This document shows, piece after piece, positions 1 through 47,079 of a stretch of 47,079 nucleotides of DNA; within the stretch, counting starts at the first letter, position 1, and each line of letters starts with the position of its first letter. The translations under genes were made by a program, and so were the position numbers. The stretch is taken from positions 1-47,079 of the forward strand of contig CANOFW010000025.1 in the NCBI GenBank assembly GCA_947565425.1, given 5' to 3'. The notes under the pieces are model-generated. The model ran no database searches. It saw only the letters and a list, made by a program, of their open reading frames with translations, and had not been told where the DNA came from. The DNA comes from an uncultured Lachnospiraceae bacterium (GTDB lineage: Bacteria; Bacillota; Clostridia; Lachnospirales; Lachnospiraceae).

Positions 1-59
1 TCATTCCACTGTTCAGTTGTCAAGGTTGGGTGCTGTTCGTTTATTGCGACAGCTCGTAT

Positions 60-88
60 ATATTACCACGGCTGTCAAAACTTGTCAA
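60..88 (-). promoter_or_regulatory. Sigma-A promoter, probably of an rRNA operon left of the window
   Basis: Read on the minus strand, TTGACA (83-88) and TAATAT (60-65) are separated by exactly 17 bp. Downstream, positions 1-28 read on the minus strand give a CCTTGACAACTGAACAGTGG-type string, which resembles the conserved leader and spacer sequence in front of clostridial rRNA genes. The inference is that a leftward rRNA operon starts just beyond position 1. No rRNA sequence itself is inside the window, so the identity of the downstream transcript is not proven. Confidence 0.6.
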
Positions 89-135
89 GCACTTTTTTCA
101 AAAAAATAACAATTCTATATTTTGAAAATATGGAA

Positions 136-223
136 CGGAGAAAGAGGGATTCGAACCCTCGCGCCGGTCACCCGACCTATACCCTTAGCAGGGGCACCTC
201 TTCGGCCTCTTGAGTATTTCTCC
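136..223 (-). tRNA. tRNA-Ser (anticodon GCU)
   Basis: The minus strand folds into a class II tRNA of 88 nt. The acceptor arm GGAGAAA (217-223) pairs with TTTCTCC (137-143), and position 136 gives a G discriminator base, as is usual for serine tRNAs. The T arm contains GGTTCGAATCC, the anticodon loop reads CTGCTAA with GCU in the middle, and there is the long variable arm typical of tRNA-Ser. The CCA end is not encoded. The gene lies directly upstream of the putative rRNA promoter and has its own promoter. Confidence 0.96.
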
Positions 224-271
224 GAACTGACATTTTCTTATAAAATTGTCATTGCGCCACGCGCATAAGTT

Positions 272-300
272 ATATTACTAAAAAAAAAACTTTTTGTCAA
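272..300 (-). promoter_or_regulatory. Promoter of tRNA-Ser
   Basis: On the minus strand TTGACA (295-300) and TAATAT (272-277) are separated by 17 bp. Both hexamers and the spacing are identical to those of the putative rRNA promoter at 60-88. The tRNA 5' end lies about 49 bp downstream of the -10 box, so a short 5' leader would be processed off by RNase P. Confidence 0.75.
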
Positions 301-343
301 TACTATTCTTTATTTTTTTATTATTTCTTGTAGCAGTTCAGCC

Positions 344-479
344 ATAGCCGGGCATAATGAGCGAATCATGCTAGTATGAATGAGCATATTATGCCGGCTA
401 TAAGCGTAACGCCAGATTATGAGCAAAAAGAGTGGCGAAGCAACAAAGAGCACGTAAGTGCGATTTTGTGAATGGCGTT
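344..479. repeat. Nested inverted repeats between tRNA-Ser and the LRR gene
   Basis: Two dyads stand side by side. ATAGCCGGGCATAAT (344-358) matches ATTATGCCGGCTAT (388-401), with one bulged G. AACGCCA (408-414) matches TGGCGTT (473-479) and encloses a smaller GCAC-GTAA-GTGC hairpin (450-461). This lies just downstream of the LRR gene on the minus strand, so the structure could terminate that transcript, but there is no clear U-tract directly after the stems. It also looks like a short palindromic repeat element. No protein-coding potential is seen from 224 to 489. Confidence 0.5.
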
Positions 480-489
480 TCCTAAACTG

Positions 490-1440
490 TTACCATTTCT
501 TTAATTCCACAAACTTAATCTTGTATTTCTTAGCAAACCGCTCTGCTGTCGAACCTTTCCAGCCGTATATGGTAGTTGTTCTAGGAATAGTGATATTTGA
601 AGTTCCGTAATCATACTTATCAGGGGGAACTATCTTGCATTTGCTGTTGTAAATATAGATGGACTTCAATTTATCGCAGCCATTAAACGCCATATAACCT
701 ATCACTTTTACATTCTTGCCCAACACCACGTTCTTCAGCTTCCGGCAGTTGTTAAAAGCCCCGCTCCCTATAACCTCGACTTTATTCTTCAACACAACTT
801 TCTCTATATAGCGATTATCTCCAAACGCTCCACTCCCAATATACTTTAGATTCTTCCCCCACTGAATACTCTTGAATCTTTCTCCGCAAATTTCTGAACC
901 AATTCGAGTCACACCGTTTGGCACCTTGAGGGTACTGTAGCCTCCTGGATAGCCCATAAGCACAGTCCCAGTCTTGTTCAACAAAGCATTGCCCTTCACC
1001 GAATATCTCCGATTGCTCTTTAACACCGTAATCTTTTTCAATTTCGGGGCCTTCGCTAACGCATAATGCACCTGCACCCCGTTGGGGATGTGTAGTATAC
1101 GCAGGTTTTTTGCCTTACTTAGAGAAAATACCCATTTAACCTTTATACCATTTATTTCCTTAGGAATGGTAAGTTCCCGTTTCGAGCCCTTGTAATTATA
1201 TATCGTAAGCTGGCTGCAATCCTCCAAGCTTCCTTCACAACCATATATAAATCCCTTCCATGTACGGATGTCATTCTCCACTGGATCTATGTCTTCTTCC
1301 GCTCGGCTATCCAGCGGACAGCATAACAATACCAGTGCTACCGCCAGAAACACGCATATCAATCTCATCCTATGTTTCACCTTACCGTTCTTTTTGCTCA
1401 TCTCACCGCTTTCGCTGCCTTTCCGATCTTCAGCAACCAT
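490..1440 (-). CDS. Secreted BspA-like leucine-rich-repeat protein
   Basis: A 316-residue exported protein. After a basic N-terminus comes a hydrophobic signal segment (MRLICVFLAVALVLLCC) ending in an SRAEE-like cleavage region. The body holds LRR_5/BspA-type repeats of about 23 residues, visible as repeated motifs such as VTRIGSEIC, LKYIGSGAFGDN, VEVIGSGAFNNC and VKVIGYMAFNGC. Such proteins usually act at the cell surface in binding or adhesion; no ligand can be predicted. The start at 1440 is preferred because the ATG seven codons earlier would place the Shine-Dalgarno stretch GGAGGG inside the coding region. There is no sortase motif or C-terminal anchor, so release from the cell is likely. 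The gene diverges from the plus-strand gene at 1745. Confidence 0.85.
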   Translation of the reverse strand: MVAEDRKGSESGEMSKKNGKVKHRMRLICVFLAVALVLLCCPLDSRAEEDIDPVENDIRTWKGFIYGCEGSLEDCSQLTIYNYKGSKRELTIPKEINGIKVKWVFSLSKAKNLRILHIPNGVQVHYALAKAPKLKKITVLKSNRRYSVKGNALLNKTGTVLMGYPGGYSTLKVPNGVTRIGSEICGERFKSIQWGKNLKYIGSGAFGDNRYIEKVVLKNKVEVIGSGAFNNCRKLKNVVLGKNVKVIGYMAFNGCDKLKSIYIYNSKCKIVPPDKYDYGTSNITIPRTTTIYGWKGSTAERFAKKYKIKFVELKKW

Positions 1441-1502
1441 AACACCTCTTCCCTCCTTCATAACGCGACTCTTGCATTTCCAATCCTTCTCCCTATAGAT
1501 AT

Positions 1503-1531
1503 ATTATATCGTAACATTCTTTGTACCAAAT
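1503..1531 (-). promoter_or_regulatory. Possible promoter of the LRR gene
   Basis: A perfect -10 box TATAAT lies at 1503-1508 on the minus strand, but the hexamer 17 bp upstream (ATTTGG) is a poor -35. The position, about 65 bp before the start codon, fits the gene at 490-1440. Only the -10 is convincing. Confidence 0.4.
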
Positions 1532-1578
1532 GTCTATATATCCAAAGATTACAAGACCTTTGGGTACTAAAATAACGC

Positions 1579-1606
1579 TAAAGAATACAGGCAAAACAGC
1601 CGATAT
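1579..1606 (+). promoter_or_regulatory. Sigma-28 (SigD/FliA)-type promoter
   Basis: TAAA (1579-1582) is followed after 16 bp by GCCGATAT (1599-1606). This matches the consensus of flagellar sigma-28/SigD promoters (TAAA, 14-16 bp, GCCGATAT) and no sigma-A promoter is evident nearby. The transcript would start around 1613 and carry a leader of about 130 nt into the gene at 1745. Confidence 0.7.
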
Positions 1607-1685
1607 ATTTTAATAAGTTAAAGTAAAAGAATATTTTTTGCAAAACAGGTAACAAACATTAATATTTATCAAAGCAATTACGTCA

Positions 1686-1736
1686 GGTAAACGGATTTAC
1701 CGAAAGGCGGAGATAAAAAAGCCTGCATCAAGGAGG
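1686..1736 (+). promoter_or_regulatory. Leader hairpins with GGA loops, CsrA-like target
   Basis: Two small hairpins precede the start codon: GGTAAA-CGGA-TTTACC (1686-1701) and AGGC-GGAGATAAAAAA-GCCT (1705-1724). Both expose GGA in the loop, and a third GGA is the Shine-Dalgarno AAGGAGG (1730-1736). GGA in hairpin loops plus an overlap with the Shine-Dalgarno is how CsrA recognises mRNAs such as Bacillus hag. The CsrA assignment is inference; no csrA gene is in this window. Confidence 0.5.
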
Positions 1737-1744
1737 ATGAGAGC

Positions 1745-2596
1745 ATGAGTATGATGATGATTGGCAGTAAATCTGCTAACAAAGTAACCAGGATTAAAGA
1801 TTTGAATGGCAATACCGTTGCCACAATCAGCGTTTCTTCTCCGAAAAAGGGAAAGAAAAAACGTCTACAGTACAGTTTCAAGTCCATTTCCAATCAAATA
1901 ATGATGGCGAAAACGCCAAACACTGCTAAAATGGTAGCTACAAAAGCACGAGGAAAAGTTGCAATGCTTCAGAGAAACATTGATAATGACGACTATGATG
2001 AGACAGAACTTCGCCACGCCATTACCCACGCTAAGAAAATGCTACGCATTGCCAAGAAGAAAATGCGGCATTTAGAGGAAGAGACCGAGGCAAAGCAGAA
2101 AAACGGAGCCCAGATACAAGATGACGATAACGGCATTCCAGATCTGCCAGATGAAGAAGAAAAGGAAAAAGAACAAAAGGAAATGGAATTAGACCAGGCG
2201 ATGCAGGAATATGAAGATATCGTGAGCGAGTTTATGACCAAGGCTATGAATGAAATGATGAACCAGATGATGAATGAAATGATGGAAGACACGCAACTCG
2301 AAGAGTTGGCTGATGCATTCATGGGAGATATCTCGCAGGTAGAAGATTTGGAACCGGAAGATCTGGAAAAAATTAAGAAAAAACATCGCTCCGACGAACT
2401 GAGAGAAATCATGGAAGCCGATATGAAATATCTAAAGGCAATGATTAACAAGTTGGAACGGGAACGCCAGGAATTATCTACCCAAAGTTTCTCTGCTCCA
2501 GCCGTCACGCTTGAGATTTCGGGCGTACAGATGCCCGTACAGGCAATGGAAGCTCCCGTCACACCGGAAGGTGAAGTAATTGACGTTTCTTTATAA
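1745..2596 (+). CDS. Met- and acid-rich coiled-coil protein, probable motility-regulon member
   Basis: A 283-residue protein with no signal peptide or membrane segment; I do not recognise a named domain. A basic N-terminal part (residues 1-75, with KKGKKKR near residue 35) leads into a long helical region with heptad-like patterns (about 75-245). This holds an acidic stretch, DLPDEEEKEKEQKEMELD, and a methionine-rich stretch, MTKAMNEMMNQMMNEMMED. The C-terminus is hydrophobic and Pro/Val-rich. The start follows AAGGAGG at a normal distance. A sigma-28-like promoter and GGA-loop leader point to co-expression with flagellar genes; the function itself is unknown. It may be a cytoplasmic scaffold or chaperone-like factor, but that is a guess. 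A bidirectional terminator follows. Confidence 0.8.
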   Translation: MSMMMIGSKSANKVTRIKDLNGNTVATISVSSPKKGKKKRLQYSFKSISNQIMMAKTPNTAKMVATKARGKVAMLQRNIDNDDYDETELRHAITHAKKMLRIAKKKMRHLEEETEAKQKNGAQIQDDDNGIPDLPDEEEKEKEQKEMELDQAMQEYEDIVSEFMTKAMNEMMNQMMNEMMEDTQLEELADAFMGDISQVEDLEPEDLEKIKKKHRSDELREIMEADMKYLKAMINKLERERQELSTQSFSAPAVTLEISGVQMPVQAMEAPVTPEGEVIDVSL

Positions 2597-2678
2597 TGAT
2601 AATATTACACACCTAATTTATCTTTATTGCAACCTAATCATAAGCGACTGCCTTTGACGGCAGAATGATTTATACGAT

Positions 2679-2728
2679 AAAAGCAGTTACAAACTACTGG
2701 AAATTCCTTATTTTGTAACTGCTTTTTT
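2679..2728. terminator. Bidirectional intrinsic terminator
   Basis: AAAAGCAGTTACAAA (2679-2693) pairs perfectly with TTTGTAACTGCTTTT (2712-2726) around an 18-nt loop, with T-runs at the 3' side on either strand. It sits between two convergent genes, the coiled-coil gene ending at 2596 and fumB ending at 2754, and can end both transcripts. Confidence 0.9.
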
Positions 2729-2753
2729 ATGTTTAAATCTTCGTATATGTGCG

Positions 2754-3302
2754 CTATCTGATGTATGCCTGGGCTGCTGTTTTATAGAGGTCATTCCCCT
2801 CTGCATCTACTACTACAATAACAGGAAAATTCTCCACTTCCAATCTCAGCACAGCTTCCGCCCCCAAATCTCCATAGCAGACAAGTTCCGATTTCTTAAT
2901 ACATTTAGACAACAACGCTCCCGCGCCGCCGACTGCCGCAAAATAAACGGCTTGATTGCGGACAATGGCTTCAATGACTTCCTGCGTCCGCTTGCCTTTG
3001 CCAATCATAGCCTTCTGCCCCAAATCCAAAAGCCGGGGCGCATATTTATCCATACGGCTTGCCGTGGTCGGTCCCGCGGAACCAATCGGGCGCCCCTCTC
3101 TTGCCGGCGAAGGACCCATATAATAAATCGCCGCATCCTTTATAGGAAATGGTAATTCTTCTCCCTGGTCCAAAACATCCATAAAACGTTTATGCGCTGC
3201 ATCTCTGGCAACATAAATCGTACCGGAAATATATACATAATCGCCTGCGTGAAGGTCTTTTGTAACTTCAGCTGTAATCGGTGTTAAAATATGACTGTCC
3301 AT
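2754..3302 (-). CDS. fumB: Class I fumarate hydratase, beta subunit
   Basis: A 182-residue protein matching the C-terminal (beta) half of iron-sulfur fumarases and L-tartrate dehydratases, which are split into two subunits in many anaerobes. Characteristic blocks are the GDYVYISGTIYVARDAAHKR region near the N-terminus, the YMGPSPAREGRPIGSAGPTT block, and GKGKRTQEV. With the alpha subunit it interconverts fumarate and malate in the cytoplasm. It begins 21 nt after the alpha gene with a good GGGAGG ribosome-binding site. The symbol is by subunit role; a tartrate dehydratase (ttdB) cannot be excluded from sequence alone, although gene context gives no hint of tartrate use. Confidence 0.9.
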   Translation of the reverse strand: MDSHILTPITAEVTKDLHAGDYVYISGTIYVARDAAHKRFMDVLDQGEELPFPIKDAAIYYMGPSPAREGRPIGSAGPTTASRMDKYAPRLLDLGQKAMIGKGKRTQEVIEAIVRNQAVYFAAVGGAGALLSKCIKKSELVCYGDLGAEAVLRLEVENFPVIVVVDAEGNDLYKTAAQAYIR

Positions 3303-3323
3303 ACGATATGCCTCCCATCCCCT

Positions 3324-4169
3324 CTAAATTTCCCGCACAACATGCCTATTTACATGGCAGCAAATATTAACGGCAACCGGAAGTCCTGCAATGTGGGTAG
3401 GGTATGTATTGATATTGACAGCAAGTGCCGTGATCGTCCCGCCAAGCCCTCCGGGTCCAATGCCGAGCTGATTAATGGCTTGCAGCATTTCTTCTTCCAA
3501 TTCCCGTATATAAGGGATCTGTGAATATCCGTCCACTGGACGGAGCAACGCCTGCTTTGCGAGCAGCGCACACTTTTCAAACGTGCCGCCAATCCCTACT
3601 CCCACAACCATTGGTGGGCATGCGTTCGGACCTGCATCTTCCACAGCAGTCAGAATCGCCCTCTTTACGCCTTGTATTCCATCCGCTGGCTTGAGCATAA
3701 AGACACGACTCATGTTCTCACTGCCAAAACCTTTGGGAGCCAGCGTAAGCTTAACTTGATCTCCTGCAACAAGCGAATAATGGATGACTGCCGGCGTGTT
3801 ATCATTTGTATTTTCCCTGAGAATGGGATCGCCCACTACAGATTTGCGCAGAAAACCATCTCTATAACCCTGGCAAACCCCCTCATTAATGGCATCTTCC
3901 AGAACTCCTCCCTGAAAATGAACTTCCTGTCCAACCTCTACAAAAACTACAGCCATTCCCGTGTCCTGGCAGATAGGTATCATTTCATCGCCTGCAATCA
4001 CAAGGTTCTCTTCAAGCTGGCACAGTATTTTCTTCCCCAAAGGGGACTGTTCCGCATCCGCTGCTTCTTTCAATGCCTTTCCCATATCCAGCGAAAGGTA
4101 ATGATTTGCTTCTATGCACATTTCACGGATATTTGCTGTTATTTCTTCTGTCGAAATCGTACGAATCAT
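3324..4169 (-). CDS. fumA: Class I fumarate hydratase, alpha subunit
   Basis: A 281-residue alpha subunit of the oxygen-sensitive [4Fe-4S] fumarase. Three cysteines fit the cluster ligands: C67 in ICQDTG, C184 in PNACPP and C200 in FEKC. The GPGGLGG loop follows in the last quarter. An in-frame extension back to 4283 would overlap the cyclase gene by almost 100 bp; the ATG at 4169 has a strong AAGGAG nine bases upstream and gives the usual N-terminus MIRTIS. The gene starts 16 bp after the diguanylate cyclase stop codon, so the three genes probably form one transcript. The enzyme may serve fumarate respiration or a reductive TCA branch. Tartrate dehydratase is the alternative reading. Confidence 0.92.
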   Translation of the reverse strand: MIRTISTEEITANIREMCIEANHYLSLDMGKALKEAADAEQSPLGKKILCQLEENLVIAGDEMIPICQDTGMAVVFVEVGQEVHFQGGVLEDAINEGVCQGYRDGFLRKSVVGDPILRENTNDNTPAVIHYSLVAGDQVKLTLAPKGFGSENMSRVFMLKPADGIQGVKRAILTAVEDAGPNACPPMVVGVGIGGTFEKCALLAKQALLRPVDGYSQIPYIRELEEEMLQAINQLGIGPGGLGGTITALAVNINTYPTHIAGLPVAVNICCHVNRHVVREI

Positions 4170-4185
4170 CGTATTCTCCTTAACT

Positions 4186-5277
4186 TCAAAATTTCTGGTC
4201 CCAGTATACACGGTTCCTGCCTTTCTCTTTGGCATGATAAAGCGCGTGATCTGCCGCCTTGACGGATTTCTCAAAGTCACCATTATATTTTACGACACCT
4301 GCGGAAATATGAAATCCTACAGCAGTCTCTTTCGACGCTGCAATCTTTTTGCGGATTTCTTCTGCCTTTTTGTATGCATTTTCCGGCGGACATCCTGGCA
4401 AAATAATAAGAAACTCCTCTCCGCCAAAACGAATAACCGTTCCGCTCTTAGGAATTTCTTGCATCAGTGTTCTGCCCAGATAATGAAGCACCTGATCCCC
4501 CACATAATGACCGTGAGTATCATTGACGGCTTTAAAATAGTCAACATCCAACATTATGATAGAGATCATCTCCTCCTCGCTGATTATCTGATTGTCCTCA
4601 ATGAGTTGGTTCATCCGATGACGATTATACACGGTAGTCAACGGGTCCGTAATCAATGCAAGTTCCAATTTCTTCGATGTCAGATAACGCTCGAACTCTC
4701 CCAGGTTAAGAATGCAATGGACAAGCATAATTGCTGCAAAACAGGGAAAATTGAGCGATAAAATTACATCCAGGTTCTCGTAATGGTTGAATGGGTGCGA
4801 CACTAATATTTCCGCAAAAAATACGCCATAGCCAAACGCCCCGAAACACGGTCTCGCACCTAAACAACAAATCAAGAAAATAAAATTTAAAATCGTGGCA
4901 CCTTCGCTGAAATGCGTTTTAATCTCTAGGTGATATACCGACCAGATTGTCGCAAATACAATGAGATTCAGCAATAGATAATTTAAAAATGCTTTCCATT
5001 TATAACTTTTTACCTTAGGTTCCAGCACAATATAAAGAAACATCGGAACTAAGATGGATGTGCGGGGAATCAACGTCGGCATTATCGTATGCCCATTTAA
5101 TTGATAATCCGATACAAGATAACTGAGTGACGCAAGGCTAGCCAAAATAAGAATCAATTTCACAAAGAACTGGTAGTAATCACATTTATATTGATAAAAA
5201 TTGCGCTTCTCCTGCCAATCCATGTCTTTATATATGTGGTATAGCTCTAAAATATGCACAACATTGTAATTTTTCAC
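4186..5277 (-). CDS. Membrane-anchored diguanylate cyclase (GGDEF)
   Basis: A 363-residue protein. The N-terminal half (residues about 33-200) has around six hydrophobic segments and no recognisable ligand-binding domain. The C-terminal GGDEF domain (about 205-363) keeps the active-site motif GGEEF at 285-289 and the metal/GTP-binding MLDVDYFKAVNDTHGH stretch. It should therefore make cyclic di-GMP from two GTP. The product-inhibition site RxxD, expected just before GGEEF, is absent (PKSG instead). Translation starts at GTG, 5277, behind AGGGGGCG. A consensus promoter lies 50 bp upstream. Fumarase genes follow in the same operon, an unusual pairing. Confidence 0.9.
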   Translation of the reverse strand: MKNYNVVHILELYHIYKDMDWQEKRNFYQYKCDYYQFFVKLILILASLASLSYLVSDYQLNGHTIMPTLIPRTSILVPMFLYIVLEPKVKSYKWKAFLNYLLLNLIVFATIWSVYHLEIKTHFSEGATILNFIFLICCLGARPCFGAFGYGVFFAEILVSHPFNHYENLDVILSLNFPCFAAIMLVHCILNLGEFERYLTSKKLELALITDPLTTVYNRHRMNQLIEDNQIISEEEMISIIMLDVDYFKAVNDTHGHYVGDQVLHYLGRTLMQEIPKSGTVIRFGGEEFLIILPGCPPENAYKKAEEIRKKIAASKETAVGFHISAGVVKYNGDFEKSVKAADHALYHAKEKGRNRVYWDQKF

Positions 5278-5323
5278 GGTTACGCCCCCTTTTTATATCT
5301 GAGGTGGTGATAATCCGTTGTAT

Positions 5324-5352
5324 ATTATATAAATGTTTCCGCTTCCTGTCAA
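5324..5352 (-). promoter_or_regulatory. Consensus sigma-A promoter of the cyclase-fumarase operon
   Basis: On the minus strand a perfect TTGACA (5347-5352) and a perfect TATAAT (5324-5329) are separated by 17 bp. It lies about 50 bp upstream of the GTG start of the GGDEF gene, inside the gap after the DUF4173 gene. The perfect match predicts strong constitutive transcription unless repressed. Confidence 0.9.
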
Positions 5353-5384
5353 GAAAACGATTTAAACTGTTCCTTTGAGGGCAA

Positions 5385-7022
5385 TTACCACTTTAAGGCT
5401 GCTTTGCGCGCAAAATATTTCGACAAATGAAACGTCCTTATGTTCATGTCTTCCGTTTTATCCAGGACATGCTCAAACATCCGTTCCAGCAGACAACGCC
5501 GACAACCATATTGCGCTGTTCTTGTACTTTCAACGTTTTCATAATAGCAGCCTTCATAAGAAATGTATTCGTTAGGCTCCGCGCTGTTTGTACTCTCACC
5601 CTGGCAGCCATTTTCATGCGCAAATGTATAACGACTCAATACCGGAACGACGTCTAATGACAGCCCGGTAAGATATTGTAAATCTTCATAGCTGATGTCC
5701 TGCCCCATATGCGCAACATTATACTCGGCTATTAGCACATCCACTCTGCCAAAAGAAAATACCAGATAAAATGCGGCAACCACCGCTACACAATAACGGA
5801 ACAATCCAAACTTTGCATGGATTACCGCAGCCACCACGCCTGCCATCAATACCGCCAACATAGCAAGGAACCATAGTACCAACACTCGCAGAAAACTCAA
5901 ATGATAGGTGCGGATATAAAGAATCATCCGAAATGCACTGGAGGCAATCATAACATAGGTACAGCCGGAACACAGCAAAAGAAGCGTCTTGAGCATCTTG
6001 TTTTCCTCAAACAGCGCTATGCAAGATACAACTAAAACAAGATTAAAGCTGCACACAAACATTAACTGAAAAAATCCTTGCCGGGCGTATTCTGCATAAG
6101 TATACCCCTCCGGCAGCAGCATACCCCCAGTAAAAAGGAACACTACCTGTATCCCGCAAAAAATCACATAAATAACCGTCACCATAGACAAAAAGGTAAC
6201 CGCTATCAGCGGGTTTTTCTTGGACAAGCCACTTTGGTATTGCGGCATATTTCTCAGAGCAAGCGCCGAGAAAAAACTATAAATGCCAAAAAAGCCAATA
6301 ATCATCAGAAGCATCACGAGAAATAGATTGGGAGAAAATACAATCTGTCCAAACAGTTTATGAAATGCCTCCCCGATAACTTGAGAAAAAATCTGATCTG
6401 CACTGCTCAAAAGTTCAATCAGAACAATGAGCATTGGTAAGCCGATGAATACGCCTATCAGAACATATTTCACTTCCTTATTCTTCTTCGTCTCGCCTTT
6501 TTGCTTTTTGCGGTAGTTCACCAGATGGATGAACGGAGCGGCAACCTCCGGTATCATGTTCAAGTACAAAAACAACATATTTCCTACATATTGTACAAAT
6601 GTCCACGCACGGTCATCATACATCTGCCGCAGCATCAAAACCGTAATCAGTAGAAGAATCCCCACCGTATTAAAAAATATGACAAATATATTTGTGGTAA
6701 AAATAGTGCTGATTCCCAAAAGCATACAAATCCCTGCGTATAGCCAATAAGATTTCTTCCACGCAATCCCTTCTTTTTTCAGAAATAATGCGCAGACTGC
6801 CAATATCGCCGCCGTAATCAAAGGAAATGTAATGCCAATGTAATTGCGGTAAAACGCTACGGCAAAACAAACACTAAATACGAACGCCAGACCTAGAAAA
6901 TAAGGCGCATTTTTAACCATGCTATGCTCGGGAACACTGCCCACGAAAGTGTTATTTCCCATTTCGTGACGCTTCAAATCGCTGCTTTCCAAATCATGAT
7001 TCTCGAAACTGTTATTCTCCAT
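5385..7022 (-). CDS. DUF4173/DUF4153-like polytopic membrane protein
   Basis: A 545-residue integral membrane protein with about 11-12 hydrophobic segments between residues 38 and 440. The N-terminus (about 35 residues) is hydrophilic and the C-terminal hundred residues are largely soluble, with several cysteines. The overall layout and blocks such as WTFVQYVGNMLFLYL and the DVLIAEYNV region near the C-terminus fit the DUF4173 family, which has no defined activity. Its start overlaps the end of the HTH gene by 11 bp, and an AGGAGG site lies inside the latter, so the two are translationally coupled. It is probably controlled by that HTH protein along with the DUF2975 gene. No terminator is visible after it. 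Confidence 0.8.
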   Translation of the reverse strand: MENNSFENHDLESSDLKRHEMGNNTFVGSVPEHSMVKNAPYFLGLAFVFSVCFAVAFYRNYIGITFPLITAAILAVCALFLKKEGIAWKKSYWLYAGICMLLGISTIFTTNIFVIFFNTVGILLLITVLMLRQMYDDRAWTFVQYVGNMLFLYLNMIPEVAAPFIHLVNYRKKQKGETKKNKEVKYVLIGVFIGLPMLIVLIELLSSADQIFSQVIGEAFHKLFGQIVFSPNLFLVMLLMIIGFFGIYSFFSALALRNMPQYQSGLSKKNPLIAVTFLSMVTVIYVIFCGIQVVFLFTGGMLLPEGYTYAEYARQGFFQLMFVCSFNLVLVVSCIALFEENKMLKTLLLLCSGCTYVMIASSAFRMILYIRTYHLSFLRVLVLWFLAMLAVLMAGVVAAVIHAKFGLFRYCVAVVAAFYLVFSFGRVDVLIAEYNVAHMGQDISYEDLQYLTGLSLDVVPVLSRYTFAHENGCQGESTNSAEPNEYISYEGCYYENVESTRTAQYGCRRCLLERMFEHVLDKTEDMNIRTFHLSKYFARKAALKW

Positions 7023-7233
7023 CTTCTTCCTCCTCTCTCCATTCTAAAATATCTCCGGGCTGACAGTCCAACGCCCGGCAAATCTTATCTAACGTATCTA
7101 CTTTAATGGCTTTTGCCTTGCCATTTTTTAAAATCGAAATATTCGCCATTGTAATGCCTACACGCTCTGAGAGCTCTGTTACGCTCATTTTGCGCTTTGC
7201 CAGCATTACATCTATATTGATAATAATTGCCAT
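7012..7233 (-). CDS. Small Cro/CI-family HTH regulator (YozG-like)
   Basis: A 73-residue protein that is essentially one helix-turn-helix domain: MSVTELSERVGITMANISILKNGKAKAIKVDTLDKICRALDC-type helices with a C-terminal acidic tail, here split as recognition segment TMANISILKNGKA around residues 28-40. This is the usual size of YozG-type regulators paired with DUF2975 proteins. The ATG at 7233 is preferred over a longer in-frame opening because it has AAGGAGG in front and the upstream sequence is the DUF2975 gene in another frame. It overlaps the DUF4173 start. A likely target is the 21-bp-arm palindrome at 7773-7819 in front of the operon, which would make the operon autoregulated. Confidence 0.88.
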   Translation of the reverse strand: MAIIINIDVMLAKRKMSVTELSERVGITMANISILKNGKAKAIKVDTLDKICRALDCQPGDILEWREEEEDGE

Positions 7234-7244
7234 CGGCTGCCTCC

Positions 7245-7724
7245 TTATATTGTCAACTGATTTTCCTGCTGAATTTCTGCTGCTTTGAGCACCAAATGGG
7301 ATAAAGAAGCGGCTGCCACAGCAACCACAACACCGGCAAAATCCACAAACAGGGAAGCCAGCAAAATTGCGGGATGATTCATATTCAAAAACAGCAGCAC
7401 AAGATTTGCCAGGAAAAAATAAACACTGTCCATGAGTGAAAGAATACAGATGTGCTTGAGATAACGGGCATTTTCCAGGGAAAAGGAATTGTCTCGTGCA
7501 ATCTGCTCTGTGATTCTCCAACCATTGTACAGCACAAGGTAACAGGGCAAGGCGGAAATCCACAAGATTACCAACCACGGTTCATAACAATAGGCGAACT
7601 CAGGGTTCTCATGCGCCAGATCCTTGCCGAACATGGGCAGCATAAAGCCATATATCACAAACCCGCAGAGCGCAATTCCTATTATGATGCCTTTCAGCCA
7701 TTTACTTAAACTTTTCTGTGTCAT
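7245..7724 (-). CDS. DUF2975 membrane protein
   Basis: A 159-residue protein with four predicted membrane helices (about residues 10-32, 47-66, 88-113, 118-147), matching DUF2975. These are commonly encoded next to a YozG-type HTH protein, as here with an 11-bp gap, and are thought to modulate that regulator, but no reaction is known. It has a good GGAGG ribosome-binding site. As the first gene of the operon it lies directly behind a near-consensus promoter whose -35 box is embedded in a long palindrome. Confidence 0.85.
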   Translation of the reverse strand: MTQKSLSKWLKGIIIGIALCGFVIYGFMLPMFGKDLAHENPEFAYCYEPWLVILWISALPCYLVLYNGWRITEQIARDNSFSLENARYLKHICILSLMDSVYFFLANLVLLFLNMNHPAILLASLFVDFAGVVVAVAAASLSHLVLKAAEIQQENQLTI

Positions 7725-7751
7725 AATGATACCTCCATTTCCTTTTTTTGT

Positions 7752-7780
7752 ATTATATTCCCCAACACATAAAAAGTCAA
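7752..7780 (-). promoter_or_regulatory. Promoter of the DUF2975-HTH-DUF4173 operon
   Basis: On the minus strand TTGACT (7775-7780) and TATAAT (7752-7757) are separated by 17 bp. The -35 hexamer is the inner end of the long palindrome at 7773-7819, so a protein bound there would block RNA polymerase. The start codon lies 28 bp beyond the -10 box. Confidence 0.85.
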
Positions 7781-7819
7781 TATATATTTATCGTTATTCG
7801 ATAAATATATATTGACTTT
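7773..7819. promoter_or_regulatory. 47-bp perfect palindrome, likely operator (or terminator)
   Basis: Two perfectly complementary 21-nt arms (7773-7793 and 7799-7819; sequence AAAGTCAATATATATTTATCG and its complement, quoted in two parts as AAAGTCAATATA and TATTTATCG) flank a TTATT loop. The element covers the -35 box of the DUF2975 operon, which suggests an operator for the small HTH protein. Read as RNA on the minus strand it is also an AU-rich hairpin followed by five U, so it might end transcripts coming from the ABC operon upstream. Both roles may coexist. Confidence 0.7.
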
Positions 7820-7875
7820 CATATTCATGACAAGCTTGATTCTACAAGTTGAGACGTTTTTATTTTCTCTCACGC

Positions 7876-8529
7876 TCACTCTACCTGAAATCCTGCTTGA
7901 GAAAGAATTTCTTTGGCGCTTTGCATATTTCGTTCTCCCTGGATCATCGCACAGCCTCCGGTTGTTTGCACTGCCGTACCGTATAATCCCGCCATCTGGC
8001 TTTGCCCCATATAAATGCCAGACGACGGCTCTTCTACAATCCCGCCAATTTTGGCGCTACGCTCTCTGCCATCCTCACCTGTCACTGTAAGCTGCAAATC
8101 CTGGTATTTCTCTATCCACTCCACTATTCGGCTTCTTCCGGGATTGTTGCCATTGTTATCTGCAAAAGCAACAAATGATTCCTGCCCAAAAAATAATATT
8201 GGCGTATTTGCCAGACAGATCTCTTCCTGTGCCGCTTTCCATTTTAAGGGATAACTACTGACGTCAACGCCTATCAGCGTTGTTTCAAGCACATACTCTT
8301 GTAGGCGAATATTCACATTACAAGAAGAATTGGGAACAAACCCATACACTCCTTCCAGTTTCCCAATCTCTTTCACAACATCTTCCGTAAGCTCTGACTG
8401 CGACTGAAGGATGACCTCGTAAGATTTCCGCTGCTGCATCCAAAAATTCCCAGCGTGCACTGCCAGCATAATAAGCAGGCAGCTCGCGGCAATACATACA
8501 ATATCTTTATAAATATTACGCTTTCCCAT
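7876..8529 (-). CDS. Membrane-anchored extracytoplasmic protein of the ABC operon
   Basis: A 217-residue protein with one N-terminal hydrophobic helix (IVCIAASCLLIMLAVHAG, about residues 10-28) and an outside domain of about 185 residues. The domain resembles the extracytoplasmic, MacB-periplasmic-like part of ABC-2/FtsX-type exporters (an early VILQSQSELTEDVVKEI segment, an ILFFGQESF block), but no catalytic motif is seen and it has no further membrane helices. It is the last gene of the export operon, 39 bp after the surface protein gene, with a GGGAGG site. It probably works with the transporter or with its signal sensing. Family membership is uncertain. Confidence 0.65.
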   Translation of the reverse strand: MGKRNIYKDIVCIAASCLLIMLAVHAGNFWMQQRKSYEVILQSQSELTEDVVKEIGKLEGVYGFVPNSSCNVNIRLQEYVLETTLIGVDVSSYPLKWKAAQEEICLANTPILFFGQESFVAFADNNGNNPGRSRIVEWIEKYQDLQLTVTGEDGRERSAKIGGIVEEPSSGIYMGQSQMAGLYGTAVQTTGGCAMIQGERNMQSAKEILSQAGFQVE

Positions 8530-8568
8530 ATATCACCTCCCGGTTACGCTCAATACGAAACATCATCT

Positions 8569-10107
8569 TTACGCATTCATTCTCTGATAATGCTTCATAC
8601 GCAGGTACAACCAGATAATTACCAAAAGCAAGGCGAGCACTGTAAAAAATATGATTGTAATCCACCATTGATTTGTTTTGGGCTTCTGTTCCTCAATCTC
8701 AAGCTTGACTGTCTCCGCCTCACGGATTGTCGTATGGACTTCCAATTTCTGCTCTGTCACTTCGCCCTGTTCATCCTCATAAGATAAGATGACGAAGCCT
8801 GTAGTGTCCCCATATTTCTCACCGCCTTCTTCCGATACATTTCCCTGCGCATCCATATCCAGCGTGCCCACAAAGACCTTCTGCTCTCCATCCGCGGAGG
8901 TCCCGCCCTCTATATTTCCCAAAAAAATCTCCTGCTGCGGAAACAATCCTTTGCCTTCCATGCACACTTTTACGTTATAAATTGCGGAAAGGCCGGTATT
9001 TTGCACTTGAAAACTCAGAAACTCTGTATCTGCCGCATAGACCTGTGAGGGAAAGGAAAGACTTGCAAGCTGGGCGTGCTGCGGCTGCCGAACAAGAAGC
9101 CGCACTTCCTCCGTGGACGTATAAGCATTTCCCTTATCATCCTCATATTCAATTTGAAACTGCACCTGTATGGGATCAGCAGCAGCTTTCTTTGTCACTG
9201 TAAGATTCTGTGATAAATCCATAGCGGCGTTTGCCGCTGTCTGCTCAAAATACCAGGCGTTTTTCTCAAATACAAGATCCTTACTTTCACAAAGAAGCGT
9301 TACCTTAATATTTTTTACCACACGTTTGCGGCTACAATTTTGCACTGTTATGTTCCAAGGCGTACTGCTCCCAGCTTCCAGCACATTGTCTCTCAAACTG
9401 TTGGCAGCGACCATCAACCGCGGCTGACTGCTGTTTTCTTCCGCAGAAGAAGAGGCGCCTGACACATCCTGCCCGGGAAATTGTCCCTCCTCCCCTCCGC
9501 CGCCTGCGGATTGTGCAAAATCATCGCCGCCTTTTAAATCGGAACTGCCGTCACCGCCTGCCAAACTGCCGCCTCCTTCACCGCCCTCTGCAAGCGCAGC
9601 CTTTCCATCTGTGATTTCCACATAAACCGTAAATTCCTGATGAAACGAAACGCCTGCCGCTTTTCCTTCCACCCATAAATACAGAGGATACTGCCCATTG
9701 AAGCGCTCCTTTTTTAGTTTGATGCGGCACTTATACAAAAATACGCTCTCCCGCGTCTGTTTGACTTGTTTGCGATAATTTTTATAGTAGAATGGGCTGT
9801 CATTTTTGTTTTCAAAATCAACGCCTACCGTCAGCTTATTTCCCTCCAATTTATCCTCACAGACAAACGGCACCACCAGCGTCATTACATTTTTGCGAAT
9901 AGAGGGCTCATAGCCTTTGGCAAACGGAGCTTCCATGCCCTCGTATTTATGGCTGCTGTCTATCGCTATCCTTCTCTCGTAAGCAGTCTCGCTCGCCTGT
10001 GCACGATTTTGTATGGAACAGGAGAAAAAAATTACAATCGCCAGCAAAACTGACAATATGACAGACGTCCGTCGCAAGCCATTCAACTTCTTTTTTTTGC
10101 TCTTCAT
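8569..10107 (-). CDS. Cell-surface type I membrane protein with CARDB-like domains
   Basis: A 512-residue protein with an N-terminal signal segment (about residues 14-38), an extracellular body and a C-terminal membrane helix (WWITIIFFTVLALLLVIIWL) followed by a short basic tail. Residues about 170-235 are a low-complexity Gly/Ser/Glu-rich linker. The stretches after it (NSLRDNVLEAGSSTPWNITVQN and SFQVQNTGLSAIYNVKVCMEG) look like immunoglobulin-like CARDB/NEW3-type domains common in bacterial surface proteins. The start codon overlaps the ATPase stop as ATGA, so the two are translationally coupled. Together with the transporter genes it may form an export or envelope-stress complex; its ligand is unknown. 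Confidence 0.75.
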   Translation of the reverse strand: MKSKKKKLNGLRRTSVILSVLLAIVIFFSCSIQNRAQASETAYERRIAIDSSHKYEGMEAPFAKGYEPSIRKNVMTLVVPFVCEDKLEGNKLTVGVDFENKNDSPFYYKNYRKQVKQTRESVFLYKCRIKLKKERFNGQYPLYLWVEGKAAGVSFHQEFTVYVEITDGKAALAEGGEGGGSLAGGDGSSDLKGGDDFAQSAGGGGEEGQFPGQDVSGASSSAEENSSQPRLMVAANSLRDNVLEAGSSTPWNITVQNCSRKRVVKNIKVTLLCESKDLVFEKNAWYFEQTAANAAMDLSQNLTVTKKAAADPIQVQFQIEYEDDKGNAYTSTEEVRLLVRQPQHAQLASLSFPSQVYAADTEFLSFQVQNTGLSAIYNVKVCMEGKGLFPQQEIFLGNIEGGTSADGEQKVFVGTLDMDAQGNVSEEGGEKYGDTTGFVILSYEDEQGEVTEQKLEVHTTIREAETVKLEIEEQKPKTNQWWITIIFFTVLALLLVIIWLYLRMKHYQRMNA

Positions 10108-10739
10108 ATCTCTCGCATCCTCCCTCCATCCATTTCATATACCTTGTCGCATAAGATACGGATATCTTCACTGTTATGGCTAGCAAGAATGATGGTCTTG
10201 CCCTGTTTTTTCAAATCCAGCAAAAGCGCGCGGATATCCGCCACACCATGTTTATCCAACCCATTAAAAGGCTCATCCAGAATCAAAAATTCCGGGTCTT
10301 CCATAATCGCCTGTGCAATTCCCAAACGCTGACGCATACCCAGCGAATACTTGGATACTGATTTTTTTAGCTTAGGGTCAAGCCCTGTCTTTCTGATTGC
10401 AGCTTCAACTTCCTTGCGAGAAATCCTGCCCCGCAGCGCCGCCAGAATTTCTAAATTACGCATCCCCGTCAAATTTGTAAGAAATCCCGGCGTCTCGATA
10501 ATCACGCCAATATTTTCCGGAAAATCTATTTCCCTACCAATCACTTTACCGTTTACCCGAATAGTCCCCTCTGTCACTGGCAGAAAACCACAGATACACT
10601 TCATCAGCACCGTTTTCCCAGAACCATTATTGCCGGCAAATCCATAAACCTTTCCGCGTTCCATAAAGACATTAATATCATGCAGCACGGTATCTTCCTT
10701 AAATTTTTTCGTCACACGCTCTATTTCAATGTACGGCAT
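10104..10739 (-). CDS. ABC transporter ATP-binding protein
   Basis: A 211-residue cytoplasmic ATPase subunit. Visible motifs: Walker A GNNGSGKT (36-43), signature region YSLGMRQRLG (131-140), Walker B FLILDEP (151-157), D-loop GLDK and the switch histidine in SHN (H188). It resembles the ATPases of ABC-2 type exporters for lantibiotic immunity or membrane stress. A longer reading would start at a TTG at 10775 overlapping the permease stop; the ATG at 10739 is followed by the conserved N-terminus MPYIEIERVTKKF and is preferred. It energises the two permeases encoded just upstream. Confidence 0.93.
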   Translation of the reverse strand: MPYIEIERVTKKFKEDTVLHDINVFMERGKVYGFAGNNGSGKTVLMKCICGFLPVTEGTIRVNGKVIGREIDFPENIGVIIETPGFLTNLTGMRNLEILAALRGRISRKEVEAAIRKTGLDPKLKKSVSKYSLGMRQRLGIAQAIMEDPEFLILDEPFNGLDKHGVADIRALLLDLKKQGKTIILASHNSEDIRILCDKVYEMDGGRMREI

Positions 10740-10771
10740 CGTTGCTTTCCCTTCTTCCTCTTTTTTGCAAA

Positions 10772-11488
10772 TCAAATTTCTCTCAGCCGGTTATATAACA
10801 GCAGCCCATGAAAGAGCAGCGCCGTAACCGAAAAGAGCGCTAGAAATATCCAGATTCCCAGACCATCCATGCCCCAATCTTGCTCACACTTAAGCCACTC
10901 TGCCGGATACATGGCATACATATCCGTAAAATAGCGTTCTTTGAGGATGATGAGCATATAGTAACAGACAAACGGCAAACCATACGCCATATAATAATTG
11001 CGAAATAGAGCCGCAAAGATTCCTGCTATCTGCGCCAGAATTCCTCCCGTCAACGCGATACGCAAAAGAAGCTGACAGAACTTCCAAATATCCTCCCACG
11101 GCATTTCTCCCTGAAGTTCCATGGGGTAAACCAACAAGAAACTCAGCAGCAGCGCAATGGCTCCGGCAAGGAAAAATGGCAAGAACCCACTGGCGTAGAT
11201 TAACATTAATTTTCTTCTAATATATTGCATATGACTGATTCTAGTGATATACAGCCGCAAAAATCCAGAAGACGACTCTTTCACATATATGGCGCCCATC
11301 GGCAACACAGCCGCAATCGGCAGCAGGAACAAAATAATCTGCGCCTCCAGCGCGTTTCGGTACAACTTGACAAAACTTCCCGTTGCCAGAGGAAACTCTA
11401 TTTGATAAAAAGGAAATGCGACAAGGAGTGAGATGAAACATATCATTGTTGCTATCCATAAAGTTTTTTCCTTAAATAATTCTTTCAT
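10772..11488 (-). CDS. ABC-2 type permease, second subunit
   Basis: A 238-residue membrane protein with about six helices, consistent with ABC-2 permeases. The ATG at 11488, preceded by AAGG, gives the N-terminus MKELFKEKTLW. A longer in-frame opening to 11653 lies within the other permease gene in a different frame and has no hydrophobic-permease character, so it was not used. It starts 10 bp after the first permease gene and ends 32 bp before the ATPase gene. The substrate is unknown; size and operon order fit peptide-antibiotic or lipid export systems. Confidence 0.85.
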   Translation of the reverse strand: MKELFKEKTLWIATMICFISLLVAFPFYQIEFPLATGSFVKLYRNALEAQIILFLLPIAAVLPMGAIYVKESSSGFLRLYITRISHMQYIRRKLMLIYASGFLPFFLAGAIALLLSFLLVYPMELQGEMPWEDIWKFCQLLLRIALTGGILAQIAGIFAALFRNYYMAYGLPFVCYYMLIILKERYFTDMYAMYPAEWLKCEQDWGMDGLGIWIFLALFSVTALLFHGLLLYNRLREI

Positions 11489-11498
11489 AACATTAACC

Positions 11499-12404
11499 TT
11501 ACATCTCCCCTGTAAACGAACTGAAATTGTACCGCTTGAGCATACGAAAAGAGCACAATGACAAGACAAGCAGTAGCAGTAAAAACATCGCGCAAGACTG
11601 CCCGATCGATGGCAAGGTGTCATACCCAAAATCATGCATCCCATAGGTAGCATGGTTCAAAGGACTAATCCAGCCAGTAATTCTGCGCATTTGAAACATT
11701 TCGTATTCTTCTTTATGCAATATTTTAGCCAGCGTCTCGGGGTCCAGCAAGAACCCAAACAGGCTGTAGCAAAGCCCGGCTGCAATGCCTGCCTTCTTGC
11801 CCACTCTCATCTGAAAATACAACATGAGAAAGCTCAGCGTCAACGCATAGCAGACAAGCAGCAGAACCATCTGTAGGCTGCACCCCACCGGTGTCGTGCT
11901 CTCCATCACTTTTACCGTGGAGGGCACCGAAAATTTATCCCCCAAGGAAGAATAGGCAAACAATGCCGCCGTCTTACTCCAGATATTTCCCGCATATGTC
12001 TTTTGCATACACAACAGACTGGTAACCGACAGCATATACAGAATATAACCGGCTGTTACCAAAAAAATATAGAAAAACTGCGCCAACAGCCAATATGCCT
12101 TGCGCGTGCGCAGCAGCATATACGGTGTAAAAGGTGTCAGCTTGGGCAAATCAATCAGCAGCAGAATCAACAGCAACGACGACAAGAGGATAGAAGTCGC
12201 ATCTCCAAACGTCCAGATAAACGGTTCTAACGCCTGCATCGGGGCGTCATAGTAATCCGCCACCATCAGCGCGCGGTCGCTGAGGAAAAAGCAGAGAATG
12301 AGGGCAAAGAGAAACGTAAGGATGATTCTGGGATTTTTATAAAATCCCAGGAAGTTCCAGCGCACAGATGAAATCGTCTGCTTTACAAATTCTATGATCC
12401 TCAT
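11499..12404 (-). CDS. ABC-2 type permease, first subunit
   Basis: A 301-residue membrane protein with about six hydrophobic segments (for example IILTFLFALILCFFLSD and AMFLLLLLVLSLCSF near the C-terminus). The start at 12404 has GGGAGG at a normal distance; ten residues of in-frame extension upstream were left out because they lack a ribosome-binding site. It follows the lipoprotein gene by 51 bp without a terminator. With the neighbouring permease it would form the channel of a heteromeric exporter powered by the ATPase at 10104-10739. Confidence 0.85.
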   Translation of the reverse strand: MRIIEFVKQTISSVRWNFLGFYKNPRIILTFLFALILCFFLSDRALMVADYYDAPMQALEPFIWTFGDATSILLSSLLLILLLIDLPKLTPFTPYMLLRTRKAYWLLAQFFYIFLVTAGYILYMLSVTSLLCMQKTYAGNIWSKTAALFAYSSLGDKFSVPSTVKVMESTTPVGCSLQMVLLLVCYALTLSFLMLYFQMRVGKKAGIAAGLCYSLFGFLLDPETLAKILHKEEYEMFQMRRITGWISPLNHATYGMHDFGYDTLPSIGQSCAMFLLLLLVLSLCSFRMLKRYNFSSFTGEM

Positions 12405-12455
12405 TACAGCCTCCCGTTTTCTCACTAATGCCACATTGACATAAGATATTTAAGA

Positions 12456-13958
12456 TTAGTAACCCAGCCCGCGATCAATCACCGTTCCATCAATGGCATT
12501 GATAGTCATAAAGCTTTGGTTGGAGTATTCGCCATTATTTTTCGTAGTATAATCGTCATTCACAGCGTCAAACCCGCCAATGAAATCCCAGACCGGCACT
12601 AACAGCCCGGCATCATTGTCTGCCGCCGGGTCATAAATCCTGCAAAGTCCCAGCACGATTCTCTTAATGTGGAACGTCCTGTTGCTCTCGTACTTCGTGA
12701 TATCCGCATTTGACACCTCCATCATCTGTTCATAAATTTTGATAATGCTGTCAAAATCCATCAATTTCACGTTTTCCGTCTGTACGTCTCCGATCTCATA
12801 AGGATTAAAAAGCTCCACATTCTGGACGCCGTCGCCTCCGACGATAATATCGCACCGCTCATAACTCCAGGGAATCAGTGTGCTGTCCATATCCTCCAGC
12901 CCTCCGCCATAATCATCCGTATAAGTAACCGGCACGTCGTCCAGTTTCCTGGTAAAGTGAAACAGATAGCCGGCGTCTAAAATATTATCTCTATTCACAC
13001 CATCTTCACCATGATGGAACACCGCATAATCCCAATTGTAGACTTCCAGGCCCCAGCCTAGTTTCTCCACCTTTTCCTCGGCAATTTTCTGCGCATCTTC
13101 CAGGGAGATATCCAGCATACCCTTTACTTCTTCCTCTGTCAGCCTGTTTTCACCATTTTCCTCCGAACCCAATAAATATGCTGTTTCTATCCAATCTGAA
13201 AACTCTCGCGGATCAATCGTATCCTTCTGTGCTCCCTTAGAAATACTAAATACGATATCCGGCTTCAAGCCATATTTAATATCATAGTCATATATCCCCT
13301 GTTCCGTTTCCGCCACGCCATAGAATGAGTCCTCATCCACTTCCTTTATCCGTTCCTCACCCTTTCCACTCCAATATTCCAAGCCAAAAGAAGGTTTTAC
13401 TTCTTCCTTCGTAATTTCGTCGGGAGCCTCCTTCATTCGCTCCTCATTGCGGGCAATTTCTTCATCAATATTAAACTGCGGATTTCCATCTTCATCTTCT
13501 CCAAACTGGTAGGGATCAAGATTACCTTCGGATTTATATTTCTTTAATCTGTTTATTTGTTCCTGGTAATCCTCCTTTGTCCACTCATCGTATGAATAGG
13601 CACTATAAAATGTTGCCCCCTCAAAAAATGCATTTGTTACCGTATCAATCATTTCCTGATTGACCTCTCTGGCGGACACAGCATACGTATTAATTGTATC
13701 AGCCTCCGGCAGAATTACGTCTGCGTCCGTGTCGATTACAAGGCCTCCGCCCTCATAAGAAGCATTATTTTTATAATGTTCGGGAGCGCCTAACAATTCT
13801 CTAAGCGAACTGCCTGTATTCTCTTCGGCGCTCTCATAGGACTTAATGGCGTTTGCCCCTTTCTGTTTGACAATCGAATCTTTCGGCGTTTCCTGACATC
13901 CGGTAAGCATCGCCAAGCACAAACCTGCTGCAATTACAGAACTATATTTTTTCTTCAT
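12456..13958 (-). CDS. DUF6034-like lipoprotein
   Basis: A 500-residue lipoprotein: MKKKYSSVIAAGLCLAMLTGC carries a lipobox (LTGC) with the modified cysteine at 21. The mature part is strongly acidic, with a charged helical stretch (about residues 125-185) and a C-terminal region rich in aromatic residues that ends in a conserved-looking NAIDGTVIDRGLGY motif. The layout resembles clostridial DUF6034 lipoproteins found beside ABC-2 exporters. It probably sits on the outer face of the membrane as a sensor or accessory subunit. It heads the transporter operon and has its own promoter region with the direct repeat shared with the two-component operon. Confidence 0.8.
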   Translation of the reverse strand: MKKKYSSVIAAGLCLAMLTGCQETPKDSIVKQKGANAIKSYESAEENTGSSLRELLGAPEHYKNNASYEGGGLVIDTDADVILPEADTINTYAVSAREVNQEMIDTVTNAFFEGATFYSAYSYDEWTKEDYQEQINRLKKYKSEGNLDPYQFGEDEDGNPQFNIDEEIARNEERMKEAPDEITKEEVKPSFGLEYWSGKGEERIKEVDEDSFYGVAETEQGIYDYDIKYGLKPDIVFSISKGAQKDTIDPREFSDWIETAYLLGSEENGENRLTEEEVKGMLDISLEDAQKIAEEKVEKLGWGLEVYNWDYAVFHHGEDGVNRDNILDAGYLFHFTRKLDDVPVTYTDDYGGGLEDMDSTLIPWSYERCDIIVGGDGVQNVELFNPYEIGDVQTENVKLMDFDSIIKIYEQMMEVSNADITKYESNRTFHIKRIVLGLCRIYDPAADNDAGLLVPVWDFIGGFDAVNDDYTTKNNGEYSNQSFMTINAIDGTVIDRGLGY

Positions 13959-14014
13959 TACAAACCTCCTGAAATTTATCCGCTGGGAACCCCCCGGGAT
14001 TTCTATATAGGAAT

Positions 14015-14020
14015 ATCATA
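14015..14020 (-). promoter_or_regulatory. -10 box of the lipoprotein/ABC operon
   Basis: TATGAT on the minus strand at 14015-14020, about 57 bp before the lipoprotein start codon. There is no good -35 hexamer at 17 bp, as expected for a promoter that needs an activator. The paired TGTAAA/CGTAAA motif lies 37 bp further upstream. Confidence 0.55.
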
Positions 14021-14051
14021 GCAGGTTCTTTTGGGTAAATATTCATTCACC

Positions 14052-14068
14052 TGTAAAGGATTCGTAAA
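14052..14068 (-). promoter_or_regulatory. Response-regulator direct repeat (ABC operon)
   Basis: Plus-strand TGTAAA (14052-14057) and CGTAAA (14063-14068) are spaced 11 bp apart; on the coding strand this reads TTTACG...TTTACA. The same repeat, spacing and distance (37 bp) to the -10 box occur in front of the response-regulator gene. Direct repeats with 10-11-bp spacing next to a weak -35 are typical OmpR-family activator sites. Confidence 0.65.
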
Positions 14069-14080
14069 CAACAACGCAGA

Positions 14081-15325
14081 CTACGAAACAAAATAAATTA
14101 TCGTCCCTTTGCCAATTTCGCTCTCAATCTCCATCCTGCCATGGTGCACCATCGCAATCTGCTCACATAACGCCAGCCCCAATCCCATATTTCCGCTCTT
14201 GCGGGAACGAGATTTGTCTACGCGATAGAACGCCTTGCGCACTTTGCCAATCTCATTCTGAGAAATCCCGCAGCCCTCATCCCGCACCCATAAAGAATGC
14301 TCGCCAGCGCCCATGTATATCCGACTACCCGGTTTTGATGCCATGATACTATTGTTGATTAAATTAATGAGAAAGCTCGTCATCAAATCCAAATCAAGCT
14401 GCATCGTTCGTCCCTGATAGCCGTCTTCCACAAGCAAGATCATATCATTCTCGCGCAGCCGGTGACTGACATTTTCCCGCACACCTTCAAACAATATCTC
14501 CAAAGAAACCTCCTGCAATGCAATCTGGCACTCTGGTTCATACAATTGTGTCAGCTCCATCATCTTTTCCGAAAGCCTTGACAACCTACCGCTTTCGCGG
14601 TTGATATAATTTAATGCTTTTTCCTCCTGTTCGCGGGTCAATGTTACACCAAGAAGCGTCTCTGAATACCCCTTAATTGCCGTTAAGGGCGTTTTCAGCT
14701 CATGGGACATACTGCCAATCAACTGTCTCTGTGCTTCATTTGTCTCTTCTAGAGGCTTTGTAATCTTCTTAATCAAAAATACTAAAAGCAATGCCATCAT
14801 CAAAGACGCCAGCATTGAAATCAAGATTTCCCGAATGGCGAGAGCAAAACTTTCCTTGTAAATATAAGTGATATCAACCACATAAAAATATAAATAAGAA
14901 TACCTCTCTCCCGCATCATTTTCTTTTTTCTCTTCTGAGCAAAAAATCAGCAGGTAGGAACCGTCAATCTCCTCCTGTTGATACACAAGAGACGTACCTT
15001 TTTCTATTTTGACTTTACTGGTATCAAATGAGAACGGAGAGCTGTTGTGCAATTCCTTGTCATCCTTATACAAAGCAGAATTCTCCGGCATATTGTTACG
15101 GAAACAATAAGTCATAATATGATCTGGAATGGAATCTCCATATTCCACTTTATTCAGCTCTTCCGCTACATCCGAAATACCTCTGGAAAACACCCGCTCC
15201 TCCTGTCTTTTTAAAATCTCGATTTTCTCCTGCTGACTAACCACAATAACGTAAAACGAAAAAATCTGCGCCAACACAAACAGCATGGTTGACGCAGTTA
15301 TAGCAATTTTTTTAATCATATCCAT
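14081..15325 (-). CDS. Sensor histidine kinase
   Basis: A 414-residue membrane kinase. Two hydrophobic segments (about residues 9-30 and 165-187) enclose an extracytoplasmic sensor region of about 130 residues. The HisKA domain has MSHELKTPLTAIKGYSE with H208 as the phosphorylation site. The ATPase domain has the N box (LINLINNSIMAS, about 315-326), G1 (DEGCGIS) and G2 (GLGLAL). Its start codon overlaps the response-regulator stop (TAATG), so both are made from one mRNA. It probably senses an envelope signal and controls the adjacent exporter operon. The last residues after GTIIYFVS are short, as usual for the family. Confidence 0.93.
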   Translation of the reverse strand: MDMIKKIAITASTMLFVLAQIFSFYVIVVSQQEKIEILKRQEERVFSRGISDVAEELNKVEYGDSIPDHIMTYCFRNNMPENSALYKDDKELHNSSPFSFDTSKVKIEKGTSLVYQQEEIDGSYLLIFCSEEKKENDAGERYSYLYFYVVDITYIYKESFALAIREILISMLASLMMALLLVFLIKKITKPLEETNEAQRQLIGSMSHELKTPLTAIKGYSETLLGVTLTREQEEKALNYINRESGRLSRLSEKMMELTQLYEPECQIALQEVSLEILFEGVRENVSHRLRENDMILLVEDGYQGRTMQLDLDLMTSFLINLINNSIMASKPGSRIYMGAGEHSLWVRDEGCGISQNEIGKVRKAFYRVDKSRSRKSGNMGLGLALCEQIAMVHHGRMEIESEIGKGTIIYFVS

Positions 15326-15987
15326 TAAGAGACCTCCATACGATAACCTACCCGGGGCACCGTCTTGATCACATCGCCAAAATCCAGTTTCTTCCTGAGA
15401 TTCCCCACATGGACGTCGACCGTCCTGCTCTCACCATCAAAATCTACGCCCCAGAGGATATTTAGCATCTGATCCCTGGTGAGCACGCGGTTACGATATT
15501 TCCAGAAAGTAAGAAGACAGTTAAACTCCATAGGCTGCAAGGCTATTTCCCTGCCATTCTTCGTCACAGTCCGGCTCTGTTCATTGATAATCACATCCTT
15601 AATGCGGATTTCTTCTTCCGAATCCACGCGAGAGCGACTCAACACCTTGTCTATGCGCACTAACAGCTCTAACATTTCAAACGGCTTGACAATGTAATCC
15701 TCCGCGCCGCTCCTCAATCCCTTAACCTTGCTTGGCAAATCGCCCTTGGCTGTGAGATAGATAACTGGAATACCATGCTCTTTCAGCTCTTCTAACAATG
15801 CAAAGCCATCCTTTCCAGGCAGCATAATATCCAAAAGAGCCAAATCATAATTATCATGTTCCATTAGATGACGGCTGAACTCCGCGCCGTCAAAAAACGC
15901 CACCGGCTCATATCCGGCAATTTCTAAGTTCAGGCATATCAAATCATTGATTGCCACTTCGTCTTCAATAACCAATATTTTTTCCAT
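15325..15987 (-). CDS. OmpR/PhoB-family response regulator
   Basis: A 220-residue cytoplasmic regulator. The receiver domain (1-120) has the acidic pocket IEDE (8-10), phosphoacceptor D53 in LLDIMLPGKDG, and the YLTAKGD lysine. The winged-helix domain (about 128-220) has LLTFWKYRNRVLTRDQMLNILWG and the recognition helix segment SRTVDVHVGNLRKKL. It is co-transcribed with the histidine kinase. A direct repeat upstream of its own promoter and of the lipoprotein promoter is the likely binding site, which would make the system autoregulated and in control of the ABC exporter operon. Confidence 0.94.
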   Translation of the reverse strand: MEKILVIEDEVAINDLICLNLEIAGYEPVAFFDGAEFSRHLMEHDNYDLALLDIMLPGKDGFALLEELKEHGIPVIYLTAKGDLPSKVKGLRSGAEDYIVKPFEMLELLVRIDKVLSRSRVDSEEEIRIKDVIINEQSRTVTKNGREIALQPMEFNCLLTFWKYRNRVLTRDQMLNILWGVDFDGESRTVDVHVGNLRKKLDFGDVIKTVPRVGYRMEVS

Positions 15988-16025
15988 AAAGATTCCCCAT
16001 TTAGTTCAATCTCTGTATGGTCTTT

Positions 16026-16031
16026 ATTATA
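16026..16031 (-). promoter_or_regulatory. -10 box of the response regulator/kinase operon
   Basis: TATAAT on the minus strand at 16026-16031, about 38 bp upstream of the response-regulator start codon. The -35 region 17 bp upstream (TTTCAT) is poor, as for the lipoprotein promoter, consistent with activator dependence. Confidence 0.6.
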
Positions 16032-16062
16032 ATGGATAAAAGACACGAATGAAACAGTGATT

Positions 16063-16079
16063 TGTAAATGATTTGTAAA
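16063..16079 (-). promoter_or_regulatory. Response-regulator direct repeat (own operon)
   Basis: Plus-strand TGTAAA occurs at 16063-16068 and again at 16074-16079, within the 11-bp tandem repeat GATTTGTAAAT / GATTTGTAAAC (16059-16080). Distance from repeat to -10 box (37 bp) equals that in front of the ABC operon, which supports a common activator, probably the regulator encoded here. Confidence 0.7.
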
Positions 16080-16140
16080 CATCGCCGTTTATTAATATCA
16101 TGTATGCTACTACAACAGTCTCATCTTTATTATAAAAATA

Positions 16141-16174
16141 CCATTGCGCATATGTATTTTTCTTTGCGCAATGG
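16141..16174 (-). terminator. Terminator after the PPC/Big2 gene
   Basis: CCATTGCGCA (16141-16150) pairs perfectly with TGCGCAATGG (16165-16174). Reading the minus strand, the hairpin is followed by TATTTTTATAATAAAG, a moderate U-rich tail. It lies about 58 bp after the stop codon of the gene at 16232. A U-rich tract also follows on the plus strand. Confidence 0.75.
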
Positions 16175-16231
16175 TTCTTTTCTTTACCCTCATTCACATT
16201 TTGTTATATTTCTTTCCTTGCTTATTGCACT

Positions 16232-18025
16232 CTACAATACTTTTGAAAAAGCTCCGTAGTACTTTTGGCTGCCAATTTTTTTATACGCCCTTAGCTTAAA
16301 GGAATGGGAATTAAAATAACTGGATTTAACCTTAAAACTCTTATTTTTGGCTCCTTTTATTGTTTTATAAAGTTTCCAGGAACTTCTTTTTGTCTTGGTA
16401 TAGACTTCATATCCTGTAACTCCGTTCTGAGACTTAATACTGACCTTCTTCCCGGAAGACGATTTCTTTACAGAAGATACCTGTGCCTTCCCAGGTACTA
16501 CCGTCACGGTACAGGACGCCTTTTTCTTAGAGCCGTCCTGCGCGGTGCAGGTAATCGTTGCCTTACCATATCCTTTTGCCTTTATCTTCCCGGAACTGAC
16601 AGAAACTACTTTCGCGTTACTTGTTTTCCAGGATACCTTAACATTCGCCGGCGACATTGACGCTTTTAACTGATAAATGCTGCCTTTCGTAAGTTTGAGG
16701 CTTTTCTTATTTAGTTTTAACGTAGCAAGATTTCCACCACTGAAACTAAATTTATAAGTACCCGTATATTGGCCATAACTTCGCCCATCACTTACTTCCA
16801 TGTAATGAGTCCCCGGCGTCAGGGCCAGCGTGTATACATCCTTTCTGGATTTTGTAGCTTGATTCCAAACAGTTGTTCCTGCCGAATTATAAATTTTAAG
16901 GCCATAATATTCCATATATGAAATAAAAGTAAGCGGGATATTCCTGGTTTTGGAAATTGTAAATTTATAAGTATCGTATTCATCATTCAAAGAAATCTGT
17001 CCGGTATACGTCCTATTCCAGCTTATTGCTTTCGCCTTTGCCGCGCTGTTATCATCCCCTGTAAAAGAAGGGTTCGTGTTGGTATATTTCGCATATAATT
17101 TATAAATCCCAGGTGTATAATAATAATCATCATTCCGCACCCTTATATAATATATTCCGGGCTCCAAATACAAATCATGCGTATCTTGGCGCATCTTAGC
17201 GTTTTCATCCCACTTCGCGTCCGTATGCCATATTTCTTCTTGATTCTTATCATACAGATGAAGTTCGTAACGCCTCATATAAGAGGTTATTGTTAAAGCA
17301 ACTTTTCCAATTTTACTGACGTTGATCCGATAATAATCAACTTCATCATTCCAGGAGATCTGCCCGGTCACCGTTTTTCCGTACGCCAGGTTTTGCGCGG
17401 CGTCAAAGTTATTGTTCGGTTCCACATCGTTGGCATTGGAGTTGGTAAATTTAACGCCACAGGTATAATTCCCGGTATAAAAATCATCATAATCATAGTA
17501 CTTATCGTAATCTTCATCACTATCATTATATTCTGTTCCGGTTATCCTGATATAATACGTTCCTTTTTCCAGATAAAGAACATGCTGGTTTTCCACAAAC
17601 TTGAGATTCTCATTCCACCAATTTTCGTCTGAATAGACGCCGTCCTCTCCACTCTCACCATAAAAAACCTTAACCGTATAACATTCCAGTTCCGAATGCA
17701 TATTTAAGGTAAGCGCGCCCGTTGCCGGCAGCGTAACTTTAAAGTAATCCCGCGTATCATTGTTCGTCAGAGAAGCCTCTATGGTGCTTCCCAGCGGAAC
17801 AGCGTTTGCGGTAGCGCGGCTATTATCGGATTCTTTTTCCTGATAAACTGCCGCGCCTCTGATTCCTTCCTCAAATTCCAGTTCTGTCAATTCTTTCGAT
17901 AAAACCTCTTGCATACTCTCTGATGCTTCTGCAAGCTCCGCCGTATCAGCAGCCTCGGGCGCCGCCGAAGCTGTTACCGGTTGTCCAAGTCCTGCTGCCA
18001 GAGAGAACGCTAATAAAAATGCCAT
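16232..18025 (-). CDS. Secreted PPC-repeat and Big2-domain protein, start codon region disrupted
   Basis: The reading frame gives 597 residues from the in-frame ATG at 18025. A signal segment (MAFLLAFSLAAGLGQPVTASAA) is followed by about three bacterial pre-peptidase C-terminal-like repeats (marked by phrases such as TNNDTRDYFKVTLPA, SWNDEVDYYRINVSK and SLNDEYDTYKFTISK). A Big2 immunoglobulin-like domain (LNKKSLKLTKGSIYQLKAS to TCTVTV) and a fibronectin-like C-terminus come next. It should be exported and may bind carbohydrate or the cell surface; no catalytic domain is seen. The well-placed ATG at 18039, right behind GGAGG, is out of frame by one base in a run of five A, so normal MKK-type start residues are lost. 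It either reinitiates at 18025, slips, or is poorly expressed. Confidence 0.75.
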   Translation of the reverse strand: MAFLLAFSLAAGLGQPVTASAAPEAADTAELAEASESMQEVLSKELTELEFEEGIRGAAVYQEKESDNSRATANAVPLGSTIEASLTNNDTRDYFKVTLPATGALTLNMHSELECYTVKVFYGESGEDGVYSDENWWNENLKFVENQHVLYLEKGTYYIRITGTEYNDSDEDYDKYYDYDDFYTGNYTCGVKFTNSNANDVEPNNNFDAAQNLAYGKTVTGQISWNDEVDYYRINVSKIGKVALTITSYMRRYELHLYDKNQEEIWHTDAKWDENAKMRQDTHDLYLEPGIYYIRVRNDDYYYTPGIYKLYAKYTNTNPSFTGDDNSAAKAKAISWNRTYTGQISLNDEYDTYKFTISKTRNIPLTFISYMEYYGLKIYNSAGTTVWNQATKSRKDVYTLALTPGTHYMEVSDGRSYGQYTGTYKFSFSGGNLATLKLNKKSLKLTKGSIYQLKASMSPANVKVSWKTSNAKVVSVSSGKIKAKGYGKATITCTAQDGSKKKASCTVTVVPGKAQVSSVKKSSSGKKVSIKSQNGVTGYEVYTKTKRSSWKLYKTIKGAKNKSFKVKSSYFNSHSFKLRAYKKIGSQKYYGAFSKVL

Positions 18026-18039
18026 TACACGTTTTTCAT
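18025..18039 (-). other. Four-codon mini-frame at the ribosome-binding site of the PPC/Big2 gene
   Basis: ATG AAA AAC GTG TAA begins seven or so bases after GGAGG. Its stop overlaps the in-frame ATG of the large gene as TAATG. With one more A in the A5 run the frame would instead read ATG AAA AAA CGT GTA ATG, giving MKKRVM and a classical signal peptide. Either a single-base deletion, a slippage site or a sequence error explains this. Confidence 0.7.
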
Positions 18040-18148
18040 GTCTTCCTCCTGTCCTTTTATTTGCCCGAAATATTTTAATTCCCCAGCACATAAAATGATT
18101 TCCATGCACTGGCTTTTCAGGGCAGACTTTTTTATATTATCCTTTAAG

Positions 18149-18178
18149 ATTATATTCTCTCTGCAGCTTTCATTTCAA
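18149..18178 (-). promoter_or_regulatory. Promoter of the PPC/Big2 gene
   Basis: On the minus strand TTGAAA (18173-18178) and TATAAT (18149-18154) are 18 bp apart. The leader to the ribosome-binding site is about 100 nt. A TTGTCACA-type motif occurs twice just upstream of the -35 (18178-18203), as a direct repeat that might bind a regulator. Confidence 0.7.
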
Positions 18179-18279
18179 TCTGTGACAAAATTTGTGACAG
18201 CTTTTTTCAATATATTCCTCAAATTATCAGGCACAAACCAATGCTATGAACCCCCATTAGCGGCAATCTTTATAAACAA

Positions 18280-18321
18280 CAATGCCACCCTGGACTTTTC
18301 ACAAATCCAAGAGTGGCATTG
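18280..18321 (-). terminator. Terminator of the ATP synthase operon
   Basis: CAATGCCAC (18280-18288) pairs with GTGGCATTG (18313-18321), with an inner TGGA/TCCA pairing. It lies 17 bp after the atpC stop codon on the minus strand and is followed by TTGTTTATAAAG. The U-tract is short, so termination may be partial. Confidence 0.7.
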
Positions 18322-18338
18322 TAAATTTATTCATATCA

Positions 18339-18746
18339 TCACTGTTTAATTCCAATACGAACCAAAGCGCGCTGCAATGCAATCTCTGCACGCGCTACAT
18401 CAATGTCTGCTGCATGGTTACGCAGACGTTCTTCCGCACGTGCTTTTGCCGCCTCTGCACGCGCCACATCAATCTCATCCGGCCATTCTGCAACTTCCGC
18501 AAGAAACGTTACTTTCTCACCGAGAATTTGCACAAATCCCGCATGAATCGCCGCCTCTTTCTGCCCGCCGGACTCCGTTATCGTTACGATTCCAGGGGCC
18601 AGCACGGTAGTCAGCGGAATATGATGCTTATAAACACCGAGTTCTCCATCTACAGAGTTGAACTCCACCATGGAAGCCTCACCCTCATAGAAAATGCGGT
18701 CCGGTGTAATGATCTGCAATTGAAAATATTTGTTTTCCTCTGCCAT
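18339..18746 (-). CDS. atpC: ATP synthase F1 subunit epsilon
   Basis: A 135-residue epsilon subunit: an N-terminal beta-sandwich (FQLQIITPDRIFYEGEASMVEFNSVDGELGVYKHHIPLTT, here only described by its IITPDRIFYEGE and GELGVYKHH blocks) and a C-terminal helical hairpin rich in Ala and Glu (about 90-130). It belongs to the central stalk and inhibits ATP hydrolysis. The ATG at 18746 has AGGTGG in front; a longer frame to 18797 runs through a repeated hairpin element and is not likely coding. Last gene of the operon, 102 bp after atpD, with a hairpin element and a second stem (18811-18847) in the gap. Confidence 0.95.
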   Translation of the reverse strand: MAEENKYFQLQIITPDRIFYEGEASMVEFNSVDGELGVYKHHIPLTTVLAPGIVTITESGGQKEAAIHAGFVQILGEKVTFLAEVAEWPDEIDVARAEAAKARAEERLRNHAADIDVARAEIALQRALVRIGIKQ

Positions 18747-18770
18747 GTGTCCACCACCTTGTATAATAAT

Positions 18771-18804
18771 GTACCGGCACGCGACGCTCTGCGTCACCTG
18801 CCAT
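18771..18804 (-). repeat. Intercistronic hairpin family B, copy 1 (before atpC)
   Basis: On the minus strand GGCAGGTGACGC and GCGTCGCGTGCC form a 12-position stem with one G-G mismatch and an AGA loop, ending about 24 bp before the atpC start codon. A second copy with compensating base changes precedes atpE (24421-24454). It is read as RNA structure, perhaps for mRNA processing or to set translation rates; this role is inference. Confidence 0.7.
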
Positions 18805-18810
18805 TTCGTC

Positions 18811-18847
18811 GGAAGGCATTCCAGAAATGCTCCGCATTTGCCTTCCT
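18811..18847 (-). repeat. Hairpin in the atpD-atpC gap
   Basis: GGAAGGCA... (18811-18818) pairs with ...TGCCTTCC (18839-18846), and AAATG pairs with CATTT inside it. It starts right at the stop codon of atpD. There is no U-tract, so it is probably a stabilising or processing stem and not a terminator. Confidence 0.6.
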
Positions 18848-18848
18848 C

Positions 18849-20273
<1,425 letters not shown>

Positions 20274-20304
20274 CTAAATCTTTCTACTCAGCCTGATTCC
20301 AAAT

Positions 20305-20328
20305 CAGAAAAACCGCATGGTTTTTCTG
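20305..20328. repeat. Palindrome in the atpG-atpD gap
   Basis: CAGAAAAACC (20305-20314) and GGTTTTTCTG (20319-20328) are perfectly complementary around GCAT. It overlaps the start of the first 60-bp direct repeat and lies 62 bp before the atpD start codon. Confidence 0.75.
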
Positions 20329-20528
20329 CGCGGGCAATCCGCTGCATTTATGCAGCTTTTTCCTCTGGATTGCCCTGCGATACTATAATCTCATCTCGTT
20401 TAGAAATACGAAGTATTTCTGAGATGTTTTCTGCGCGGGCAATCCGCTGCATTTATGCAGCTTTTTCCTCTGGATTGCCCTGCGATTTATTGCATCTCTT
20501 TGTGAAATACGTAGTATTTCTGAGATGC
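20322..20528. repeat. Tandem two-hairpin repeat in the atpG-atpD gap
   Basis: A 60-bp sequence occurs identically at 20322-20381 and 20427-20486 (period 105 bp). It folds as GGGCAATCC / GGATTGCCC enclosing GCTGCAT-TT-ATGCAGC. After each copy stands a diverged second hairpin (20392-20426 and 20491-20527), with CATCTC / GAGATG and GAAATAC / GTATTTC arms. Five stems thus fill the gap. The arrangement resembles REP/BIME-type elements and could protect the upstream mRNA or uncouple expression of atpG and atpD. Confidence 0.85.
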
Positions 20529-20530
20529 GT

Positions 20531-21388
20531 TTAAGAAATCGCCTCTGCGCCAGCAATAATCTCGGTAAGCTCCTGTGTAATGGAGCCCTGGCGCGCCCTG
20601 TTATATTTCAATGTCAAATCACTGATCATTTCATCTGCATTGCTTGTCGCGGAATCCATTGCCTGCATTCTGGCGCCATTTTCACTGGCTACCGCTTCCA
20701 CCAACGCCCCGTAAAAGAGGCTAGTCAGGTACTTGGGAATAATCAGATCCAATGCTTCTTCCTCGTTTGGCTCATAATTCATCAGCACATTATTATCCAC
20801 TTCATTCAGCTCTGCTTCGTCAAACTCAATGGGAAGGAGTTTCATCAGCTTAGGTTCATGGCTTACCGTATTCTTAAAATGCGTGTACGCCAGATAGATT
20901 TCTCCAATCTCGCCTTTGCTGAACGCTTCCAAAACATCCTTGCAGATTGTTGTGGCATCTTCGTAAGTGGGCCCTTCAATCACGTCAGAATAATCTGCTT
21001 TAATCTCATAACCTTTACGCACCAGAAGTTCCTCTGCCTTACGCCCAATCATGTAAACCTGTATATCTTCCTTCGCCATGCCGCTTTCAGTGACAAGCTT
21101 CACAACATTGGAATTGTAGCCACCTGCAAGTCCACGGTTGGAAGCAATTGTTATAATTGCTTTTTTGCCGGAGTCGCCGCCTTTTAAATAGGGATGATTG
21201 AGGCTGCCGCTCCTTGCAAGCATGGATGTTACGGTCTGATACATATGGTTAAAATATGGATTGGACTGTTCTGCACGATTTCGCGCTTTCTGCAATTTAA
21301 CAGTAGAAACAAGCTTCATGGCCTTTGTGATTTGCTGCGTACTCTGTATGCTGCTTTTTCTTCTTTTAATGTCCCTCATGGACGCCAT
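20531..21388 (-). CDS. atpG: ATP synthase F1 subunit gamma
   Basis: A 285-residue gamma subunit. The N-terminal helix with MRDIKRRKSSIQSTQQITKAMKLVST-type sequence (motif IQSTQQITKAM) and the C-terminal helix (SATSNADEMISDLTLKYNRARQGSIT, motif RARQGSITQEL) form the rotating coiled coil, and ASNRGLAGGYN marks the central domain. It transmits torque between the c ring and the catalytic sites. AGGTGG precedes the ATG. It lies 85 bp after atpA, in a gap that holds intercistronic element C. Confidence 0.97.
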   Translation of the reverse strand: MASMRDIKRRKSSIQSTQQITKAMKLVSTVKLQKARNRAEQSNPYFNHMYQTVTSMLARSGSLNHPYLKGGDSGKKAIITIASNRGLAGGYNSNVVKLVTESGMAKEDIQVYMIGRKAEELLVRKGYEIKADYSDVIEGPTYEDATTICKDVLEAFSKGEIGEIYLAYTHFKNTVSHEPKLMKLLPIEFDEAELNEVDNNVLMNYEPNEEEALDLIIPKYLTSLFYGALVEAVASENGARMQAMDSATSNADEMISDLTLKYNRARQGSITQELTEIIAGAEAIS

Positions 21389-21421
21389 AATGTTTCACCA
21401 CCTAACTGATTTCCTATTTCC

Positions 21422-21463
21422 TGTGCTGTTCTTTGCACATATAGGTATGCCTAGCTAAGGCGT
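21422..21463 (-). repeat. Intercistronic element C, copy 1 (between atpA and atpG)
   Basis: The plus strand begins TGTGCTGTTCTTTGCACA and continues TATAGGTATGCCTAGCTAAGG; a GTGC/GCAC stem and an AGG/CCT stem can form. About 85 percent of the bases agree with the copy at 24070-24110 between atpE and atpF. It lies 11 bp after the atpA stop codon in the gap to atpG. Confidence 0.7.
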
Positions 21464-21473
21464 ACTACTGTTT

Positions 21474-23529
<2,056 letters not shown>

Positions 23530-23542
<13 letters not shown>

Positions 23543-24045
23543 GTACTCTCACCTATTTCCTTTAATGTCTCATCTACCAGTGTATTCTGGATAGATGTAT
23601 CTATAGAGGCTGTGACAACTTTTCCTGCCATCATGGAGGCAATCGCAATCATCTCCTGTTTTGCCTCGTCCATCACGCGCTTCTTCTCCAACAAAGCTTC
23701 CTCGTTGGCACGCTTGATGATTCTTGCAGCCTCTTCCTTTGCCTCATCCACAATCTTTGTTTGATTTTTTAAAGCTTTCTGGCGGGCCTCACTTAATATT
23801 TCCTCCGCTTCCTTCTCAATACCCTTGAGCTTCTGGTCATATTCCTCCTTGACAGCAGCGGCTTCCTCCTTGTCCTTGCGCGCCGTATCAATATCATTCT
23901 TAATACGTTCCTGTCTGTCCTTGAGCATCTTCTTTGCCGGGTTAAACAGCAGATAAGACATCATCGTGAACAGAAACAGGATCGCAAGCAAAGAAAGCAG
24001 GGTATCATGCAATAGCTGGGGGTTTAAGCCAAATAATTGTTCCAA
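23530..24045 (-). CDS. atpF: ATP synthase F0 subunit b
   Basis: A 171-residue subunit with one N-terminal membrane helix (LLSLLAILFLFTMMSYLLF, about residues 16-34) followed by a long charged helix (about 40-140) typical of the peripheral-stalk dimer. Translation starts at TTG (24045), seven bases behind GGAGG; there is no ATG in a comparable position. Its 3' end overlaps atpH. The gap of 93 bp to atpE contains intercistronic element C. Confidence 0.94.
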
Positions 24046-24069
24046 GGCCGGGCCTCCTTTCCTTGTTGT

Positions 24070-24110
24070 TGTGCTGCTCTTTGCACATTAAGGTATGCCT
24101 GATAAGGTGT
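24070..24110 (-). repeat. Intercistronic element C, copy 2 (between atpE and atpF)
   Basis: The plus strand begins TGTGCTGCTCTTTGCACA and continues TTAAGGTATGCCTGATAAGG, matching the copy at 21422-21463 with few changes. The element ends 29 bp downstream of the atpE stop (minus strand) and 24 bp before the atpF start. Confidence 0.7.
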
Positions 24111-24138
24111 TCCTTATTTTTGTGCTGCGTTTCGCTCC

Positions 24139-24516
<378 letters not shown>

Positions 24517-24552
24517 TTACGCCAGCAAAATCAGGCAATGCCTGAGAAAACC

Positions 24553-25287
24553 CTATTCTTCCTCGCCAATCGCGTTGCTGATATAGGTCATAGTCAGCAT
24601 ACAGAACACATAGGTCTGGATGCAGCCGGAAAAAATATCAAAATATGCATGTAATGCACCCGGCCAGAAGTATGCGATCTTGGACAGCAGCGCATAAATC
24701 AGTGCCATAATAATTGTTCCTGACAAAATATTTGCGAAAAGACGCAATGACAGGGAAACCGGCACTGCAAGCTCGCTGATTACGTTAATGGGGAACCAGA
24801 TTGGCAACCATGGCGGCAACGGTGAACACATATCAACCCAGATTTCTTTGGGCTTCTGGTATTTAAACTGATTGAAATGAATCAAAATAAAACTCAGCAA
24901 TGCCAGTGGGAATGTCACACCGTAATCCGCCGTCGGCGGACGAAGGCCAAACAGCCCGGAAATATTGGAAATTAGAATAAAAATAAATATGGTTCCAATA
25001 TAATTAACAAACTTGTCTCCGCTTTTGCCCATAACACCGTGAACCATCTTGTCAAGCATTTCCACAATCAGTTCCACCACATTCTGAAAACCACCCGGAA
25101 CCTCCGAAGCATGTTTCATCGCCCGGTTTGCCGCAATGGAAAATACCGTTAGTACCAACATGACAATCAACAGGCACACATGGGTTGTCGTAATCCAAAA
25201 GGTCTGTCCGAACAGCTCATAGGAAAAAAGGCCTTTTACCATAATGTCTATATCCGGACCGGAAGACAATAAAATCGCATCCTGCAC
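24553..25287 (-). CDS. atpB: ATP synthase F0 subunit a
   Basis: A 244-residue membrane protein with about six helices. The essential arginine is R182 in SLSLRLFANILSG, which faces the ion site of the c ring; the ending MLTMTYISNAIGEEE is also typical. It provides the two half-channels for ion passage. The start is GTG at 25287, seven bases after AAGGAGG. It is the first structural gene after the two atpI-like genes, with a 76-bp gap. Confidence 0.97.
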   Translation of the reverse strand: MQDAILLSSGPDIDIMVKGLFSYELFGQTFWITTTHVCLLIVMLVLTVFSIAANRAMKHASEVPGGFQNVVELIVEMLDKMVHGVMGKSGDKFVNYIGTIFIFILISNISGLFGLRPPTADYGVTFPLALLSFILIHFNQFKYQKPKEIWVDMCSPLPPWLPIWFPINVISELAVPVSLSLRLFANILSGTIIMALIYALLSKIAYFWPGALHAYFDIFSGCIQTYVFCMLTMTYISNAIGEEE

Positions 25288-25363
25288 TCTCTCACCTCCT
25301 TATCGTTATTTTATTTCATGTTATGCTGAGCGGCAAATTTATCTGACGCCCAGTATATATTCA

Positions 25364-25807
25364 TCAATCTGAATTTACAGATGATTCATCAGAGTCAACG
25401 GACAACTCACCAGCCTCCTTTTGCCCGCGCGAAATAATTTTATAAAACATGGGCTGTAAATAGGCAGATACTTTCAAGCCCATCAACCCTAAAAACATAA
25501 TCAGCGGATTTGCCAACTCAAAATACCATGCGGCTACAAAAACGCCGACAACTACCACATAGCGAAGAACTGACCAGAACCCCGTCCGCACTGACCTTCC
25601 TGTGGAAGCCATTCCATCCACTGCATCCAAAATGACAATCGCCATATTGATTGCCATACCTATCGCCAGTGCAATGCCTATCCACAACCCCAACGTATAC
25701 GCCTGTTTATCATTTACAAACCACATGCCGGTAAGCTGAAGCAAAATCCCATATAACAGTATTCCGACAATCAACTGCGGAAGAACCGGGTTAATCCTTT
25801 TGAGCAT
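25364..25807 (-). CDS. ATP synthase subunit I-like membrane protein
   Basis: A 147-residue protein with about four membrane helices and a polar Ser/Asp-rich tail (ELSVDSDESSVNSD). Position and topology fit the ATP-synt_I family (AtpI), which helps assemble the c ring and may import Mg2+, but similarity is not strong enough for certainty. The ATG at 25807, nine bases after a GGGAG, is preferred; the frame is open much further upstream but that part overlaps the preceding gene in another frame. The gene overlaps its neighbour by 17 bp. Confidence 0.75.
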   Translation of the reverse strand: MLKRINPVLPQLIVGILLYGILLQLTGMWFVNDKQAYTLGLWIGIALAIGMAINMAIVILDAVDGMASTGRSVRTGFWSVLRYVVVVGVFVAAWYFELANPLIMFLGLMGLKVSAYLQPMFYKIISRGQKEAGELSVDSDESSVNSD

Positions 25808-26117
25808 AATCATTATCTCCCTTCTTATGCCCCGCAGGAACCCCTGCTGATGTCTCCTCCTGAACAGGCTGAACCCTGCGCGTGCCTTTCCCCCTCGAGG
25901 GGCTCTCCTTGGAATAAATTTTCTGCGCCATGATAAAGACGTTACGGAACCCCGCAAGCGCGCCAACCACAAACAACGGTATCACAATCCATTCTACAGA
26001 AAACCGTTTGCCGATAAAAACACCGGCGATTGTGCATAAAAAAATAGGCACCAACATGTTAATTCCAAACTGCGTAATCAAAGTCAGTGAACGGTATACG
26101 CTTTTGTCATATTTCAC
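25791..26117 (-). CDS. AtpZ/AtpI-type F0F1 ATPase accessory protein
   Basis: A 108-residue protein with two membrane helices (about 14-36 and 41-62) and a basic, charged C-terminal tail. Features such as GINMLVPIFLCTIAGVFIGKR and the PLFVVGALAGFRNVF block match AtpZ/AtpI family proteins encoded at the start of atp operons. The GTG at 26117, eight bases from GGAGG, is taken as start; a GTG at 26126 overlaps the ribosome-binding site itself. It is the first gene of the operon, 64 bp from the promoter -10 box. Confidence 0.8.
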   Translation of the reverse strand: MKYDKSVYRSLTLITQFGINMLVPIFLCTIAGVFIGKRFSVEWIVIPLFVVGALAGFRNVFIMAQKIYSKESPSRGKGTRRVQPVQEETSAGVPAGHKKGDNDYAQKD

Positions 26118-26180
26118 ATGAGGCACCTCCTAATTTATAGTTTGCTGACAAAATAGCCAAATTTGCCCGCTATAAAAGAT

Positions 26181-26209
26181 ATTATATCTATTTTTACCAC
26201 AAATGTCCA
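26181..26209 (-). promoter_or_regulatory. Promoter of the ATP synthase operon
   Basis: On the minus strand TGGACA (26204-26209) and TATAAT (26181-26186) are separated by 17 bp. No other good promoter is seen in the 294-bp divergent gap. The transcript starts about 58 bp before the first start codon and covers all ten atp genes. Confidence 0.82.
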
Positions 26210-26420
26210 TTCCTTCCTCAAATATTTTGCACTATTTTCTTAATTCCCTGAAATCGTGTTCCTTTTAAGGCTGCACAAAAACGCTCCCGCTTTACATATA
26301 TAAAATATGATTTCAATATTCCCCCTAAAATTCCTAAAAATTTCCTCTTCTGCTTCTATATTTATGTTATAATTTGTTATAGTTTTTCAGACGCAATGGA
26401 AATAGGAGGCTAAGTTATTT

Positions 26421-27575
26421 ATGTTGAATCTATCGGATTACACTGCATCACAAAATATATGGAATGGCATCTCCCGCTATGTGCGGGATCACTTTGATAA
26501 ATACCAGGATAACCTTACACCTTCATTTTCAGAAGACGACTTGTTGAGGGCATTAAAAAAGAGCGCCGGCAAGCGCCTTTTGCCCAAGGAATATGATACG
26601 TTCCGCAAAGCGGTAACCTCTCTCAAAAAGGGGACTGCCGCAACGCTGAAGCATGAAAATATATACCGGCTCTGCTTTGTGCTGAATCTCGAATCAGACA
26701 TTCAGGCACAGGATCTTTTTATGAATTACCTGCATATTAATGAACTGTCCGCCCGCTCTCTGGATGAATTTATCATCATCTCATGCCTGAAACTCCAATT
26801 GAGCTGGGAAGAAACCTGCACATTCCGTAAGAAATACCATGAGCAAATCAATGCCCAGCCAAATTCTCCCTGCGCTCTTTTTGATGAACAGACCGTAAAA
26901 ACGTATTACCAAATCATCAATGAAAAAATACTAACTGTGCGCGATCTTCGCAATTTTCTAAATGAACCGCTGAACATGGACTTGTTCGCCAGAACCAGAA
27001 ATACACAGTATCTGGGGCTTTTTGATGATGTAAAGCTTGAGGTTTTATCCCGAGGGGATTCTGAGCAGATAATCCGGCTTGTCACCAATTATGGAGATTT
27101 TGAAAAGGAGCCTATCCTGGAATATTACCAATCTCTGTTTGGTATGCAGTTTCCGGAAGATAACTGCCAGTTGACGGAAAAAGAAATCTCCTCTTTGAGC
27201 TCCATTTTCGAAAACGTCTTCATGAACTATGACAACTTCCTGCTGCTGGTTCAGCGCAAACGCCCGGTAGAGATCTCCTCCGGCACTTTCATGCTGAGCC
27301 TTCTAAAAAAGCTGCTGACCGAATCCTCCGAAAAAGAGAATGATTTTTATATGAATTTTCTGAATGAAAATGAATTTGTGGAAATCTGCAATGACATCCT
27401 GATTTATTTCGGCTTTCCGACCCTAAACCCGGAATGTGACAGCTTTGATCGGCTGCTGTTAGACGTCTATCGGGAAACGCTGGACGAGCATCCGGGCATA
27501 TCGAACCCGGAATTCCAGAAGGTATATTTCCTCTCTTTAAGAAACTACCTCCGCATGATTGCAAATTTGCAGTAA
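26421..27575 (+). CDS. Unknown soluble helical protein, possible HTH at N-terminus
   Basis: A 384-residue cytoplasmic protein without signal or membrane segments. I do not recognise the family. The first 110 residues (SFSEDDLLRALKKSAGKRLL, FRKAVTSLKKGTAATLKHENIYRLCFVLNL) resemble a DNA-binding helix-turn-helix and oligomerisation region; the rest is mostly helical with repeated ELSARSLDEFI and LRNYLRMI patterns. AGGAGG stands 11 bases before the ATG. It diverges from the ATP synthase operon and converges on the secretion-like locus, and it is the only plus-strand gene between 2.6 and 47 kb. A regulator of either neighbour is possible but unproven. Confidence 0.6.
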   Translation: MLNLSDYTASQNIWNGISRYVRDHFDKYQDNLTPSFSEDDLLRALKKSAGKRLLPKEYDTFRKAVTSLKKGTAATLKHENIYRLCFVLNLESDIQAQDLFMNYLHINELSARSLDEFIIISCLKLQLSWEETCTFRKKYHEQINAQPNSPCALFDEQTVKTYYQIINEKILTVRDLRNFLNEPLNMDLFARTRNTQYLGLFDDVKLEVLSRGDSEQIIRLVTNYGDFEKEPILEYYQSLFGMQFPEDNCQLTEKEISSLSSIFENVFMNYDNFLLLVQRKRPVEISSGTFMLSLLKKLLTESSEKENDFYMNFLNENEFVEICNDILIYFGFPTLNPECDSFDRLLLDVYRETLDEHPGISNPEFQKVYFLSLRNYLRMIANLQ

Positions 27576-27598
27576 CAATTCTGAATTATACACAGAAC

Positions 27599-27825
27599 AA
27601 AGTGGGCAAGCCCCCTCAGTACCCCTAACTCCTCACTCATGAGGGGTTTGCACACTTTGAAGCGCCGAGCACATTTGCGAAGCAATATTTTCCTTTTGTG
27701 CGAGTGCGCATAATTGTTTTTATCTTAATAGGAAAGACACTTTCACGCTTTAGCGCGACAAGGTCTTTCCTAATTAGATAAAAAATAGCCGTCCTGTTCT
27801 TTGACGAGAATGACAGCTATTTTTT
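27599..27825. terminator. Convergent terminator region with three inverted repeats
   Basis: Three structures separate the convergent genes ending at 27575 and 27861. AAAGTG (27599-27604) with CACTTT (27653-27658) encloses a CCCCTCA / TGAGGGG pair. A long stem has arms 27717-27738 and 27763-27784, with two mismatches. The last stem, AAAAAATAGC (27780-27789) with GCTATTTTTT (27816-27825), has flanking T or A runs on both strands and is the clearest bidirectional terminator. Confidence 0.8.
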
Positions 27826-27860
27826 GTCTTGAATTATTTCGCCGGGATGGGTGAGGTGCA

Positions 27861-28274
27861 TCACTTCTCCCCGCCGCGTTTCCTCTTGGTGCATTGTTCT
27901 ATCAATGCCAGAGTCACTTCTTGATATTCCGCGTCCCATCCCTCCATCCTCCTTTTTAAATCTTCTTTCCAAGAATGATTTATTGAAAAGTCATACGGCG
28001 CGCGGCGACCCGTCATTTTCTCATAATAGCTGGCTGCAAAATAATAAACGTCATAATAAAAATTTGTTTCCAGGTCCTTGCCCTTCAAACAGTTCCTCCT
28101 GTATTCCGGCGGAAAAAGCGGATTATGCCAGGCATACCCTGCATACCGCCGGCCTTTTGCCGCGTCGCAGCAATAAAAACCTGATTCATAGAGCAGGTTG
28201 ATCACTTTAATGCCTCTCACCAGACGCCTGACACATTCCTCTTCCGATAAGTTTTCCCAGCTTGTTTCTCCCAT
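27861..28274 (-). CDS. Unknown small protein
   Basis: A 137-residue protein with no signal peptide or membrane helix and no domain that I recognise. It is rich in Arg, Tyr, Trp and Cys and helical in character (for example SEEECVRRLVRGIKVINLLYE and TLALIEQCTKRKRGG). The ATG at 28274 follows AGAGGAGG by nine bases; the frame opens seven codons earlier at a GTG that overlaps that site. It has its own transcription unit after the terminator of the secretion operon. No role can be given; its neighbour position alone does not show that it belongs to the secretion system. Confidence 0.55.
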   Translation of the reverse strand: MGETSWENLSEEECVRRLVRGIKVINLLYESGFYCCDAAKGRRYAGYAWHNPLFPPEYRRNCLKGKDLETNFYYDVYYFAASYYEKMTGRRAPYDFSINHSWKEDLKRRMEGWDAEYQEVTLALIEQCTKRKRGGEK

Positions 28275-28369
28275 TATTATACGCCTCCTCTGCACTCGGG
28301 GTTCTGAATAATTAAATCATATCACAACTAATTTCCAGAAACAGAACGAGTTTCCAGAAAACAAGGAAA

Positions 28370-28406
28370 ATGGGAGAATGAACAACATTACTGCACATTC
28401 TCCCAT
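28370..28406 (-). terminator. Terminator of the secretion-like operon
   Basis: ATGGGAGAATG (28370-28380) pairs perfectly with CATTCTCCCAT (28396-28406). On the minus strand it follows the stop codon of the gene at 28422 by 15 bp and precedes TTTTCCTTGTTTTC, a discontinuous U-tract. Two copies of TTTCCAGAAA occur just beyond. Confidence 0.75.
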
Positions 28407-28421
28407 CCAAATCCATTTATA

Positions 28422-28694
28422 TCAGTAAAGCATTCCATGCTGCGCTAATCGTTCTGCCATCTGCCCCGCATACATCAGGAGCAGCCCTATTGCGACGCCG
28501 ATAATGATAGCTTTTGCCGTCCTGGGTTTTTTCTTTATCCAGACAAAAAACAGAATAATGCCGATAAAAGGCAAAAAGCAGCCGAGAAGCCCCCACCCAA
28601 ATCCTCCTTTGTCTTTCTCTACCGGCGTCCCGCAATTGGGACAGATCGTCGCCTCCTCCCTCAGTTCTTTTCCACAATTTTTACATACAGTCAT
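28422..28694 (-). CDS. Zinc-ribbon membrane protein (second copy)
   Basis: A 90-residue protein. The first 25 residues form a zinc ribbon (C-x2-C in VCKNCGKE, then C-x2-C in ICPNCGTPV), followed by two hydrophobic helices (WGLLGCFLPFIGIILFFVW and IIIGVAIGLLLMYAG) separated by a KKKPRTAK loop. It is paralogous to the gene at 28774-29046. Such proteins often dock cytoplasmic factors to the membrane; here they end the operon that holds a kinase and a secretion ATPase. A binding partner is not known. Confidence 0.8.
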   Translation of the reverse strand: MTVCKNCGKELREEATICPNCGTPVEKDKGGFGWGLLGCFLPFIGIILFFVWIKKKPRTAKAIIIGVAIGLLLMYAGQMAERLAQHGMLY

Positions 28695-28773
28695 TTTTTC
28701 CTCCCAAAAATATAGCGTTGTTTCTTGCGTATCAAATCATTGATTTTGCATATAGATCCTTATCTGCATCCCC

Positions 28774-29046
28774 CTATGTCACGGCTCCGCTGCCGAGTGC
28801 AATAAATAGAATAATATAGGATAAAACCAGAATACACACAGCAAGCAAAGCGCCGAGTCCGGCTGCCTTTGCGGACTTGGGCTTCTCATCCTTCCATATC
28901 AGGTAGAGGACAAGCCCGACAACGGGGATACAGCAGCCGAGGATCCCCCAGGCAAATCCCCCTTCGCCCGCCACGGGCGTCCCGCAATTGGGACAGGTAA
29001 CCGCCTGATCGCCGAGCTCTTTTCCACAATTTCTACATATAGCCAT
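28774..29046 (-). CDS. Zinc-ribbon membrane protein (first copy)
   Basis: A 90-residue protein built like its neighbour at 28422: zinc ribbon with ICRNCGKEL and TCPNCGTPV, a Gly-rich hinge, then two membrane helices (WGILGCCIPVVGLVLYLIW and ALLAVCILVLSYIILFIAL). The ATG at 29046 is preferred; it matches the paralogue's N-terminus and has GGAAGG in front. It follows the kinase gene by 55 bp. Duplication of a small zinc-ribbon protein after a kinase suggests a scaffold at the membrane, though that is inference. Confidence 0.8.
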   Translation of the reverse strand: MAICRNCGKELGDQAVTCPNCGTPVAGEGGFAWGILGCCIPVVGLVLYLIWKDEKPKSAKAAGLGALLAVCILVLSYIILFIALGSGAVT

Positions 29047-29101
29047 TCTACTTTCCTTCCTTTCAAACACATCTCTTTACTCTTTCTATCCATAAGCCTT
29101 G

Positions 29102-31168
29102 TTAAAGTTTGCTGATATCCACCCAGATTGCCGGGCGTACGCCGTAACATTCATTGATCATCGGCGGAAAAAATCCGACATTGCCCACCGGCAATGCGAC
29201 TAACGCCTTCCTTTTCTTTCTGTTCACGGAGCGCAGCCACCAACTGACGGCTTCATCCTTCTTTGTAAATATCTTTATCTTCTGCCGCGCATACTCCGTC
29301 GCGCTTGCCCGGTACTGTTCTTCTGTAAAATGATACTGCTCCTCAATTTCTTCCAGGCTTAAACAGAATACCTTATCCCAAGTCTCCACCAGGTCATCAA
29401 TTTTGGTCTTATTTTTATAGTCTGCATTCTCCAGCCTCACAGCGTACAGCGCGTTCTGCTCCGCCTCTGTGAACGAACAACGTATAAAATCGTCATTCAG
29501 CCATTCACGCAAGTCGCTTACACTCCAGGTTGCTTTCTGCTTTCCATCTTCATGAAAACACCTGTAATCCAGTACATACCGGCTCAATAGCAAACATAGA
29601 TCGTCATTTCTCTTAATCACCTCCCATTCAATCGGCGTCTTTTCTTTTTTATCCTCCTCCTGATAATAAGCGCCAAATCTGACAAACTCTTTCTCTATAA
29701 ACTCGCTTACGTCCGATACACTCGCGTTTAATTGATCTGTATCCGGCGTTCCTGCATCTGATTCGCCATTGTTTGCCGAAACGTTTCGCGCCCCTCCATT
29801 TTGGAGCGGTTCCGCTTCACCTGCCGGGCTTTTACCGGACGGTTTTTCTTCCTCTGCCGTGCTTTCGCCGGGCAGTTTCTCCGGGAAAGCATGGTATGTA
29901 TCTTCGCTCAAGGATTCCCGCGCTGAAATCTCCCCGCCGTCGGTTGGCGTCGATGAAAATGCATGGTATGTCTTTTCCTCCCGAAATCCCTGGGTCGCGT
30001 TAAAAGATTCCTGCGATAGGACCTGATGGTTGGGCGGAATCTTGGAATCCTGCTGCAAACCTGCGTCTTTATGCGTTCCTGAATCCTCCAGCTGATTAGC
30101 GTCCTTCTGCGTCTCCAAATCATCCGGCAGACCTACGTCCTTCAGTGTTGGGGGATCGTTCGGATTCTCTGTGTCTGGCGTTATTTCGTTACCGGATAAA
30201 TTCAGATTAAGACGCCCATCCTGACGCGGCATATCCGTCTTTTCATCATGGAACTTCTTTGCCAACTGCCATTTTAACAAATCCCCCTTCATCTCCGCAG
30301 CGTTCTGGTAACGATCCTTTGCTCTATAAGCGCAGGCCTTCCTCACAATGTAGGTGAGCGTCTCGTCCCCGTCTGCAGGCGGCTCTAACGCGTTCCCGCT
30401 GATCAGGCAATGTATCGCTTTTTCCAGATCTCCGGAGCGTATCGGCTTGGGCGCCTCGGGCAGAAAAGGAATCCGCCCCTTGTTCAGGAATCGGTACAGG
30501 GTAATCCCCAAGGAATAGATATCTACCGTATTGTCATAAGATTCCCCACGGTAAATCTCCGGCGCCATATACATACGCGTTCCTTTCTGCGAACGCATAC
30601 TCTGGGTTCCCTCCATCTGTTTGGAAATCCCAAAATCACCCAGCTTATAGCCGCCATATGGGTTACGGAAAATATTGCCCGGCTTTATGTCGCGATGGAT
30701 CGTGCGGCTCTGCTCGCAGCACTCTAACGCACTGCAGATGTCAATTCCCATTTTCACTGTTTCCGTCACATCTAAGATACCGTTTTTCTGCACATAAGCG
30801 TCAAGGCTTTCCAGCAGCTCCATGCGGATATAGAGCGTCCACCCCAGCTTTCCCGCATCTTCCACAAACACGCAGTCCTCAATAGAGACGATATTGCCCG
30901 CTGTCTTCAGACGCTCCATAATCTTAATTTCATTGACAAGGCCGTTCAGCACATCTTCATAGTAAATGCGGATGGACTGGGCGTCCATTCCCGTATTCTG
31001 AAGCTCTATCACCTCTGTCTCGTCCTGCGGGATACGGATCACCTTCACTGCCGCATAATATTCCCCGCCGAAATCTTCTTTCAGCACCTTATATACATTT
31101 CCAAAGGAGCCTTTCCCAAGAAGCCCCGCCGTCTTCCATTTTGGCCAGATTTTCGTAATTTCGTCCAT
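29102..31168 (-). CDS. Hanks-type Ser/Thr kinase fused to a DUF6273-like domain
   Basis: A 688-residue cytoplasmic protein. The kinase domain (about 10-325) keeps all catalytic motifs: GKGSFG (18-23), K42 in AAVKV, E80, HRDIKPGN (158-165), DFG (178-180) and APE (202-204), so it should be active. A disordered Ser/Pro/Glu-rich linker (about 335-500) follows, then a C-terminal domain with WSVSDLREWLND, EAVSWWLRSV and YGVRPAIWVDI blocks that match DUF6273. There is no transmembrane helix, unlike PknB-type receptors. It starts four bases after the PP2C gene ends. It probably phosphorylates proteins read by the FHA domain of the nearby ATPase. Unlike EssB, whose kinase-like domain is dead, this kinase is intact. 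Confidence 0.92.
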   Translation of the reverse strand: MDEITKIWPKWKTAGLLGKGSFGNVYKVLKEDFGGEYYAAVKVIRIPQDETEVIELQNTGMDAQSIRIYYEDVLNGLVNEIKIMERLKTAGNIVSIEDCVFVEDAGKLGWTLYIRMELLESLDAYVQKNGILDVTETVKMGIDICSALECCEQSRTIHRDIKPGNIFRNPYGGYKLGDFGISKQMEGTQSMRSQKGTRMYMAPEIYRGESYDNTVDIYSLGITLYRFLNKGRIPFLPEAPKPIRSGDLEKAIHCLISGNALEPPADGDETLTYIVRKACAYRAKDRYQNAAEMKGDLLKWQLAKKFHDEKTDMPRQDGRLNLNLSGNEITPDTENPNDPPTLKDVGLPDDLETQKDANQLEDSGTHKDAGLQQDSKIPPNHQVLSQESFNATQGFREEKTYHAFSSTPTDGGEISARESLSEDTYHAFPEKLPGESTAEEEKPSGKSPAGEAEPLQNGGARNVSANNGESDAGTPDTDQLNASVSDVSEFIEKEFVRFGAYYQEEDKKEKTPIEWEVIKRNDDLCLLLSRYVLDYRCFHEDGKQKATWSVSDLREWLNDDFIRCSFTEAEQNALYAVRLENADYKNKTKIDDLVETWDKVFCLSLEEIEEQYHFTEEQYRASATEYARQKIKIFTKKDEAVSWWLRSVNRKKRKALVALPVGNVGFFPPMINECYGVRPAIWVDISKL

Positions 31169-31172
31169 TTCC

Positions 31173-32030
31173 TCATTTCTCCCTTTGTGCCAGCCCGGCG
31201 CGCGGCAAAAAGGCCATCCCCGCCGTCTGCTGCTTTGATTCCCGTCCCATTTCAATCAGAAGAACCGTCACATTATCACGGCCGCCATGCTCCAGCGCTT
31301 TCTGTATCAGAAGCTCCGCCCTCTCAGGCAGGTCTATTTTCTTGGATAATAATTCGCTGATTTCCTCCTCCGATACCATGTCGGTCAGCCCATCGCTGCA
31401 TATCAGATACAAATCCTTCTGCTTCGCCTCCATGCTGGAAATAAACGGCTCAACGATTACTTCCTCTTCGCTGATGCCCAGAAACTGCGTAAGCCCCGGC
31501 TTGCGGCCGGTGATTCCCATCCGCTTCAATTCTTCCGCATTGGTATGTGCTTTCCCCAGCATCATAAGCTCTCCCTGCCGAAAACAGTAAATCGGGCTGT
31601 CTCCCAAATTGCATACCCATACCGTATCATTCTCAAACGCCAGCATGGACAGGGTCGTCCCTATTTCCTGATACTGCTGGAGGCATCCGGCTTGGTATAC
31701 CTCTCTGTTTATGCAGCGCACCAGCTCCGTCAAACCTTCCTTCGTCGGCAAAAGTTCCCGGCAGCGTTCTGCAAGCTGCGCCGCCGCCGTGTAAGACGCC
31801 AGCTCTCCTCCGCGCAGCCCGCCCATCCCATCGAATACAGCGTATGCCATACAGCCCTCAAGGGGCTGGTAGAGCACATAGGCGTCGTCCATGGACTGGT
31901 GGTTTTGAGGCAGATAATACCCTCGAAACGTAAAATTATCTTCATTATGCGCGCGTACCTTCCCGGTGTCGGACAGGCATACCGCCCTTATGGCCATGCC
32001 GGACTTGCCGAACTTGTTACGAAATCTCAT
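31173..32030 (-). CDS. PP2C-family protein phosphatase
   Basis: A 285-residue metal-dependent phosphatase. Metal- and phosphate-binding motifs are in place: SDTGKVRAHNEDNF (about 21-34), VFDGMGG (about 83-89), GDSPIY, ICSDGLTD and GGRDNVTVLLIEMG. The ATG at 32030 has AAAGG nine bases upstream; an ATG three codons earlier sits directly on that site. The gene lies four bases before the kinase gene, so the two are a matched on/off pair, presumably setting phosphorylation of FHA ligands or of the secretion ATPase. Confidence 0.94.
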   Translation of the reverse strand: MRFRNKFGKSGMAIRAVCLSDTGKVRAHNEDNFTFRGYYLPQNHQSMDDAYVLYQPLEGCMAYAVFDGMGGLRGGELASYTAAAQLAERCRELLPTKEGLTELVRCINREVYQAGCLQQYQEIGTTLSMLAFENDTVWVCNLGDSPIYCFRQGELMMLGKAHTNAEELKRMGITGRKPGLTQFLGISEEEVIVEPFISSMEAKQKDLYLICSDGLTDMVSEEEISELLSKKIDLPERAELLIQKALEHGGRDNVTVLLIEMGRESKQQTAGMAFLPRAGLAQREK

Positions 32031-32169
32031 AATCCGCATCCTTTCCCAAATACCCGAAATGGGGCTATTGGAAAATAAAAGACTTTATTTTCCAATAGCT
32101 CCCAGCTTTTACAAAAGTTCCATCTGTTATTATCTATACACGGCCAATGAAATCTGCCGCACCGTAAAA

Positions 32170-32421
32170 TTACATAATAACTAAGTGATCCCCGTTTTCT
32201 ATCCCATAATCCTTTAACGCCGCCTTGCCTTTGAGCAGGAGCCTCTTTTCCTTCAGGCAGAGAAATTCATGGCCTGACGAAACATAATGGTAGTCAGACA
32301 ATTCTTCCAGCGCTTTCCCGATTAAGGAAGCCACCATACCGACGCTCAGAAAGCCGGGAATATATACGTCATAACTTGCCGAAATAGAAGGACACTCTAA
32401 GGATACCAATATTTTTTCCAT
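32170..32421 (-). CDS. YukD/EsaB-like ubiquitin-fold protein
   Basis: An 83-residue protein whose pattern fits the small ubiquitin-like proteins YukD/EsaB of type VIIb secretion: an N-terminal beta strand (ILVSLECP), a helix (SVGMVASLIGKALEEL), and a closing KGKAALKDYGIENGDHLVIM motif. It has no diglycine tail, so conjugation is not expected. The ATG at 32421 has a better-placed GGGTG than the GTG at 32430. It lies between the lipoprotein and the phosphatase and supports calling the operon T7SS-like. EsaB-type proteins regulate substrate export by an unknown mechanism. Confidence 0.78.
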   Translation of the reverse strand: MEKILVSLECPSISASYDVYIPGFLSVGMVASLIGKALEELSDYHYVSSGHEFLCLKEKRLLLKGKAALKDYGIENGDHLVIM

Positions 32422-32450
32422 GCTATTCACCCGTCCTCATCTTCCTCGCT

Positions 32451-33269
32451 TTAATCTGACGCCGGGGTAAATACGCTGTTTTTGATATCGCTTGTGTCCG
32501 TTCTCTCGCTCATACCTTCCAAAGACGCCTCCCAGGCAGCCAGGCCTTCTGTATCGCTTTCTAATCCAACATACATAATACTGACACATCCGCGCGTGCC
32601 CTCTGCTTTTTCAAATATCATATCAGATCCCATAACTACTGATACTCCTGCAATATCTGCTTTTGCCACGCATTTTATCGCCTTATACTGACCGACTTTT
32701 GTCTCATTATATGAGATCACTTCTTTCACTTCCGCATTTTCGTTTCCACTGAAACTTTCCTGCATACCTTCAAGGAAAGCCGCTTTATTCGCCTCCGGGT
32801 CAGAACTATATTCCCCCGCCATAGGCACCATTTGAAAAACAATGGTAGGGGTAACCCCTTGATCTGCCCTATCGTTTGCAAAAAAGCGCGGCGTAGAAGA
32901 TGTTTCTGTTTCACCGTCTACCTCATAGCCATCCGGCAATGTAATTGTAATCGGTCCGTAAGATACTGTCTGCCCGTCAATTGTCGCAGCGCTGAACGGA
33001 CTCCACAGATCCTCATGTTCTGCGTCTGCATCGCTGCCCTCTTCCTCCGATAAGCCTGCGTCTGCATCGCTGTCCTCTTCCTCCGATAAGTCTGCGTCGG
33101 TATCGCTGTCCTCTGCATCAGAAAGCTCCGTATCTGCGTCGGCGCCTTCGGACATATTGCCGCCGGTATTCGACGCTGTATCGGAAGAACCGTTTTTCCC
33201 GCACCCGGCCAGCAGAACCACCAACAACGCTGCCATTATAAAAGCCATACATTTTTTATTCTTTTTCAT
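32451..33269 (-). CDS. Lipoprotein with acidic 12-residue repeats
   Basis: A 272-residue lipoprotein: MKKNKKCMAFIMAALLVVLLAGC carries the lipobox LAGC. After the lipid anchor comes an acidic tandem-repeat linker (SDADAGLSEEE-like units, about residues 45-90), then a globular domain of about 170 residues (TIDGQTVSYGPITITLPDGYEV ... YVGLESDTEGLAAWEASLEGMSERT). I do not recognise the fold; similar domains occur in clostridial envelope proteins. The start codon stands 12 bases after GGAGG. It is likely an outer-face component of the secretion apparatus, with the repeat acting as spacer through the cell wall. Confidence 0.78.
   Translation of the reverse strand: MKKNKKCMAFIMAALLVVLLAGCGKNGSSDTASNTGGNMSEGADADTELSDAEDSDTDADLSEEEDSDADAGLSEEEGSDADAEHEDLWSPFSAATIDGQTVSYGPITITLPDGYEVDGETETSSTPRFFANDRADQGVTPTIVFQMVPMAGEYSSDPEANKAAFLEGMQESFSGNENAEVKEVISYNETKVGQYKAIKCVAKADIAGVSVVMGSDMIFEKAEGTRGCVSIMYVGLESDTEGLAAWEASLEGMSERTDTSDIKNSVFTPASD
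33021..33128 (-). repeat. 36-bp tandem repeat in the lipoprotein gene
   Basis: Three 36-bp units stand in tandem: 33021-33056, 33057-33092 and 33093-33128. The first two differ at two positions; the third is more diverged. Each unit encodes 12 residues of the acidic linker. In-frame units can be gained or lost by slippage, which would vary linker length between strains. Confidence 0.85.
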
Positions 33270-33323
33270 TTCTTTTCATTTCCTCCCATGCTCCATGACC
33301 AAACCGCCGTGTTTTCCGGCAAT

Positions 33324-33614
33324 TCAGCCATGGAGCTGATTAAGCTGTACTTCTAAGTCGTCTAATATTCTTTGATTCTCATTCACGATTTTTCGGAAAC
33401 CGTACACCATATCCTCCAGAAACTCTATCCTCCATGAGATGCTCTTCTCCAGCTTTTCCAGCCTTTCCATGCATTCTCGATACATATCCATGCTGTAATC
33501 CGGATTGAAAGACAGAAGCTCCACCGTTTCCTTCAGGGACACCGCCTTCCTTTTTTCTTCCTCCAGCAGCATAATGTGGCGTTGGATTCCTGCAAAGCTT
33601 AGTCCAATATACAT
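33324..33614 (-). CDS. Small helical protein, WXG100-like candidate
   Basis: A 96-residue, wholly helical protein with charged heptads (LLEEEKRKAVSLKETVELL and IVNENQRILDDLEVQLNQLHG) and a central tryptophan in KSISWRIEFLED. Size, helical hairpin layout and position in a secretion-ATPase operon fit the ESAT-6/WXG100-like or DUF5082/DUF3130 helper group, but there is no clear WXG motif. It starts seven bases after the previous gene with only a weak AAGGG site, so it is probably translated by coupling. It may be a substrate or chaperone of the ATPase. Confidence 0.6.
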   Translation of the reverse strand: MYIGLSFAGIQRHIMLLEEEKRKAVSLKETVELLSFNPDYSMDMYRECMERLEKLEKSISWRIEFLEDMVYGFRKIVNENQRILDDLEVQLNQLHG

Positions 33615-33621
33615 GGACGGA

Positions 33622-34002
33622 TCAGCCCTTGATTGCTAAATTGCTAACCAGAGACTGCGCTTCATCCAAAAGCCCGCTCGCCATGGATTTCTGCTGATCC
33701 ATTTCATCTACTACGCCCTTATATAAAATCCTTAAATTCATTACCCTGTCGGAAGCAGATTTTACCTGAAAAATAGATTTATCTATGATTTTCAATGCTT
33801 TTTCTCCCTCATCATCTTCCCAAAATTCCGGTATCTGAGATTTTAAGCCTTCCAATTCCGCCAGATGCTGCTCTAACTTAGTGTTATATCCTTCCAATTC
33901 TGTAATCTTTTCTTCATATTGCTTTTTTGTATAATGCAGCATCGCGGACACTCCGAGCTTACCCGCCGCTAATCCTACGCCAATTGCTGTCGCTAATGCC
34001 AT
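33622..34002 (-). CDS. Coiled-coil protein with WXG-like motif, T7SS-type candidate
   Basis: A 126-residue protein. A short hydrophobic N-terminus (ALATAIGVGLAAGKLGVSAML) leads into a coiled coil (KQYEEKITELEGYNTKLEQ...), a turn containing PEFWEDDEGEKAL and a second helical half. W-x-(2-5)-G followed by a helix is the WXG100 hairpin signature in a relaxed form. It is longer than typical WXG100 proteins (about 100 residues). Strong GGGAGGG ribosome-binding site. A secreted substrate or a structural partner of the EssC-type ATPase is likely, but not proven. Confidence 0.6.
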   Translation of the reverse strand: MALATAIGVGLAAGKLGVSAMLHYTKKQYEEKITELEGYNTKLEQHLAELEGLKSQIPEFWEDDEGEKALKIIDKSIFQVKSASDRVMNLRILYKGVVDEMDQQKSMASGLLDEAQSLVSNLAIKG

Positions 34003-34018
34003 ATCTGTTTCCCTCCCT

Positions 34019-34324
34019 TTATCTTCCTATTTTATCTTTATATTCCTTAATAGCTTCTACGCTCTTCTGGATACCCGACCCAATCGTCTGTATTGCCGAT
34101 CCAATATTCTCCAATACATCGTCAAATGTTTTCGTAAGGGTATTCCAACTTTCGCTCAGTTTCTGTCCAGTATCTACAATTTCACTTATAATTGGATCAT
34201 CCTCTACAGGATCCCTTTGGCAACATTCTGAAACTTCTTTCAGCAACACCTTGACTTCCGCCAATTCACCTTTTACTTCCGCCTGCCAAGACTGGGCACG
34301 CGCAACATTAATATTTAAATCCAT
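34019..34324 (-). CDS. WXG100-like small helical protein
   Basis: A 101-residue protein of the right size for the ESAT-6/WXG100 superfamily: two helices around a central SESWNTLTKTF, and a C-terminal helix with small residues (NIGSAIQTIGSGIQKSVEAIKEYKD), a pattern that often forms the export signal. No strict WXG. GGAAGGAG lies in front of the ATG. Member of the small-protein run directly downstream of the secretion ATPase gene. Confidence 0.65.
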   Translation of the reverse strand: MDLNINVARAQSWQAEVKGELAEVKVLLKEVSECCQRDPVEDDPIISEIVDTGQKLSESWNTLTKTFDDVLENIGSAIQTIGSGIQKSVEAIKEYKDKIGR

Positions 34325-34356
34325 AATCTGATCTCCTTCCTATTCCAGCCTAACAG

Positions 34357-34551
34357 TTACCTGGCTGTCCTTAACCTGCTTTCCACATCCCGCAGCAATT
34401 CCTTTTCACGTTCCAACAATCCTTTATATTCATCAAATATATCGCCTTTTAATGATTTCGATATCTCCGCACAGTCCTCCTCCAGTAATGCAAGCAATTT
34501 CCTGCACTGTGCCATGCTGTCTTCTATGCGGTTAGCATCATAGCCTTCCAT
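34357..34551 (-). CDS. Small helical protein downstream of the secretion ATPase
   Basis: A 64-residue protein, entirely helical and highly charged, with a likely two-helix hairpin (MAQCRKLLALLEEDCAEISKSL then EYKGLLEREKELLRDVESRL in separate helices). It lacks a tryptophan motif. It has a strong AAAGGAGG site and follows the ATPase gene by 46 bp. Small helical partner proteins next to T7SS substrates are common, and it could play that part, but I do not recognise a family. Confidence 0.55.
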   Translation of the reverse strand: MEGYDANRIEDSMAQCRKLLALLEEDCAEISKSLKGDIFDEYKGLLEREKELLRDVESRLRTAR

Positions 34552-34597
34552 TGCGGAACCTCCTTTGGGGCATCATCCCCTTTCTTGAAATCTGCTC

Positions 34598-37500
34598 TCA
34601 TGCCTCCTTTTCAAAAATATTTATATCATCTTCATTCTCAGCCTGCACCGGCAATTCCCCGCAGGGCATTAAAATGGGATATATTTCCTCACGGTATTTC
34701 ATCAGACACCGGTTATAAGCGCACGGTTTATCCATTTGCCGGTATTCCTTGGGAAGGGCGGCAAGCGTCTGCTTGCTGAACTGCCCGCCGAACAGCATGA
34801 ACAGCTCGTCCGGATTGAAGGCGGCATACAACGGATAACCCATGGCTTTTTCATCCGGGTAAAAGCATCCAACCACATAGACATTGTACTGCCTCGCCAA
34901 TTTGAATATTTCACGGAACACCTCATCCGTGGCTTCCTCACTGATTTTGCATACATCAACAAAGCTTTCAAACAACAGCAGCTTTGCCGTCGTATACTCG
35001 TGCATATGATAAAAAGTATCTTTATAAATATCTGTCCTGGCGGCGTCAAGCCCCCGTTCCTTGCAGTATTCTATCAGCAGCTCCCTGCGCACCATCAGGT
35101 CGTCGACAAGATCTCTCCATAGCTGGACCAGATTCTCCGGCGTGAGTTCAATATAGTCCGCCTCATACTCCTGCCCGTGGAAACAACTGTTGTCCTTGCG
35201 CTTTACCACCGTTATTTCCATGGACTGCGCCTGCGCCGCAGCAAGGAAATTGCCGAGCACGGGCTCCACCCCTTGCGGATTGCCAAAATACAGCGAAAGC
35301 ATGGAAAACTGTTTGAACGGCAGCGCAATGGGCTTACCGCTTTCCAGGGAATATCCGAGCGGAATACGGTCTTTTTTGAACCGCTCCATAAACTCCTGGT
35401 AAGTCTCTGTCTCCGACACGGATGGAAACCCTTTTGCCGCGGCATGGCCCTTATATTTTTCACAGATGGAACGGACGTCCTGTTTCATGCGCTGGATCCT
35501 GTCCTTGTCCTCCATGTCCGGGTAGTACTTTGCGACCTGTATTTCCAAGGGAACGCCGTCAAACAGCGCCATTCCCCTTCCGGGCATTTCCGGCGGCACA
35601 TAACTGCACCGGCATCCTAAAGCTTCCCCATACTCATAGCGGTCTTTTAAGTGCAGGCTGATCCTGTCTCCCAATTCCTGCTTCATACGCAGGGAACTTT
35701 CGTTCAAATGGCTGCTTGTGATAATGTATTTAATGCCGTAATTAGGACCTGCTTTTAAGTACTCCTGAAATTTAAAATAGTGCTGCTCCCCCGCTTTCAG
35801 CCCGTTCAATCCTGCAATATTATCCACAAACACCAGAATCAGCGGGATTGGCCGGACGGCATTTGCCGCGCTGTAACTGTTGACCTCCAATTCAGTAAAA
35901 AGCGTTTTACGCTTTGCCACAATTTCATTGATGATTTGAAAGAAGGCGTCCAGGGAGCTTTCCTCCTCTTCCCCCAAGACGGCGCCGCAATGGGGCAGCG
36001 GCTTAAATATGTTCATCAGCCTGCTTGAGTAATCCAGTATATAAAAATTTACTTCTTCCGGCGAATAACGCCTGGCCAGCGAGAGGATCACCGTTTGCAG
36101 GAGCGTCGTTTTCCCGCTTCCAGGCTGTCCGGCCACAAGCAGGTTCCTGCAGTTTGGGACATCAAATATCAGCGGGAACTGCTTTTGGTTTTCCGGGTCG
36201 TCCGCAAGCCCAATACTTACACAGACCGGGCATCCTTTGCCGTCATGGACGCTGGTATTTAGGGAATCGGCATCCAACTGCCGGGCAAGGGCCTCCTTCC
36301 AGAGCTGTCTGGGGGCAATCCCAAGCTCAACCGCCAGATCAGACAGCCGCTGCACAATCTCTACCAATTGCGTTTTTCCAGTATTGACCCGGGTCGGCTC
36401 CGGCTTTGCCGCATATATGGTCTGCCCGACCGCGTCAATAAACTGTATCGACTCATCTTTCTGGACGACCACTTCGTCCTGCGGCTCATACGGAGCGCCG
36501 CTCCATGCGGACTGCCCCATGGCAAAGAATTCATTATAGCCGACCTGCAAGTAGAATCTGCCCGTCTCTTTCAGCTCAGCCGCCTCCGGCCTGTTCAGCA
36601 TATCCATGCTGTCCGCCCGGTCCTGGACTTTCAGGCAGACCCTGAACTTTGTATTGCTGCGGATCTGGTCATTGACCACCCCGGCAGGCTTCTGCGTCGC
36701 CAAAATCAGATGGACTCCTAAGCTTCTCCCGATTCGCGCAATACTGATCAACTGCTCCATGAATTCCGGCTCCTGCTGCTTTAATTCTGCAAATTCATCG
36801 GAAATGATGAACAGATGCGGCAACGGCTCTTCCACAATATGCTGCCGGTAAAGCTTCTGGTATTCATAGATATCCATCGTGCCCTCATTACTAATGCTCT
36901 TTGCCTCATTGAAGATTCGCTGCCGCCGCTTGAGCTCACTCTGGATGGAAATCAGTGATCTCTGGATTGCCGGCCCATCAAGGTTCGTGATCGTGCCCAC
37001 CAGATGGGGCAGATGGATATTCCTTGCCTTGTCGTCAAATGCGCCGGCGAGGCCGCCGCCCTTGTAATCAATTAAGATAAACGCCACTTCATTGGGATTA
37101 TAATTGATTGCCATGGACAAGATATAGGTAAGGATAAATTCACTCTTCCCCGAACCGGTCATGCCGGCGACCAGGCCATGCGGCCCTTCATATTTCTGGT
37201 GAAGGTCCAGTTCAAAAAGCGAGCCGTCCGTCGCAATCCCGACGGGCGTCGCCAACGACTTGACAGGATTGCTTTCCTGCCAGCGCTTCACCGGATTGAG
37301 ATGGTCGATTTTGCCAACCCCGAACATCTCAAGGAACGTCAGCGTCTTGGGCAGGGAATACGCCTGAGTGACCAGTTTCAGGCTGGTATTGGCAAGCGTT
37401 TTCATGCTTTTTACAGATTCCATATAATCGTAGCCATCCGCCACGAAATCTTCCGCGCCGCGCTCTATCTCATTAAGATAAGTCACCGTGTTTGTGCCTG

Positions 37501-39238
37501 AGTCTTTTATGTCAAATAATTGGAAACATTCTTTGGGAAGGCCGTCAAACGCTGCTATGATGCTTATGCCGCAGGTCTTTTCCGACTGCATGGCTTCCTT
37601 CAGCACTTCCATGCTGTCAAAGATCCGTTTATTCAGCGCAAACACGACATAATAGGGACGCTCCCTCAATATTTCTTTTAAATCCCGCGGCTTAGGCAGA
37701 TCTGTTTCCAGTTCTTTTTTTAGGTAATCGCTAATCTGGTATCCCTCTCCGTTATCTGTGACGATAAACCGGGTGACTTTTTGGTCGTCCCATGCATGGG
37801 GGAGATACTTGATGAACTCCAGTTTCCGTAAATCTTCTTTTTCCAGCAGGAATATGGTCTTGACTTCATCATAGCTGTGCAGGATTGTAATCTGCAAAAT
37901 GAGGATTCTTATAAAATCAATCATCTTCTCCCGCCCTCCCATGACGCCGCAGACAAAATTCTGCGTGATGGAAGTGATAATAGGCGCTTGCTCTAAATAA
38001 ACGGGCTGCTCCGTCATGTCATACATCTGCTCTTCCAACTCATCCCTGTCCATTTGGAACCGCTTATCTGGATATTTCACTTCCGCCATCAGGGGAATCC
38101 TTCCGGAACCCAGGCGAATGTCCAAGAAATCATCGTCCACTTTGCGCCTTTCCCATAAGCGGGAACGTTCTTCCGTATAGGAGAGTATCTTTCGTATATC
38201 CGGATAATTTTTATTTAAAATTTCCTGCTCGCGCCTTTTCTCGGCATGGATTTCTTCTTTCTTTTCCGTTAAATATTTTGTGTAACTTTCCACGCGCCGT
38301 TCTTCATATTCCTTTTTCTCCTTATCCGTGTATTTCTGTGTCAGCAAAGGGAACAGCACCGAAGACAGCAGAGTCGTATAATGCCCGGTCAGCGCCGCCG
38401 AGCCGCCCATAACCATGGAGCCACCCATGCGCAGCAACAGAGGGATCTTGTTGGAATTCAAAGACATCGGCGGACCTTCGACGATAAGATCTTTGGGCGA
38501 CAATGCATTGCGTTTCCTTGGCATCCTGTTAAACAGCGGAGCGGCAAGGACTGCCCCCTCCCTCGGCTGCATCGCCATCCCCTCTGCCGGAGCCTCAATA
38601 TAGTGCAGATTCCGGTCGGATACGCGTACCCTGTCGTTGCAGTCATTGATGGAAAGGAAACCGATTCCGATAATAATGCGCAGCCCAAGGATATATATGG
38701 TGTCCCCGACCTCCAGAAACGCTTCCCTGACGTTCTGGCCATTGACATAAATCCCATTGACGCTGTTATGATCCCTGATCTTCCACAAACCATTGACAAA
38801 CTGCAAGGTTGCATGCCTGCGTGATACGAACGGATTAGTATATACAATATCGTTATCCACAGCGCGCCCGATTTCCACCCTGGCCGTCGGCAATATAAAA
38901 TAGTTGTGAAAAACGGAATGGTCTTTTTTCCTAGTTTCTACATAAATTGCGCCTTTATAATTCTCTGTTTCAAACTGGAACAGGATCAGATCCGACAATT
39001 CTACCGTACTGCACATCTGTCCCTTTAGCTTGAAAAAAGCGGGGGATATGGCATATGCGTACCATTTACCCTCATATGCCTCAATGCAGAATCCCTCTTT
39101 TATTTCCTTCGTACAATCCTCAAAACAATACCTTCCGCGGGGGACAGCCGGAATCCAAAGGGAACTCATCGCCCCGGATTCCATCATCAAAACAACCTGC
39201 GTACCCGTATCTGATGTAAATTCAAAATTGTTGTCCAT
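34598..39238 (-). CDS. essC: FHA-domain EssC-type secretion ATPase (FtsK/SpoIIIE family)
   Basis: A 1546-residue protein. An N-terminal region of about 100 residues may be a first degenerate FHA fold; a clear FHA domain follows (about 118-195) with GR at 124-125, SRRH at 139-142 and NSVNGIYVNG. One or two membrane helices lie near 268-300. Then three FtsK/SpoIIIE-type ATPase domains come: first with Walker A GMTGSGKS (692-699) and Walker B ILIDYKGGG (721-729), second with GQPGSGKT (1037-1044) and YILDYSS, and a third C-terminal one whose P-loop is degenerate (YFGNPQG). This layout is that of EssC/YukBA, the motor of type VIIb secretion. The ATG follows AGGAG. It heads an operon with small helical proteins, a YukD-like protein, a phosphatase and a kinase. 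No EsaA, EssA or EssB gene is seen nearby. Confidence 0.9.
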   Translation of the reverse strand: MDNNFEFTSDTGTQVVLMMESGAMSSLWIPAVPRGRYCFEDCTKEIKEGFCIEAYEGKWYAYAISPAFFKLKGQMCSTVELSDLILFQFETENYKGAIYVETRKKDHSVFHNYFILPTARVEIGRAVDNDIVYTNPFVSRRHATLQFVNGLWKIRDHNSVNGIYVNGQNVREAFLEVGDTIYILGLRIIIGIGFLSINDCNDRVRVSDRNLHYIEAPAEGMAMQPREGAVLAAPLFNRMPRKRNALSPKDLIVEGPPMSLNSNKIPLLLRMGGSMVMGGSAALTGHYTTLLSSVLFPLLTQKYTDKEKKEYEERRVESYTKYLTEKKEEIHAEKRREQEILNKNYPDIRKILSYTEERSRLWERRKVDDDFLDIRLGSGRIPLMAEVKYPDKRFQMDRDELEEQMYDMTEQPVYLEQAPIITSITQNFVCGVMGGREKMIDFIRILILQITILHSYDEVKTIFLLEKEDLRKLEFIKYLPHAWDDQKVTRFIVTDNGEGYQISDYLKKELETDLPKPRDLKEILRERPYYVVFALNKRIFDSMEVLKEAMQSEKTCGISIIAAFDGLPKECFQLFDIKDSGTNTVTYLNEIERGAEDFVADGYDYMESVKSMKTLANTSLKLVTQAYSLPKTLTFLEMFGVGKIDHLNPVKRWQESNPVKSLATPVGIATDGSLFELDLHQKYEGPHGLVAGMTGSGKSEFILTYILSMAINYNPNEVAFILIDYKGGGLAGAFDDKARNIHLPHLVGTITNLDGPAIQRSLISIQSELKRRQRIFNEAKSISNEGTMDIYEYQKLYRQHIVEEPLPHLFIISDEFAELKQQEPEFMEQLISIARIGRSLGVHLILATQKPAGVVNDQIRSNTKFRVCLKVQDRADSMDMLNRPEAAELKETGRFYLQVGYNEFFAMGQSAWSGAPYEPQDEVVVQKDESIQFIDAVGQTIYAAKPEPTRVNTGKTQLVEIVQRLSDLAVELGIAPRQLWKEALARQLDADSLNTSVHDGKGCPVCVSIGLADDPENQKQFPLIFDVPNCRNLLVAGQPGSGKTTLLQTVILSLARRYSPEEVNFYILDYSSRLMNIFKPLPHCGAVLGEEEESSLDAFFQIINEIVAKRKTLFTELEVNSYSAANAVRPIPLILVFVDNIAGLNGLKAGEQHYFKFQEYLKAGPNYGIKYIITSSHLNESSLRMKQELGDRISLHLKDRYEYGEALGCRCSYVPPEMPGRGMALFDGVPLEIQVAKYYPDMEDKDRIQRMKQDVRSICEKYKGHAAAKGFPSVSETETYQEFMERFKKDRIPLGYSLESGKPIALPFKQFSMLSLYFGNPQGVEPVLGNFLAAAQAQSMEITVVKRKDNSCFHGQEYEADYIELTPENLVQLWRDLVDDLMVRRELLIEYCKERGLDAARTDIYKDTFYHMHEYTTAKLLLFESFVDVCKISEEATDEVFREIFKLARQYNVYVVGCFYPDEKAMGYPLYAAFNPDELFMLFGGQFSKQTLAALPKEYRQMDKPCAYNRCLMKYREEIYPILMPCGELPVQAENEDDINIFEKEA

Positions 39239-39257
39239 GTCTGATTGCTCCTATATT

Positions 39258-39281
39258 TATCAAAAAGTGTACTTTTTGATA
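39258..39281. promoter_or_regulatory. 24-bp palindrome, copy 1 (next to the ATPase start)
   Basis: The arms TATCAAAAAGT (39258-39268) and ACTTTTTGATA (39271-39281) are perfectly complementary around GT. It lies 20 bp upstream of the ATPase start codon, directly before the ribosome-binding site. Either a repressor operator or, as RNA, a hairpin next to the Shine-Dalgarno. The second copy is 177 bp away. Confidence 0.75.
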
Positions 39282-39434
39282 TTTGTCCTTTTCACATTAT
39301 TTACAGCATTTTTTACACAATTTGAAAGAAAAATTACAGAAATACTGTAGAATTTACGGCCGAAACCTATAAAAACAAAGAAATTTGTTGCTTTGCCACC
39401 GAATTTATAGTAAAATTTCCCATGAGAAAAGAAC

Positions 39435-39458
39435 TATCAAAAAGTACACTTTTTGATA
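39435..39458. promoter_or_regulatory. 24-bp palindrome, copy 2
   Basis: Arms TATCAAAAAGT (39435-39445) and ACTTTTTGATA (39448-39458), identical to copy 1 except that the centre is AC instead of GT; here the symmetry extends two bases further on each side to 39433-39460. Centre-to-centre distance to copy 1 is 177 bp, about 17 helical turns, which would suit a loop formed by one regulator bound at both sites. Confidence 0.75.
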
Positions 39459-39583
39459 GTTTTATAGATTGCAGAGAGGACGCCTTGCCAAAAATTGGGC
39501 GTTACCCGGAAGAACTTTTGATCCAGCCCATTGGCAATGCGCCTGCCGGCTTCCTCCCCGCCAAAGCTGGCATTGTCCGGCAT
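39437..39583 (-). other. Possible 48-codon reading frame or remnant in the GC-rich block
   Basis: On the minus strand an ATG-started frame of 48 codons (MPDNASFGGEEAGRR... ending KTIKKCTF) runs through the GC-rich block and stops inside palindrome copy 2. It has no good ribosome-binding site and I recognise no family. The higher GC content compared with the flanking AT-rich DNA may mark a fragment of another gene or a mobile element. An 88-codon plus-strand frame over the same block is equally unconvincing. Confidence 0.25.
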
Positions 39584-39666
39584 AACCACTTTCTGCAATC
39601 CACTATAAAATACTCATTCCCGTTTCATCCTGCTATTCATCCACCTTTACTATCGCGTCCGGAAGA

Positions 39667-40518
39667 TTATATCCACTTCATGCTGTAATAGCCGGTTCCC
39701 ATCGACCAAACCCGCAGATAATAAGTCCCCTGGGGCAGCGTATATGTGATACTCTTCTTCCCTTTTATATCATAAGCAAAGACGCCAACTACTTTCCCTT
39801 TGGCATTGAGCTGCTTATAATTTTTGCCCTTCTTCACATACATCTGCGCAACCAGATTTGCAAATTCATCGCCCGTTATCCTCGAATCGCATTTCAATAC
39901 AACTTTGGTCTTTTTGTTAAATTTTAATTTATAATACTGTTCCGGTACTTCTCCCTTGGTGGAAATCAGTAAATTTTTTATTGTAGCTCCTTTTTTAAAG
40001 GTTGCCGCCTTTGCAAAATTCTTGCCCGATTTGCTTACTTTCGTCACCGGAGTAAAGGTATAACGGAGCTTGGCGGCTGCATTTCCTTCCATTTTTAAAT
40101 AGTAAGTGCCCTTTTTTACCCCGCACGAAAACCGCTTAACCTCATCGCTGTCATAGAGCATTGAAATCGCTTTCTTTTTAGAGTTCAAAACCTTAATGTA
40201 TATCTGCGGATCCTCCTCTTCAGGTTCACTGCCTTCCCAGATATAATCAAGATATTCCTGCATACCCGGAAGTTTAGTCGCCTTCATGTCTACCATTATA
40301 TATCCCTGTTTGGGTATCGTTATTTTATAATAAGTTTCACCCAAATCCTTGTAAGAATCTATCTTTCCATCGTGATCCGCGTCAAAGTATTCTCCGCATT
40401 TCCCGGATATCCATGTCTTATTCTTCATGGTCTTAGTTCCGGCGGCAAATGTTGTCATGCCCAGCGCCATAGTACACAAGAATACTAAAATGCATCCGAT
40501 CCATAATTTTTTCTTCAT
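39667..40518 (-). CDS. Secreted beta-rich protein (PPC-like repeats)
   Basis: A 283-residue exported protein. A clear signal peptide (MKKKLWIGCILVFLCTMALG ... TTFAAG) is followed by two similar modules marked by YYKITIPKQGYIMVDMKATK, GVKKGTYYLKMEG and LPQGTYYLRVWSMG, which resemble pre-peptidase C-terminal (PPC) domains. DADHDGKID (about 47-55) is an EF-hand-like calcium loop. Its closest relative in this window is the PPC/Big2 protein at 16232. It lies 46 bp after the M23 peptidase gene in the same direction, so it is probably its operon partner and may bind substrate or the cell surface. Confidence 0.78.
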   Translation of the reverse strand: MKKKLWIGCILVFLCTMALGMTTFAAGTKTMKNKTWISGKCGEYFDADHDGKIDSYKDLGETYYKITIPKQGYIMVDMKATKLPGMQEYLDYIWEGSEPEEEDPQIYIKVLNSKKKAISMLYDSDEVKRFSCGVKKGTYYLKMEGNAAAKLRYTFTPVTKVSKSGKNFAKAATFKKGATIKNLLISTKGEVPEQYYKLKFNKKTKVVLKCDSRITGDEFANLVAQMYVKKGKNYKQLNAKGKVVGVFAYDIKGKKSITYTLPQGTYYLRVWSMGTGYYSMKWI

Positions 40519-40564
40519 TTCGTCCGTCCTTTCTTTTATGTTTTTTTCTCACTTTTTTTACTAC

Positions 40565-42478
40565 TTATTTCCTTACTTTTACTTTATTAATACTGCTCCA
40601 GCTTCCATATTTACCGGAACGGCTGTTGTACCCGCGTACCCGTACAAAATAAGTAGATCCTTTTTTCAGTTTCTTCCATGTATACTGATTTGCAGTAATC
40701 GTTTTTGTCTGTCTTCCTTTCTTAAAGCTCTTATTCAATGCAATCTGAAGCTGATATTTGTTGGCATTTTTCGCTTTCTTCCACGAAATCTTAACCATCC
40801 TTGATTTCATTGCCTTTACGCTTGGTTTTGCCACTTTTGCCGGAATAATGAGAGGTTTCTTCGGCTGGCTCGGCGTCTGGTTTCCCTTATCTGTATTGTC
40901 CCCAGGCTGGCTTGGCGTCTGATTTCCCTTATCTGTATTGTCCCCAGGCTGACTTTCTTTGTCCGTATTATCTCCTGGATTGACGGGCGTCTGATCCTCC
41001 TTGTCTCCCGGCTGGCTTGGCGACTGATTATCTTTGTCCATATTGTCCCCAGGCTGGCTCGGCGACTGTTCTTCTTTATTCGTTTCGTCTTCTTTGTCCT
41101 CCGGCTGATCCGGTTTCTGTTCCTCGCCAGAGGTCTTCTTCTTAAAGCGTACTTTTACAGAATCTGCCGACGGGTCAGCGGCATTGCACCACTCTGACGT
41201 CTTGGTAAATTTGTATTGCACGACATGGACTTTATCCTGATAAGTATTGGTTTTGTACCATGCCTGACAACGCGCACCGTGCGACCCCCACGCGCCGTCG
41301 CAGCTTACGCCTGATTTGCACCATACTCTGCCGCCGCCGTCATTCCAGTCAATCAGGTAATAGGGATGGCCGTTGTCCATTCCCGAAGCCTGCACGATCA
41401 CGCTTGTAGCCGGAATCTCGTCATAATGCACAAATTTGCCCGTCTGTTCATAATTTCCTTCATTTCCGGCATTCGGTCCGCAAAAATGGTAGTACACGGA
41501 GCGGACAAGAACCCTTGACGCGGAGGTCGGAAGATCTGTTTCGCTGTTATACTGTCCTCCCGAATTTTCCCATGCGTCCTTTACTTTCCCTTCGTTTTTC
41601 CAATCGGCTCCGGGAGAATTCGCCTGAATCTTCTGATAGCTATTCTGATACTCAATTGTATACTGGTCTGATGTCACCCCGCCCGGGAGCGTATTGCAGT
41701 AATACCAGCCGTCAGATTCCAGCGCGGGCGGTGCGACATAAGTATCTTTATAATTTGCCCCACAGTTCAAACATGTATGGAGCGTGTAACCCTGCTCCGT
41801 TATTGTGGGCGCGACCACGGTATTTTTATAGCTATGGCCTTTGGCGGCAATCGCCTCTGTGTAAGAAGCGCCGCAGGAACAGCGGTAAGTCATTACCCCT
41901 TTTTCTGTACAGGTCGGCTGTTTTGTGACAGAATACGCATAGGCATGCCGATGTACCCCATTGTATATATAGCTTTCATTCAGCGGGTTGATGCCGGACT
42001 CATTCCAGTAATTTCCAAGGCTGATCCCAAAGTGCAGATGATAGCCCGAAGAATTCCCGGTCGTCCCGACTTTTCCTATCTTCTGCCCCGCTGATACATA
42101 AGCGCCGTAATAGACATTGGAAGGAATGCTTCCGCCCTGCATATGCGCATACTGGTAAAACCTTCCGTCGTCCCCTTTGATGACAATACCGGTTCCAAAT
42201 CCATTGCAGTCGCCGGTACTTCCAAAATGCTGGCTCTGGCATAAGAAAATCGCTGTAACCTTTCCACCCATTGCCGCTATTACGTCTGCGCCTGCAATGC
42301 TTCCATCGCTGATATCAATTGCCTTGCCATCATGAAATCCCTGAGATTTTCCCGTATGCCCCGGCACGGGCCAATACAGAGACGCGGCATTTGATGTAAT
42401 CGGCATTGATAAAAATGCTCCGCAAATCATGAAAACTGAAACTGCTGCTAACAAAATCCTGTTTTTAATCTTTTTCAT
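40565..42478 (-). CDS. Secreted M23 (LytM-type) metallopeptidase with repeat linker
   Basis: A 637-residue exported protein. Signal peptide 1-31, then an M23 domain (about 33-160) with zinc ligands H49 and D55 in FHDGKAIDIS and H147, H149 in YHLHFG, so it should cleave peptide cross-links in peptidoglycan. Two cysteine modules follow (about 175-250: YRCSCGASYTEAI and HTCLNCGANYKDT), then a region of about 190 residues with tryptophans, a Pro/Gln/Asp-rich repeat linker (14-residue units GDNTDKGNQTPSQP, about 460-545) and a C-terminal fibronectin-like domain. No sortase motif. It has a plausible role in wall remodelling, possibly to let the neighbouring secretion system pass the wall. Confidence 0.9.
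   Translation of the reverse strand: MKKIKNRILLAAVSVFMICGAFLSMPITSNAASLYWPVPGHTGKSQGFHDGKAIDISDGSIAGADVIAAMGGKVTAIFLCQSQHFGSTGDCNGFGTGIVIKGDDGRFYQYAHMQGGSIPSNVYYGAYVSAGQKIGKVGTTGNSSGYHLHFGISLGNYWNESGINPLNESYIYNGVHRHAYAYSVTKQPTCTEKGVMTYRCSCGASYTEAIAAKGHSYKNTVVAPTITEQGYTLHTCLNCGANYKDTYVAPPALESDGWYYCNTLPGGVTSDQYTIEYQNSYQKIQANSPGADWKNEGKVKDAWENSGGQYNSETDLPTSASRVLVRSVYYHFCGPNAGNEGNYEQTGKFVHYDEIPATSVIVQASGMDNGHPYYLIDWNDGGGRVWCKSGVSCDGAWGSHGARCQAWYKTNTYQDKVHVVQYKFTKTSEWCNAADPSADSVKVRFKKKTSGEEQKPDQPEDKEDETNKEEQSPSQPGDNMDKDNQSPSQPGDKEDQTPVNPGDNTDKESQPGDNTDKGNQTPSQPGDNTDKGNQTPSQPKKPLIIPAKVAKPSVKAMKSRMVKISWKKAKNANKYQLQIALNKSFKKGRQTKTITANQYTWKKLKKGSTYFVRVRGYNSRSGKYGSWSSINKVKVRK
40863..41051 (-). repeat. 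42-bp-based tandem repeat in the M23 peptidase gene
   Basis: Units of 42 bp (14 codons) occur at 40863-40904, 40905-40946 and 41010-41051; shorter derivatives of 30 and 33 bp lie between at 40947-41009. They encode the PSQPGDNTDKGNQ-type linker. Units can be lost or gained in frame. Confidence 0.8.
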
Positions 42479-42607
42479 TACTCTACACCTCCATCATTCT
42501 TTTACGCTTATAAAATTACAAGTTGTTGTTATGGTCATATAGTAGCAGAACGGCTGAGCGCAAAACGCCATGAGTTTCCAGATTTTAGCCTTTCAGGTCT
42601 TCGGCAC

Positions 42608-42651
42608 AAAAAAAAAGGATATCCCAATACACAATGATTGAGATATCCTTT
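42608..42651 (-). terminator. Terminator of the sua5-upp-glucosyltransferase operon
   Basis: On the minus strand GAAAGGATATC-type arm (42642-42651) pairs with GATATCCTTT (42614-42623) over ten bases, and the stem runs directly into ten T. It lies 41 bp after the stop codon of the gene at 42692. This is the best intrinsic terminator in the window. Confidence 0.93.
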
Positions 42652-42691
42652 CGTGAAATTCTCTTTTTATTTAGTTGCCCTCCAACTCAAA

Positions 42692-44218
42692 CTATCTTCC
42701 AAGATTTGTTGCATACCATTTTTCATTCGGCTCCGACAAATACACCACGATTGAGCCGTCTGTCTCTATTATGCTTCCTTCCTGCGGCCAGACCGCCATT
42801 TCCTTCGTGCACGCCAGCCCTTCTTCGATTTGCTGCGCTGACGGCATATGTAACGCATATCCTTCTAATTCCATAAAATCAACAATCCGGGAAATATTAC
42901 CGCCATCCCACGCAAAAAAAGACGCCCCCAGCGTGCCAGATTTTACAATGGAGATATCATCCATCTCTTTACTCCCTACAAACACGACAGTCTTGCTATG
43001 GTAATCGTATCCAAGCCGCTGAATATCATAAATGATATGATTCGCCACCGTTTTATCATATTGATATACCAGATAATTATGATAATATATCTGATTCATA
43101 TTCGCTGCATTGACAATCAAAATGCCTGCAAAAATAACCCCCACAGCCTTCTTTATCCATTCCCTGGAAAGCAATTGACAAATCACAAGAATTTCAATCA
43201 TCCCGGAGAGAGATAATGCGATCAGCATCCTTCCATGCGTCTTATATGTACCCATAGCAAGATAAAGAGAAAACGGCGCAAGCACCACTCCCAGAGAATA
43301 AAGCGTGACACCGGTTTTTCGCACCCAGCCTTTCTCTTTAAAAAACAGTACGATACAGGAAACTATAAAAAGAATCATCAAAATCCGCAACGAGGCAGCG
43401 CCATAGATGTAGACGTCGTCAATGGTAATCCCCAGAGAAACGCGCGCTACATTGGCAAACGTCAGAAACAACGCGCGCAAAATTCCACCTTCGTCTGTCC
43501 ACCCAATATAATTTCCCGTCAAATAAGATGCCGTACCTATTATTTTCCCAATAACAAAATTCAACAAATAATATACTGTCATGGAAGCTAAACTATAACA
43601 AACACCCGGCAAAAAAGCCTGCCGGATGTCAGATTTCTCCAGAAAACGGCAAAAACACCATGCGGCAATTGCTGTAATATAGACGCAGATTAATGCCTGA
43701 TAGACACCGCAAGAAATAATCAAACATCCCAGAATAAACGCCCGATTGACGTTTTGGCGTTTGAACCAGGGTTTGACCGTTCCGACAAACGCTGCCGCTG
43801 TCAGAACCATCGCAAACGCCTCCGGTATAATCTGCATGGAGAATGCAAAGGCTTCCCCAACACAAAGCGGTACAGAATTATAATAGCAAAGCATTATCAG
43901 CCGCATCCACCAACAATCTTTCTGCTCAAAATCAAAAAAGACATAAGCAAACAAAATGCCGGAAATATTCCAAAATAGAATCCCTGCTACATCTGAAAAA
44001 AACGGCACAAAACGTCCATATCTTGTAAATAGAAGATTATAAATATAAATACCATAACGGTCTTGAAGCAGCCATTGCAGAGAATCAGAGTCTCGCAGTA
44101 TCCATGTTTCTTCATCTATATTTACCATGTAATGTGTGAGCATAAACCCAAAACAAAAGCACATATATAGAAATGATAGTAAAAAAATCTTTTTGTTCTT
44201 CTTGAAAAATTCTTTCAT
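42692..44218 (-). CDS. GtrII-type membrane glucosyltransferase
   Basis: A 508-residue integral membrane protein with about 11-12 helices. The N-terminal MLTHYMVNIDEETWILRDSDSLQWLLQDRYGIYI block (its DEET and GRFVPF parts) matches GtrII-like GT-C glucosyltransferases, in which acidic residues after the first helix bind a lipid-linked sugar donor. It would add glucose to a surface glycan outside the membrane. Starts after AAGGATAAAGG, 17 bp behind the dCMP deaminase gene, so it is the last gene of that operon. A matching flippase and donor synthase (GtrA/GtrB) are not in the window. Confidence 0.75.
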   Translation of the reverse strand: MKEFFKKNKKIFLLSFLYMCFCFGFMLTHYMVNIDEETWILRDSDSLQWLLQDRYGIYIYNLLFTRYGRFVPFFSDVAGILFWNISGILFAYVFFDFEQKDCWWMRLIMLCYYNSVPLCVGEAFAFSMQIIPEAFAMVLTAAAFVGTVKPWFKRQNVNRAFILGCLIISCGVYQALICVYITAIAAWCFCRFLEKSDIRQAFLPGVCYSLASMTVYYLLNFVIGKIIGTASYLTGNYIGWTDEGGILRALFLTFANVARVSLGITIDDVYIYGAASLRILMILFIVSCIVLFFKEKGWVRKTGVTLYSLGVVLAPFSLYLAMGTYKTHGRMLIALSLSGMIEILVICQLLSREWIKKAVGVIFAGILIVNAANMNQIYYHNYLVYQYDKTVANHIIYDIQRLGYDYHSKTVVFVGSKEMDDISIVKSGTLGASFFAWDGGNISRIVDFMELEGYALHMPSAQQIEEGLACTKEMAVWPQEGSIIETDGSIVVYLSEPNEKWYATNLGR

Positions 44219-44235
44219 CCTTTATCCTTATCACC

Positions 44236-44721
44236 TTACAACACTATGCTCACTTCTCGATTCGTATGAGAATACTGATAATAGCGCACACCTGCCGCAT
44301 CCATCATCCGCTTAGACGCAATAACAGACGGCGTATCCTTATATTTGTCGCTATCATAAATTACCGTCTTGATGCCAGCCTGGATAATCGCCTTGGCACA
44401 TTCATTACAGGGAAACAGGGAAACATAAAGCTTTGCCCCCTCCAAACTTCCGCCACGGTAATTTAAAATAGCGTTCAATTCGCTGTGAGTCGTATACAAA
44501 TACTTATTATCCGGCGCCTCACCTTCGCGGTTCCAGGGAAATTCATCGTCGGAACAGCCTTGCGGAAACCCATTGTAACCCATAGAGAGAATCTTATTGT
44601 CCTCGCTGACGATACATGCCCCAACCTGCGTACTCGGATCTTTGGAACGCATTGCCGACAACATCGCCACTCCCATAAAATATTCATCCCAGGTAATATA
44701 ATCCTGTCTCTTACCGTTCAT
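44236..44721 (-). CDS. dCMP deaminase (ComEB-type)
   Basis: A 161-residue zinc enzyme of the cytidine/deoxycytidylate deaminase family. Zinc and catalytic residues: H79 and E81 in THSELNAI, C105 and C108 in PCNEC. The substrate-loop block MGYNGFPQGCSDDEFPWN is typical of dCMP deaminases. It converts dCMP to dUMP for dTMP synthesis. It begins with AAGGAG and follows upp by 13 bp; pyrimidine salvage genes are thus grouped. Confidence 0.92.
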   Translation of the reverse strand: MNGKRQDYITWDEYFMGVAMLSAMRSKDPSTQVGACIVSEDNKILSMGYNGFPQGCSDDEFPWNREGEAPDNKYLYTTHSELNAILNYRGGSLEGAKLYVSLFPCNECAKAIIQAGIKTVIYDSDKYKDTPSVIASKRMMDAAGVRYYQYSHTNREVSIVL

Positions 44722-44734
44722 TTACCACTTCTCC

Positions 44735-45364
44735 TTATTTCGTGCCAAAAATCCGATCCCCGGCATCCCCTAAACCTGGGACGATATAGCTGTGCTCATT
44801 CAATCCTTCATCCAAAGCCCCTATATAAAGATCAACATCAGGATGCGCCTGTTTCATGGCTTGCACACCTTCGGGCGCCGCTATAATACACATAAGATGA
44901 ATATTTTTCACGCCCTTGTCCTTCAACATGCGAATTGCTTCCACCGCAGAGCCACCTGTTGCCAACATAGGATCTACCACAAATACCTCACGCTGCGCGC
45001 AATCTTCCGGCAATTTACAATAATACTCCACGGGCTTTAAGGTCTCTGGATCACGATACAGACCAATATGGCCTACCTTTGCCGCCGGAATAATTGCCAG
45101 TACGCCATCCACCATGCCAAGTCCAGCTCGAAGAATAGGAATGACAGCAAGCTTCTTCCCTTTCAACTCTTTAACTACAGCCGTACAAATAGGCGTTTCT
45201 ATTTCTATATCCACAAGCTCCAGTTCTCTAGTTGCCTCATAGCACATGAGCATCGCAATTTCTCCGATCATATTCCTAAAATCTTTCGAGCCTGTCGCTG
45301 TCCTGCGAATCCAGCCAATCTTATGCTGAATTAGTGGATGCTCCATAACAATCACTTTTGCCAT
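44735..45364 (-). CDS. upp: Uracil phosphoribosyltransferase
   Basis: A 209-residue enzyme that makes UMP from uracil and PRPP. The PRPP-binding loop is [16 protein letters not shown], the uracil-binding end is [13 protein letters not shown], and GLGMVDGVL lies in the middle. The ATG at 45364 has GGAG in front and gives the family N-terminus [15 protein letters not shown]; longer openings overlap the phosphatase gene. Confidence 0.97.
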
Positions 45365-45402
45365 ACTGTCTCCTCTCTGTTTTTCATTCGTATCGCTGCC
45401 CA

Positions 45403-45861
45403 TCACTCTTCTTTGTTCAGCAAATTCACCAGTTTGCGAATTGTTTTATTCAGCGTCTCATAACATAGCCCATAAGACTGCAATGTTCCGCCATACGGAT
45501 TGAGTATTTCCAATTCATCCCCCACCAATTCTGTTAAAACCTCCACATTTGCATGGGCCGCTTCTTCAAAGTCTTCCAGAATCTTCTCTTTCTGCGCCTC
45601 CTCAAACGTGAGAAGTAGATTGTCCGGGGAAAGATCTTCCTCCTCCAACTGACTAGACATTTTTTCCGACATATTAATGCCATTGCTGATTAAGACGGCC
45701 TCCGCTTTCTGATTCAAAGGTTCCGGAAAAAGCACCACCAGCCCCTTGCTCTCAATCTCAACCGGATATTTGATGGTATATTCTTTCATAATGGCTTCCG
45801 CCATCGGAGCCCTGCTCGTCCCACTGTCGCACACAAAAATAATTTTGCTGTACTGTTTCAT
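45403..45861 (-). CDS. Low-molecular-weight protein tyrosine phosphatase-like protein
   Basis: A 152-residue protein. The signature loop C11-DSGTS-R17 fits C-x5-R of LMW-PTP. However, the general acid, normally Asp in the DPYxG motif, is Asn here (NPYGG at 121-125), and the first loop is less conserved (CDSGTSR instead of CxGNxCRS). The enzyme may be weakened, altered in specificity, or a phosphotyrosine binder. The ATG at 45861 has GGAGG in front. Position between sua5 and upp agrees with the ywlE-type gene in Firmicutes. Confidence 0.8.
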
Positions 45862-45880
45862 GTTGCTGCCTCCATTTTTT

Positions 45881-46936
45881 CTACACTTCAATCACCTGAT
45901 GCCCGGCTGCTTTTAACAAGCGATTCATAATTGCTTGTCCAATTCTGGGCGTAGAAAAACTCTCAGAATATATAATATCCACATCCTGTTCGTCAAATTC
46001 CCTTAATATTCCATACAGATGCCGGGCAATTGTGTCCTCGTCACTCCTTGTCCCAATACTTTTGACGATTCCATAATGATAACATCCGCAGCTTTCATCC
46101 GTTCCGATTACCCCCACAGTCCTCCCGGATTCAACAGCTTCTTTTGTCAGGTTATTGATCGTTTGCTGTACCTTCTCCTGTGCGCCGTTTACGAGAATTA
46201 ATTCTGCCTTGGGCGCATAATGTTTGTATTTCATTCCCGGCGCTTTGGGTCGAACTGATAAATCCTCCCCCGCAAGCCCCGGGTCGATTCTTATTTCTCC
46301 AATTACTTCCTTCATCATATCCGGCGTAATATATCCGGGCCTCAGCACCATTGGCGTCTCTTCCGAGAAATCAACAATCGTTGATTCAATGCCTATCCCC
46401 ACGGCTCCGCCGTCCAAAATCATGGGAATCCTCCCATCCATATCTTCTTTCACATGTTCTGCCAGCGTAGGGCTTGGCTTGCCCGAAGTATTTGCACTCG
46501 GCGCGGCAATAAAACCGCCAGCCGCCTCAATCAACGCCAACGCTAGCGGATGATTGGGCATACGAACAGCCACAGTGTCAAGTCCTCCGGTTGTCTCTGC
46601 GGGGACATTGTCACGCTTCTTAAAAATCATAGTCAGCGGCCCAGGCCAGAAATGATCCGCCAGCCTTTTTGCCTTGGCCGGTATATAAGCGGCAATTTTT
46701 TGCAAATCATCCATACAATAAATGTGTACAATCAGCGGATTATCAGAAGGACGCCCCTTCGCCCGGTAGATTCTGTCAGCAGCAGCCGGATTCAAGGCAT
46801 CCGCCCCCAGTCCATATACTGTCTCCGTAGGAAATGCAACCAGACCGCCTTCCTTGAGAATGTTTGCCGCCACTTCAATTTTATGCAGGTTTTGTGTTTC
46901 CTCGCCTTCAAGTAGTTTCTCTATAACTGTTTGCAT
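45881..46936 (-). CDS. sua5: Threonylcarbamoyl-AMP synthase (Sua5/TsaC, long form)
   Basis: A 351-residue protein of the YrdC/Sua5 family. The YrdC domain (about 18-205) has the ATP/bicarbonate pocket with FPTETVYGLGADA and YRAKGRPSDNPLIVH, followed by SANTSGKPSPT. The smaller Sua5 domain (about 215-351) follows a linker. It makes threonylcarbamoyl-AMP from threonine, bicarbonate and ATP for t6A modification of tRNA. It starts at 46936 with AAAAGG. Gene order sua5 - LMW-PTP - upp is widespread in Firmicutes. Confidence 0.95.
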   Translation of the reverse strand: MQTVIEKLLEGEETQNLHKIEVAANILKEGGLVAFPTETVYGLGADALNPAAADRIYRAKGRPSDNPLIVHIYCMDDLQKIAAYIPAKAKRLADHFWPGPLTMIFKKRDNVPAETTGGLDTVAVRMPNHPLALALIEAAGGFIAAPSANTSGKPSPTLAEHVKEDMDGRIPMILDGGAVGIGIESTIVDFSEETPMVLRPGYITPDMMKEVIGEIRIDPGLAGEDLSVRPKAPGMKYKHYAPKAELILVNGAQEKVQQTINNLTKEAVESGRTVGVIGTDESCGCYHYGIVKSIGTRSDEDTIARHLYGILREFDEQDVDIIYSESFSTPRIGQAIMNRLLKAAGHQVIEV

Positions 46937-46969
46937 TGTTTTGCCTTTTCCAATATATATTTGCAGTGC

Positions 46970-47079
46970 TTACTCGAGAGCTGGCGCTCTCTCCTTCACG
47001 GGCTGTCGCCCTATCAACTCCTCAAAAAAAGCGCCTGCCGCCGTGCTAGCTTGACGCTGGCACTTTTCCGAATTGCCTT
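46970..47079 (-). CDS. 3' end of a gene running off the window
   Basis: A minus-strand frame without stop from the window edge to a TAA at 46970-46972 ends in ...AAGAFFEELIGRQPVKERAPALE, about 36 residues. I cannot name it; the upstream neighbour of sua5 in Firmicutes is often a methyltransferase (prmC), but these residues do not show that. It ends 34 bp before the sua5 start codon. Another frame in the same region is short and stops earlier. Low certainty. Confidence 0.35.
   Translation of the reverse strand, partial: GNSEKCQRQASTAAGAFFEELIGRQPVKERAPALE

What the first reader, a model, noticed from the sequence alone, without database searches (positions are those of the whole stretch)
28422..39238. 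Type VII secretion-like operon with a built-in kinase/phosphatase/FHA switch and no EsaA/EssA/EssB
One minus-strand operon encodes an EssC-type ATPase with an FHA domain, four small helical proteins (two or three WXG100-like), a lipoprotein, a YukD/EsaB-like protein, an intact PP2C phosphatase, an intact Hanks kinase and two zinc-ribbon membrane proteins. Known T7SSb operons have EsaA, EssA and EssB; EssB/YukC has a kinase-like fold that is a pseudokinase. Here a soluble, catalytically complete kinase is present and those three are missing. A kinase, phosphatase and FHA trio controls type VI secretion (PpkA/PppA/Fha), so a similar phosphorylation switch on a type VII motor is a plausible new variant.
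Basis: partly seen in the sequence, partly recalled or inferred. Interest (0 to 1): 0.85.

Follow-up and report, generated by a model that had tools for sequence, protein, structure and literature searches.

The report
Flip-switch type VII secretion variant
A bacterium carries a variant protein-export machine with its own kinase, phosphatase and phosphate-reading motor, and the DNA in front of it looks like a small promoter that a recombinase can flip, which would let single cells switch the machine on and off.

Summary
The operon is real. EssC (906 bits to the NCBIfam EssC model) has an FHA domain with its phosphopeptide-binding residues. It is followed by four small helical proteins, a lipoprotein, a YukD-like protein, an intact PP2C, an intact kinase without a membrane helix, and two zinc-ribbon membrane proteins. 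EsaA, EssA and EssB gave no match in the 92.9%-complete genome. A second essC, on another contig, sits in a different, T7SSe/j-like locus.

The kinase/phosphatase/FHA idea is not new: Garrett et al. 2024 (PMC11217815) describe it for T7SSe and T7SSj. This EssC nevertheless forms its own clade (5 loci, 100/100), the operon lacks hallmarks of T7SSb/c/e/j, and no protein matches Pfam WXG100.

The new element lies upstream. Two 24-bp near-palindromes, exact reverse complements with opposite GT/AC cores, 177 bp apart, flank the essC promoter region. The only other site found in the genome (2 mismatches) lies 7 bp past a serine recombinase gene. Among 76 relatives of that recombinase, 4 have a similar site within 400 bp 3' of the gene (0 of 73 more distant stretches), and 5 have inverted pairs there (0 of 76 shuffles). 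Best reading: a phase-variable T7SS variant with an invertible promoter. Inversion itself was not observed.

The parts
39435..39458 (.). distal 24-bp near-palindromic site (core AC on + strand)
39282..39434 (.). 153-bp segment between the sites: putative invertible promoter region of the operon
   Evidence: weak sigma-70-like matches in both orientations; state not determinable
39258..39281 (.). proximal 24-bp site (core GT on + strand), exact reverse complement of the distal one, 19 nt before the essC ATG with the ribosome site between
34598..39238 (-). EssC-type ATPase, 1546 aa: FHA (aa 122-183), short weak hydrophobic stretch (about aa 265-299), FtsK/SpoIIIE ATPase domains
34357..34551 (-). 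small protein, 64 aa; homologue after essC in L047 (E 1e-9) and weakly in L070
34019..34324 (-). small protein, 101 aa; homologue in L047 (E 4e-14) and weakly in L038
33622..34002 (-). small protein, 126 aa, W-x-D turn (WXG100-like); homologues in L047 and L070
33324..33614 (-). small protein, 96 aa; a 96-aa protein without a BLAST match sits in the same position in L070
32451..33269 (-). lipoprotein, 272 aa (lipobox LLAGC), no family match
32170..32430 (-). YukD/EsaB-like protein, 86 aa
31173..32039 (-). PP2C/PPM phosphatase, 288 aa, metal-binding residues intact
29102..31168 (-). Hanks-type Ser/Thr kinase, intact, no membrane helix by hydropathy, C-terminal DUF6273 (ORF as listed extends to 31255)
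28774..29046 (-). zinc-ribbon protein with two hydrophobic segments
28422..28694 (-). zinc-ribbon protein with two hydrophobic segments

Best explanation
The operon encodes a variant type VII secretion system from a small EssC clade that is not T7SSb and does not fit the T7SSc, e or j layouts. It is controlled at two levels. (1) On/off at the DNA level (inferred from anatomy and comparative evidence; inversion not observed). A 201-bp element bounded by two inverted 24-bp sites carries the promoter. A Hin/Mpi-like serine invertase, probably the one encoded on contig C37, flips it and so couples or uncouples transcription from essC. (2) Post-translational (inferred). In ON cells the soluble kinase phosphorylates itself or a partner. 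The phosphothreonine-binding FHA of EssC docks that partner in place of the EssB-pseudokinase/FHA contact of T7SSb, and the adjacent PP2C reverses it. EssC, with the YukD-like protein, would then export the small helical proteins. Shown: gene content, intact motifs, site geometry and genome-wide rarity, clade, and recombinase-site linkage in a minority of the recombinase's relatives. Not shown: inversion, phosphorylation, secretion.
For: Operon and domains. Clade A is one group of 5 at 100/100 in a 29-row tree. No EssB/EsaA/EssA match in the genome. FHA phosphopeptide residues invariant in 7 of 7. Switch: two perfect copies in the window against 0.02 expected at up to 3 mismatches. Genome-wide only one further site, 2 mismatches, and 0 for the backward control. 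The two copies are exact reverse complements with GT/AC cores. The third site is 7 bp past the end of a 202-aa serine recombinase gene (Pfam Resolvase 91.4 bits). Recombinase relatives in IMG/VR: 5 of 76 testable loci have an inverted pair of at least 21/24, all 11-317 bp 3' of the matched gene stretch, against 0 of 76 shuffles. In three of these (L115, L118, L120) a ribosome-like site and an ATG follow the second site. 4 of 76 have a 24-mer 20/24 identical to the window site within 400 bp 3' of the gene, against 0 of 73 stretches 1.2-1.6 kb away, where the best is 17.
Against: No sequence showing the opposite orientation was available. No strong sigma-70 promoter stands out in either orientation. 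The C37 site has no partner nearby, and whether C37 carries the only recombinase of this kind in the genome was not tested. 71 of 76 recombinase loci show no such pair, and L134's pair does not resemble the window site (11/24). NCBIfam does not name the recombinase an invertase: best is XisF, 66 bits, and Mpi family, 35 bits, both far below cut-off. Of 14 other essC upstream regions scanned, only L065 had a pair (18/22), and 34 of 400 shuffles matched it, so no other T7SS locus supports the switch. No substrate was identified and no small protein in the operon matches WXG100.
Confidence: 0.62

Rival explanations
1. The 24-bp sites are operators of a dimeric transcription regulator (possibly looping over 177 bp), and the operon is an ordinary regulated T7SS variant without DNA inversion.
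For: Near-perfect palindromes that straddle a promoter region are typical of operators; the arms of both copies are identical; inversion was not seen; most recombinase relatives lack such pairs.
Against: The only other genomic site found lies 7 bp past a serine recombinase gene, and some relatives of that recombinase carry the same kind of inverted site pair next to themselves. The asymmetric 2-bp core is oppositely oriented in the two copies, as inversion requires.
Confidence: 0.22
2. The locus is simply a T7SSe- or T7SSj-like system already in print (Garrett et al. 2024), with components lost or shared with the second T7SS of the same genome.
For: Kinase, PPM phosphatase, YukD-like protein and phospho-competent FHA are shared; the window kinase domain is 45% identical to that of L055, whose EssC falls in the clade of the C10 system; the genome has a second, T7SSe/j-like locus.
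Against: No DUF6382-FHA protein and no large I-type protein in the operon, and no WXG100 match; EssC clade separate at 100/100, although Garrett's own sequences could not be placed in the tree.
Confidence: 0.3
3. Not a secretion system: an EssC-derived soluble ATPase in a signalling or anti-phage module, since MADS has a kinase and an FtsK-like protein.
For: Weak membrane hairpin, no WXG100 match, and PADLOC hits to mad8 (132 bits) and mad6 (165 bits).
Against: EssC scores 906 bits to the T7SS model, far above mad8; the small proteins keep their order after EssC in L047 and L070, and a YukD-like protein follows EssC in L038.
Confidence: 0.1

Closest known systems
T7SSe / T7SSj (Garrett, Higginson and Palmer 2024, PMC11217815; abstract, methods and two of three parts of the results seen, and passages)
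   Same: EssC with phospho-competent FHA, Ser/Thr kinase, PPM phosphatase, YukD-like protein
   Different: No DUF6382-FHA J protein and no large I protein in the operon; kinase without a membrane helix; no WXG100 match; weak EssC hairpin; separate EssC clade
T7SSb (Ess/Yuk)
   Same: EssC ATPase with FHA, YukD-like protein, small helical proteins
   Different: EsaA, EssA and EssB not found in the genome; FHA intact (the paper says the T7SSb FHA lacks the site); intact kinase and phosphatase present
Serine-invertase switches (Hin/hix, PMC4817059 passages; Mpi-controlled capsule promoters of Bacteroides fragilis, recalled)
   Same: Inverted, near-palindromic sites with an asymmetric core around a promoter-sized segment; serine recombinase in the genome
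   Different: Would control a T7SS-type operon; segment only 201 bp; putative recombinase in trans on another contig; inversion not demonstrated
PpkA/PppA/Fha control of type VI secretion (recalled; a T6SS comparison is also made in PMC11217815)
   Same: Kinase, phosphatase and FHA logic
   Different: Unrelated motor; analogy only

Membership tests
Type VII secretion system (broad sense) | EccC/EssC FtsK-family ATPase | tested here: met
   TIGR03928 906 bits over cut-off 778
Type VII secretion system (broad sense) | WXG100 (TsxA) protein at the locus | tested here: inconclusive
   No Pfam WXG100 match in the operon; genome WXG100 hits over the cut-off only at C10; 126-aa protein has a W-x-D turn and its L070 homologue scores 17.3 bits, below the cut-off
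Type VII secretion system (broad sense) | Membrane-bound ATPase | tested here: inconclusive
   Hydrophobic stretch short and weak with conserved Arg in 5 of 5 clade-A EssC; numbers overlap a few non-A rows
T7SSb | EsaA, EssA, EssB | tested here: not met
   0 matches in the own genome, 92.9% complete; B. subtilis control over the cut-off in each
T7SSc | ATPase without FHA; vWA protein TscE; EspG-like chaperone | tested here: not met
   FHA present; no vWA in the window operon, although one vWA protein lies downstream in L070; EspG fold not tested
T7SSe / T7SSj | DUF6382-FHA protein (J) and large I protein | tested here: not met
   None in the operon; DUF6382 was found by the same kind of scan in L065
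T7SSe / T7SSj | EssC phylogenetic placement with the published TseC/TsjC | not tested
T7SSd, f, g, h, i | Their own component sets (PMC11217815) | not tested
   Not gone through feature by feature; T7SSf also has a DUF6382-FHA J protein, which the operon lacks
Serine-invertase invertible promoter | Inverted site pair flanking the promoter region | tested here: met
   400 shuffles reach at most 17/22 against 22/22 observed
Serine-invertase invertible promoter | Cognate serine recombinase | tested here: inconclusive
   Linkage by the third site and by a minority of relatives; no activity test
Serine-invertase invertible promoter | Both orientations observed | not testable with these tools
   no reads and no close-strain DNA available

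The most novel reading that the evidence does not exclude
A type VII-type secretion operon that is phase-variable by DNA inversion. A serine invertase acting in trans flips a 201-bp promoter element in front of an unusual EssC clade whose motor lacks a standard membrane hairpin and is gated by an active kinase/PP2C/FHA circuit, an arrangement resembling what the EssB-pseudokinase/EssC-FHA contact of T7SSb could have evolved from.
Probability: 0.42. Interest if true: 0.78.

Novelty: new variant of a known kind. Interest (0 to 1): 0.62.

Why it matters
Type VII systems are known as contact weapons and virulence machines. A promoter flip would mean that single cells of a clone are either armed or not, which is directly testable by PCR on existing DNA. 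The intact kinase with an intact FHA, where T7SSb has a pseudokinase and an FHA without its binding site, also makes it possible to test how the EssB-EssC contact arose. The recombinase-site arrangement found in some relatives (site just 3' of the gene, promoter-sized segment, second site, ribosome site) gives a search pattern for other switched operons.

Tried and rejected
Rejected: (a) MADS/anti-phage reading: PADLOC hits are much weaker than the EssC match. (b) Lipoprotein homologues in L052: low-complexity alignment only; nothing convincing in the PDB by sequence. (c) A switch upstream of essC in L065: 34 of 400 shuffles reach the score. (d) Plasmid or phage origin: plasmid matches are under 60% identity and cover under 80%; of 20 phage-labelled records one covers over 80%, an unverified fecal scaffold without annotation. 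(e) Structure of EssC 1-640 with a two-row alignment: mean pLDDT 34.7, not usable; no fold search was made. (f) The 126-aa profile against the PDB gave mostly designed helical bundles and coiled coils, no WXG100 protein. (g) viral-contig scans for EssC, PP2C, the EssC alignment and the site pattern gave nothing useful. (h) Paper searches with DUF6273, or Lachnospiraceae with kinase and phosphatase, gave 0 papers.

Rows dropped or chosen: before the tree L053 and L083 (incomplete) and L071 and L073 (near-copies of L052 and L072) were left out; G473 (L093), G018 and G021 fragments were never placed. In one search, L107 and L109 of the first 12 recombinase loci were not scanned; it also showed pairs of 20/24 in L105 (far downstream) and in L103/L104 (A/T-run pair 5' of the gene), which I do not count. 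In one search, 4 of 80 had too little 3' flank. One search used 39 of the 80 loci, picked by hand and including known positives; it is superseded on all 76 testable ones. Five of those 76 have a 400-bp flank identical to another.
Full report
Observation. Domain assignments were checked with Pfam and NCBIfam. EssC passes the T7SS-specific EssC model at 906 bits. The FHA domain keeps the residues needed for phosphopeptide binding in 7 of 7 aligned EssC (which residues these are is recalled). The kinase has HRD, DFG and APE motifs, and the PP2C its metal-binding aspartates, in 5 of 5 aligned rows. By hydropathy the window kinase has no membrane segment; the truncated L047 kinase has none either, whereas the L038 kinase has one. 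Kinase tails differ: DUF6273 in the window, a DnaJ_C match at its cut-off in L047, a membrane helix in L038, PASTA in L051. The small proteins do not match WXG100. The 126-aa protein is the best WXG100-like candidate.

What is missing, and what else the genome has. EssB, EsaA and EssA have no match in the 3.36-Mb, 92.9%-complete genome, while B. subtilis scores over the cut-off in each control. A second essC on contig C10 sits with a 2357-aa protein ending in a hydrophobic stretch, two kinase-like proteins with a membrane helix, a PP2C-like protein, FHA-like proteins, a LytTR-like regulator and a YukD-like protein (several of these names are my reading of the sequence). Five WXG100 proteins over the cut-off lie there. 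This resembles T7SSe/T7SSj of Garrett et al. 2024. So the genome has two non-b T7SS loci.

Relatives. Clade A consists of the window, L047 (G022, about 50% identity, same genus), L039 (G267, 52%, contig fragment), L070 (a human-fecal scaffold filed as phage, about 45% over the whole length) and L038 (MAG RUI442, 40%). They form one clade at 100/100 in a 29-row tree. The clade is rare at the cut-offs used. At E of at most 1e-200, 9 of 397 family genomes matched, own included: own and G267 are clade A, six fall in the neighbouring clade of the tree, and G385 was not placed. In the genus, own and G022 of 29 genomes carry a full-length match of 51% or more; fragments of 40-41% in G018 and G021 were not placed. 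Searches (order, 392 genomes; class, 391; relatives, 395; relatives of G267, 235), at E limits of 1e-220 to 1e-280, gave no further member that I could recognise; G473 was not placed. Gene order: essC-64-101-126 is shared by window and L047, where kinase and PP2C precede essC; L070 has an extra 379-aa protein similar to the EssC C-terminus after essC, then small genes in the same order and a vWA protein; L038 has essC-YukD-three small genes-kinase. In the neighbouring clade, L065 has DUF6382-FHA, two WXG100 proteins over the cut-off, PP2C and a membrane kinase. The kinase domain of the window is 45% identical to that of L055, which sits beside an EssC of another clade; this suggests a T7SS-linked kinase family.

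EssC membrane hairpin. Between FHA and ATPase, clade A is about 23 residues shorter than L051, L065 and L049. It offers only two abutting 17-residue segments of low hydropathy, with an arginine conserved in 5 of 5. Among 27 non-A rows most have two clear segments with a loop, but a few (L052, L053, L071, L049) overlap clade A on one measure, so this is suggestive only. The structure prediction failed to give a usable model.

The switch. The promoter scan and the essC upstream sequence drew attention to two 24-bp near-palindromes at 39258-39281 and 39435-39458. Counts: 2 in the window against 0.02 expected; 400 shuffles of the 630-bp upstream region reach at most 17/22 where 22/22 is observed. 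The two copies are exact reverse complements of each other, so their GT/AC cores point in opposite directions. This is the geometry that lets a serine recombinase invert the DNA between two sites; with the hyperactive Hin-H107Y, inverted hixL sites give inversion and direct ones deletion in PMC4817059 (passages seen). Resemblance to the hix half-site is recalled, not tested. In the whole genome the pattern with up to 3 mismatches occurs once more, on C37, with 2 mismatches; the backward control has none. That third site lies 7 bp beyond the end of a 202-aa serine recombinase gene, between it and a flagellin gene that reads as separate N-terminal and C-terminal frames. NCBIfam gives only sub-cut-off matches for the recombinase (XisF 66 bits, Mpi family 35 bits). 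The site has no partner in the scanned stretch.

Test of the recombinase-site link. In a first set of 12 IMG/VR relatives plus 5 fetched records, 12 loci could be tested and 2 (L098 at 68% and L100 at 59% identity) have an inverted pair of 21/24 3' of the gene, with 0 of 40 shuffles each; 10 do not. Thirty control chunks of other loci and 40 shuffles gave none at 21/24. In a second, wider set of 80 (it re-includes L098 and L100 as L115 and L118, and other loci of the first set), 5 of 76 testable loci have such a pair, all 3' of the gene, against 0 of 76 shuffles. In L115 and L118 a called gene starts 28 and 25 bp after the second site; in L120 the printed sequence shows AAGGAGG and an ATG after it, although my simple gene caller chose other frames there; in L134 and L180 the next called main gene is further away. 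Scored on all 76 loci, the best 24-mer within 400 bp 3' of the gene is 20/24 identical to the window site in 4 (L115, L117, L120, L180), 18 in one and 16 or less in 71; in 73 stretches 1.2-1.6 kb away the best is 17. L118's sites are 14-15/24 and L134's 11/24. So the window pair belongs to a site family tied to part of this recombinase family. The step from there to 'the essC promoter inverts' is inference; neither orientation shows a strong sigma-70 promoter, so the present state cannot be read.

Mechanism. Steps shown: genes, motifs, site geometry, rarity, linkage in a minority of relatives. Steps inferred: inversion turns the operon on or off; the kinase creates a phosphothreonine that the EssC FHA reads; PP2C resets it; EssC and the YukD-like protein export the small proteins; the lipoprotein and zinc-ribbon membrane proteins act at the envelope.

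Known and new. Garrett et al. 2024 (PMC11217815; abstract, methods and two of three parts of the results read, plus passages) already report kinase, PPM phosphatase and phospho-competent FHA together in T7SSe and T7SSj, kinase and phosphatase without ATPase FHA in T7SSc, and phosphatase with FHA but no kinase in T7SSf, and draw the T6SS parallel. This locus does not fit the T7SSb, c, e or j layouts; the other subtypes were not gone through feature by feature, I could not place the published ATPases in my tree, and their supplements were not available. For an invertible promoter in front of a T7SS, searches of the held library found no precedent: 'invertible promoter' + 'type VII secretion' (one paper listed, on homopolymer-tract phase variants in M. 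tuberculosis, abstract start seen), 'inverton' + 'T7SS' (none), a mixed search on serine recombinases, phase variation and secretion (four papers, listing seen) and one on invertible promoters in gut Firmicutes (19 papers, 12 listed). Subscription papers are not covered. A gut-inverton survey (PMC11892184, passages) has 'secretion' only in one reference entry.

Noticed in passing
   Followed up: yes
L097 (G000:C37) 4070-4678 and 2346-3774: Serine recombinase with a lone third site past its 3' end, followed by a flagellin gene that reads as separate N-terminal and C-terminal frames.
   Followed up: partly
L115, L118, L120, L134, L180 (IMG/VR contigs): Relatives of the recombinase carry inverted site pairs 3' of the gene, before other genes (an NRPS condensation-like protein in L118 by my reading), which suggests a wider family of recombinase-linked invertible promoters.
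   Followed up: partly
L117, within 50 bp 3' of the recombinase match (ends 3085): Another relative (63% identity) has a single similar site (20/24) just 3' of the recombinase and no inverted partner at 21/24.
   Followed up: no
G000:C10:48000-84000 (L006, L007): Second T7SS locus of the same genome, T7SSe/j-like, with five WXG100 proteins over the cut-off, two kinase-like membrane proteins and a 2357-aa envelope protein.
   Followed up: partly
L070 4860-5999: 379-aa protein similar to the EssC C-terminal part alone (31% over 296 aa), directly after a full-length essC.
   Followed up: no
L047 13-1110: T7SS-linked kinase (5' truncated) whose C-terminus matches DnaJ_C at its cut-off (26.6 bits).
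   Followed up: no
window 28422-39238: Operon G+C 48.5% against 43.8% and 44.5% in the flanks, consistent with acquisition; distribution in the genus is patchy.
   Followed up: no
window 18766-18853: Rfam GA-cis RNA match (41.7 bits, above its gathering score), next to genes that read as ATP synthase subunits.
   Followed up: no
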